Assembly: GCA_029931535.1 (NCBI GenBank)
Contig: JAQPZY010001548.1
Location: 765,001 to 829,000, forward strand
Length of the DNA stretch: 64,000 nucleotides
Source of the DNA: Margaritifera margaritifera
Taxonomy: Eukaryota; Mollusca; Bivalvia; Unionida; Margaritiferidae
Reading direction: 5' to 3'
The position numbers and the translations under genes are program-made. The notes beneath the pieces were generated by a model that was not told the origin of the DNA, did no database searches, and saw only the letters and a program-made list of their open reading frames with translations. This document shows, piece by piece, positions 1-64,000 of this stretch (positions within the stretch are counted from its first letter, which is position 1; every line of letters starts with the position of its first letter).

Positions 1-2600
1 AAATTAATTAGTTTAAAAATAACTAAAGAACTGATTTTTGTGTATTTACCGTACACCCCACCCAAGGCTCTAAAATAAAGTTAAAAACTTCTGGCCCCGA
101 AAATAAAACTGCACCGAAAAAAAGCCGTTCAAACGGGAAATTTTTGACTCAACGTCAAGTCGTTCTCGCATTGAGCGATAGTAAATTTTGGCGTTACAAG
201 ATTCGTAATCGAACGTGTCATATCTATGGAAACTACGGTATTGAAATAAACCCTACCTCGAAAGCAAACCAACCTCGATGATAAGCCAATCATGAATTAC
301 TAATTAGCAAATATGTCAAGCTGAGGCTCATTTTTTAATTTGGGGGTAAATCTATACGTATGAAAGACCATGATCAACCATCATGTCATATGGATATTGG
401 CCTTGACCAATGCTGAAGGTGATTGATAGTTTTTTATGAGAATATCGACTTTGGCTATCCCATATTAATAGTTGCAGAAGGTTGTTCAAGATATAACTCT
501 ACCATTGTAACTAATTATCCTCTGAATTAAGACACACACACCCCAAAAAAAAAAAAAAAAAAAAAAGAATGAAGAGCGTACACATTGATCAGCTGGCTAA
601 TTATGCTACAGCAGATCTGAGTTCAGACTGTTCTGATTTGGGCTTGGGTTTGCCTTATATACGGATTAATACAGTAGTGAATTCAGTAAATATGGTAAGT
701 GTTGGGTAAGCTAAATATTTGTAAGAGTTTTAAACAGTGAAAATAAACAATGGAGCCAATAAAAGGAAGACGAGAGTTAAATCAGAAAACTTACATCGTA
801 TAGTGCGTTTCTCATCAAAAGCAGTCCCTCTGTAAGGTCATCTATGTCAAAATTTACATGACAAATAACAGATATTATTAAACAAACGTGAATAAAACTA
901 CGAGTCACGTATATCACTAAGCCTATTTATAGAATATTTTCATAAAACATTACGTTGTACCAATCCACCCGTAAGATAAAAAGAGGCGTTTCTTGCAGTT
1001 TCTTTCATTAAAATTATCATATCTTTTAGGATCTTATTGACATTTTTTGTTCATGGGCGTACCGTTCTATTCTCTGAATCGGAAGAAAAGATGAATATAG
1101 AGATTGTACACGAATGCTAAAGATTACATTTTTATGTATTCAGAAATTTAGGAGTGAGTCAAGTGGAATACGACCGTAAATTGACACTTAGAATATTGGT
1201 TCAAAACATGATACATTAAAAAAAAAAATTTAATTTTTAAAGTGCAGTTTTAGACTACTAGTATTGCACGGGAAGTGAGAAAAAAATTTAACAGCATGTT
1301 CAAAGAAGGCTTTGAAATGTACTTTTGATTTAAATACGGTTAAAATATCTTTTAGTATGAAAAATTGTTGAATACTTTGGGTTATTTTTTAAATTATCGA
1401 GGCCAAAATTTCCTGTGTTTTTGTTTTCCGATTTTTAGAAAATTTTAGGAGGAAAATATAAACAAAAATCTGTATTTTTAAAAATTTTATTTGACTAAGT
1501 TTTATCTACGTCGAGTTTTCTTGCTTTTTATCATCTATCACTGAGTTGAACAATGAATGCCATTAACATGACGCCAAAAAAGAAACTCTCACTGTTCTAT
1601 CATTGTGTGAAATTTGTGTGAAATTTTACACAGAAATAGCTTAATAATAAAAAGCGAATTTTAAGACAGCGGAATCTCTGAGTTCTATCATTAGTAGAAA
1701 TATTGCTGCAGTACATAAGCAACCATGCTATATAATTACCAATTAATTGTTAGAAAGTAGTGGAAATTTGACATGAAAAAGCACAGTCATTGTGTGTATT
1801 CATGTCTGAGTATAATAAAAAGAGTTATTTCTTGAATATTTGTGTAAATATTTGTAGTGATACGACAATAAAAATATCTTATCGAATCCAGTTATTGGAT
1901 GTCTGCGTGTCCAAGTCCATTAGTATACAACGACAGCTTTAGGATTATAAAACGGGATATCTGGAAAGTAGTCCATTCGTGAAGTTCTTTTTCCTCCTTT
2001 CTCTCATAACTTTCATTCCTTACATTTCTTTCCTGCAATATAGTTTGTGTGTTGATTGTTGACTTGCATGCTTGCTTACTTTCTTGTGTTTATTTGTTTG
2101 TTCTTCCCACCTTGTGTTTTTCATTTAATGATAGGGATAAATTTGTGAGTTCGTGTAAACTTGTTTTCTATCCTTTTGTAACGTTATTGCCGATTATGGG
2201 AAATTTCACACACTTAGATTTTCAAAGAATTCTGATTTAGAAAAATACATGTGTTTGAGTTTCGCGATTTTTTTGTGGCTATTTTCCAATTTGTTGATTC
2301 CATCCCACGAAGATACATTTTCGCGAGATATTGCCGTGCGCAAATCACCAATATTGAACCACGTGGAAATTGTCCCATATACGATATGTTTGACAATGTT
2401 TTGATTTCTATTATATGTAATAGTGTCTAAACTACAATAAATAAGTTTGAGAGACGAATAAATCAACAGTAAAAACTTTTATCTACATCTTCGGATACTT
2501 TCACTCGTACAAAAACACATTAATACATTCATAAATATGTAAAAAATTTCGCACATGCAAGAATACATGCTTGCTGACAATGTAAACTTGCTTACATTAT
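1..2600. other. Intergenic, no gene seen
   Basis: AT-rich sequence with frequent stop codons in all frames. It holds a poly(A) run at about 545-566 and no open frame with recognisable protein features, no tRNA-like fold and no clear terminal repeats. Short open frames near 2049 and 2206-2466 show no domain or codon pattern that would support coding. Confidence 0.6.
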
Positions 2601-2612
2601 TCGTATTTAAAG

Positions 2613-2754
2613 TACATACATACATACATACATACATACATACATACATACATACATACATACATACATACATACATACATACATACATACATACATACA
2701 TACATACATACATACATACATACATACATACATACATACATACATACATACATA
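2613..2754. repeat. (TACA)n microsatellite
   Basis: Nearly perfect tetranucleotide array of about 35 units, continued by degenerate copies to about 2815. It reads as long open frames of Met-Tyr-Val-Cys or Thr-Tyr-Ile-His repeats, which are artefacts of the 4-bp period. Confidence 0.97.
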
Positions 2755-3710
2755 GGAACAGAATGACCAAGAAAATACAGATAGAAAAACAGGCAGACAG
2801 ACATACATACATACATATAGGCATATAAAACGAGGGACAGACGGACTGAGGGACATACAGACAGATTTGTCACTGTAAATGCAATAATTTTAATCATAAT
2901 TAGGACAATTACTAGAAAATATGCTGTTTACGTATTTTACATTTTTTTTCGTGAACACGGTTCAAACAACACTAATTAAACTCATAATTGATTTGGACAT
3001 ATGTAAACACCATCGCGTGTCGTCTGGCGGATTTTAAAATATTTACGGAAGGTTTGGTATGTAGTAACTATGTACGACGTACATATGTACACACAATCCA
3101 ACGAGGGGATGCCAGGCACTGAAACATTCGCCCTTATTTTTAAAAGCTAAATTACTTTAAAGAATAATATCAACTTTCTGTATTACCTTTGTTTGCAATG
3201 ATACACAAGCAAGCTGAAAACCCAATCATTTTAATAAATGAATTAAAAAATTAAACGGTAACAAAGAAATAACAGAGAATGAAATAAAAACAACAATAAC
3301 AAAAACATAAATAAAAAGGATTGAAGTTGGACATTAAAAACAATCACTTTTATCAGTAGGAGCGATGCACATTTTCTGGACTTTGTCATATTAAACCTTA
3401 TTGGTTTGTTGAGCGATTGATGACATGTCTACTTTCTCAATAATAAGAAAATAAATCAGGTTTAAAACTACTTATCAACACTTTCGATACTTAGCATAAA
3501 ATATTCTAAGCCATAGATAGAATAAATGGCATTGTTTGTTAGCATGATCATAATCTATACTTTATTATATAATTTTACACAAACTCGTCCTCTAAATGTT
3601 GGTATGTAATTTTCAAGCTACCGTTAACATTTAGGATGTTGAAATTATAGTGTATAAGATATCCTCCCTCAAGCAAAATAAAACAGACAAACCTGGTTTG
3701 TTTCTTTTGA

Positions 3711-3713
<3 letters not shown>

Positions 3714-3770
<57 letters not shown>
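3714..3770. repeat. (CT)n microsatellite
   Basis: Uninterrupted CT dinucleotide run of about 28 units. The minus strand reads as Arg-Glu repeats, which are not a protein. Confidence 0.97.
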
Positions 3771-3773
<3 letters not shown>

Positions 3774-4906
3774 AATATAGCGCATTTATCGAATATTTAT
3801 AGTTTTTACACTTACAAGACAAATCATTCGCCCAGTCCTCTTGTCACGAACGTGACATCCCCCCTTGTACAAATTAATGAATACATGGTGGTCAGTCTCT
3901 AGTGGACAATGTGACGTTGTAAATATTCAAATGGCACATTTGACACCGGATATTGGCCGAAAGTCAATTTCAAGTGTTTCTAAAAACAAGCAATTTAACA
4001 ACGACGTGAAAAACGTCCGGCGCACTCGTTATGTGGTCAAGCAGATCCGCACGTGCCGGTGGATTTTTGAGGAGGGTGCACTCACTGCAGTCTAGCATAG
4101 TTTGGTCAAATTTAGACAGTCTGAAGAACATACATACCCACAGGCGAAGAGCGTTTGGGAATAAATTAATTAACAGATGACAATAGTTAAGTTGGAATGT
4201 CAATATTGAGAAATTCACGTCCGAGTTTGTTGATTCTTCTGAAATTATATAGTTATTCATATCTGTAATTAGTTGTTTCAAATTAGTATGCAAATACTTA
4301 AAACTGTTTCATTAATGTAAGATCCAACACTTTGTTCATTACACCATGTTTTTTAGCCATATGACTTTAAAATGAGCACAGCAGAAACTATACATTTTAA
4401 TTAATTCTAAATGATAGGAGTACCTATGTTACATTATTGTAATTGATATTGGTAACAATATTTAATAAAACTGCCATAACACAAACAATTTATATTTTGT
4501 TCGTTTCTAAAACATCGCTCAAAATTGACCAAGTCCAAAGCATTTCAAAGACATTTTGAAACAATCCCTACAAATGTACATGGAACACATGTACAATCTT
4601 CACACCACAGTCATCATGCGTGTATTCAAATCACAGTGATCACTGATGTTACGGGTGACAACTTTACAACTATTTATGTAAGCGTCAATTTAAAAATGAA
4701 TAGGAATGTTTCGGATTTCGTCATTATTTGTTGATTCTTTAGAAAGTTTACTACATACTATTACCCAGGGACAATTACCATAATTTAATCTAAGTACTAC
4801 TAGCAATTAGAAGTAATTAACACTGTATAGTTTTTGCTGTGGTCATTTGAAGTCATACGGCCAAAATACATGATGTAATGACCAACGTATGGGCATAAAC
4901 TTTAAA
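3771..4906. other. Intergenic, no gene seen
   Basis: Contains open frames of 76 codons (3865-4095, plus) and 107 codons (3970-4293, minus) that overlap each other. Neither shows a recognisable domain, splice context or start context, so I do not call either a gene. Confidence 0.5.
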
Positions 4907-5338
4907 TCATTAAAACACATGTTCAAGTATTTATATTATATGCACAGCAAGAAGTTTTATAACCTTAGTCATTAAAACACATGTTCAAGTATTTATATTA
5001 TATGCACAGCAAGAAGTTTTATAACCTTAGTCATTAAAACACATGTTCAAGTATTTATATTATATGCACAGCAAGAAGTTTTATAACCTTAATCATTAAA
5101 ACACATGTTCAAGTATTTATATTATATGCACAGCAAGAAGTTTTATAACCTTAGTCATTAAAACACATGTTCAAGTATTTATAGTATATGCACAGCAAGA
5201 AGTTTTATAACCTTAGTCATTAAAACACATGTTCAAGTATTTATAGTATATGCACAGCAAGAAGTTTTATAACCTTAGTCATTAAAACACATGTTCAAGT
5301 ATTTATATTATATGCACAGCAAGAAGTTTTATAACTTC
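4907..5338. repeat. 62-bp minisatellite, 7 copies
   Basis: Seven head-to-tail copies of a 62-bp unit beginning TCATTAAAACACATG start at 4907, 4969, 5031, 5093, 5155, 5217 and 5279. The copies are almost identical; the main variant is ATATTATA versus ATAGTATA. Such homogeneity implies recent expansion or gene conversion. Confidence 0.96.
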
Positions 5339-5372
5339 AGATATAAATTAAAGAGAAATAAGTGGAAAAGTA

Positions 5373-5628
5373 ATCGTAGTTATGTGTTCGTGGGTGTGTG
5401 TTTAGTGTTCTCGTAGTTATGTGTTCGTGGGTGTGTGTTTAGTGTTCTCGTAGTTATGTGTTTGTGGGTGTGTGTTTAGTGTACTCGTAGTTATGTGTTC
5501 GTGGGTGTGTTTAGTGTACTCGTAGTTATGTGTTCGTGGGTGTTTGTTTAGTGTACTCGTAGTTGTGTGTTCGTGGGTGTGTGTTTAGTGTACTCGTAGT
5601 TATATGTTCGTGTGTAAGTGTTTAGTGG
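5373..5628. repeat. 37-bp GT-rich minisatellite, about 7 copies
   Basis: About seven copies of a 37-bp unit containing TCGTAGTTATGTGTTCGTGG. The last copies are degenerate and one lacks a GT pair. It lies about 35 bp after the 62-bp array. Confidence 0.93.
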
Positions 5629-5639
5629 TTACATTGTCG

Positions 5640-8600
5640 TCATGTGTACTGCGCGAAATTAGATATCAACGGGAGTACGTATCCAGTTGAAGTTAAAACT
5701 TTTAAAACAGTGCCCGCAACGAAGTTTATAAATGACTAACAAGTATTCTTTCATTGAGATGAATATACTCTTTCTTCTTTCATTCCATGCAAGCATATTT
5801 GACCTAATACTTGCGAGCGCCACATAGAGAGAGAGAGAGATTGCACTTTGAAAATGTTAGGCTGTGATTGCACGTGCTATCCCGTGCATCACCATATCTT
5901 GTGCAACAACCACATTAGGATAGATATCGACGAGTTTAAAAGTATTTAAGTATTTAATAGTTTTTGTAAAGGTTTATGAATCTTTTGGAAGAAAATAGAA
6001 ATAAAGTTGACATAAATTGGGTGGCATTATACTTCACATTTTACATTTTATATGGGACACTTTCAGGAGTGTCATTTAATTTGTACATGAAAAGTTTGTT
6101 ATTTTTTCGTTTATTTCTTTTATTTTGTAGCAATCGATATGTTATGGCAAACAAATTTCATACTCACGCAATTGTGATGAAGATCATGACGCACTTTAAA
6201 ATGCAGCAATGAAAACTTAATATTTTTCCCTCATATCTCACGTTTATAAACTTGTAAGGAAGCTTCTCAACCGCGATGAATGGAGTAAAAGAACAAGAGC
6301 CCCCATATGTAAGGTGTCTTCGCGATGAAACATCTGTCATTTTATGTTTGCTTGGAAACGATTTTCAACTGATGAAAATACAACATACCTTGAATTATTG
6401 CCAACAGGTAACAGAAGACTCTAATTTATATAAAAAAAGCTGAACGTCGTTTGTTACCTTTGTTTTTCAGAATATCACAGCCAAAGTAATGTCGCTAGAT
6501 AGTTGGCGCAGAGACCACGTTCAATGTATAATTTCAGTTCGTGCTGCATTTATCACATACACAAAATATAATCGACGGTTCACCTTCAGATATATTATCT
6601 TTTTGTTCTTCTTCTTTACAACTTTGTGTTCATATTAATATATACGGTATCACTTAAGATCCCATTTCCACACGCACACAAAGAACCGTCCTATTTCCCT
6701 TTGACATAGAAAAGGACAGACATGACATCTTCATAATTCTGGCCTTTTTTCACCTGGCTTAAGGGTCTTTGACATCCGGACATGTAAATTACGTATTTAA
6801 GTCTAATGTTTGAAAGGGACAACGGTTAAAACGGCATTTATTTAAATTTTGCTTGGCACAATTAGCCTTTGTGTTCATATGGCCAATTTTAAGACTTCAT
6901 TAAACACCTTGAGCAAAAGTTGTGGGAAATTCTACGCGAGCTTGGGCATTTTTTTGTGAATGTTTTCCATTATTGTTTGTACTCCATAAATTATGATACA
7001 GACGCACTTGGACATTTGTAGATTAAGTATTCACTTTTTATGCAGTTTTATCGCCATCGGATTATATATTATGTCCCCAGTGTCTTTTAGGGAAGTATAC
7101 GGTACACTTTGCTGATTGAAGGAAATTGTGTTCCTAGTGTCTATAGTTATGAGCCACTGGGGAACCAAATCAAACAAAACCCATCAATTGTAACTTCGTT
7201 GTTGACAAGAATAGTTCCGTGGAAATGTTATTTTCTGTTACATATATTTGTTCATGGATGTAATGTAATGGTCGATTTTTTTAAAATGCATCATACACAC
7301 ACATAAAGCATTGTTTTGTACAATTTTATATAAAAATTTTTTTACCTGTTTTAGTTTTAATTACTCTTATTTATAAATTTTCATTAATTACACAAAAATG
7401 TATAACAACTTCTACTTTCAACTGAATGAAAACATGTGTTTGATATATGTAAAGGCACAAAAATGTATAACAACTTCTACTTTCAATTTAATGAAAACAT
7501 GTGCTTGATATATGTGAAGGCACAAAAAAGTATGTTTATGGCTTCGTCATCTATGTCCTTAAAATTGTTCTGATCATTAAGGGAGTTTTAAACCATTTAA
7601 AAGAGATTTATATTTTTAAAAATGTTGTAAGACGTTTGATAAGACATTTCCAAACCTGGAGTCTTTCTTACAATTCATCCATGTGTGTGTGTTTGATATT
7701 ATTTATAGATAATGTATGTTCCATTGTTTCATATAGACTAATATTTTTTTCACACAATTTTAATAAAATTAAACTTTGATAATTGAAACATAATCATTGA
7801 ACATTACTCGAATTATTTGCTCAATCCCAGTGTAAAACTTACTGTTACCTGCGACCTCGAAAACTCGAAACAACCAAAACTTGAAGAAAAAAATGGGCGC
7901 ACAGCACTTAGTGTTTTCGAGCTTGCGCTGTGATTATGCCATTTTTGTCTAATCATAATTTTGTCGTTAAAAATTAAAGGGTAATGTATGACTAACAGAA
8001 AAAGGAGATATGTCTAATTATAGAGATTTTCATAGCACCCGCCGATCAATTTCCTTTATGTTTTGTTTTTTTTTTCTGTTCGGGACCTCCAATTTTCTCA
8101 CGGTAACTTGGGCAACATTTTATTTTTCATCAACAGACAAATTCGATGAGAATCGGAGCTGATATGTGCAGCATAATAATATGGAGGTTCTACTAAAATG
8201 GCGCTAAACGGTTTTTAATTCACCGTCATTACGAGATATTTCAAGTTAAATTGTTAGGTTAAATTGAATTTACACGGGTTTAAAGGCCGCGCCTTCTTTT
8301 GACAACGTTGGAAAAGATCTGCCGGTGCTTTAAGAAACTTAGAATAGAGGTTGTAACTATTTTGAACCACATAATTCTAACAATTAGAGATACAAACCTA
8401 TCCGCGAATGACGCAGCATCGCATCTGGAATTACATTATTCGCAGATGCTTTCGACTCTTAGATGAGTACATGTAATATAAAAGAAAATGTCATCCCGAG
8501 ATAGCCCAGGTATAAATCAGGTAATTGTGAAGTATACATACTAGAAAGGAGCAAGATAATGTTTTGTTTGTCTCAGATTGGAATTTTTCAAATTGTGTTG
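5640..8600. other. Intergenic, no gene seen
   Basis: AT-rich sequence without recognisable genes. It includes a 64-bp direct duplication (about 7392-7455 and 7456-7519, containing CACAAAAATGTATAACAACT). Open frames at 5976-6212 and 7501-7779 are AT-biased, hydrophobic by composition, and unrecognised. Confidence 0.5.
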
Positions 8601-8639
8601 AAAGAAAGAATAAAAGATAGAAAAGAAAGTAAAGAAAGA

Positions 8640-8784
8640 TAGAAAAGAAAACACAAGTAACGCCCTGTCTAAGAAAACTTTTTAAGTTAAGAGTATACTT
8701 ATTTTGTTTTTACCATATCACAAATTCCAACAACATATACCACTTAATTTTGACGGCTTATATGTTGGCGCAACGTGTTCTTCT

Positions 8785-8819
<35 letters not shown>

Positions 8820-8960
8820 AAAGAGAACACAAGTAATGCCCAGTTTAAGAAAACTTGTTAAGTTCAGAGTATTCTTATTTTTTGGACCATATCACAAATT
8901 CCAACAACATATACCATTTACTGTTTGACGGCTTAGATGTTGGCGCAGCGTGTTTTTCTA
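8640..8960. repeat. Diverged tandem duplication, about 180-bp unit
   Basis: Two copies of a segment that runs AGAAAACACAAGTAA, then CATATCACAAATTCCAACAA, then GACGGCTTA and TGTTGGCGCA. They lie at about 8645-8785 and 8820-8960 and are separated by a (GAAA)n run at 8785-8822. An older GAAA-rich stretch precedes copy one, so the microsatellite may have moved with the unit. Confidence 0.85.
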
Positions 8961-9756
8961 GGTGGAGGAAACCGTATAGACAGGAAATCATTGGCCTTAG
9001 ATTCACAACCACTGAACCGTGCACCTGACGAAAAAGCGATCGCAGAGGGTACCGCTGCTTAAATAAAGAGTTTTTCTTTTTGAATTTATATGACGTGTAA
9101 GATATATTGAAATAACTAAAATCAACATTTTCTTGTGAAAGTTTATATGTTATGTTAAGCTGATAAGAATGAGTTCAATGTTTTTTTTTTATTTTTATTT
9201 TTTTAATTTTATTTTATTTGTACTAGAGTTCTGTTAAGAAAAGTATATATTTTTCATTGAAAAAATTCTCACGAGTGGCACGGTCATTTCTTACAGCTAA
9301 TTTCGGCTCTCTGAACTCACATTTTATGTAGTATTTTTTCTTTATATCCTAAATGGTAACTTACTTAATGAAACACGATTAGTAACTTACCATAACACAA
9401 TTTTAAATAACTATTTTTTAATTTTGAAACTCTATTCTTTGAAGTTTGACACAAAATTCTTGCTTGGTCAAATCCTGCTAGTCATTGAGACTTTTCTTAT
9501 ACAACGTAATGATGCGTGTATATAGGGGGTGGGTGGGTGGGTGGGGGTACAGTCTACTCTCATTTATGTGACACAAATGGTTAAGGTAAATTTGTCAGTT
9601 ACAACCGAATGCCGGATAAACTAAACTGGACCTTGGTTGTTTACCTCTAGGTGACTTCCTTCTTGTCTCAAGCTCTGTATGGATATATGAGAAACAGAGA
9701 AACAAATAAAGGAAAATAAAGGTGAAATGGAGATTAAGAAACACCACTATGTAAGT

Positions 9757-9805
<49 letters not shown>

Positions 9806-10392
9806 GAAAGAGATATTTGAATGGGGAACTGGAAAAGAATAAAATACGCCGATTCGTGTGGACAACATGTCGCCAAAAAGCAATCTCGCCGAAAGATAAT
9901 CTCAAGGATGCGTAAAGCTCGCTTTTTCATGCAGTTCATCGAGTTTGTAAAATGTTTGCCTCATCCCAAAAACACGTTTTTGAAAATGTATACCAATATG
10001 GCATATGAAGACCTGATAAACTGTATACATTTGATATAGTCATTTAGTAGTTTTATTTTACCCATGGCGTGTGCCATTTTTTTGTTGTTTACTTTCCTGT
10101 TTGCTTATGCTTACATGTCAATCTTTGCCCATTAAGGGCACTCTAACTGAAAAAACCACAACTTATCTTATCGTAATTTATTCCGCGAAGTTATCGCCGT
10201 GATGACTATTGAACAGAGGTATACTAAAACATTATATAAAGCGAAACGATCAAGGTTATTATCAGTAATGTTTATATTCAACGTCCAGGCGCAACGTATT
10301 AAGTTTTAATTTTGTTTATTTATTGGCGATTGATCACAACAATTGATAACAAAATTTGCAATTTGTTGCCAACTAAATTTGTTTGTTGTTTG

Positions 10393-10475
<83 letters not shown>

Positions 10476-11500
10476 CTGGTTTTGATGAATTTTTGGCAAG
10501 TGTTCGATTTAATTCGCCAATTTAAGTCGATGAGTTTGTCATCCAGCGATATGTAGCATCGGAAAAACCTAAAATCATCATCGTCTACGTTCAGTCATCT
10601 AACAGTTATAAGCATTCTTTTCTGCCTTGAAACAAAACTAATTTTGTTTCACATAAAACCTTGCCACATTGCCTCCTTTGTTTATACAACGTTAAAGCTT
10701 TTAAATAGTGGGAAAAAAACAAAATCCATCGTGACCTTTGATGTTTGAAGGTTAGATAATCATGAATAGGGGAAGCCCTTCTTAATAGCTACTTCAACGT
10801 TAAGGTTTATTGGGAAGACGCTTGCCTGAATGATGAATAAAAGAATAAATTTTTAATTAGATTAGTGATTTTTTTTTTTTTTTTAAATTAAACCCAAATT
10901 GCGGTATCGGAGTTGGATTAGCGAGACTAAATATAACAGAACAAAATGGTTCCCATCCTTCTGTCAGATTAATGCTAGATAAAGGCGACCTGACGGTAGA
11001 TAATTGATGGGCATATATTTCCAACGTCATCAAATGCATGACATCAGTTTTCCAACTTTTAGAGACCAGGAGGGATCTAGTTAAAGTTTAATGTTGAACA
11101 GCGCCCGATTCACGTTGACGCTCTTTTCAGATTTCTCATTGTTCATATTTTATATTAAAAACTAAAAGTTACTACTGTTTTTGTTGGCATTATTTTGATA
11201 GATACTTTTTCTCTTTATTTGGCTAAAAAAAATTTATCCATGTTTTATTCTTGCTAAAACGCTAAAGTTTGCAAATGCCGTAAAATGTAACTATATTTAA
11301 ACCTGGTTGATAGTTATGAAGGGTTGGGGAGCACCACTTTTTTGCAAATCATTCAGAAATTTGGCGTCATGTTAAATATAAGTTTACTGCATTTTATGCC
11401 TAAATGTCCTTGCTAATGTCAACATCGTGATATTTTCTGAATGTTTTTTATACAATTTAAAAAGTGTCTTTTTATTACCCTCTGCAAAGATTTGATAACA
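8961..11500. other. Intergenic, simple repeats only
   Basis: Holds a 44-bp poly(T) run (9758-9801), an (ATT)n run (10395-10439) that passes directly into (AT)n (10440-10471), and a G/GGGT-rich patch at 9526-9547. No gene recognised. Confidence 0.5.
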
Positions 11501-11690
11501 GCGTATAAGTCGGGTCCAACTGCAAACAACATAGACCCAGATCTGCCGTCGCAAATATGTGTTTGCAAATCAGGGTCTATGCTGTTTGTACTACTGATTA
11601 GTACTAACAAAATGCATAGACCCAGATCTGCCGGCGCATTATGCAACGGCAGATCTGCGTCTGTGCAGTTTGTAGTAGTCGTTTGGACTC
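11501..11690. mobile_element. Palindromic MITE, copy 1
   Basis: First of four copies of a short element made of two adjacent hairpins. Hairpin cores carry CATAGACCCAGATCTGCCG and its near complement around a CGCATTATGCG-type centre, linked by a CTGATTAGTACTAACA-like spacer. An outer GCGTATAAGTC end is visible at 11501. This copy is the most diverged: the first hairpin has AAATATGTGTTTG in place of the usual loop. The right terminus is not clear. No coding capacity. Confidence 0.85.
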
Positions 11691-11750
11691 ATGAGGTCCT
11701 CAACCACACAGATATCCAAACTTTTGTCTCGTACTCATAGATCAATGCAG

Positions 11751-13880
<2,130 letters not shown>

Positions 13881-13889
13881 AACCTGAAG

Positions 13890-14010
13890 AGAAAATCTTC
13901 GAAAATACGGCACCGATTACATAATCTTCGAAAACACGACACTGATTACTCAATCTTCGAAAACACTGCACCGATTATACCGTCTTCGAAAACACGGCAT
14001 CGATTACTGA
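13890..14010. repeat. 28-29-bp minisatellite, 4 copies
   Basis: Four diverged units containing ATCTTCGAAAACAC, then GCACCGATTAC. Each carries a TTCGAA palindrome. Confidence 0.88.
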
Positions 14011-14657
14011 ATCCACTCATAGGATATTAGAGATTACTACATAAGTTTTGGAAAAGTCTGAAAAGTCGAAATGGCAGGGATAGAAAATGCATTTAACAAC
14101 GTTTGCTCTAGCTTTTTAACGTCTTTGCAACTGTTTCTTTTTAAATTGTTCTTAAACGCGTATTTATGTCAACTATCATACAAACATGCTTAGACACGGA
14201 TGAAATGTGAATAAAAATGATACATAATGACAGCATCAAACATTATAATGTAGGAAGAAGAGCACCAAATAAAAAATGAACCAAAGGACAAGGCTGAAGT
14301 TAACAGACATTTGTCCCTAGAGAGTTAGGTTTTTGAAGCATAATATTATATGTAGAGAAGACAAAAATTCTTTGGATATATTTTGCATTAATTACCTCCG
14401 ACTTTTAAAATTGGGCCAAAAAAAGTGATATTGCACCTCGAATTCAACCACAAATAATGCATCAAATCAGTAAAAAAAAATTCTTTTCTTGTGCGGTTTT
14501 CCATGTCTTGGAAGCAATACTTACAATAAACCACATGGGATTACCTTAGCAAATTGATTTTACTAAAGATTGTGACAATGCAACACTATTAATTTAGCGA
14601 TAAATCACGGAGGTACTAGGCCCTGTTCTATACATAAAGGTTACTGTTTCATACTTG

Positions 14658-15206
14658 TGGTGCTTTTATGGACATGCACAGAACTTACCACGTTAAATGT
14701 CGTCTTCTAAATAGTTGGTGCTTTAATGGACATGCACAGAACTTACCACGTTAAATGTCGTGTTCTAAATAGTTGGTGCTTTTATGGACATGCACAAAAC
14801 TTACCACGTTAAATGTCGTGTTCTAAATAGTTGGTACTTTTATGACCTTGCACAGAACTTATCACGTTAAATGTCGTGTTCTAAATAACTGATGTTTTTA
14901 TGACCTTGCACAGAACTTACCACGTTAAATGTCGTGTTCTAAATAATGTATGTTTTTATGACCGTGCGCACAACTTACCACGTTAAATGTCGTGTTCTAA
15001 ATAATTTATGTTTTTATGACCTTGCGCACAACTTACCACGTTAAATGTCGTCTTCTAAACATTTGGTGCTTTTATGGCCATGCACAAAACTTACCACGTT
15101 AAATGTCGTATTAACTGGTGCTTCTATGGTCATGCACAGAACTTACCACGTTAAATATCGTGTTCTAAATAGCTGATGCTTTTATGGCCTTGCACAGAAC
15201 TAACTT
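14658..15206. repeat. 58-bp minisatellite, about 9.5 copies
   Basis: Head-to-tail units of about 58 bp. Each contains ATGGACATGCACAGAACTTA followed by CCACGTTAAATGTCGTGTTC. Individual copies differ by point changes and one internal deletion near 15110. The array ends about 330 bp before the first coding exon of gcm, so it may lie in its 5' intron or promoter region. Confidence 0.95.
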
Positions 15207-15538
15207 ATCACATACTGACAGATGATTCTGAACTCGTGTAAATACAAGTTTGCACAGAAAAAGAATCTTGAAAAATGCTACTTCCTCCATAAGTTTAGAA
15301 ACGCTACACTAATTCCGCAAGACGGAAAAAAATTCGTTGGTGTTTTCAGCCTTCATTTAAGATGTCTAGAGGATATTTCAACACCAACATATTTGACTTC
15401 GTATCAAGTTCTTAGAACTTCTCTTTCGATCAAAGTAAAATTAGTTTAAATTTAGATCTAAACATGCTACTAATTTCATAGTACAGTGTACTACATTTAA
15501 ATCATACAAGAAATTATACAAATTATATTGTCTTTCAG

Positions 15539-15648
15539 GCAGGATGACGCTGACAGAGGGGTCAGCCTACTTATCATCGGTCCAGGATGGTAGGGACGAC
15601 AAGGAACAGAGACACACGTGGGACATCAACGACAATGTCTTACCTAGG
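15539..15648 (+). CDS. gcm: gcm coding exon 1
   Basis: A pyrimidine-rich acceptor ending TCTTTCAG precedes GCAGG and the ATG at 15544, so transcription starts further upstream. It encodes residues 1-35, ending in the WDIND-x-VLPR start of the GCM domain. The next exon starts in phase 0, which requires the donor AGG|GTTGGT at 15649. That donor is weak, and a competing GT at 15653 would break phase. Confidence 0.88.
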
Positions 15649-18519
15649 GTTGGTGATAATGTTTTTGTCTTTTTATTGTTCAATCTATACCTGTTTTACA
15701 TGCTCTGTTCAAAATCAATCTGTTTTACATGTACAAAGCTAAGAAAGAACCACGAGACACTGCTTGGAGACAAAATAAAGCAATATTAAAAAAGGAGGTT
15801 TTTGATTTAAAAAGCCTTATTACTGAGAGAATTTTACCTATTTCGGGGAATACAGGTTATGATGTCGAGGTATTTAAAAGTTAAGAATTTTTATCGAATA
15901 CAATTGAAGATCAGAGTAAAGTTTTCTGCGACGGAAGAAGCAGAGAAGTGGTATTTGCTACCTGTAGCGTCCTAACGGGGGGGGGGGGGGGCGGACGGGG
16001 CGGTTGCCCGGGCGTAAGATGTCGTGGGGCGTCAAAACAGCTGACACAAATTCGGGCCTCGTATTCTCGCCATTTGGGCCATCAAGGTCGTCCCGGAAGC
16101 CATTTACCCTTGGTACGCCACTGTTTGCTACAAGAATAAGTTTCAAAAAAGTGTACTGTTGTGAGAAGAAAACACGATACAAAAGGAACATATGAAGCCC
16201 TTTAGCTGTTGCTCTTGCAGGCCTACGTTTAATGATGTTTCAAATGATATATAGAAAATTCCTGATCAATCGATCTATCAAGTAATTTATCAAACTCGCT
16301 TTAAAAATAAAAGCGTCATTATATTTCCCATTTATGATATCTTACCAAGATGACAAATAAATGAAATTAAATCTCCGAAAATTTGAATTCGAAAGCCTGT
16401 GATTGAGAGGGCTCAGGCAAGACTTTTCTCTTCAGTTCCAGATCCTTGCAGTCGAGAGTTTATTAATGCGTCATAATCCTTAAGGAAGTCCGCTTTTATA
16501 AAATCAACGCTTACTGCGCTTCTCGGAATGACGTGATCATTACACTATGACGTCATCAAAATGGTGTAACTTTTATACCTTGATGTATCGTAGCGCTATG
16601 AAGTCCGCGAGAAACTGGACGTAAAATGACATTGTTGCGACTTATGTATCTTATTAAATAATAAAAAATATAAATTTTAATACAGTTTTAATAATCGCGG
16701 GGACAATCATTGCAAAAGAAAAAAATAAAAAAATAAAAAAAATAATGCCAATGACAAGTATACGATGCCCATGGAAATCTTTGTGATTTACGACCTGCCT
16801 TGCTTTTCGGTTGGGGGAAAACTCAATAATTGTGTCATACTGAAGAAAAAAAAATTGCTCACCTACATATCCTTTTCACCGTGTATTTGATAAGAGGGGT
16901 CTTTGATTTTTAACCTTTACAAATTTTATGAATTTTTAAATACGCCTTCAGCTATTATTTTATGGGCAAGTAGTTGCTCTCCCATACATTTCTGTGTCAT
17001 GACCCTTATTTGTGGATTCAACTACAAGTAGTTGTTTTCCCATACATTTCTGTGTCATGACCCTTATTTGTGGATTCAACTACAAGTAAAAAAAAAAATG
17101 CACATCAACTTAATGAATTTTTTTTCTAGCGATATTTGATTACTTGGACCCATAGCTATATAAAACTATCCATTTTAAAACAAATAGTTAAATACTGTCA
17201 CAATTCATTAGCCATCATCCTTAAAATGAATAAGATACTATTTCCTTTGCAGTCTAAACAGCTGAATGATTTTCAAGAGTGGCCAGATGAAAATTGCCGA
17301 TATATCTACAACATGGATCTACAAGAGTCCCGCCGCCATTCTAGCGGTTGGGCCATGCGCAATACAAATAACCATAATGCCATGATTCTTAAGAAGTCCT
17401 GTCTGGGTGTACTTGTGTGTAGCCAAGACTGTGTTCTCGAGGACGGGGAAAAGATTCACATGCGACCTGCTATCTGCGATAAGGCCAGGAGAAAGCAGAT
17501 TGGTAGTTACTGTTATTTTAGTGTAAAATTACACGATTAATATTTATATTAAATTATACGACACGTTTTATTTATTTATTCATTTGCCTTCATGAAGTGT
17601 GCATAACTTGTGCAGGATGTTAGGCAATACTCACAGTATATTTTTCTTCTTCTTCTTCTTCTTATTATTATTATTATTATTATTCGCACATCATTTTTTT
17701 TCCTGTTATAATAATATATTTTCTATTTGTCAGGCTATAGTGGAATGGAAAAAAGAATTCCTCAATCAGGAAATAAATCAGTTGAAAATGTTTGAAAATT
17801 GCGAAGATTGGATCAAAAGCTAACTTTGTATTTGTCCCCAGGATAATTTTGATATAGATATAGTGCATATTTTTTATTCTGTTTAATATTAACTCTAATA
17901 TTTTGTTTCTCCCACAGGAAAACCATGTCCTAATCCGAATTGCTCTGGTGTGTTGGAACTAATGTCTTGTAGAGGACATTGTGGGTATCCAGTAACGCAC
18001 TTTTGGCGCCATTTTCGAAGCGCAATTTACTTCCAGGCAAAAGGCACTCACGATCATCCGCGTCCGGAACAAAAGTCGTCAGCAGAGGCTAGGCGGAAAA
18101 TCAGAGCTGTGAAACACCATTGGAAGTCTGGAACGGTACCAAAACATGGACATTTTTTTTTCTTCTAAATTTTGCCTTCACCAATTATTGTTAATTTGAT
18201 GTCAACGAATAAGTGTACATTACAACGTGTGCCCTGAATGACTCGTACAAAACATGAAGTTGTCATTAAGGGGACAATTCTTTCTCATGGAGGAATTAGT
18301 TTGATTGAGGCAGTCGTCTTTGTGATTTATTTGTAGAAGTCCTAAGATATTAGAATGAGTAGGGGCCGATGTGAATAGTTAGTAATTTCTTAAGATAATC
18401 GTTATCGCGAATTATTATTAGTAAGTTTATTCACATTTTCTCTTTTTTTTTTTTTGGGAAGGGCGATTGGAGTAAATATTATTATGACTCGCTCCATCTG
18501 AGACTTTCCATTCCATAAG

Positions 18520-18572
<53 letters not shown>

Positions 18573-20971
18573 GCATATAAACAGACACACTTACACACAA
18601 ACTAGAATATACGCATTTTAAATAAATTAAGTCTATTAGGATGGAGTGAACAGAACTTGAAAACATTTTTGTTGTACAAATTGATGAAAACAATATTGAT
18701 ATTACAAATATATCGTTACCATTTGTATAATTTCAGACCCCGTGTGCTGAACAATTCTCCAAACAACCTTTCCTCAATCCCGATCATGTGTCCTCACCAA
18801 AGAAAATAGCTACGGGTAAGAAAACCTGTGTTGAAGTATTCATGCAAACTATAGTTGAAATTTATGGATCCTTCCAGCTTTGACATATAGACAACCGTCA
18901 ACCAATTTCAAATTATGAATGGACTAGGGGGAGCGCTGACCAATCAAATTATGAGCCGTGTGTGAATCACTGTCTAATTGCCCCTGTAAAGGTTGTTTGC
19001 CAGAGCCCTAGCAAAGATGACTTAGAGACATAACGTGTGCAAATTCATATTTTTGTCTATTTACAGTCAGTTATATTAGAAATTTTAAATTTATACTCAA
19101 CATAGTTGTTAAAATATATGTATGCAATATTTGCGTATAAACTTTAACTAACTGCAAACTGCATAGACCCAGATCTGCTGGCGCATTATGCGCCGGCAGA
19201 TCTGGGTCTATGCAGTTTAAAAGGACTAATCAGTAGAACAAACAGCATAGACCCTGATCTGCCGGCGCATTATGCGAATGCAGATCATGGTATATGTTGT
19301 TTGCATTTGGATTCGGTTTATACGCGAGCTTAAACGGTAATTAAAACTTTGCAAGTTAAAGTGAAGGGAGAGGCTAGTCGGTAGGTCAGCTCTAATGAGG
19401 TTTATCTGTATCCCAGTCTAGAATTGTTTGGTTGCTTTCTATTGTCCTTTGATCTGTATCCGAGTCGCTAACATTTTTGGGTTGCTTCTATTGTCCTTTG
19501 ATCTGTATCCCAGTCTCTAACATTTTTTGTTGCTTTCTATTTTCTTTTTATCTGTATCCCAGTCTCTAACATTTTTTTTTTGCTTTCTATTGTCCTTTTA
19601 CAGCTTCTTAAGTTGCACCGATCCAATCCTTAGCTTCGTTTTATTTCTTTTACAAATGGTCTCACATCTCTCTGCAATCTCACACCCTGTCAAACAGTAC
19701 GAGTATAATGATGCTTGTGTGTGTGTGTGTTTTTTATATATAGATTCTATTCAACATTTAAATTTTGTTTGAAATTGGTTAGTATTCTACCTGGACATGA
19801 TGGTTATGTTGCATGACAATTTGAACGAACTGTCAGCCATGTATGTAGTAATATTATGTTTAATACTGACAAAGTGAATATTTGTATCAATTACAATTGT
19901 ATTTTGTTTAAAGTTTATTATCTCCATCATAGGTTGGTCATAGTTATTGCAATGACATTTCAATCTCAATATTTATACCGACCGAGTGATTTCATCTGCC
20001 CTGACTCTGCTTATATGTTTCCATATGTTAACTATCTGCAGTAAAAATGATAGAATCAGACATCTGATAACGTTTCCATTACAACGATTTAAACCCCAGT
20101 GACACTTTCTGCAATACAGTGGTAATTCAAACACCCACGCCCAACTGTAAGGCGAGCCTTTAGGTCTCGTTTTAGAGTTTCAGAGTCAATGATGTCATTT
20201 ATTGACATATGTTCATCTTCCCTTTGATTAGACATGACCGCTAATAAAGTGGTCCCTTTGCATGAATCTGCAACTTTATGTGAATCAAATAAAGCACGTA
20301 TTTCAAAGTAGCAGCGACAGCAGCTGCAGTAATAGTACTAGTAGTGGTGGTGGTAGTGGTAGGGGAAATAGGGGTTGGTGGTAATTGAAATGGATAAGAC
20401 CGAAAGAAAGGTGATATAAGCAGTGTTTTACATGAAAGAGACAAAATGTTCGAACCTTTTTGGCGAGTTGCAATTTAACATAATATTTTAAACATTTATG
20501 ATTATTATATGTGCTGGAGTTTATTACAATTGACGGATGTAACAACGGTACAGTTTACACTATTAGACCTTGGTAGCCGGAAGAAAGGGGCTATTTGAAG
20601 AATTCTTGATAGAGTTGCACAAGTAATGGATGCATGATGTGACAATCTCGGGTAATAGATGCATGATGTGACAATCTCATTTTATTGTAGACTAGGTCAC
20701 GACAATGCGATCGCACGATAAGAACATGCAACACCATCACACACACACACACAAGACAAGATGATCCAAAATTTTAAAATTAACGTCGATCTTCCTCTTG
20801 GCTCACTTAAATCACCAAGTTTTTTTCAAATAAAAAAATGCTTTTGTTTTTTTTTATTTTGGGGTCACAAAAGGATGGGGTGCACGTGCAGAAGGACAAG
20901 AAGTCATATCGTTTTACTCTTGATTATGGAAACTTTACATCCACCGTCACACCACCACAAACAAAAACATC

Positions 20972-21023
<52 letters not shown>

Positions 21024-22174
21024 TCGTTTCAGAGCGTGACATTATATGTTCCTGCCCTCCTTTTGAGTGTACATGTGCCCACTGGACCAGCCAAAGTAGT
21101 CCCAGGGTTGCAAGCTCTCCACCGTGCCCTACGAAGAGACTTAATTTGCGTGCTCCAGGTATTTTTGATTTTCCTTCCGCTTCAAGAATGAGATCCCTGT
21201 CCATTGAGATTGGCACTAACCAATATCCAAACTCTCGATTTCGACCTGAGCAGCCATTTTATACAGAACCTTCATACAGTGTCAACACTAGTATGGATAT
21301 GTACGATGATAGCAATTTCCCATCCGCAATGAGGGGCCCATTCGAGACGCCATCTTGTCAGAGATCGGCAGGTGAAATGTGTCCCTTCAACACCATGCCT
21401 TTGGGATGCGGTGATGTTGGATCTGAAATGCAAGCCAGGTCATTAAATTTTGAAGACACTCGTTACAGAAATTATAGTCTATCTTACGACAGTAGTGAGT
21501 CTACCTTTTTCTTTAACAACGAAACAACTAGAGGTTCTAACGATCTTGTGTTTAAGAAAGTTAAACACGAGACCAAATCTTCAACGGATACTTGTGCAAT
21601 TATGAATACTGATACACGAGAGTCCAATGATTCTCCTGCACTAGCGGAATCGAGCACACGTGATCTTGGTTCGAGAGAATTCGGAAGCTTTGGGACCTCT
21701 GAACTGTACAATGATCTAGACTGCTACAGTAACTTGTTTGACACGGACATATATTCTTCTTTCATCAGTCGTATCGGGGATCAGCCTGTGCTTGAAAAGG
21801 ACCAATCAAGTTACAGTGCGCCTCCAAATTCAACGATGACTCACTTAGCAGAACTGAAGCCCATCAGACAGCAAGATTCGCGGCTCAGGTCAGATCAGGA
21901 ATCGTTGCTACCTTCGACACCAAGAACTGTAGATAGTAATATAAGCCGCCCACATGACTATATGTACAATTGTTCTGACTCCAGTGCTTATTTAGGTCAG
22001 ATACCAAGTAGTTTCTTCGCACAGCCAAGTTTTCAGGAGGTAACGAATACGCAGACTAGAAACACTGAATACGATAGTCGATATAGGTACTGTCACGACA
22101 GTCGTCAACAAGGATCATCTACACAAAAGCCATACTGCAACCACAGTATCAATATAACGTTAACATATAAGTGA
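15544..22174 (+). CDS. gcm: Glial cells missing (GCM) family transcription factor
   Basis: Zinc-containing, sequence-specific DNA-binding transcription factor expected in the nucleus. The family is known for glial and haemocyte fate in flies, placenta and parathyroid in vertebrates, and neural roles in molluscs and annelids. Assembled from five coding exons: 15544-15648, 17253-17502, 17918-18135, 18737-18815, 21033-22174. The total is 597 codons plus TGA. The GCM domain covers about residues 26-185: TWDIND at 25-30, FQEWPD at 42-47, the DNA-contacting MRNTNNHN at 70-77, [14 protein letters not shown] at 82-95, RPAICDKAR at 106-114, then [21 protein letters not shown] at 136-150 and THDHP at 162-166. 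These conserved Cys and His residues supply the two zinc sites. Residues 218-597 have a [10 protein letters not shown] cluster and then a Ser/Tyr/Asp-rich tail, probably the transactivation region. The start ATG is the only in-frame Met before the domain. A possible AATAAA lies at 22712. Exon structure is inferred without transcripts. Confidence 0.96.
16548..16556. promoter_or_regulatory. Candidate CRE (TGACGTCAT) in gcm intron 1
   Basis: A full palindromic ATF/CREB-type site sits in the 1.6 kb first intron. The surrounding 60 bp is less AT-rich than the intron and holds several CpGs. A single 8-mer match can occur by chance, so this is only a candidate enhancer element. Confidence 0.25.
16969..17087. 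repeat. Direct duplication in gcm intron 1
   Basis: A segment of about 60 bp containing CCCATACATTTCTGTGTCAT and TTATTTGTGGATTCAACTAC occurs twice in tandem with almost no divergence, 165 bp before exon 2. Confidence 0.93.
17253..17502 (+). CDS. gcm: gcm coding exon 2 (N-terminal half of GCM domain)
   Basis: The acceptor TTTCCTTTGCAG gives phase 0 entry. The exon encodes residues 36-118 plus one base of codon 119, and the donor is G|GTAGTT. It carries the [16 protein letters not shown] and KKSCLG blocks that define the family and contact DNA. Confidence 0.96.
17918..18135 (+). CDS. gcm: gcm coding exon 3 (C-terminal half of GCM domain)
   Basis: The acceptor CTCCCACAG supplies GA, which completes a Gly codon with the G from exon 2. 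It encodes residues 120-191 with [21 protein letters not shown] and THDHPRPE, then a basic [12 protein letters not shown] stretch. The donor is ACG|GTACCA, phase 0. Confidence 0.95.
18522..18570. repeat. (CT)n microsatellite in gcm intron 3
   Basis: Uninterrupted CT run of about 24 units inside the intron between exons 3 and 4. Confidence 0.96.
18737..18815 (+). CDS. gcm: gcm coding exon 4
   Basis: Short exon, acceptor AATTTCAG and strong donor G|GTAAGA. It encodes residues 192-217 (starting [11 protein letters not shown]) and ends one base into codon 218. It is accepted because both junctions keep phase with flanking exons. No independent homology is visible in this linker region. Confidence 0.8.
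19133..19339. mobile_element. Palindromic MITE, copy 2 (in gcm intron 4)
   Basis: Two hairpins with CAGATCTGGGTCTATGCAGT arms. The first is close to perfect around GCGCATTATGCGCC. The second has a decayed right arm. The right terminus reads TTTATACGCGAGCTTAAACGGT. It lies wholly within the 2.2 kb intron between exons 4 and 5. Confidence 0.9.
19400..19605. repeat. About 50-bp repeat, 4 copies (gcm intron 4)
   Basis: Four tandem units containing ATCTGTATCCCAGTCTCTAA followed by TTGCTTTCTATTGTCCTTT. The second carries small changes. The array is pyrimidine-rich on the plus strand. Confidence 0.88.
20972..21022. repeat. (AAT)17 microsatellite next to splice acceptor
   Basis: A perfect run of 17 AAT units ends 10 bases before gcm exon 5. 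Only GTCGTTTCAG separates it from the exon, so the array occupies the usual branch-point and polypyrimidine region. Confidence 0.95.
21033..22174 (+). CDS. gcm: gcm coding exon 5 and stop
   Basis: The acceptor GTTTCAG supplies AG, completing Glu codon 218 with the G from exon 4. An uninterrupted 379-codon frame then runs to TGA at 22172. It opens with [17 protein letters not shown], a tight Cys cluster, and continues as low-complexity Ser/Tyr/Asp/Asn sequence with several acidic patches. A long divergent C-terminal part is normal for GCM proteins. No second folded domain is visible. Confidence 0.92.
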
Positions 22175-23560
22175 TCGTATTGGATGTCTTTAAGTGCTAC
22201 TTTTTGGGTGAATCTGTGTTCTCATGAATTAATTTTATTTTTTTAAAATGTTAAGATATCATAATCATATTATGCGCAAGTTCAAACGCATGTTTTAATT
22301 TTGATCCAGGAGCGTGGGTATCCTTTAAATGAGTCACAAACGTGCCATTTGTCATGATTTTATCTGTCTGATTGTGAGCACATTGCGGTATTCCGTTTCA
22401 ATGAAAACTTACTAACTCTTAAACTCCTTCTCTGTTAACAGGACATTTGTTATGCCGGCAAAGTGGTTTTTCTTGTTAGTCTAATCTTGTCTGCTGTTAT
22501 TAAACAGAGGGTTTGACATAAGCGCTCATTCAAACGAAATTTATGAAATGAGTTCAGCAATTTATATAATTTTGCGAGTCTTGGCGAGCAAAGATTGAAA
22601 TTTTATTCCACAAGTTTAATTACTTTCATTGCAAATGAAATATAAGGTTGTAATTATCCCTTGAGGAAAATCACTTAGGTTGTTCATTAAACTCGAAAAC
22701 TAGTGTAGCAAAATAAAAATAGACAAGACATTAATTACTGACTCCAGACACATTTTACATTAAGTGGCTTTAGTTAAAGTTAAAGTTCATAATGAAAGAC
22801 TTGAAACGTGTGTAATGGGATATGGTGTTTGCAGGACCGGGTTTCACTCAAATTCTCAAACTTTCTTCTGAAACCGAGAGTTTACATCATTTTACTTACG
22901 ATACTTATATTACTATTTTTAGTAGAGATAGTAGAAAGGATCTAAAATCACTTTTTGGTTTGATAATATAACAAATGGAAACCTTTTTATTCTTGAAAAT
23001 AAGAGTTTATAAATACCTCAAATCTGAGTAAATCCTCAATATTTCCTTAAATATGAGGCAAGAGTCACTTAGGGAAATTCAAGATTGTATTAATTTAATT
23101 TCATCACTACTGATTATTCAGTGAAAAAAGGAATTGCTACCAACCAAGAAATAAGAAAGATTTTCCAAAATCTTTATTGAGAAAGAAATGTTGAGATGTT
23201 TAGTGAAACTGGGGCACGGTGAAACTACTATTCACGAAAATACTCAACCTGAGTCCACACTCAAACTCATTTTTTTATATTCAATAATAAACACACTTAT
23301 TAATATACTTGAGACTTGGAAGTTGAAACTTGTCTTGTTTTAGCACGTTGCTAGATATAGCCGGTTATTTTATGAAAATAAAATGAATGTCTAAGAAACA
23401 AACTTTTAGTTTGATTGTGCACTCAAGTTGAGAAGTTTCGTTAATTCCAGGCCAGGAGACATAATACTATAAGTGGTGACAGCAACTATTGAATATTACA
23501 GTTATTCTTCCCTTAAATGGCCTCTGTGTAATCGGCTTCCTCTTTCAGACAGGCAAAATA
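22175..23560. other. gcm 3' UTR candidate and intergenic
   Basis: AT-rich sequence with stops in every frame. The first part is presumably gcm 3' UTR. No other gene seen. Confidence 0.5.
22712..22717 (+). terminator. Candidate gcm polyadenylation signal
   Basis: First AATAAA hexamer that I see downstream of the gcm stop, 538 bases after it. The hexamer is common in AT-rich DNA, so this is weak. Confidence 0.3.
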
Positions 23561-23720
23561 TTTTGGTCCAAATAAGACCGTTATAGTAATAAGGAAACCT
23601 CTGTATACCGGTTACATCAATAAAGGAGATACAATATTTGGTCAAATAAGACCGTTATAGTAATAAGGAAACCCCTCTATACCGGCCACATCAATAAAAG
23701 GAATACAATATTTGGTCCCA
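23560..23720. repeat. 70-bp direct duplication
   Basis: Two copies of a unit containing AATAAGACCGTTATAGTAAT, then AAGGAAACC and ACATCAATAAA. They differ at a few positions. Confidence 0.9.
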
Positions 23721-23793
23721 ACAGTGTCCTGTGTTGGGAAGTTTGACTATATTATGAAAAACACATGTTTAAAATTTAGTGTAGTCATATAAG

Positions 23794-24318
23794 TATGAAA
23801 TTACGTCATGTATTATATTATTATGAGCATGAAAGTACGTCATGTTTTATAATATTATGAGTATGAAAGTACGTCACGTATTATAATATTATGAGTATGA
23901 AAGTACGTCATGTATTATAATAATATGAGTATGAATGTACGTCATGTTTTATAATATTATGAGTATGAAAGTACGTCACGTATTATAATATTATCAGTAT
24001 GAAAGTACGTCACGTATTATAATATTATGAGTATGAAAGTACGTCATGTATTATAATAATATGAGTATGAAAATACGTCACGTATTATAATATTATTAGT
24101 ATGAAAGTACATCACGTATTATAATATTATCAGCATGAAAGTACGTCATATATTATAATATTATGAATATGAAAGTACGTCATGTATTATAATATTATTA
24201 GTATGAAAGTACGTCACGTATTATAATATTATGAGTATGAAATTACATCATGTATTATAATATTATGAATATGAAAGTTCGTCACGTATTATAATATTAT
24301 GAGCATGAACGTCATGTA
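23794..24318. repeat. 34-bp minisatellite, about 15 copies
   Basis: Units contain TATGAAAGTACGTCACGTAT followed by TATAATATTATGAG. Every unit carries an ACGTCA or ACGTCATGT core (CRE half-site-like) and an AT palindrome. Copies differ by a few substitutions. Confidence 0.95.
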
Positions 24319-24907
24319 CTATAATATGTGCGATATAATTACACTAATTTAATTAATTAATTATTACCGCTTTCTGAGTGGAAGTTTTTTTTAAAGGCAG
24401 AAACAGCTGAATATGTTTAGATACTATCTTTGTAGCTACGTTAGACTTCATGTTAAATGAAATTCAAAGCTTTAGATAATTGGGAGAATCCATTAAACAG
24501 GGTATAAAGTTTATCAGTTTCTGAGGGGGGGGGGGATCAACAAAGAAAAGACTCAAAGTTATTTATAAAGGCGATATTGAAACAAAAACGACAGACAGCC
24601 TCAATACTACAGAATAAAGACAATCGTAATACCTTTTAGTTTTACTACCTGATTCAATAGCTATCTTTTGTGGTGCGACTCTTAATTTATAAATATTGTG
24701 TCTAATTACTAATGTAGTGAACATGTGGAGCTCATGCTTGTGTCTTGGATATAACTGTAAGGAAATTTAATTTACTGGAAGAGAGTATTTGTGAAATTAG
24801 TTTTGAAATGAAATATAAGATTATATGTGTTTACTTAGAATTCAAAAAATTAAAACAAAAATATTTGAAACACGAGGAAAAGCCCCAAAATTTGATAATA
24901 ACTTGTT

Positions 24908-26085
24908 TTTATACCCCTCGCCTTAGACGGAGCGCATCATGTCATAACGTTTTCCATTCGTTCGTCCGTCTGTCGAATTCTCCACAATTTAATGTTACCG
25001 ACATTTTGTAAGTAGCTTGCATATGAGGTTAGATAGAAGCCTATCGATTTCTGGTTCGAATAGTTAAAGGTCAAAGTCACTGTGATTGAAGAAACAAACA
25101 TGGTTTCCGTACAATAACATTAGTTATGCTCCACGCACCTGAACCAAACTTTGTGGATCGCATGTACTTGAGATAAGGATAAAGTCTATCTATTTCGGGG
25201 TCAAGGGGTCAAAGGTCAAGCTCACTGTGGTTGAAGGAAGATAAATAGTTTCCGCAAAGTAATATTAGTTCTAATCAGCAGATCTATACTAAACTTTGTG
25301 GATTGCTTGCATATGGGGTATTTCTTGGTGTAAAAGGCGAAAGATCAAGGTTACTGATACTGAAATAAGATTTGTTTTCCATCTAATAACTTTGGATTTA
25401 CATCACAGGCCTAGACTAATCTTTGTAGATGGCTTGTGCTTGGAGTAGGGTAGAACCCTATTGACTTTGGGGTCAAACGGTCAAAGGTCAATGTCACTGG
25501 ATGAACAAATTAAAAATGGTTTTCTGCACAAAAGTGTCAGTTTTCGATTATATATACCTTCACCATCATTTGTGGATAGTTTTCATTTTGACTAAGAAAG
25601 AAGCCTACTGATTTTGTAGTCAAAGTTCAAAGGATAAGATAACTAAGACAGAAAGAAGAAATATTTTTGCATGATAACTAGTTTTATACCATATACATCG
25701 ACCAAAGTTTGTGGAGGACCTACACAAGGAAGATGTCTATTAATTTTGGGGTCAAAAGATCAGTGGTCAGGGTCATATAAAAGAAAAATGGGTTTTGCAC
25801 ACTAACTTCTGTTCTTGAGTAAGTTCCTAGACCCTAACGTTTGTGGATAGATTGAACTTATTGCAATACAGAAACCTAGATATTTTGTGGCCAAATGTCA
25901 AGGTCATGGCAAGCCTAATAAGAAAATGATGGTTTCTGCATAGTAAGTTACAGTTAAGGCTGCATACCCTGACTAAAGGTAGGTCAGTGTCATTGAGATC
26001 CGTTGGTCAATAATCTCCAGGGTCAACCATGCACTGCTAGTGCCTGCATAGAAGACTATTAAACACGAGATGGGTGTATAATGTA
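24908..26085. mobile_element. Internally repetitive DNA element, about 1.2 kb
   Basis: The left end reads TTATACCCCTCGCC and the right end GAGATGGGTGTATAAT, which are near inverted complements. Between them, at least six diverged units of roughly 140-180 bp each contain a GGTCAAAGGTCAAGGTCACT-like block and a CTTTGTGGAT or TTTGTGGATAG block. No coding capacity. It resembles non-autonomous elements with internal satellite repeats that are common in molluscs. Class not proven. Confidence 0.6.
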
Positions 26086-27199
26086 CCGTTTAAGGTACTC
26101 TTTTTTCTTTTCTTTTTTAAATCTAAAGATTATGTGCTTCTATGACTTTGAACACTTTGTACAAAATGCAATTGCGCTGTCTCAGTAAATGCAGACGGAA
26201 CCTAGGTATATGCGGTCATTATTTTGGTATTTAGAGGTAGTGGACGAAATTCGCCTTAGCGTGCCTCATTAGTTGATTTACAATGGGTGCCTAGGAATTC
26301 TAATGGTTAAACATTGTCAATAAAGTTTTAATTAATGCTGTGATTATGGACCTACAATTTAGAGCCTTGGCGAAAAGTATTTTCAAATTACATGAGCTTA
26401 AAACTGGACAAATATGAAATACACAATAATTTGTAATACTTATTGAATCAAAACAACAAACAATTGTTTCCAGAATGGGTTTTCTGTCATATTTAGACAT
26501 TTCCTTTAAGACTTTGATTGAAGATTTGCCAAAAAAATGTTTCACACTTATATTTATATTTATTTGTCTATAGTGCAATATGGCAGTAGCTACACTTGTT
26601 TTTCTTTATTGTTTGTTTGTTTCTTTCTTTCTTTCATACAACAACTATGATCAACATGCAATGGCTATTTTTATCCAATATGAAAAGAAATCATTTTTGA
26701 CAAAAATCTAAATGTAACTGAAAATGGTTCTCATTCCTTACGTACATTCTAGTCAGATATTATTGTAATATATATTTTACGACCACAGTTCAGTATTAAA
26801 TCTTTTAATTTCATATAGTTTGTATTCATTTACACTTATGTTTGAACTTTATCTGTTTGTGTGCGTTTTCGTGTGTGTATGTCTCTATCTGTGTATCGAC
26901 TTCCACCCTTTTAGACAGGATTCTTTAAATTTTATTCATGAAAGCTCGATCAAGAAACTTTTTGATGTGCCACCAGAGAAAATCTTTGACTTTCTAGGAG
27001 AATTCAGTTTATATAACAAATCTTTACCGTATATTTTAAGGATGCTACTTTTTATATTTGTTTTTATTTTATATACCTTTTAAAGATAATTACACCTTTA
27101 CCATTTATCGTTTATCTTTTGTATGTTTACTTATATTCTGAGGGGTTTATCTTTTGGAACACAAGCCATTTTTGCATATTTTGTACAACTTAGCTTTTA

Positions 27200-27279
<80 letters not shown>

Positions 27280-27700
27280 CACACACAAACATATACTCTT
27301 TCTGTATGTTACATTTATCTTGGCCTGCATGCCTTGTATTTGGTCTTTCATTACGCGTTACCCTAACCCCATCCCCCATCTCTCTCTCTCTCTCTCTCTC
27401 TTTATGTGAGTGTATCCGAGTGTGCTCGAATGCATAAATGAAATGGAGTAATCGAATCTAACGTGAATAATTCTCCCTTAGCAATTCTCACCATGCGGCA
27501 AAGTATTAATGGTTTCTGCAATTTTATATTGTCCACAATGAATGACAAGTATTTCTGTCTAGTCCGGGTAAACAACTATATCAAAGATAATTGACCACAG
27601 CCAGATTTATTACCAAGTGTTTGAAGGAAAAAAAAATAGTTTGACGTGTGAAAGATTAAATCTCGTCGCTTCATTGTTTTCTTCACCTGGCGATAGAGTT
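26086..27700. other. Intergenic, no gene seen
   Basis: Contains an (AT)n run at 27203-27274 and a short CT run near 27380-27402. Open frames at 26300-26578 (minus) and 26820-27083 (plus) are unrecognised. Confidence 0.5.
27203..27274. repeat. (AT)n microsatellite
   Basis: About 36 AT units without interruption. Confidence 0.97.
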
Positions 27701-27718
27701 ACCTGTTACGTACGTGTC

Positions 27719-28262
27719 TACCGTCTTTACTCAAATAAGCATGGCTAGTTGTGGTACTAATGATGGCGATGGTGGTAATAGCAGCAGTAGTGCTGGCTGT
27801 GATGGAAGTAGAAATGCACGAGTTGGTGGAAATAGTCCCAACAAGAGTAGTAGTAGTAATAATAGTAGTACAAATCGCACAAGAAGAAGAAAAAAAGGAG
27901 TAAGAGGAGAGTAGTAGTAGTAGTAGCAGTAGTAGTAGTAGTAGTAGCAGTTGTTGTTGTTGTTGTTGTATAAGAAGTATACAAGTAGTAGCAGTAGTAG
28001 TAGTAATTCTGGTGGTGATGATGGTGGTGGGGTGGTGATAGTACAGTATATACTGGAGTATAATCCGATACCAACTGCAAACCGCATAGACCCAAATATG
28101 CCGTCGCATAATGCGCCGGCAGATCTGGGTCTATGCAGTTTGTAAGGACTAATCAGTAGAACAAACAACATAGACCCTGATCTGCCGGAGCATTATGCGA
28201 CGGCAGATCAGGATCTATGTTGTTTGCATATGAACCCGGTTTATACGCGAGTATTTACGGTA
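27719..28262. mobile_element. Palindromic MITE, copy 3, with internal microsatellites
   Basis: The typical double hairpin occupies 28075-28225. The right terminus GAGTATTTACGGTA (ending 28262) has a matching inverted left terminus TACCGTCTTTACTC at 27719. The intervening 27780-28040 is a compound of GTA, AGC, TTG and GGTGAT trinucleotide repeats, suggesting slippage expansion inside the element. Trinucleotide reading frames here are not genes. Confidence 0.7.
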
Positions 28263-29768
28263 GTAGTTGTAGTAATATGAGAATTCAATGTGCAATCCAA
28301 TGGCATAATTTTAATCATGAATATGTCGGGACCTTAGAAACATTTGCTTCTCTGTTTACAGGCCAAATGTTAAAGAAACAGTGAAGCACTATGTATATTC
28401 AAAACTTCGGTGCTTGATTGTTTAAACTTCTCATGAAGAGGTCCATCACCGCTAAATCCAACTTACTTGGTTTCAAAAACCTCTGATTTACCAATTTTCA
28501 AAGTTCATTATTTCTTCTACCTCATATAATGAAAAAATTATCAATAAGGAAAGCTTTGTTCTTTATATAAAATAAAAAGAGTATAATTTAAGGTTGGCTA
28601 ATTGAAAAAGAAGGAACATCGCGAATTTCACATTGCGATTTATTACTGACATGAAAAGAACTCACCCGTCCAGTAAAGTTATTAAACAGACGTTCAAACG
28701 TTTCAATTACCAATGTATCTTTTTATCTGTTGTACTGCTGAAAATGATGCATCATTTACGAGATTATGAGTATTTCTAAGTGAGACATTCGAATTACTGT
28801 TTAATGGTTCTTGTTTGTATTTATCTGACGAAATCAATTTATATTTCCGCACTTCGTCGGAGATTATGGCAATAAATATGTGGCATTTAATGAGGGAAAG
28901 TATTTGCTGTATATTATCAATACTGCAAACATCGGCGAGCTTAACAGACTCTAAGGTTAATTTACCCTTTATATCAGATTCAATTAGATGTTCACGCCGT
29001 GAACGCCATTGTCGATTTTAATTTTGAAACAAATAGCTCACTGCGCCGTAACTCTGACAGATCGCGCGTGTCCTGCACGCGCCAACAATAACTAACGGGG
29101 GATGAGTGGTTAATTGATTCGTCCGTCAGTCAGGTAAAAGGCATGCGGGCCCGCTAGTAAAAGCAACATTCAGTGAAAAAAAAGCGAAAGAGGACAATAT
29201 TTCAAATATTTCAACCAGAATAGACAGGAAAATCACACTAGTTTTAGAGTGGAGTATGAGGGTTTGTGATGGAAGATTACCATACAAGTAGTGATGCCAG
29301 TAAAATTAAAGTTGCAATCGTGCGAAAGATGAAAACATACATACACGTGAGTAGAAGGCTAACTGTCTGCTTTAGCGCGCAGACTCTAGGCGAACACCAC
29401 TCAAAATTCCAATGCGTAAAATTTCACCGGAAGTCTATGTCAAAGTCGCAGAGGTTAAGTGCACAATAAACAGACACTAAAACCAGTGATCAGACAATTA
29501 CAGCCCTGAGGACTAGTAATTATTTTTCTGGGCACAAACCTTTGTGGAGGTCAACCGATACAGCAGATATAAGATAAATAAATGGACATAAGAAATATTT
29601 ATCGAAGAAATAGTAATAAGAACATTTGTGTCAACCTCTGAGACCTGATCTCCTAATGAAGCTAAACAACCTACCATTGAACATTCCCTGCCACCTACTA
29701 AACTGGACTTTAGATTAAAATAAATCACAGTAACGGAACCTTATCCATGTCCTGCTACTCAGTTAAAT
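28263..29768. other. Intergenic, no gene seen
   Basis: No recognisable gene. A CpG-richer patch lies at 29035-29165. Open frames at 28815-29021, 29266-29469 and 29513-29728 are unrecognised. Confidence 0.5.
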
Positions 29769-30513
29769 GAGCCTGTAGATACTAACGTAGCTAATAGATT
29801 AAGAGATACATATGTTCAATTAGCCTGTAGATCCTAACGTAGCTAATACATTAAGAGATACATATGTACAATGAACCTGTAGATCCTAATGTAGCTAATA
29901 CATTAAAAGAGATACAAATGTACAATGAACACGTAGATTCTAACGTAGCTAATACATTAAAAGAGATACATATGTACAATGAAACTGTAGATCCTAACGT
30001 ATCTAATACATTGAAAGAGATACATATGTACAATTAACCTGTAGATCCTAAGGTAACTAATAGATTAAAAGATACATATGCACAATGAGCCTGTAGATCC
30101 TAACGCATCTAATACATTAAAAGAGATACATATGTACAATTAACCTATAGATCTTAAGGTATCTAATAGATTAAAAGAGATACAGATGTACAATAAGCCT
30201 GTAGGTTCTAACGTATCTAATACATTAAAAGAGATACATATGTACAATGAACATATAGATCCTAACGTATCTAATACATTAAAAGAGATACATATGTACA
30301 ATAAGCCTGTAGGTTCTAACGTATCTAATACATTAAAAGAGATACATATGCACAATGAGCATGTAGATCCTAACGTATCTAATACATTAAAAGAGATACA
30401 TATGAACAATAAGCCTGTAGGTTCTAACGTATCTAATACATTAAAAGAGATACATATGTACAATGAGCCCGTAGATCCTAACGTATCTAATACATTACAG
30501 GAGATACATATGT
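29769..30513. repeat. 54-bp minisatellite, about 14 copies
   Basis: Units contain CTGTAGATCCTAACGTATCT followed by AATACATTAAAAGAGATACA. The period is a multiple of three, so the later half is open on both strands: plus 30186-30611 as an 18-residue repeat around SNTLKEIHMYN, minus 30140-30544 around LYICISFNVLDTL. Earlier copies contain stops. I treat it as noncoding tandem DNA. Confidence 0.93.
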
Positions 30514-30733
30514 ATAAATTGGAAGAGAAATTGATCACATACAAGCCATTAGATATGTTAAAGAGTTATGTCATCAAGTTCACAGGAAAAGATACAATAT
30601 ATAGATATTGAGCAAAATGCGACATAAGGTTCTACCAAAATCAACTACTAGTAAACTGGGATGCAAGGTTAACAACAGCTGGATGTGGAGTTTCTACTGC
30701 CATATGATGCATGAGAGCCATCATGATATGGTT

Positions 30734-30735
30734 AC

Positions 30736-30811
<76 letters not shown>

Positions 30812-30835
30812 GAACGCACTCACGCACGCACACAA

Positions 30836-30912
<77 letters not shown>
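30734..30912. repeat. Compound (CT)n(CA)n(AT)n microsatellite
   Basis: A CT run, a CA run with a few CG interruptions, then about 31 AT units. It ends at the edge of the LTR-like sequence at 30914. Confidence 0.97.
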
Positions 30913-30913
<1 letters not shown>

Positions 30914-30917
<4 letters not shown>

Positions 30918-31430
30918 ACGACTAGGGGTACATGTAACAAAAGAAAAGACTCAAACACGCTTTCAAGATTTAAATACAAATATTTAATTTCCTAAAATAT
31001 AACAATATTTCAACAAACAATCAAAGTGAAAGAATTAAAAATAACTTACATTATAGAATATCCTTAAAAATCCTAAATTGTTCTAAAGTTCACTGATCCG
31101 GAAGTTAATCCAAATATTCCGAATGAAGTAGGTTCCGAATGAAACCTTCATTCTACTGATGTACTAACAAGAATCAGTTATATTCAAGTGTTGTAAATTC
31201 CAAATAGTCCTTGTGAATATGGAATATCACAAGTTCTATAAATGTTTCCGATAATTCCACGGAGCTGTATAATTATTAAAGTTTAAGAAACAGTACTTAA
31301 TCCAGAATTTACTGTATAATGATAAATAATAATATCACTGAAGTAGAATATCTATACACAAAATGAACCAATCTCTTTTATGACTTCTCAGGCTGAACGA
31401 ACTATGAACGAATCCCTAACACAGCAATGT
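30914..31430. mobile_element. LTR-like fragment related to the 46415-47250 insertion
   Basis: Starts TGTTACGACT and shares a series of blocks with 46415-47250, including ATGTAACA followed by GAAAG, ACTTACA, CCGAATG and TACTGATGTACTA-like motifs. Similarity fades before the LINE sequence begins near 31456. A truncated, diverged relative of the same family. Orientation uncertain. Confidence 0.5.
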
Positions 31431-31455
31431 AAATATGGGAAATGCAGTGGGCTAT

Positions 31456-33110
31456 GACAACATTTTATTTAAGGTTGATACACATAAAGCATTTGATACA
31501 GTCTGGCGCAGTGCAATGCTAACCAAATTACACAAAATAATTGGTAATAAACGTAAAATCTGGAGAATAATATGCAATTCATATGAAAAGATTTGAAGCA
31601 CAGTTATGTTGCACCACACTAGGTCTGAGTGGTTTCCGATGAAACAGGGTGCAAGACAGGGTGGAATTGTAACGGTATTCTTATACCTTGTCTTCATTGG
31701 TGAATTGCCTAATAAACTTGTAATGAGCGACGCTGGTTGTAAAATTGGCTGAACTGTAGATGCCCTACATTTGCTGGTGATCTAACTTGTTTTGCAAGTA
31801 GTCCTGGTCAATTACAAACTATACTAAACATTGCAAATTGCTACGCCCGTCAGTTGAGATATGAAATTAATGTCGAACAATCTTCCAAAGTAATCGTTTG
31901 CAATAAGACCAGATCCTTAAATCAAGCATGGCTCTTAAAATTAAGAGATAAAATAATACCACAAGCAATATCAAAAAGTCATCTTGGAATCTGTCAAAGT
32001 GGTAACCGATCGTCAATTAATAGAACTAAGGAGTGCTGCCAAAAATCAAGACATTCCTCTTGTTCTCAAGCAAGTTAAGGGATCCATTCCTATGAACTCA
32101 ATCCAATCATATCGATACAAAGTACTGATACCTACTCTAACCAATGGATTTTAAATATGGAATAATCTCCGCCAGCAAGAGCACGAAGAGCTGAAGAAAC
32201 TTCAACATTACATAGTAAAGAAAGTTCAATGTTTTGTGAATATTGTATGACCAGACATATTTGAATACACGGTAGGACCGATACAAATTACCACAGAAAT
32301 TGACAGAAGAAAGTTATTTCTCCATAAGTTATTCACACTAATTCATGATGCAATTAAAAAAAAAAATTGCTGAGACACCTCCACGTGTTCTTTGGCGGAA
32401 GCAACTCTAGGCAGTAGGGATTTGTTCCAGAGAGAGAGACAGAGATTTTTAATTATGTAATGTTTGTGGCAAAACAGCATAAGCGGAGATAATGGTTTGA
32501 TTCGATTTAAAAACCTACACAACAATATAGATCCTGCACTAATTTACCACGCTACAAACTCTACTTATGAATTAAGTATGATACAATATATCAGTGGCGG
32601 CACGACGGTTTGAGGCGCCCGGGGGCAATGTTCTTTTCTTTAGTGGCGCCCCTACTTAGGCGCCCAGGGACAATGTTCTTTAGTGGCGCCCCTACTTTGC
32701 CACAGAGAACAATTTTTATGTCCGTTTCCAACCTCCATCACCCCACCCCCATCTACCCCCAGTTACAGCTGACAAAAAAAAAATCACGACGGCGCCCCCC
32801 CCCCCCCTTTGCCCGGCTCCCGGGGGCAATTGCTCCCTTCCCTAGCGCCGACACTGTAACACTGTAATATATGTATAATTTTGGGTCATAAGTCCGTACT
32901 ATAGAACATACATGTGTTTACATTGTCAAGGACCGTATACATATTTACTTCATCAATACGTGTTCTGTGACATCACCCAATATAACTCATTGTATTCGTT
33001 ACATAGGTCATCGCTTTGGTGACCGATTTGCAAGATTACCGAGAGATGACCTTGAGAAAATGTTCCTTTCTCTTCTATCTACTAGGATATAATCCCATCC
33101 CTGATAAAGA
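31456..33110 (+). pseudogene. Non-LTR retrotransposon (LINE) reverse-transcriptase remnant
   Basis: Plus-strand frames with stops and shifts read as the palm of a LINE reverse transcriptase: KAFDTVWRSAMLTKLHKI near 31485-31540, KQGARQGGIV near 31640-31675, YLVFIGELPNKL near 31682, and FAGDLTCFAS near 31770-31800 at the site of the catalytic F/YADD box, where the first Asp is Gly. Sequence near 32880-33100 ends in a Cys/His-containing segment and FGDRFARLPRDDLEKMFL, plausibly the C-terminal part. A small DNA transposon splits it at 32592-32864. 5' truncated and dead. The clade is not assigned. Confidence 0.85.
32592..32864. mobile_element. hAT-like MITE inserted in the LINE
   Basis: GC-rich 273-bp insert that begins CAGTGGCGGCACGAC and ends CGCCGACACTGTAACACTG, giving hAT-type CAGTG termini. 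It is flanked by an 8-bp duplication with one mismatch (CAATATAT at 32584-32591 and TAATATAT at 32865-32872). Internally it repeats GGCGCCC and CAATGTTCTTT blocks and a run of C. Non-coding. Confidence 0.75.
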
Positions 33111-33517
33111 TGTCCAATTGTAATTATTTGTACTTATTAACAAAACTCTTGATACAATACCAGGGGACACACTGATCTCAATACTTTGTATGGTTATATG
33201 AATGGATCATTAATTCCAGTATTATCTAATTCCAATTATTAATCATATATATATTTTGGCAAACAATCCTGAAATTTAATTCACTTTACTGATCTACGGG
33301 AATGTACTTAATACAGCCAATTACCTAATGAGGATTGTCGTATCGCATTTCTCGTCTCAAGGGAAGACTGTAGCGTTCGCCTAATGTCCGGAACCATTCT
33401 TCATCAGGTAGTGTCTGAACGGAACACTCTCACCCGCATCATACACCCCCCTGATCAAACATATCCGTTATCTTTTTCCATTTGTGTGTGTCTGTGTCTG
33501 TGTTTGTAATGTAAATT

Positions 33518-33625
<108 letters not shown>

Positions 33626-33832
33626 CGGTATTGTAGTATTACCATTTTCATATAAGTTTATATTTCGTCATATTTCTTTTAATATGTTTTGCTATAAATC
33701 TCCTGATGAAAGAAATAAAGATATAGCCTAGTGTCAGGTAACCAAATGCCTTAAACAAATTGTTTGTATAGCAGACTACACTTTCCATATTCATCACTAT
33801 ATTGCAGGTAGTAATTATAATTCACTCCGTAC

Positions 33833-34050
33833 AAGGGGTGTCAAACTCATTTGCTATGGCGGGCCAGATTTTATATAAATAATAATAAACAATATTATTA
33901 AATAATGAGTCTGGCTTTAGATTGTGTGATGAAGTCCTGAAATAATTCTGTAGATCTTCCTCTGTGTCTAGTCCTTCATTTCCTAAAATTATTTTCTCTA
34001 TCCAGTTTTTAGCTAAGTCTTGCACAACTGGTGCTGTTTCAGTTATTAAT

Positions 34051-34060
<10 letters not shown>
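33833..34060 (-). mobile_element. Possible hAT-type terminus with short open frame
   Basis: ACAAGGGGTGTCAAACTCAT followed by a GCGGGCCAGATTTTATA block resembles a terminal sequence shared by many vertebrate and invertebrate hAT-type elements. The minus strand is open over about 75 codons here (for example ENWIEKIILGNEG-like composition, stop near 33822) until it runs into the CA repeat. The other terminus was not located. Confidence 0.35.

Positions 34061-34110
<50 letters not shown>
34052..34110. repeat. (CA)n microsatellite
   Basis: About 29 CA units. Confidence 0.96.
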
Positions 34111-34112
<2 letters not shown>

Positions 34113-34407
34113 AATACGAATAAATAAAACGTGTAATTGAAACGAACAATACAATATATCTTGTGTAAACGAAAGATGTTTAGACAAATTTTGAAAAACT
34201 TAAGTGTCATTTATAGCAATATTGTATGTCTTCTGATGACAATTATAATGAAACTTTCTTGAAAATCCTTTCGTGTGAACACTGGAAGTGAGTAAGAAGG
34301 AATAAGCGAAAAATAAAGCAAAAGAGAAAAAAGAAAGAACGATAAAAAATGCACCTAATGTCAGACACAAAACGATGAACAGGGTTTATAATGAATGTTT
34401 CCCCTCT

Positions 34408-34408
<1 letters not shown>

Positions 34409-34482
<74 letters not shown>

Positions 34483-34485
34483 GAC
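34409..34485. repeat. (CT)n(CA)n microsatellite
   Basis: About 28 CT units followed by CA and CAGA units extending to about 34508. Confidence 0.96.
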
Positions 34486-35222
34486 AGACACAGACAGACA
34501 CACACACAGAGTTATACATACACATGTTTCTCCAATGTGCGGTATACAATATCCTTGTTGCAGATTTGTTCGTTCCTGTTTTTTTCGTTACTAACTTTGG
34601 AAGTTTTGTAGGATATGTGGCAAACCGTCTGACTAAATTATATTTCGATAATATCAACCAGATATATAAGGCCGCTGTGCTTATGTCAAAAAGATCATCA
34701 TGTCTATATGCCTTGAATAGAATCGCACAAGGGGTTGTGAAATTAAAACATATTGTTATCTTTATTTTATAAATGATGTAAACTGGGGATGGTTGTGGTG
34801 GTGATTGTGGTCATCCATCACCTTTACTTTTAAAAATTGTGTATAAGCACATTGGTCATCTTTAAAACCATGCATCATCGTCGTCGTCGTTATTGTCATC
34901 GTTGTTGTGGGGATTTAATCGAAACGACACCTTTTTGTATTACTTCACACAGGAAGTGATCTTATTTTTTTTGTTTTTTGTAAAAACTTTATTCCATACT
35001 TTACTTGGAGCCATCAACGATTAAATTAAAACCGGTATGAAAAATACATTGTATGTAAATATAACTCCATTTCTCTTTTTAACTTTCTGTTCATGTTAGT
35101 TGGCTTGCACGCCCTGCGAATAACCCTCCTTATTCATTCGAGCTTGAGACGGCAGCAACCTACAAATTGTTGGCTACATAAACTCACAGTCATAAATTAA
35201 TTTTTTAAAGCCAAATACATGT

Positions 35223-35442
35223 ACCGTCTATACTCGTGTATAAGATAAGTCCAAATGCAAACAACATAGACCCTGATCTGCCGTCGCATAATGCGCCGGC
35301 AGATCAGGGTCTATGTTGATTGTTCTACTGATTAGTCCCTACAAACTGCATAGACCCAGATCTGCCGGCGCATTATGCGACGGCAGATCAGGGTCTATGC
35401 AGTTTGCAGTTGGTATCGAAATTATACGCGAGTATAGACGGT
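35223..35442. mobile_element. Palindromic MITE, copy 4 (most intact)
   Basis: Inverted termini ACCGTCTATACTCGTGTATA (35223) and TATACGCGAGTATAGACGGT (ending 35442) enclose two hairpins. Each is an arm of about 35 bases with CATAGACCCTGATCTGCCG-type sequence around GCGCATTATGCG-type centres, separated by a CTACTGATTAGTCC spacer. Non-coding and about 220 bp. Confidence 0.92.
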
Positions 35443-38400
35443 GCTCAATCAAAGCGTCCAGCCGAACAAATGAATCCTTCTTTCGAACATGTTCTTTTCC
35501 ATACCTCATTGAAAGTATTAAAAAACGGTGAATGCAAAAGGTTAAGGAGTTTTTAGTGCAGTTCCAGCCGAGACATGCGTCAAACCAAAATGGTTATACA
35601 GAAAAAGAAATAAAAATGGAAAAATAAAAATAAAATAAATTAAACTTAATAGAGTAAAAACATTTTCGATGAATGTTGTAAAAAAAAAAAAAAGAAATCT
35701 GTTAGACGCATGCTCCATATAAGTAAAACATTTACGAAAGTAACAACAGCAAAAATTGTCTATAATAATAGTTCATCAACAAGTATTTATAAAAGGAGGC
35801 ACGTGTTGTGTTTTTCTTTTCAACTTAAAGTTCTCATTTTCTCCAGAGCCAATGAAGTGATAACCTTTCAGGAAAAAATCGTGGAACTGTAATATGTAAT
35901 AAAGTGTCAGTGTTTTGTGTGCCTTGATTATATCAGAAATACCATCAGCTTTTTATATTTTTTATTTTTCCCACGAAATCGATTTAATAATTAAATGTCG
36001 AAATCGTACTAAAACCACGTTATAAAGGAAATTTAATCGTGTTATCTTCAAAGTGTAGTGAAAAATTCACTGATAAAGTGTTTCACAGGTGTAAAATTAC
36101 GATCAAACATCGGTTATGACTTTACCAATACTTAGTGATGGTTATCAGCGACCCATCTGATAAAGATATTGAGGATCAGGAATATGTTGTTTTGGTTTGA
36201 ACTTTAAATCATTAAAATTAACTGAATATTTGACTGCCTTTTAATGTAATTACAATTAGTATGGTGTTAGAAGATCTTATTTCAAAATCTTGCCTCCGAT
36301 CTACTATTTTGTTTTGTTGTTTTATTCATCTCTAGGTCTAATGACTATTACAGCTGGAGTAAAATTCTGTCACCGTATTCCCTCCCTATCAAGCACAAAA
36401 CTTAGGCTGGAGATATATATATATATATATAATGAAGTCTGGAAGAAACATATTGTTAATGTGAAATTTTCACACTTTTTTATGCTGTATATCTGGTCAG
36501 TCTATTAAATACCTACGAACTGTGATTAATATGTACGCCTTGCATGTATAAATGTTGAGGCCTACGAGAAATATTAGCTTATTGTCAAACTAAAAACTTA
36601 TTGGATAAGTGTATAAATATATAAAAGTAAATAAGTAAATAAATTTAACAAATATTCGTATGTCTTTGCATGGCCGCAATCTACCATATCAACACACGGT
36701 AGATTGATTTTTGGTTTGTTGTTACTTATAGACTCTCGTTTTATTTTAAAATTATGGTAGTTCTTTAATTTGTCGTATATCTCTATTATCCAGTTCTTAC
36801 TATATCTTGCAGGTCAATATCGTGGGTTTCGATAAACACCACTAGAAGCCGTAAAAAGAGTGGAAAATTGTGTCCAGAAAATGTTGTCTGCCAGTCTGAT
36901 TTGATAAACATGGCAAGCTCGAAACTTAAGATCGGGGATTTCAGATCATAGTGGACAGTGAAAAGCCCCATTTAACTGGACTTCTCGGGAGAGATTTTGA
37001 TGAAATTCTTGTCATTTTGTACGATTCATATTTAATTTGCAGACATAACTTCCAGGAATGAAAGCTATACAGAAAGATGTGGTGACAACCACGTACCGCC
37101 TTCTGTGACTACCTCTTGAATTCTATCAATGAAATAATGACCCACACAGCCCCGAGTAACCACACCCCTACTGTATCAAAATTGATATAATTCACGTTTC
37201 TTTATTTCCTTTCACACACCAGATTAGGTGTGAAAAATACGCTACAAGGGGATTATGGGTATTTCGCTTGTCTTGTCGTATGCAGGACATCGACTGGATT
37301 TAGGATAAAACCCGTACTCTTCCGATTAAACAACAACCTGTAAAATACACATAAATCCTTTCCTGTTTTTATACACTGCAATACAAAAGTCAAGATCAAC
37401 TCTGATACACCACCTTAAGAATCTACAGGTCTACAGTTACCACTATCTACAAAACAAAGAAAGATTGACCGGTCTGGGTTTATTCTTTCATCCCCGAAAG
37501 GGGTTACGTTTGCATGTGCGAGGAAAGAGGAAAGGGAAAGACGATCATACGATGGCTAATACAAACGGGTATTGTTGTAAAAGAAAGAAAGATAAAAAAC
37601 CCAAAAGAACCTGGCCTGGGACAAAGGGGGTTGACCCTAAACAGCGGGGAGACACGATGTAAATTATGCGGAGTATTATACAAATTCATATCGTCCAGGA
37701 TAATAAAATATCGGTGTTGTATTACAAGCAAAAGGAGAGAACAAAAAACATAAAAATCTTGTTCCGTAATAGGTCAAACTTCTTACAAATCTTCTAAATT
37801 CGTGTCTTCATATCATAGCTAAGACTCTCTATCTCTCTCAAACGCGCGCGCTCATACACACACACACACACGCACGCACGCACACACACACACACACACA
37901 CACATTATACAAACGCGCAGTGCACGCAAACACTTACACGCAAAATAGTGTGATGGAAATGCTGTGAATAGTTGTTTTTTCCTTACTTGACGTACACGTG
38001 TAACCTTATTTTCAAAGCAGAATATTTAAATGAAAAGAAAAGCAAGCTTGATGTTTTGAGAAATTGTACCTATGGGTGTTCTTAGAGCTTAAAAATCGTA
38101 CAGAACTATCCTCATGATGTTATGATTGGCGGTTTTCTAATGTATCACGAATCGCTGCAGATGAACGTCTTTGACATCAATGTCGTCGTAATTTCTTGTA
38201 TTGTTATCGCTGTTTTTGTTTTTGTTATCGCCATTATTACTGTGGTGGCGGGGGTGGTAGTGTTTTACTTAGCAGTGATTGTTGAAGTGTTATTATTGTC
38301 ATAAATATGTCTGAGAATTTAAGTCATTTTAAGAAATCGCCTTTGTCAGTTGTATATCTAACTGAAATTGTTCGCTGGTACCCGACATAAATTGGCAAGC

Positions 38401-39230
38401 CAATATCGTAGGCCGGTAACTTGTAAAACCGTATTCGGAATATAGTCGTCTCTTTACCATCCGAGTCGAATAAATTGGTAAGTTTTTGGCTGAAGAACAT
38501 CCGGCTAGATGTGCAAGAACAGATTCTTATAAAATGATAAGTGCTGAAGAAAAAAAAAAAAAAAAAAAAAAAACAAACAAAAAAAAAATAAATAAAAATC
38601 GACGACGTGTAAATAATATATGAAATACCTGCACTTTTAATTTTCAATGTTATTCATGCAACTTTGTAATGAAAAATAAAAATAATAATAATAAAAATGT
38701 AAGAAATCACTCGGTTTCAATAGCCTGAAACTGTTGCATACATTGCTATTAGTGATGACCCTTCATCTAGTCATTGTGACGTCAATGAATTTGTTATGAA
38801 CTAATAACTATTCTGGGCTTGAGGGCATTTCAAAATGGCCATTATTTACATCCGAGGTTTTCTTCTGGCATGCGATGGAAAAGGCCGCGGACGTTCCGAT
38901 TGGTAAAACCTATGTCTCCCGATTGGTTAGTAAGTGACGTCATTCGCACAACAGTGATGTGATTCTCATAACTGCTAGTTTGGAAGCTTCCCCATGAACT
39001 GTAATGATATGTTGGTAAGTGTCACATCGACGCGATGTATCATTGGAAAAAAAGTACGGAGATTCCGTACTTGAACTCATTTGGAGGATGATAATTATCT
39101 TCGGTGTCACTAGTACCGGAAGTGTGACTCAGCTGTCAGCAAAACTGAGATTGTAATTTAAAATTGTGTACTACCCATTTCCTTCATTTGCAGTTTATTG
39201 TAAGTAAAACTGTAGGCTCCAGTTTTAGAC
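35443..39230. other. Intergenic, no gene seen
   Basis: AT-rich sequence with a CA-rich microsatellite (about 37853-37905) and a poly(A) tract (about 38549-38573). Small open frames at 35710-35892, 37465-37753 and 38122-38304 are unrecognised. Confidence 0.5.
38880..38945. promoter_or_regulatory. CCAAT/CRE cluster, candidate regulatory element
   Basis: CpG-bearing patch with GCCGCGGACGTTCC, two inverted CCAAT boxes (CGATTGGT, spaced about 23 bp) and a full TGACGTCA at 38935. No gene is adjacent in the window, so the target is unknown. Confidence 0.25.
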
Positions 39231-39234
39231 ATCC

Positions 39235-39540
39235 CGGCCATGTCTGTTCATTATAAATCTCCCCCTATGGGCTCAGGGATGTAGAATAGTCCCGAAACGC
39301 CCTCCCTTATGTCGTAAGAGGCAACTAATGGAAACAGGAGCAGCGGTGGCGTAGTGGTTAGCAAGCCGAACTCGCGACCGAAAGGGTGCGGGTTCGAATC
39401 CTATTGGTGGATCAGCTCGGGTCGCCTACCGTGGTGTGCCATTGGGCAAGGCACATTATTCCAATTGCCTCGGGACTATATAACCTACTTGTGTTACTCA
39501 GAAGAGAAAAAAAGCTGGACCTGTAAAAATGTGTGATTGT
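39235..39540 (+). mobile_element. tRNA-derived SINE, copy 1
   Basis: RNA polymerase III A box TGGCGTAGTGG (39347) and B box GGTTCGAATCC (39391-39401) lie in a tRNA-like head. A body with TGTGCCATTGGGCAAGGCAC and AATTGCCTCGGGACTATATA follows. The preceding 110 bp (GGGATGTAGAATAG and GTCGTAAGAGGCAACTAATG) is also shared with the copy at 62617, so the mobile unit is larger than the tRNA part. Confidence 0.88.
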
Positions 39541-40127
39541 TAACCTTTCATTGAAACTCGGAGTATAGTAAATATTGTCCTGTGGGTCCAAACTATGCGA
39601 TAACGCCAAAACCGGCTGATAGTGACTTACAAATCGTTCTCGATCTACAAGCGTCAAGAATGGTGTAAAAAAAGATTGACATTTTAGCATGTTGGCGCCT
39701 CCATACAAGGGATCACGAAATTACGAATTCTGTACTGCTATTGCCTTAATCCAACTCTCTTCTCTCTTCTTTCGGAAGCATACAGTGTTCTCTCTCTCTC
39801 TCTCAAATTTAATTATATTTTATGCCACGATGTACTAGCAGAGAGTGGCATATTATTTTATTATTCAACGAGTTTAATAAATCTCATTTCAAGCGAACAC
39901 AAGTCTGAGATTCTGTTTATTACATTATCACATAACGATATATATATAATCTGCATCCGTTATAACGTCACTCGTTTTACTGCCACCTTCTCTTATCGCT
40001 AAGAAATTGCCCATATAGTATTTCCCAATTCTTCTTTCCCGCTTAAACCCGCCATTTCCTGCCCACGTAGCCCTCGTTAAAGCGCCAATCTTTTTCGCTA
40101 TGCATTATTTTTTATCATCATTCGTTC

Positions 40128-40330
40128 GATACGGGAGCCATGGTGCCTCAGTCGTTAATGCGTTGGAGTTGTGACCATAAGGGTACGGGTTCGATTCTCA
40201 CCATCTGTAAAGCTCTGATCGACTACTGTGGTGTGTCATTGGGCAAGGCAACTTACTCTACTTGCCTCGGTACGATATAACCTACAGGTGTTGCTGTGCC
40301 GTGAAACACCAAAATCTAATCCAAACCCTT
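40128..40330 (+). mobile_element. tRNA-derived SINE, copy 2
   Basis: A-box-like TGGTGCCTCAGTCG (40141), B box GGTTCGATTCT (40188-40198) and the same body (GTGTGTCATTGGGCAAGGCA, TTGCCTCGGTACGATATAAC). It lacks the upstream module of copies 1 and 3. Confidence 0.85.
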
Positions 40331-40744
40331 CTTTCGATATATCTTTGAAAAAGTGTTCTCAATGAACTTTATAAAGGAGGAACCGCAGCAGAAAACTATC
40401 AATGGCTTCTTTGCAAGAATATGTGAGATGCTGTTTGAGTTTTATATTGAGTGACTACTTTGCAGACAAACGGATTTTGTCATGATTTTACATTGCATTA
40501 TTTTTACAAAGACGATAGGTAAAATACGATATGACATTTACAATTTTGAGGTACTGTTATAAACAGAAGATAAGGAAATATTTCACGACATAGCAAAATG
40601 TATCCACTTCACGCGCAAAATATCTTCTTATATCTACTCCTCCCTCCCCCCCCACAAAAAAAAAAAAAAAAAAACCAACGTAGATTTAATATATACATTA
40701 GGCAAAGACCATCGATTTGCTTGGATTTGTTTTCTACACTATGT

Positions 40745-40890
40745 GCCAATGCGATTAACGGCTGCATTTCGCGTTCTCGAAGTTCGAATGCGCTATCTCG
40801 AGAGAACCAATGGGAAATATCCTTAGAATCACATGATCACATATTCAAGACAGCATGAATTAGCATTCTCGAGGTTGCAATAAGCGATTT
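40745..40890 (-). repeat. Fragment of the TCGA/ATCATGTGATT array at left boundary
   Basis: The reverse complement of this segment matches 58340-58445 closely, including GTTCTCTCGAGAT, GCGCATTCGAACTTCGAGAA and ATGTGATCATGTGATTC. It adjoins the outer end of the left inverted arm. Confidence 0.85.
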
Positions 40891-41122
40891 CGAGAGGAGT
40901 ATTAGCCGTACAATATGTTTACTGCATATCCTATATGCATAGAAATAATTATGTAGAGAGGAGAAACTTGTATCTTCATAGAAGTAATGCAGTTCGAAAT
41001 TATATGTACAAAACTAATTGTATCAATCAACATATAATTAGCATGTTCTCCATCGATGCAGTATTGAAGAGAATGGATTTAACAATTCTTTCCCATTCTT
41101 GTATTATACATTGAAAATTATA

Positions 41123-41207
41123 GGTGTTATATACTGTCCCTGGATATACATGTGTTATATACTGTTCCTGGATATACATGTGTTATATACTGTCCCTGAA
41201 TACACAG
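41123..41207. repeat. 28-bp minisatellite in left arm, 3 copies
   Basis: Units contain TATACTGTCCCTGGATATAC followed by ATGTGTTA. The partner locus in the right arm has more copies. Confidence 0.9.
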
Positions 41208-42075
41208 AAACCATTTTCCAATTGTCAAACCTCTGTGTATTGCTCTCGTTTTTAGGGTTTCTTTCTGTCTAAGATAAGGATTGTGCCTTTTTTGTATTTT
41301 TTTTTCTCTTTACTTTTTATCTAATAATATTGTTTATGTGTAGTTATAATTTTAAATTCCCTGTCATTAATAAGGGTATAAATACACCATTATATTAATT
41401 AATATAATTTCATATATGTCCTTTACCAACAAGAAACAGGTCAGATTGGTGTATTTACATTTAGATTTGGTATAATTAAATTGCAAAAGTATACAGATTT
41501 TAAAGAAACCTATGACGTCGTGGAAATTTGCGGACTGGCTTTGGTCATTGCCAAAAAAAAAACAAAAAAAAAAAAAAACAAACAAACAAAAAAACCCCAA
41601 CAATTTCTTATATTGACATTTATTTATTTATTATAAGAACCTTGACCTTCATTTTCAAGTGATATATTGAGCTTCATCGATGACAAAATCTTGCTAGATA
41701 TCTAAAGTAGTAATATACCTTTTCTCCAAAAGGACTAGGCAAAGATTTGGAAGCTGAATATTTTCAATTACTTCATACCTACACGGAATGAAATCATGGC
41801 ATAAAAAAAAGTTTGTGATGCACTTCACTGTTGAGGTCAATACCAAAAACACAATAATAGCCAATGAATCTATTTCAAAATTCAGCATCTTAGAAACTTT
41901 ACTAATTATATCTTATTTAAGTCGAATTTAAACCCCTTTATTGTTTGCCAACTTAGATATTTATATAAAAATATGTAAAGGACTGTCAAGGATGTAAAAT
42001 ATACGTCATACCTCTTTATGATTCGATACATATACATTGTACACCTCTATCGATTGCAACATAACAACTTGGGTT

Positions 42076-42076
<1 letters not shown>

Positions 42077-42144
<68 letters not shown>
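42077..42144. repeat. (CT)n microsatellite in left arm
   Basis: About 34 CT units. The equivalent site in the right arm (about 56350) has only GAGAGAGA. Confidence 0.97.
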
Positions 42145-42145
<1 letters not shown>

Positions 42146-43050
42146 GATGTTTGCTCGTTTGTTAATAATTATTTGCACCCAAAAAGCGTAATTTACCAAA
42201 AATTTTCGAACATTGTACAAAACAAAAATACCTCTTTATGTACATGACATGCGTAAAAATAACTTACCATAAATTTCATATCAGGCGACATTTCCTCTCG
42301 TCGGTAATTATTGTGCATGCTGATGATTTCTTTCTTGTACGGTCCGACATTTGCAGATGTCCATTGGATGAAAATAACTATCATCTGTATGAAGAATTGC
42401 AGGATCCTTTCAGTCATGATGAACAGAATAAATAAATAAATACACACTTACATGAACGTTGGATATATGCAACAATAGCAAGAGTAAGTGTCCAAATGTC
42501 CAGTCGAGGAATCATACGAATGAAGTATTCCGGGACATTTTCCACAATTTCCAGATTTCATATTTTATCTCCTATGTCGTCACTAACTGACAACATATGC
42601 TATTTCAGTCAAGGTAGCATATTTAATTATGAAGGATATTAATTATCCAGAAAATTAGTTAATTAAGTATTACCTACCCCCACCCCACCCCGCCTCCGAA
42701 ATGTTTTATTAATTTGTGATTCGTCATTGTTCATGTTTTTGTCTTTCGACTATTTTCAGGTAAATTAATAAAAATTGTAATCTTTTTCCCAAACCGTTTC
42801 AGGAACAAAATGCCAAATATCATATTTTTAGTAATTTTAATGCAGAGTTTTTATTTAAATAAACCTTATACAATTTTTCTTTAAAAATTTGAACTGCAGA
42901 GTTTTCATTTCTGGAAACTTATTTCCATACCTTTTAGTTTTGTACTCAATAAATTATAAACGAAACAATGTTTCTTTGTTTTTCATTTGCAATCAAGCCG
43001 TTTTACAGTTTTAAGTGCATGAAAATAAAAACAATACAAAATAAAACAAA

Positions 43051-43053
43051 AAA

Positions 43054-43104
<51 letters not shown>

Positions 43105-43107
43105 ATA
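43051..43107. repeat. (AAAT)n microsatellite in left arm
   Basis: About 14 AAAT units. The matching position in the right arm has no such array. Confidence 0.95.
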
Positions 43108-43491
43108 CAAAATCAAAACAAAGATATATTGCGGGACCAACATTGAAAAATTAAAACATTAAAACTTGCTGCTTAACTAAATATTGCTGTCGTTGTTGCT
43201 GTGTGTGTGTGTGTGTGATTGTGTGCATGATGTGCCATTTCAACTACAGGCAAACAAGTTAATCAACTTTCATTGCACATGAAATATTAATGGAATACTG
43301 GTTATTCAATTTATTTGCAATGCAATTTATCATTCAATTTAATTTCAATTCAACTCATTTATCATCAAAAGAGAAATTTGGTTTGTATATTACGAGAACA
43401 TTTGAGTATTACCGTTCATGCTTGAGAAAACAAAAATACGCAAAATAATTTTTAAAAATGAGCAAGGAAAAAAGGATATGAAAAGCATGGA

Positions 43492-43667
43492 GTACATAAG
43501 GTAAATCATAACATGCTTCAGATGTAAAAAAAAGTACATAAGGTAAATCATAACATGCTTCAGGTGTAAAAAAAGTACTTAAGGTAAATCATAACATGCT
43601 TCAGGTGTAAAAAAAAGTACATAAGGTAAATCATAACATGCTTCAGGTGTAAAAAAAGTACATATGT
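43492..43667. repeat. 41-bp minisatellite inside left arm boundary
   Basis: Four and a bit copies of a unit with GTACATAAGGTAAATCATAA then CATGCTTCAGGTG and an A run. It lies just inside the left arm and is not present at the inner end of the right arm. Confidence 0.92.
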
Positions 43668-44243
43668 TACACATTAAATTCTAACATCGTAATATCAATT
43701 GATAAAGCGCGTTTGATTTTTCTCTTGGCATCAAGACTGGGAGTGTGCATGCTACGATATTTTAAAAATTATGTTAAAATATTTTTATTTGGATCACTCC
43801 ATTTTCCTTAAATAAATGGTTACAGACTGCTAAAAGTAGAGGAAAGTGCGATTATAAAAGCTACAGCATAACACAGCTGAGTTTATAACTCATTTAGATA
43901 AGTTTATCTTCATTATCAGCTGCTTTAGAACTTATTGAGACGATTGAAACTCATGCAAGTCTAGAGTCATTTGATCTTCAACTTACTTCACCATTCGCTT
44001 TTCTTAATATTGATTCAGAACGTTGCGGGTTCGAATCGTGTCCAGTCCAGCCTAAGTTGGCAGGAGAGGCGTGGCTCGAGGCACAGCACCTTATTCGAGT
44101 TATATCGGTGTTCATCCATATCATATAAAGGATTATCAAACACAGTCAATATACACATGAAGAAATTACATCGATTTAGTATAATGCTGATAATGTTGAT
44201 TTGAGACAAATGGAGAAGTTCAATGTACGATACCCCCCGCCGT

Positions 44244-44247
<4 letters not shown>

Positions 44248-44293
<46 letters not shown>
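44248..44293. repeat. (CT)n microsatellite, left palindrome arm
   Basis: CT run of about 23 units whose inverted partner is the AG run at 46303-46347. Confidence 0.96.
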
Positions 44294-44297
<4 letters not shown>

Positions 44298-46298
44298 AAA
44301 ATCTATCTTACTTCAATGGCGTAACAGGAACTTTAAAAAAAAATGTCCTGGAGGCGTCTGTTGTAAATGATTATCTTTCAAAGGGTTATCATGGAAGACA
44401 CTCAGTGAAATTTAATGTATATTTAATCCTGGTGTGATTAATATTGCATTGTTAAAATCTTGCAAAGTTTTTAATGAATTAAGTCATCTGTTGGTGTGGA
44501 CAGTACAAACTGTGTACCAAATACATATTTTACTACTGTACAGTGTTGCCTGATGCTAGTTTTTGTATGAATATATTGAAGGGTAAACTAGTCGAAATGT
44601 CTGGCACGTTAATATATGTTTGATTTAAATCTAAGTTTTTTTCTTCTATCTCCCTCCATTTTATGATTTTTGCAGTCTTGTCCAGAGAGAGAAAAAAAAA
44701 AATAATAAAAAAAAATAAAACTATTGTTTACCATAGAAATCGGTGCAATGTTTATAAATGGGAAGTTACTTTTGGGCAGGAAACCATTAACTGCTGCAAA
44801 TGTCGGCACCGGCTACAGAAATTTTAAGAAACAGTGAATTTATTTACTGTATCAAGTTCTGCAGTCTGTAGATAACAGCCCTGTATCCCAAATCGCCTTT
44901 GACGGACAGATAGACCATAAAGTGTCCGCATCACAATTGTTGTATCGCATGCGGGGTAGGGGAAGCTACTAAGCAAGGAAGCTTTGATGAACGTTCATGG
45001 ATTGTTTCCCTTGAAATGCCCTTGCGTGACTTAGAAACCCATGAGCACTGGAGTGAACCTATAGTACCCATTAAATTACGTTTGCGTACACCAATGCTAG
45101 TAACTAAACGATTCAATACTTTTGACAACAAAACCAAAACTGATTACTAGAAAATTACCCTAACATTGTCGAGCACTCGAACTAATTCAGATTTTTTGCA
45201 CGACGGGAGTGAAAAATCTGGTTTGGTTCGTGTTCAAAGTAAAATTGCATTTCAACCAAAACCAACGCATAACTGAAACGATGACTATACCCCATGTATC
45301 TTATAACTTCCATACAAGTCAATCTAAATTTAGAAACGTAGACCATATCGTACAATCTAGCTTGCGACTGATGCGAAATAACCCTTGTCATAAAAACATA
45401 GAGGAAATAAGAAAGGAAAACGCAACACGTGGAAATGCAATTTTGCTTTGAAAACAAACCAAAGCGGTTTTTTCACTCCCGTCGTACAAAACATTCGATT
45501 ACATTTAAGTGTTCGAAACTGAAGGGTAATTTTCTAGTAATCAATTTTATTGTTGTTGTCAAAAGTATTTAATCCTTTTGTTAATAACATTGGTGTATGC
45601 AAACGTAATTTTATGGGTAACAAAAGTTGGCTTCATTGCTCTTGAGTTGGAAGTCACACAAGGGCATTTCAAGGGAAATAATCTATAAACTTTCATCAAA
45701 GCTTTTTTGCTACCCCACATATGATAAAACAATTGTGATGCGACACGTTATGGTCTGCCTGTTCGTCAAAGGATATTTGGGATACTATTATGTACAGTCT
45801 GCAGAGCTTGATACAGTAAATAAATTCACCGTCTCTTAACATTTCTCTAGCCCCATGCAGTCTCGACTCTCGGATACACATTTACAATACCTGGCCAAAA
45901 GTAACTTCCCATTTATATTAATTGCACAGATTTCTATGGTAAGCTATAGTTGTGTTTTGACAAAAATCTTAAAATGAAGAGTGATTTCAACTATTTTACC
46001 CGTCGATAGATTCATAGAAAACTAACATCAGGCAACATTATACAGGAGTAAAATATGTTATGGCACACAGTTTGTGCTGTCCCCACCAAAAGATTACTTA
46101 ATTATTTAAAAAACATAGCAAGATTTTAATAAAGCATTATTAACCACACCAGGATTAAATTTATGTTAAATTTCACTTAGTATCTTCCACGATAAACCTT
46201 TCAAAGACTGTCATTTACAACAGAAGTCTCCAGGAAATATGTTTTTTAAAGTTCCCGTTACGCCATTGAAGTAAGATACATTTTAATGGAAATAACAT

Positions 46299-46302
<4 letters not shown>

Positions 46303-46347
<45 letters not shown>
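46303..46347. repeat. (AG)n microsatellite, right palindrome arm
   Basis: Inverted counterpart of the CT run at 44248-44293. Confidence 0.96.
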
Positions 46348-46350
<3 letters not shown>

Positions 46351-46414
46351 CGGGGTGTGTATCATACAATGAACTTCTCCATTCGTCTCAAATCAACATT
46401 ATCAGCATTATACT

Positions 46415-47250
46415 TGTTACGACTCTATGGTCTAAAAAAATGTAACAGAAAGAAAGTGAAACCAACAACTCAAGTAAAAATCAACAAGCAATATATTTCT
46501 AGATAATTAAAATGAAAAATCAAAAAAGACACTTACAGTAATGTGTATTAAAATCCAAATAATCCAATAAGAATTAGTGTTGTAATCACAAGTCCGAAAT
46601 ATAGAATGTTCCGAATGCACGGGTATCCTTGAATGTTGTGATATGCCAATGGTCTTTAAAGTCCTGATGTACTAGTAGTCTTTAATGTGCTGATGTCAAA
46701 ATTAAGTACTCCAAGATATCTCTGAATAAGTTCACATAAATTCCAAAATCATCAATTAAAAATCCCAAATCCAAAAGTCTATGAGCACTGTTACAATCCA
46801 ATGAATATTTAAAATAATTCCTCTCTCAGAATTTTGAATTACTTTCCACAACTGTTATAGCTCTTTACAAGACTGATAGTAATGTCGAAACTGAAAAACT
46901 GTCCACTAAACATGGTATATGTAAAGATTGGTCACATGACAGAATGTTCTAGAATATGTGTCATCTTAATGGAATTTTACTTGTATGGACATGACTTTTT
47001 ACACATAACTGTAAGGATTTTCCAGTTTTATCTGTAAACAAAATTAACCTTGTCCTCAAATTCAGTAAACATTTTGTTTATCAAAACTACCCTTTAGCTC
47101 AAATCTGAAGTAAACAACCTAATTCAAGGACACTAGTTAAACATGTTTTTTTCTGATAAACAACATTAAGATTTAAGCAAATATTAAAGTCAAGAAACAT
47201 TTATAATTTCCTAAAATATCTATAATATTATATAAACATCATACATAACA
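46415..47250. mobile_element. 836-bp LTR-like insertion (solo-LTR candidate)
   Basis: Inserted in the right palindrome arm only. Ends are TGTTACGACT and CATACATAACA, giving TGTTA...TAACA termini, and both sides carry TACT (46411-46414 and 47251-47254). The left arm shows the uninterrupted target at about 44175-44190. A 4-bp duplication with TG...CA ends suits a solo LTR. Strand unknown: the inverse orientation also begins TGTTA. Confidence 0.72.
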
Positions 47251-47434
47251 TACTAAATCGATGGAATTTCTTCATGTGTTTATTGACTGTGTTTGATAAT
47301 CCTTTATATGATATGGATGAACACCGATGTAACTCGAATAAGGTGCTTTGCCTAGAGACACACTTCTCCAGCCAACTTAGGCTGGTCTGGACAGGATTCG
47401 AACCCGCAACGTACTGAATCAATTTAAAGAAAAA

Positions 47435-48675
47435 CAGTAGTGTCATAATAGAGATTTAAACCGGCCGAACGATTACGGTTTCTGATCCTAAATCCCTTCT
47501 ATATACCCCGTGACTTTTTTCCATTGAGGATTTTTGCACACGCGTGTGTCCCGCGGGCGCCCCCCAAGTGAAGTTCCCATGAGGTGCCTCTGTAGGCAGA
47601 TCAATACACTGGTGCATCTAGCAGACCGATCAATATTTACAAGCAAGTATAGCCGTTGTGCAGGCAGATCAGTATACACAAGCAAGTGTTAGATACATAT
47701 AGCGGCTATGCATAGAAATCTGCGACAGTGAAACGCAGTACCATCTCTTGTATAAAAAATAATTACAAATGAAGAAAATAGCCTATTTGTGCGTGTCTTT
47801 AATTCTCAAAGAGGAACTAAGGATTTCTTGACTTAAGCAAGAAATGGAGTATTCTGGCGTACCTATTATTTTCAAAGCGGAATCGAGCATTTTTAGTCTT
47901 ATATAAGAGACGGTCAAATTGATAACCGTCGATGTGAAAAACGACTCAAAATATTGTTGGTAGAATAGCTAATAAATATTTCAGACATAGGATTACTATT
48001 CCGGGACTATATATGCGATCTTTAATATTTACCATACACGGACCATGTATGTGATAAAACGAGATATACACATAATAGACTATGGAATGGTAAGTTAAAA
48101 TGTCTTTGTTTTTCACATTGAAATGTAGGGGAGGGTTGTGTCACCCATTTTGTCACCGGCGCTGTTAAGTTCAAGTATGAGTTCTTTTTACTTACTTATT
48201 AAGAGTTCTCGGTGGCCTAATCGGTTACTGTGTCGTGCACTTGATCGAGACATTTTAGGTTCGAATCACACCCGCGGAAAATGATATTTGTCTTTATTAA
48301 TTGAGGAAATGTGGAGCTTAGACTTGTTATACATGAAAATGAAAGTCAAATCTGACGATGTAAGGTTGCTGTTTTTTTATATTATGAGACACGCATACTT
48401 TTTTGAGACGTAATCTGTTTTGAAACAACCTCTGAGAGTTCTGGTATGTCGTTTGGCACTCTAGGGGCTCATCTGGAGTTGCAAATTCAAACCGAAGTAA
48501 TTGACACTAACCAAACATATCTCTTCACTATAAGAAATAAGTGTGCAGCGGCTTAAGACCATCAGCGAGCTTATAATTTCAAAGCAATACTGATCGACAA
48601 GCACAAAATTAGCGGAGATTGTTTCCTTTTACGTGAAAATATATTATATTAGAGAATTAGCGCAGTATAATTACA
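47435..48675. other. Element interior without gene
   Basis: Between the palindrome and the first reading frames. It includes a tRNA-like stretch at 48199-48285 and a CpG-rich patch near 47540-47570. No open frame with support. Confidence 0.5.
48199..48285 (+). mobile_element. tRNA-like SINE head
   Basis: A-box-like TGGCCTAATCGG (48212) and B box AGGTTCGAATCAC (about 48257) at tRNA spacing. It lacks the body found in the other SINE copies here, and I could not form a convincing cloverleaf, so it is a SINE head or tRNA relic rather than a functional tRNA. Confidence 0.45.
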
Positions 48676-49106
48676 ATGGCAAAAGCTTCACCGATTGACA
48701 CGTATAGAATTTGGAGTGGATTTATGAGCCTAGCTAATGCGGGAATCACATTGCCGAACAATGGCGTTTTTGTAATGTCACAGAAAAGATTAAATCATTA
48801 TTTCGCCTAAATGCGTCATAGAGATTTGGCAAAGAGGCTCAAACTATGTTGTATGATTTTTCAAATACGTTTCTGGAGCATCTTGATAAATTAATCGAGT
48901 TAGGAATCGTCTTGGAACAAGAACGACATAAACTCGGTCAAGCATACAACAAAAAGCGTGAAAAGTCATTGTATGATATTGTGCAAGAAAAGTTTCAGTC
49001 GCTGACGTTAACAGAAGATAGTGAATGTAGTGAATACAGAAAAGATATTGAAACGACCAGTGACAGTGACAATGACAGTGAATGTTGTAAAGAGCAAGTC
49101 AATTAG
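48676..49106 (+). pseudogene. Unrecognised element ORF(s), acidic C-terminus
   Basis: A 44-codon frame from ATG 48676 (MAKASPIDTYRIW...) ends at TAA 48808. A second open frame of 86 codons starts at ATG 48846 in another phase. The two may be one gene broken by an indel. The second is helical and charged (LEHLDKLIELGIVLEQERHK) and ends in an acidic Ser/Asp stretch. No family recognised. First of the co-oriented series. Confidence 0.4.
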
Positions 49107-49275
49107 AAAGATACTTTTGACAATAATATAACAATGGCATATGCACTCGCCGAATGTGAGAAAAAATACGACGACGCAGAAGCATGACAGCTGGATCTGT
49201 GTGATAAAATTACCAATGATATCTTCAAACATGCAAAAAATAGAAAGCATGGAGTATATAGGTAAGTGAAAAAAG

Positions 49276-49611
49276 ATGTTTGAGATTATTGGATACAAAC
49301 GTAAAAGGAATGGTGATGTAGTAGATTCAAAATGTTTTGATAGATTAGGAATAATTTCTCTCGGTTCTAGCTTGGAGAAAATTTTATCCGAGTTGAAACC
49401 TTACCTATTTGGTCCGGATCGGGATGATGAGCCTGTTTATTTAGCAGATCCTGATGTGAGATTACAAATCACCATCACGGGTGGAAAAAGGTATTATACA
49501 GTTTATAGCTGTAACATCGAGTACTATCCTTTGTATTATGAAGTGTTTACTCGTATACCAGGGTATATAACGCAGATAATAAGAGAAAGGCGTATGTCCT
49601 GGAAAACGTGA
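49276..49611 (+). CDS. Unrecognised 111-residue element protein
   Basis: Intact frame from ATG 49276 to TGA. It begins MFEIIGYKRKRNGDVVDS and includes a DPDVRLQITITGGKRYYTVY stretch that looks beta-rich. No family recognised. It may be a small structural or regulatory protein of the virus-like element. Confidence 0.4.
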   Translation: MFEIIGYKRKRNGDVVDSKCFDRLGIISLGSSLEKILSELKPYLFGPDRDDEPVYLADPDVRLQITITGGKRYYTVYSCNIEYYPLYYEVFTRIPGYITQIIRERRMSWKT

Positions 49612-49729
49612 ACTCTTCGGCAGAACATGTCATGATGGATGTTGTAAATCAAATCACATTTGCTCGCATTACGTGTTGGCCCCAGTACTCGACCATGCCT
49701 TAAGTGTGGAATCGGAGTAAAGTCGCGTA

Positions 49730-50275
49730 ATCAGCTTTGCTGAACGTGTTACAGTCGTGACAACTGCGGAAAAAGTGGAGAAAGTTGCGGAAACCACCAA
49801 AGAGATGACTGAATTAGAACAAAAACCTGGTCCGATCAGGCGTTTGCCAGCACAATTAGCACAAATTCAACATAGGTTATAGGACATACCAGAAGATGTA
49901 GGAGAGGCACTTGCAAATCTTCCACAACAACATCCATCTGGGTACAAATCAAAGCTGGAAACTCCAGTTTAAAAATGTAATGAATCGGCACGGAAGATGA
50001 TCTTTGACAATCCCCTAGAGTTTGCCGTTACAGCACCTACTCCAAAACAATTAAAAGATTATATGTTGGAGACTGAACTACCCGCGGATAGGCCCCCAGG
50101 TTTTCTCAAAGATAACTATCATGCATGGGTATTAAAAAAATGGACTGGACTTAAAAGACTATACAATAATAATCCTATGTGGAACGATTTTTATAAGATT
50201 GTTGAGCTCTCTAGAAATATAGGTATAACAAATATCACAAAAAATGAAAGATTTTTACCAGCACATATATAAAAT
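49730..50275 (+). pseudogene. Unrecognised element protein, broken
   Basis: Two helical, charged segments in different frames: about 49730-49880 (FAERVTVVTTAEKVEKVAET..., then RRLPAQLAQIQHRL followed by TAG) and the open frame 49997-50272 of 91 codons ending FLPAHI. A stop at 49970 and an indel separate them. Function unknown. Confidence 0.35.
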
Positions 50276-50369
50276 TCTTGCAAAGAATCTATGGGGTTGA
50301 GCCTTTAAAAGAGGATGCAAACACAAAACAATAGAGTTCAAATGCGTTTCTGTCGACCAACAATAAGTC

Positions 50370-50760
50370 AATAAACTCGTGGATAGGTTGGAAACACTCG
50401 TGGGGTCGGTTAGCGCGGTCCGCACCAGAAGTCATCAATGAGGCCGCATCGATTTGTCAGCGATTGCTCACCAACGACATCATGGTCCATGGTACGTTTC
50501 GCACATTAACACATGAACTCAGTGAAGGTATCGATGATGTATATAACATCGATGATGAGCACTCAGGCGATTCTTCGAGAAATCAATGCTGCGATGCAGC
50601 GTATCGTTGCAAATACAACCCCGAGCGTTACCTCGACGATCACGATCTCGTCAACAAAACCAGAATTTCATGTGGTTTTCTCTACGCCAATTACTGCTGG
50701 GTAAGGTCGCACACTCGAGATCGCACTAGCGTCGCTGCACGTGTATTACAGTTGACCTAA
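50370..50760 (+). pseudogene. Small element protein, candidate structural
   Basis: The plus-strand frame reads WIGWKHSWGRLARSAPEVIN, then a polar, Asp/Tyr-rich segment. A different overlapping frame (50513-50704) becomes the likely coding one downstream, implying a frameshift near 50550-50600. No firm family. Confidence 0.3.
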
Positions 50761-51409
50761 TATCTGATCGCGGCCGTTTGGGGCCTTCCAGCGAATAACT
50801 CGTTAGCGTTTTCGTCAGACGGTGGCGCCACCTGGAATGAAATTGAATTTCCCACGGGTCTGTACGACATGGAATAGATCAGTTAAGAGATCCGACGGAG
50901 AATTTCGTTGGTGACAGGCAAAGACTAACATTTTCAAACGCGAACACGAGCCGACACTCAGTTCTGCCATCTCGATCGAATCTCCACAGTATGTCGTTGA
51001 CATTGGACGGTTGTCGTTGGGAACAATTCTAGGTTGGCCTGAAGATATTAATGAGATTCCCGCGGACAAATGAATCTTACGCTTGGAATACAATTTTGTG
51101 CCATACATTGTCAGGATCACCACCACAATGCAGATTAATCTGACTTGTGACGTCGTCAGTTGTAAATATGAAAGCGGAGCTTCCATAATCGTAGCCGCAC
51201 AGGGTTTCGTAGTAATCGGCTTCTCCGCAACTGAGGAACCGGGTGATCCGCTATCAATTACTCCCGTGGCGCCCGTTTATCTTTCATGCCCCAATTCCCG
51301 GTTGACACACCTTCGTTTTACCCTTGTGGACCAGAACGGGCACATGTTAGATCTCCGCGGGGAGACTTTGACAATACAACTGTACATTAGAGATCGACCT
51401 GATATTTAA
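50600..51409 (+). pseudogene. Penton/minor-capsid-like protein, frameshifted
   Basis: Fragments in several frames: STKPEFHVVFSTPITAG near 50640-50704, SSDGGATWNEIEFPTGLYDM near 50815-50873, DIGRLSLGTILGWPEDINEI near 51000-51060, and an open C-terminal part to 51409 with LVDQNGHMLDLRGETLTIQL. Beta-rich composition, order and position before the capsid-like gene match proteins that recur in virus-derived elements of invertebrates and are thought to be penton-type. At least one in-frame TGA (51071) and several shifts. The family assignment is by recollection of pattern, not a search. Confidence 0.5.
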
Positions 51410-51413
51410 TATA

Positions 51414-51659
51414 ATGACAGTCGTACGTCGACGTGTGATACCCGTGCGTATTGTCAATGCGAGAAAACCGATTTACATGACATATTACCGAAATAGCTTT
51501 GGTGATGTTATCCAACGATTGTTACAGGAGCCCCATGTTCTCGCGGCCCTGAGCTCGCGCGCTGCACCAATCGCTAAACAAGTTGCAATGCGAGTCGTTG
51601 ATAGCATCAAAAGCGTTGCTGCGGATTGGCTAAAAATATATGGGATTGCAAGCGGTTGA
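51414..51659 (+). CDS. Small basic element protein, 81 residues
   Basis: Intact frame from ATG 51414, four bases after the penton-like frame ends. It is Arg-rich at the N-terminus (TVVRRRVIPVRIVNARK), has an aromatic patch (IYMTYYRNSFGD) and a helical C-terminal half. Basic size and position could suit a core or minor virion protein, but I do not recognise it. Confidence 0.4.
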   Translation: MTVVRRRVIPVRIVNARKPIYMTYYRNSFGDVIQRLLQEPHVLAALSSRAAPIAKQVAMRVVDSIKSVAADWLKIYGIASG

Positions 51660-51682
51660 GTCGATTTGAGATCGACTACGAC

Positions 51683-52806
51683 GAAGCTGCTCAACAACGT
51701 CTAACTGCTCAACAACGTCTAACTGCTCAACAACGTCTAACTGCTCAACAACGTCTAACTGAGCGGATTACGGTTGTGGACTGAGCCTGGACGTAAAAGC
51801 CGTCACACAAAAAGGTATTTGACGAAACCGATGATGTACAAGCAAATACAATAGCGAAATTCAAAGATACACCCGATACTGCATTTGACATAGACGCGCC
51901 TGTGATGATAGATCGAAGCAAAAAAGATTTCAGTATTATTCGTACCAGGCTAAGGAGCCTAACCAAAAAGACCTCATAGACTTACAAGTGCATGACACAC
52001 ATCTTTCTCCCGTGTGAGGCCTTCTTAGAAATTGATGGAAAACTTGTACAAACGACAATGCTAATTACCCCGACGGTGCCCTGGTTGAAATTGTCAACAA
52101 CAGTATCATGGCGTTGTTCAGCAGCGCACGTTATCTCATCGATGGAAAGGAAATCGAAGCATGTTTGAGCAACGTTGACATTGCCACGACGATTATTGGA
52201 CTCGCTAGATACAGCAATGATTATGCAAGATCCGCAGGCCCGTCTATGATGTTTCACACGGATGGATCCGACCATGCAGATCACATCCTAAAAAAAACAT
52301 CGCCGCAAATGCTGATGATGTTGATACAGAAGCCGTACTCATTAACGTCAACCCGAATTACAACCTTGGATTTGTGCAGCGTCGAGGACAACTTCGTGGA
52401 GAACCAGTATCGTTTTCGTGCGCAATTCCTCCCAGTCATATATTTGGGTTTTGCAGAGATGTTCGCAAGGCTATTTTCGGAGCCAAACACACAGTAACAT
52501 TATATCGAAAACCCACAGATAATGATGCAATTTGGCGTCATGGAGGTGCCGATTGGTGCAGTTGTGTTGTCGAAAGTAATATTGTGGATGCCTGTGATAA
52601 TGCCTTCAGTTGCTGCAGAAACACGTTTATTATCATTTATGTGTTCTGGCGGCACATCACCTCTGTCATTTCTCACGCTCACCAGAGACTTGAATGAAGG
52701 CAACGTTCAGCAGTTATCATGGCAAATAACTACCCAACAAGATGTCAGCGCACCAAGACATATATTCATAGCGTTTCAAAATATAGTTCGGGCGCGCGGT
52801 GGATAG
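51683..52806 (+). pseudogene. Major-capsid-like protein, multiply frameshifted
   Basis: Opens with an imperfect hexapeptide repeat (QQRLTA, 18-bp DNA unit, four copies at about 51689-51762). It then passes through TGA and TAA stops near 51782 and a stop near 51977. Conserved-looking blocks follow in changing frames: FLPCEAFLEIDGK (about 52006), VNNSIMALFSSARYLIDGKE (about 52093), IPPSHIFGFCRDVRKAIFGA (about 52425), WMPVIMP (about 52587) and a final block ending FIAFQNIV. Frame changes lie near 52065, 52300 and 52540. A double-jelly-roll capsid is the likely identity from order and motifs, but this needs a profile search. Confidence 0.5.
51689..51762. repeat. 18-bp in-frame repeat, 4 copies
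   Basis: CTCAACAACGTCTAACTG repeated four times, reading as QQRLTA in the capsid-like frame. Confidence 0.9.
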
Positions 52807-52892
52807 GAGGTGAATCAAATTGTATTTGACAAGTTAGGAGTGTCTGAAGTTCTTTGCGTTTAAACGGTTTTTAGGAACCTTCCGAAGAAACG

Positions 52893-53342
52893 TTGCTGGA
52901 CTTTACAAACAATCATGTCGCGCGTCCATTAACCAGTCCTGACTTACTCGCGATGACAAAGTCAGTCAAGCATTTCCGAGGTGTCTTTATGCCGAATGTA
53001 CTTGCGTCAATGATCCCCCGCACGCGGGAAACCGGCATTTTTGACCTGGAGTCGTCAACAAGACCTGGAACTCATTAGGTTTGCATACATGGTAACGCCT
53101 CAACATCTTTTGTATTTTGACTCGTACAGGCTAGCACTGCCACTTGAAGCTGTTGATTATTTAACCCGGGGCGGAAGAGCTTCTGGACGATAAAGTCGTC
53201 TACCACTGTTTTATTCGGCGCTCGTCTGGACGGCCCAATATGTGAGCATGTTGTTGTTGAAGCGCTGCATCCACTCGCGGGAAGCAGCCCGACACTACAA
53301 GCGCTTGTTGAATTTACATTTTCAGTTAGAAAGTACGCTTAA
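52893..53342 (+). pseudogene. Adenain-type cysteine protease (maturation protease), broken
   Basis: The first frame (52893-53078) includes FRGVFMPNVL and GIFDLESSTRPGTH, the signature leading to the catalytic His of adenovirus-protease/Ulp1-like peptidases. The residue after His, normally Trp, is a TAG stop. A shift follows, then LLYFDSYRLALPLEAVDYL (about 53109-53165), matching the segment after the catalytic acid/Asp region, and later ICEHVVVEALHPL (about 53240-53278), where the Cys could be the nucleophile. It sits directly after the capsid-like gene, as expected for a virion maturation enzyme. Inactive as it stands. Confidence 0.6.
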
Positions 53343-53371
53343 TATTATAAGAAACGCCTATTAACAATTAC

Positions 53372-53956
53372 AGACTCTGCAGCGCAGGAACCCGACGCGG
53401 CGCTGATGTGGATCTGAGCAGGTTTGCCACCAAAGTGGATTTGATTCAATTTACCAGACGGTTTGTTGTTGACGTTGATTCGGGAGAGCTTGTGATTTTC
53501 CAAGATCAAATTGGAAAACTTATAACGTCCAACGTGGACATCAATGGTGTTGTTTTGAAGCTCCGTGGCGCCGTCGCAAAGAACCTGGCTGAAATCAATG
53601 AAATCGGCGTGTCAGTTGCCTTTATTAAAGACTACGTCGATACTGTTAATGCTGGTATGAAACAATACGTGGATGTAAAGGTCGCAGAGGTATCCTCACC
53701 ACCACGCGTAGTAACTTTATGGAGCATATGGAGCATAATTAGCGGAATATTATCCAAAGAAACAGAGGAAAAAACTGATGTCTTAACCTTAGCAAATGGA
53801 CGACTTGTTTTCCAGTCTCTTAAAAATAGATTTGATAGACCTAAACGTCACATCTTAAAAGTGCACGAGTCCGAATCATACTTGTTTATCATAACCAGAA
53901 ATAAAGATGGGTGGGATCAAATGGCGATGTTGATAAACGATCAGCGGCATCTTTGA
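53372..53956 (+). CDS. Possible fibre or attachment-like element protein
   Basis: A long open frame (at least 182 codons from about 53408) extends upstream without an ATG, so the true N-terminus is lost or lies in another frame. Residues have regular hydrophobic spacing with coiled-coil-like stretches (NGVVLKLRGAVAKNLAEINE) followed by a more globular C-terminal part. The longest intact frame of the element. Family not recognised. The fibre idea is inference from position and repeat-like spacing. Confidence 0.4.
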   Translation, partial: RLCSAGTRRGADVDLSRFATKVDLIQFTRRFVVDVDSGELVIFQDQIGKLITSNVDINGVVLKLRGAVAKNLAEINEIGVSVAFIKDYVDTVNAGMKQYVDVKVAEVSSPPRVVTLWSIWSIISGILSKETEEKTDVLTLANGRLVFQSLKNRFDRPKRHILKVHESESYLFIITRNKDGWDQMAMLINDQRHL

Positions 53957-54138
53957 AAGATACTATATATATTACGTATCGATAAAACGGGCTTTGTTAT
54001 TATAGAATATTTCCACATATACAGTATCAGCATCATTAGTTGCAAGAGATGAAATTCAATTAGAAGGAATCAACATCTATCCGGAAGGGTACTTAACTGT
54101 CTTTGGCGTTTGTGTTTAAGATTTATTACTACATATAC

Positions 54139-54621
54139 ATGATGGATTCTGAACGGGATGACGATGTTGCGGAATTTATCGATGGGGTGTTGGATCAGAT
54201 AGATAGCAATTTTGTTCCACTTGTCGACGAATATCTGCTTTAGAGTGGTGTTGCCAGGCCCTCGTATACGCTTACATATAATCTAAGTGAGGCCAAGATA
54301 GAAATCGACTGTTGGGACCACCCTGGTGTGCCACTACCAACTCGAGGCCAGCTTGGAGCCATATCATTAGTATGCGAAAACGCCCGGCAAAAAGATACAT
54401 TAACATGGGGCATGAAATCAGCCAAAGACTGTTTCTACAACAGTGAAGTGAAATTCACCGCCGAGTCCACTCCGGTTACATTTTCCATAAATTATGTTAA
54501 ACCAACATTGACTCAACTAAGAACAGAAAGATCTCGACTGTTATTCAACAAGGACGCACTTGTTCGCGTAACAGTTCTTGGAGGAAAACGATCGTTAGAG
54601 GTACAAAAAGCAAAGGCGTAA
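54139..54621 (+). pseudogene. Unrecognised element protein with one in-frame stop
   Basis: A single frame runs from ATG 54139 (acidic DSERDDDVAEFIDGVLDQID) to TAA at about 54619, broken only by TAG at 54241. The remainder is mixed beta-type sequence (KIEIDCWDHPGVPLPTRGQL). A single nonsense change suggests recent loss. Function unknown. Confidence 0.4.
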
Positions 54622-54699
54622 TCGGTGTGTTTCTAAATGAACGTGGCACAAAACCCCAGGTACGCACGATCACCGGAGACTTAAATATTCCTCCAGAAG

Positions 54700-55025
54700 A
54701 TATTTTCTATGATTGTGTGTGTGGTTGTATATGCTATTTACGGAATCACCGCCGCGATTACCATTGGCATTGATGATGCTGGAATTGTGACTACGGCAAC
54801 TATCGTAGGCACACCAGAGTGAATTCTTGTTGGAGCCATATCAATAGTAACCGGTGCGACTGGCGGCGCTGGCAAAATAATTTCGGTAGGGCTGCATTTG
54901 CGAATACGTATTTATTCAGAACTTCTTGCGGCGGCACGAAGTAGTCTCAGCACAATTAATAAGCTGTATTCGACGGCTATTGAGGATAAAACGATTAGCA
55001 TGGCTGGTGCTAGTGGAAATGGATA
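54700..55025 (+). pseudogene. Gly/Ala-rich membrane protein of the element
   Basis: The frame reads VVYAIYGITAAITIGIDDAG, then (after a TGA at 54820) ILVGAISIVTGATGGAGKII, then a helical LHLRIRIYSELLAAARSSLS segment. Two small-residue-rich hydrophobic stretches followed by an amphipathic helix resemble small membrane proteins found in similar capsid-bearing elements. One nonsense mutation. Confidence 0.45.
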
Positions 55026-55134
55026 ACCACCGACGTCTCCGAGCACAGATACAGAACCGGAACCATGGCGTTAGCGACCCAAAACAGGTAGCTGATTTAC
55101 AGGCAGTGCAAATCGAGTCAATGTTTATCATGTT

Positions 55135-57494
55135 TATTTTTTTGCATATTTCTTTTTCTCAAGCATGAACTGTAATACTCAAATGTTCTCGTAATATAAA
55201 ACAAAAATTCTCTTTTTGAAGATATATGAGTTGAATTGAAATGAAATTGAATGATAAATTGAATTGCAATTAAATTGAATAACCAGTATTCCATTAATAT
55301 TTTATGTGTAATCAATGTAAGTTGATTAACCTATTTACATGTAGCTGAAATGGCACATCATGCACACACACACACAAACACACACACACATACACACACA
55401 CAGAGCAACAACGATAGCGATAATAAGTTAAGCAGCAAACTTTAATGTTTTAATATTTGAATGTAAGTCCCGCAATATACTTAAAACTGTGTAAAACGGC
55501 TTGATTGCAAACGAAAAACAAGGAAACATTGTTTCCTTTATAATGTATTGAGTATAAAACTAAAAGGTATGGAAATATGTTTCCAGAAATTGTTTATAAG
55601 GTTGATTTAAATAAAGACTCTGCACTAAAATTACTTTAAAAAAATACGAAATTTAGCAATTTGTTCACGAAATGGGTTGAGAAAAAGAATTTTGTATTCA
55701 TTTACCTGAAAACAGTCGAAAGACAAAAACGTAAACAATGACAAGTCACAAATTTAAAAAAAAACCAAAAAACAAGCGTCTCTGTTTCGGGGGGTAGGTA
55801 ATGACTTGCATACTTAATGAGCTAATCTTCTGGATAATTAATATCCTTCATAATTAAATATGCTACCTTGACTGAAATAGCATATGTTGTCAGCTAGTGA
55901 CGACATAGGAGATAAAATATCCACTCCGGAAATTGTGGAAAATGTCTCGGAATACTTCATTCGTATGATTCCTCGACTGGACATTTGGATACTTACTCTT
56001 GCTATTGTTGCATATATCCAACGTTCATGTAAGTGTGTATTTATTTATTTATTCTGTTCATCATGACAGAAAGGATCCTGCAATTCTTCATACAGATGAT
56101 AATTATTTTCATCCAGGGGACATCTGCAAATGTCGGACCGTACAAGAAAGTAATCATCAGCATGCACAATAATTACCGGAGAGCGGAAATGTCGTCTGAT
56201 ATGAAATTTATGGTAAGCTATTTTTTTATGAGTGCCATGTACATAAAGAGGTATTTTTGTTTTGTAAAATGTTCGAGTTTTTGATAAACTTAGCAATCTG
56301 CGACTTTTTGGGTACGAACTTACTTTTAACAGACGAGCAAACATCATTTGCGAGAGAGATATCAACCAAAGTTATTATGTTGCAATCGATAGAAGTGTAC
56401 AATGTATATGTATCGAATCATACAGAGGTATCACGTATATTTTACACCCTTGGCATTCCTTTACATCTTTTTATATAAATATCTAAGTTGGCAAACAATA
56501 AAGGGGTTCTAATTCGATTTAAATAAGATATAATTAATAAAGTTTCTAAGATGTTGAATTTTGAAATAGATTCATAAGCTATTATTGTATTTTTGATATT
56601 GACCTCAATAGTGAAGTGCATCATAAACTTTTTTTATGACATGATTTCAGTATAACAAATAAATACATGTCTATATAAGAATTTTTTTTGTAATGAAGAA
56701 ATTACGTACTAGGTTCGTTTCAAATCTGTATATTTTTGCAATTTAACTATACCAAATCTAAATGTAAATATATCAATCTGGCCTGTTTCTTGTTGGTAAA
56801 GGACATATATGAAATAATATTAATTAATATAATGGTGTAATTAGACCCTTATTAATGAAATGAAATTTTAAATGAAGACTACACATAAACAATATCATTA
56901 GATGAAAAATAAAGAAAAAAGAAAATACACAAAAAAAAGACATAATCCTTATCTTAGATGGTTTCCTTCAAAATGAAAGCTGTCAAACTCATTCATATTT
57001 TTCTCTCGTGTTTCTGTGGAAAGAGACCCTAAAATGACAAAATAACCAGAGGCTTGACAATTGGAAAATGGTTTCTTTGTATTCAGGGACAGTATATAAC
57101 ACATGTATATCCAGGGAGAGTATATTTACACGTGTATATTCAGGGACAGTATATAACACATGTATATTCAGGGAGAGTATATAACACATGTATATTCAGG
57201 GACAGTATATAACACATGTATATCCAGGTACAGTATATAACACATGTATATCCAGGGACAGTATATAACACCTATAATTTTCAATGTATAATACAAGAAT
57301 GGGAAAGAATTGTTAAACCCATTCTTTTCAATACTGCACTGATGGAGAACATGCTAATTCTATGTTGATTGATACAATTAGTTTTGTACATATAATTTCG
57401 AATCTGCGTTTCTTCTATGAAGATACAAATTTCTCCTCTCTGCATATTATTTTTTTGCATATAGAATATGCAATAAACATATTGTGCGGCTAAT
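55135..57494 (-). repeat. Right inverted arm, about 2.4 kb
   Basis: Inverted partner of 40901-43448. It begins right after the last reading frame. A CA-rich microsatellite (about 55368-55402) corresponds to the GT run at 43200-43217. The 28-bp minisatellite here has more copies (57086-57277). The outer end ATTGTGCGGCTAAT aligns with ATTAGCCGTACAAT at 40901. Confidence 0.92.
57086..57277. repeat. 28-bp minisatellite in right arm, about 7 copies
   Basis: Units contain AGGGACAGTATATAACACAT followed by GTATATCC or GTATATTC. The left arm has about 3 copies at the matching place. Confidence 0.93.
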
Positions 57495-57839
57495 TTTCGA
57501 GACGGCTTACTTTCGACAGTAAAACATCGTAGGAATCGAACGACATATTTTCGAGGTCGGCTTAATTTCGAAGTTTTAGGGTATCAGAGCTGACAAGGTT
57601 TGTTCTTGTTCATCTATTCGCATGCAAGCGTTTTGCGGGACCATTTATATCCCAAAAGTTGCTCTTATAGCAGGAGGCAAACACTGAAAGAGTGAAACAA
57701 ATCGCATTTGGTACTTTCCGTTTCATGTATAGTTGTATGGTAATATTCTTTTGTTACTAAATTTAGTAGAAGTGGGGGACTAAGTTGCGCTAGCGCTGCC
57801 GAATCGAAAGTCTACGGTAAGGTATTGAGGCCATAATGA

Positions 57840-59345
57840 AAAACGCTTACTGATCTCGTGACTGGAGTACTCGAACTCGAGATAGCCAATCAGAAGATAC
57901 TTTCAATCACATGATCTCTGCAACACACGTAATCGAGCTCACCATTACGCGCAATCCAGTTCTCCACTTCTCGAAATCTAAACTTCCACTTCGCATAATG
58001 ATAATCAAACTAACTACCATAACGTGTAGAACATTTCGCATTCGCGAAGCTCGAATGCGCGTATTCGAAGCTCGAACATGCGACCTCGAGAGAGTCAATT
58101 GTAATAATTGTTTGAATCACATCGTAACTTATTCGAGAATTAGTGATATGAAGACAGCAAATCGGAAAGTTGGTTTTAGTCACACGATCTCTCTCTAGAT
58201 CTCTTATTTGAGACTCGAAATCGCGCATTCAGGATAACGTAGATCGCTCTTTGAATACGCGATCAGGAGAGAACTCATGTGATAAAAATACTTCTCTGAC
58301 TGGCACTCTCGAAATCAATTATTAAAGCTTTAAGAACGTTCATTCATGCTGTCTTTAATATGTGATCATGTGATTCAAAGGATATTTCCAATTGGTTCTC
58401 TCGAGATCGCGCATTCGAACTTCGAGAACGCGAAATGTGTTCACATTATGGACCTGTTGGCTTGCTAGGTACTTCGATTATGAGAAGGGGAAGTTTTTCT
58501 ATTTCGGGTAATGGAGAACTCGAATGCACGTCATGGAGAGCTCGACTTCGCGCATCACAGAGATCATGTGATTGAAAAGTGTCTTCTGACTGGCTCTCTC
58601 GAGTTCGCGTAATCGAGCCTCGAGATCGTTAAGCGTTTCACACGTTATAGCCCAGATGACTTGTCACAAATATTAATCTCTATCAAAGCTCGAATGCGCA
58701 TATTCGAAGCTTAAAATACGCGATCTTGAGAAAACCGATTGGAAAAATCGTTTGAATTACATGATCCCGCGTTTGATGTAACACGAATGCGCACTCTCGA
58801 AGTTCGAACAGGTGATCTCAATCAAAGAAATATTTTTCATTACATGCTTTCTCTCCTGATTGCATATTCGAAGAGCGATTCACGCTTTAGGGGCTCGAAT
58901 ACGCGATCTCAAGTTTCGCATACGCGATCTAGAGAGATAGATCATGTGATTAAAGTCAACTTTCCAGTTTGCTGTCTCAAGACTGCATATTCGACCCTCC
59001 TGAACACGATTGCCTGTTGTCTCTAATAAGTGATCGTGTGATTCAAACGACTTTTCCAAATGGCTCTTTCGAGAACTCATATTTGAAATTCGAATACGTG
59101 TATTCAGTCTTCGAGAACGCGGAATGTTTTCACGCTATGACAATGCTGGTCTGCCAGGTGTACCGATTACGAGAAGTGGAGAGCTCGATTGTACATACTG
59201 CAGAACATGATTACGTAAATTACGGAGATTATGTGATTGAAAAGTATTTTCTGATTGGCTTCCTCGAATACTTGTAACCGAACCTCGACATCGCGAAGCG
59301 TTTCCACGTTATGGCCCAAAATGTCTTGTCATAAACATCACCTGT
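57840..59345. repeat. Diverged TCGA-rich repeat array beside right arm
   Basis: Built of direct and inverted copies of motifs such as ATCATGTGATT, CTCTCGAGATCGCG, ATTCGAAGCTCGAA and GCGTTTCACACGTTAT. A direct pair of about 230 bp lies at 58430-58660 and 59115-59345. 57850-58200 contains inverted versions. It is more CpG-rich than its surroundings. One fragment also flanks the left arm (40745-40890). Open frames within it are repeat artefacts. Confidence 0.8.
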
Positions 59346-60029
59346 CAGACACAAAGCGTGGTCACGCGTGTCGTTTTAATTCATTTGTACTGCCTTCTAT
59401 CAGTTTTTACGAAGTTTAATGTTTCTGCATGTCATGTGGGGCAAATGTACAATTTTCCGTCTTGTTTCTGCTTGAGAATATAACGCAGTGCTGTCTGTGA
59501 AAATGTTACTCAATCGAGTAGGAATCATATATTTCAAGATTAAATAAAAATTAGAGCAAAATATAGATATACAATAGCCTAAAACCTAAATCAAACTTTA
59601 GACTGCTGTTTAAAATTATTTTGTCCAAGCTAAATGTTATAATACCAGAGCGCTTGGACATTATTTTCACATACGCGTTTACTGAAAGTGTACTGATCTG
59701 TACAATGTTTGGAATAATCAAGTTCATAGAGTATGGGCCACTTTCATTTCGATAATTAAAAATATTGATTACAATTTATGTGATTGTTTTTGGTTGAAAT
59801 ACAGTTCTGTGCCATTCTCGCGGTATAAGACCTAGGCATCTTACGTAGGATTGTAGACAAATCTCTAGTTATCGAAAGATGAAATGTTGACAAAATAATC
59901 GGTTATTACTCAATCATCGGTCGATCAGAATAAAAAATGATGACCGATCATGAATTTGTTTCAAGATTTAAAACACTAATGATCTATCAAGCACTAAAGT
60001 ATGGCTACTGTCAGTTCGTCCGTTCCTAC

Positions 60030-60061
<32 letters not shown>

Positions 60062-60767
60062 TGAATTATAAGCGGACGTACAGGTAAATGACATAAATTA
60101 GTCATTATGGGGATTTCGATACAACCATGTCTCACAGCAAGGCTTTGCAAAGATTTATTATAACTGGCATTTCCTCCATGAAAACTTTATGATGCGTGCA
60201 CGTGTTTATAATCTATAATTATTTCTTAGTATGAAACCAGACTTAAAATCCTTAATTACCTCAGTGTATGCTAGTACTATGTTCCAACAGTACAACAGGA
60301 CAGGTTACATGTATCTCAGCGATATTTGATGTGTACTCCATGAATTTGCAGACCTTGTAGAAAGTGTATGTAGATATGTATAGAATGATGACTGAATACT
60401 ACAGATGACGCACTGGCTACTTTTTTTGGTAAGATTTTCTTCATTCTGTATGCTTGCTAACATCTTCATGAAATGTATCGGATTTATTTTTAGGGAATAA
60501 TTTAACTTGATATGGTTACTTCTTCGATATACCTAATGTAACAAGCACACGTGCTTTTGTCAGTAAAAGTATGTTTATTAGTTCAGGGTTGATTTTGTAT
60601 ATCGAATCTGGTTTAATTAAAATTTGTATCTAAATTTAATTTTACATTGCATGTGCATATATTTAGGCCTAAGTGGAAGACAGATCTATTGGTAAATGCA
60701 TTACCTTGTTAAATATAGTATAATAATCTAAAAAGTGAGCTACATTTACATTATCTCTACAAAAGTC

Positions 60768-60912
60768 TCGACGTGACCCCGACATACGTTGCCATTGACA
60801 TATCGATGGTGGCCCCGACGAACATTGCCAGTGACATATCGATGTGTCCCGAGCAACGTTGCCAGTTATATATCAACGTGGCCCCGACAAACGTTGCCAG
60901 TGACAAATCGAC
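60768..60912. repeat. About 38-bp minisatellite, 4 copies
   Basis: Four diverged units containing CCCCGAC then ACGTTGCCA and GACATATCGA. The array is GC-richer than its surroundings. Confidence 0.9.
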
Positions 60913-61853
60913 TTACATCATTGCTGACGCTTGATTTTCCGTATTAAATGTATATCAACATTTAAGATTATCTAATGCCTTCTATATCTTTTTCATCTTA
61001 AGTAGTATTAGTTTCTGAGACTTGTAGTATACGGCAATATTGTATTCCTATCGGTCATGTTGTGAACTCAGATGTCGGCAAACCACCGTCTGTCAGTAAT
61101 GTGAGTTAAACCCTAAATGGAATAAAATGTCTTCAGTATTTGCTAATTTTAAATGTTATAAAACTTCGAACCGTAAACTAATAAATTACCGCGAACATAA
61201 TCACATCACCCGTAATATAACAAACTGTGTTAATGTAACTGTATTAAATTTTGCTTGTAAATATGTTAATCCAGTAATCTTAATTGTAGTCACCCGCACC
61301 TGTGAATTAATATAACACTAACAATGATTGCATCTTTTTCACTATCATTGTTTCACAATGCTATTACATTTACGTGAATTTGAATTCACTGTTGAAATGA
61401 GGCGCTCTTTACAAAGAAGCCCTTATATGTTCACTATAGCAATACCATTTCTCGCTTTATTTATTTATTTACTTTTTTATTCGTCATCCGACTATCTGGC
61501 TTTTACTGAAACTCACTGGCAAGAGAACTCAGATGAAACTTAAACAAATAAAGACAGACAGACAGACAGGAAAATTCCACTATCTTCCTAATTTGTCTAA
61601 CACAGAATATGACAGTGTAATTATGACAGTGTAATTAAACTAAACAAAATGTCGGCCTTTTAGCTAATTCGTCATGTGTATAATAAATACGACTCTTTCA
61701 TGATGTATAAACTGGTAATTTCCCCGTATTTTCATATGCGTTAGGAGAGGAGCAACTCAACCTCAGCGCCACAAATTCGAAGCCGGGCTGACTTAAATTA
61801 CTTTATGAAGAGTATATGCCGCTGCAAAGCTCAAATCGTTTAATGTGTACGTG

Positions 61854-61982
<129 letters not shown>

Positions 61983-62616
61983 CGTCAGAACACTATGGTC
62001 CTAGCTGTTTTCTTTCACTAAATAATGATGGCTTGCCGACTCCACTCCACCCCTCCTGTGAATCAAACATTAACACATTGCCGCTTACGATGGCCTGCTG
62101 ACCACTGCTATCGTTGGCTCGGTGGGAGTGTTACGTAACAAAAGTCAAGATTAAGACTTGTCTCCTGACTCGCCAGATTAGCTATAACACTTTCATTATG
62201 ACCACTATATAACACATACAAAATTAAAAGTGTCATAACTTACAAAGTTCTCATCCAATTTTCTTTACATTTTCCATATATTCTGAGATTTCATCGTGCT
62301 TTTGTGTTTAAATTAATGCAATCAGAAAGACTTTTAACTGTACTTAATTTGCTATGCTTAATGGGGAGGCGGAGCTTTCCCTTCTCTGGCAACCCATCAA
62401 TTAAAAAAATAAAAAATAAAATAATAATAATAAAAAAAAAAACAACAAACAAAACAAAACAAAACAACAAAAAGTAGACTCCGAGTCGGCACATTTTCCA
62501 TGGCAGATCGGAGTCTACGATTTTGGCAGTTTAAAATACGTTAATCTAGAAGCATATATTACTTACTAGGTACGTGGCCCTATAATAGAGAATCCTAAAT
62601 TACCTATTTACGTCTA

Positions 62617-62895
62617 CCTATGGAGAATCCCCTGCGGGATGGATGATGTAGAACAGACTCAATGCGCCATCCTGCACGTCGTAAGAGGCGACTAATGGAG
62701 ACAGGAGACACAGTGGCTCATTGGATAGCGTACCGGACTGGTGACCGCGATGGTATGGGTTCGAATCCTAATACTGGATAAGCCCGGGTCAGCTATATTA
62801 GTCTGTCTTCGGGCAAAGTACATTACTCCAATTGCCTTGGCACTAAATGACCTATTCGTGTTTCTGTGCCCTAAAACACCAAACCTACATATGGA
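62617..62895 (+). mobile_element. tRNA-derived SINE, copy 3
   Basis: Upstream module (GGGATGGATGATGTAGAA, CGTCGTAAGAGGCGACTAAT), A-box-like GTGGCTCATTGGATAGC (62712), B box GGTTCGAATCC (62758-62768) and body with GGGCAAAGTACATTACTCCA and AATTGCCTTGGCAC. Same composite structure as the copy at 39235. Confidence 0.87.
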
Positions 62896-63500
62896 GAACA
62901 AAGGGTGACTGGTATAATTCAATGCATCAACGACTAAGACATAAAACCGACACGTCAGCCAAAAGTAATTAGATTTTTTTAAAGATACTTAAGATACCGT
63001 ATGTACCCAAAAGTAAACAATTCTCCCCAATAACAAACACATAGAATAAAGGCTTTATCATTTGTCCATCTACGTTAAATCCAACATGACCAGAGTAGAT
63101 CATGTGTAGCAAATACAATCAAATTATTTTGAAGATAACACATTACTAACATAATATTACATGTACAGGATTGAGAATGCGAAATGCGAAAATTATGTAT
63201 TCCAGCTCGTAGAGTTAAAATCTGGTATACTGAACCGAAACATTCACAGATTCCATTCTGTCTGACTAGTCAGGGCGCACGTGAAGTCCCATGGAAATTT
63301 TGTGATGAAAGCAAGCGACGAGTAGTGTAGATGTCTTAAGGTGGCACGAAATAACAATAATAAAAATAATTAAAAAAACAAAAAAAAAAAAACTTATTTT
63401 CCGTCAGGGAATTTGCTCTGGTGTCGGCTGTAAAATTATTAAAAAATAAATCCCAATTAATCCACAGCTGCCTATATCTCCCTTTAGAATTTCAGTACAA
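62896..63500. other. Intergenic, no gene seen
   Basis: AT-rich with a short A-rich tract near 63355-63392. No gene recognised. Confidence 0.5.
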
Positions 63501-63504
63501 TTAT

Positions 63505-63660
63505 TTCTTTATAACTGTACTGTTTTGTGATAATTGTACTGTTTTTTGATAATTGTCTTGTTTTGTGATAACTGTACTGTTTTGTGATAATTGTACTGTT
63601 TTGTGATAGCTGTATTGTTTTGTGATAATTGTACTGTTTTGTGATAATTGTACTGTTATT
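63505..63660. repeat. 19-bp minisatellite, about 8 copies
   Basis: Units of GATAATTGTACTGTTTTGT with small changes (GATAACTGTACTG, GATAGCTGTATTG). The minus strand is open across it as a TIITKQYNYHK-type repeat, which I regard as an artefact. Confidence 0.93.
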
Positions 63661-64000
63661 AGAGGAAGCTAGAGCGTCCTCTTTATTAGATTTATTTTTT
63701 GGCATCTGGGTGTTTTGGAGCTGTTTTTATTCTTGAAGTAGAAGAATACTTCTTTTGTTGGACTGTCTCTCACAATAACATAAAAAGATGTAATGTAATA
63801 CCTGAAATACCGTACCCGTCAGATACCCCATAAATTCAATAGAGTAGCCCAAAGTGCAAAACAACCGGATTCCCTTCAGCTTTCTTCGCGGAATACGAAC
63901 TGATGAGCATGCGCAGTAGTGCATCTAGTGAGCTGAGGTGTTTCGTTCAAATTGAAAGTAAAACTACACCCGCCAACAAAAGCGGTGCCTGTAGATACAA

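Follow-up and report, generated by a model that had tools for sequence, protein, structure and literature searches.

The window analysed here, a stretch of 64,000 nucleotides, contains two large inverted arms with a run of degraded frames between them, and this raises the question of whether arms and frames form one virus-like element or have separate origins. The first-pass annotation favoured the former, proposing a 16.6-kb Maverick/Polinton- or adintovirus-like unit bounded by its arms. Its description of the arms holds: positions 40901-43449 and 57494-55136 are inverted copies over almost their full length, with 90.1% identity over 2129 sites in a global alignment (K2P 0.107), and self-BLASTN recovers the pair as segments that are 84-94% identical, the best at E 0. 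The same self-alignment carries the pairing past the element ends originally given, with 40765-40896 inversely paired with 58306-58437. The frames between the palindrome arms are indeed co-oriented and degraded, and a capsid gene is among them.

The arms do not, however, bound the virus. Matches to other loci of the same genome place the start of viral homology at 47436 and its end at approximately 55126-55140. On the left, none of the 56 non-self pieces from 39 other loci starts left of 47425, and 17 of the 39 main matches start at 47425-47442; on the right, 37 of 38 other loci end at 55116-55140, the remaining one at 55102 and none later. Based on these borders and on the continuity of the empty site described below, a Maverick/Polinton-like remnant occupies 47436-55135 on the plus strand, with its right terminal repeat missing and an internal deletion near 49720-49762. 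Its left end is a terminal repeat of the family (47436-47640, plus strand), approximately 200 bp long and beginning AGTAGTGT, which matches both ends of the related copy C972 and the left ends of C297, C1295, C712, C1052 and C453. Across seven loci, AGTAGT is found at 7 of 11 ends, with the remaining four differing by one or two bases; the ends of C310 and C589 are without the AGTAGT tip. Inverted terminal repeats are present in C972 and C589, and none were found in the stretches fetched for C358. Hence, terminal inverted repeats with a conserved end motif are a feature of the family, of which the window copy retains the left end only.

None of the four two-ended copies shows a clean 6-bp target duplication: the flanks share 5 adjacent bp in C972 and a 7-bp match four bases off in C297, with no match in C712 and C453. 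As the right viral end of the window copy is gone, target duplication could be looked for in the other copies alone. On the right side of the locus, a tip-like sequence (57495-57582), akin to the tandem units of C423, C529 and C614, continues to approximately 57582. It was considered as a viral end and rejected: no viral gene was found in the ~11 kb inward of the related C423 tip (L005, L043), nor in L006-L008, which are 3.1-kb loci, and the viral end was placed at 47436.

In the tract preceding the virus (43450-47435), the searches run found no viral homology; it comprises an inner palindrome, a 545-bp unmatched piece and a repeat shared with another locus. Once the virus is left out, the joined flanks pair around one centre with halves of 4442 and 4452 bp, such that the virus-free sequence is one nearly continuous palindrome of ~9 kb. 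The supposed arms are its outer left (40901-43453) and outer right (55136-57494) parts, and the inner part (43999-47435, with the inner pair at 43999-47433) is centred near 45342; identity, at ~90% in the outer parts, drops to 78% close to the centre. The segment 43454-43998 is partnerless and lies exactly opposite the viral insertion, while 46415-47249 is a repeat inserted in the right half, of which 46415-47136 shows 82% identity to part of L018. The virus border and the end of the inner pair coincide at 47433-47436, a coincidence that the proposed deletion accounts for only on the condition that it started from the virus.

For the segments tested, the palindrome is unique to this locus: in genome searches, the arm segment 42255-42670 has two matches, which are the two arms themselves, 43440-44010 matches only itself, and the inner half 44000-45260 matches only its own partners and one 73-bp stretch. 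The proposal that the arms are viral terminal repeats is not borne out by this absence of other full matches, nor by the repeats of the family, which are mostly marked by an AGTAGT start. The large arms thus probably do not belong to the virus. The evidence favours their being an inverted duplication that has nothing to do with the interior, the very alternative that the first-pass annotation had set against its own proposal. The palindrome would be the older of the two.

Downstream of the left terminal repeat, the remnant retains a series of broken genes, all on the plus strand. The first degraded gene or genes (48687-49749; matches in L039, L042 and L047), of no assigned identity, lie upstream of a polymerase in relatives, and the next (49721-50269; tblastn to L039 and L040), of no assigned function, follows an ATPase-like frame in relatives. 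A degraded virion-module gene (50335-51406), whose pieces 50335-50757 and 51074-51406 are found in 21 and 26 of 37 loci respectively, is succeeded by a short conserved frame (51372-51656), matched in 24 of the 37 loci compared, just ahead of the major capsid protein gene (51797-53339), which is broken into several frames with approximate ends. There follow a gene of no assigned function (53351-54240; piece 53351-53953 in 5 of 37 loci) and the last degraded gene or genes of the viral unit (54244-55135), of which 54715 to ~55126 is matched at 38 other loci.

The capsid assignment comes from the homologues of this gene. Its piece 52036-52494 has 11 homologues (best E 2e-23), and one capsid homologue, P0010, matches PF21738 (DJR-like_dom) above the cut-off at E 3.1e-7, identifying a double-jelly-roll major capsid protein; the window's own piece 52221-52694 matches the same family at E 0.0024, below the cut-off. 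The hypothetical protein ACJMK2_006318 of Sinanodonta woodiana, annotated only as such, aligns with 48% of the 153-residue capsid piece at 68% identity. The capsid alignment found one match among solved structures, at E 1.3. Pfam returned no family above the cut-off for 20 separate window pieces (the gene at 50335-51406 included), PHROGs gave weak matches alone for 10 pieces (E 0.02 or more), IMG/VR scans found no relatives, and the 201-aa frame 53351-53953 had no homologue at E 0.1 among 151 candidates. A motif scan of the raw frames of 40901-57582, in which stops were kept as such, detected no polymerase motif; it gave one P-loop-like string, which runs over a stop.

The first-pass annotation also raised the possibility of a lineage with structural genes only, and here the relatives in the same genome speak against it. 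The capsid piece has at least 157 matches in the 2.45-Gb genome (150 candidates scored), with 3856 first-look candidates for the capsid piece and 6073 for the polymerase piece, mostly unscored. Fifteen capsid-polymerase pairs lie within 30 kb of each other, all on one strand, as against 0.55 expected; in 13 of these (one being the source copy) the polymerase is 2.0-8.1 kb upstream of the capsid gene. Likewise, left-end and last-gene matches occur 8.3-20.5 kb apart on one strand at 7 loci versus 0.012 expected. A B-family polymerase is present in relatives and linked to the capsid gene, and is absent from the window copy; the L040 polymerase pieces match PF03175 (E 1.2e-4) and PF00136 (E 0.0086), though neither match passes the cut-off. 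The ~5.7 kb missing from the window copy contains, in a relative, polymerase and phospholipase-like genes and probably an ATPase: L039:6634-7284 matches Pox_A32 at E 0.008, below the cut-off, and the corresponding L040 piece has no family. Since a polymerase precedes the capsid gene by 2-8 kb in relatives, the window element is a decayed member of a family that encodes more, and not a structural-genes-only lineage.

This element belongs to a kind already known, as a relative of the Mavericks or Polintons (PMC8097293, PMC4028283). Its family shares with them the (AGT)2 end motif, terminal repeats of a few hundred bases, and the combination of B-family polymerase and double-jelly-roll-type capsid genes in one unit. 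Other marks of the group are a length of ~15-20 kb, a 6-bp target duplication, a retroviral-like integrase, a packaging ATPase and an adenovirus-like protease. The family differs in that its four two-ended copies measure 8.5, 9.9, 12.3 and 12.9 kb (left end to last gene reaching 20.5 kb), at or below the vertebrate range of 12.7-24.6 kb; the terminal repeats of intact vertebrate Mavericks span 46-1,447 bp (PMC8097293). Furthermore, its polymerase, ATPase-like and capsid frames are all on one strand, and neither a clean 6-bp target duplication nor an integrase was confirmed in this family. An L039 minus-strand piece, with no Pfam or PDB match and one unnamed homologue, looks integrase-like by motif only; no adenovirus-like protease was found among the short pieces scanned with Pfam (window, L039, L040). 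Adintoviruses, which are defined in part by hallmarks of the capsid (Hexon) and polymerase (PMC11071296), resemble the family in being animal-associated with polymerase and adenovirus-like virion genes, a likeness of host and gene content. They are further recognised by an OTU-like-domain polymerase, a Hexon detectable by BLASTp to references and a chromodomain integrase. Of the original lineage call, then, the virion-module interior stands and the 16.6-kb arm-bounded unit does not.

Could the arms nevertheless be very long terminal repeats of a 16.6-kb structural-genes-only Maverick/adintovirus-like element, with the inner palindrome inserted later? In favour of this, no gap separates the last viral gene from the right arm, the two arms are inverted copies whose age is similar throughout, and terminal repeats may diverge faster than genes. 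Yet a complete-looking family terminal repeat would then sit at 47436 inside the supposed element, the tested arm segment would be without a genome relative in a highly repeated virus, and pairing of the arms would still continue into the inner palindrome when the virus is omitted. At ~2.4-2.5 kb, the arms also exceed the repeats of intact vertebrate Mavericks (PMC8097293), and we regard this reading as very improbable.

Somewhat less improbable, though still unlikely, are two independent palindromic features, outer and inner, the virus having landed next to the inner one by chance. The inner pair offsets, which depart from those of the outer part by as much as several hundred bases, and the drop in identity towards the centre would suit this, but 43454-43998 and 46415-47249 account for the offsets, both parts are single-locus, and the inner feature would need to end, by coincidence, no more than 3 bases from the viral end. 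Folded-read artefacts are known from long-read assemblies; nearly identical halves would be expected of one, whereas the halves here are ~10% divergent, carry numerous separate indels and have since received different insertions, making this origin scarcely credible.

Accordingly, we consider it very probable that a Maverick/Polinton-like element inserted into a pre-existing, locus-unique palindrome and was then partly deleted. Weighing against it are the lack of a clean target duplication, the tips of C310 and C589, the absence of terminal inverted repeats from the C358 stretches, the unconfirmed integrase, the below-cut-off polymerase and ATPase matches, and the coincidence of borders at 47433-47436. 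The genome, probably that of a bivalve, harbours a large family of such endogenous viruses, of which one would have inserted at 47435/47436 in the right half of the ~9-kb palindrome. To judge by its relatives, the element before deletion probably measured close to 13-14 kb and carried ~200-bp terminal repeats, B-family polymerase, ATPase and virion genes. Its movement may have been as thought for Mavericks, with the self-encoded polymerase making copies and the linear DNA integrating, possibly after packaging. We infer two deletions, though their number and order could differ: one would have removed ~5.7 kb including the polymerase region, and the other the right terminal repeat together with ~545 bp of adjoining palindrome. 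Stops and frameshifts would have broken the remaining genes.

We tentatively raise, as a doubtful extension, an undescribed lineage of mollusc Maverick/adintovirus-like viruses with very large-scale genome invasion, a compact layout and a shared strand for the polymerase, ATPase-like and capsid frames. Mollusc-directed literature searches showed, among the titles inspected, none on a heavily amplified Maverick-like family of this sort. The attractive one-element reading is corrected, in that the long palindrome and the virus appear to have separate histories. In turn, the borders and gene linkage offer a starting point for annotating this much-amplified Maverick-like family in a genome that probably belongs to a mollusc.

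Part of the sequence enclosed by the two inverted arms (40901-43449 and 57494-55136) is viral, as the first-pass annotation had proposed, and belongs to an already known Maverick/Polinton-like kind. Degraded plus-strand frames occupy ~48.7-55.1 kb, which bears out its reading of a co-oriented run of decayed genes, and a capsid piece (52036-52494) recovers 11 homologues at E-values up to 0.1 (best 2e-23), including one from the freshwater mussel Sinanodonta woodiana, which makes a bivalve host probable. The major capsid protein model DJR-like_dom (Pfam PF21738) scores above cut-off in one of the seven capsid homologues scanned, and matches one piece of the window below cut-off. At 51687-51761 a viral frame contains 4.2 copies of an 18-bp unit in perfect tandem.

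The same annotation took the arms as the bounds of the virus (40901-57494); however, viral homology spans 47436 to ~55135 alone. On the right, a search of the genome with 54700-56000, in which 40 of 1987 candidates were scored, found 43 matches: the query itself, two stretches of the left arm, two short hits to simple repeats, and 38 further loci. Of these 38, 37 end at 55116-55140 and one at 55102, none later. On the left, with 40 of 886 candidates scored, 47250-48700 matched 57 pieces, itself included; none of the other 56 starts left of 47425, and 17 of the 39 main matches start at 47425-47442. Based on where matches at other loci end on both sides, we place the viral unit at 47436 to ~55135.

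The arms are indeed inverted copies, as first described: self-BLASTN pairs them in pieces of 84-94% identity, and global alignment, interrupted by many separate indels, gives 90.1% identity over 2129 sites (K2P 0.107). Nevertheless, they are probably not part of the virus. A further set of inverted pairs occupies 43999-47433, the left part of the interval between the arms, and when the viral remnant is omitted and its flanks joined, the pairs align about a single centre near 45342 with halves of 4442 and 4452 bp. The palindrome segments tested have no other full match in the genome: 42255-42670 matches only the two arms, 44000-45260 its own partners and one 73-bp stretch, and 43440-44010 only itself. 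The outermost 100-220 bp of the arms do have dispersed relatives (79 genome matches for 41000-41600, many to short tandem units); examination of loci next to four of these relatives revealed no viral gene. The palindrome may have arisen by inverted duplication at this locus or may be a foldback element, and the divergence of its arms dates it rather than the virus. Since no viral sequence was seen in its mirrored left half, the data suggest that it preceded the virus; a Maverick/Polinton-like virus probably inserted into this older palindrome and then decayed. Two palindrome segments are unpaired. One is 46415-47249, the first 720 bp of which recur at a second locus. The other, 43454-43998, faces the virus exactly, which would follow if its partner was lost in the same deletion as the viral right end.

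Other repeats accompany these structures. A 28-bp unit is repeated in tandem 3 times in the left arm (41124-41206) and 6.8 times in the right (57080-57271), with related units elsewhere in the genome. Beyond the right arm lies a self-inverted region of repeated short motifs (57829-59316), a 132-bp relative of which (40765-40896) directly abuts the left arm. Elsewhere, a ~170-220-bp repeat occurs four times (11501-11676, 19126-19339, 28040-28262 and 35222-35445), matching in both orientations.

The viral left end begins AGTAGTGT at 47436. In the copy on contig C972 the same end is present as an inverted repeat of ~200 bp, the right one following the last gene without a gap; this right terminal repeat is absent from the window copy. 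The end motif AGTAGT is exact at 7 of 11 ends (seven loci), the other four differing by one or two bases; the count leaves out both ends of the C310 copy, which have no usable tip, and the motif is absent from the inverted ends of the C589 copy. This resembles vertebrate Mavericks, for which (AGT)2 is given as the commonest end motif (PMC8097293). Evidence for target duplication is weak: among four two-ended copies, C972 has 5 bp on both sides and C297 a 7-bp match offset by four bases, and none was seen in the flanks of C712 and C453.

Related copies point to what the window copy has lost. Near 49720-49762 its match to contig C358 jumps from 972378 to ~978085, and hence ~5.7 kb is missing, with the polymerase- and phospholipase-like genes described next and probably an ATPase gene. 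Around the C358 capsid copy (loci L040-L042), L040 pieces match polymerase models below cut-off (PF03175, E 1.2e-4; PF00136, E 0.0086), and a minus-strand piece matches a phospholipase-A2-like model above it (PF08398, E 2e-7); its ATPase-like piece matched no model. Upstream of the C1478 capsid copy (L039), one piece matches Pox_A32 below cut-off (E 0.008), and the polymerase-like pieces matched no model. One L039 polymerase piece has at least 150 genome matches (150 of 6073 candidates scored). With the 150 listed capsid matches it forms 15 pairs within 30 kb, all on the same strand, against 0.55 expected; the polymerase lies 2.0-8.1 kb upstream of the capsid in 13, including the source copy, and at -11.9 and 20.2 kb in the other two. 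Among the matches listed, the other capsid copies have no polymerase in their vicinity, an outcome to be expected where each list covers only some of the copies. No integrase was confirmed.

On contig C521, two last-gene matches on the same strand (167164-167588 and 174349-174773), 7.2 kb apart, possibly reflect local duplication of a copy. A separate polymerase family, with PF03175 above cut-off, has many open frames of up to 1470 aa (75 of 5572 candidates scored; e.g. C294:10467914 and C1424:2378081), which suggests that this genome also carries a younger polymerase-bearing element. Across the 2.45-Gb assembly (1696 contigs), the capsid piece itself has at least 157 matches (150 listed; 150 of 3856 first-look candidates scored), many with stops. 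The viral family is therefore large in this genome, and its size is of more interest than the single copy.
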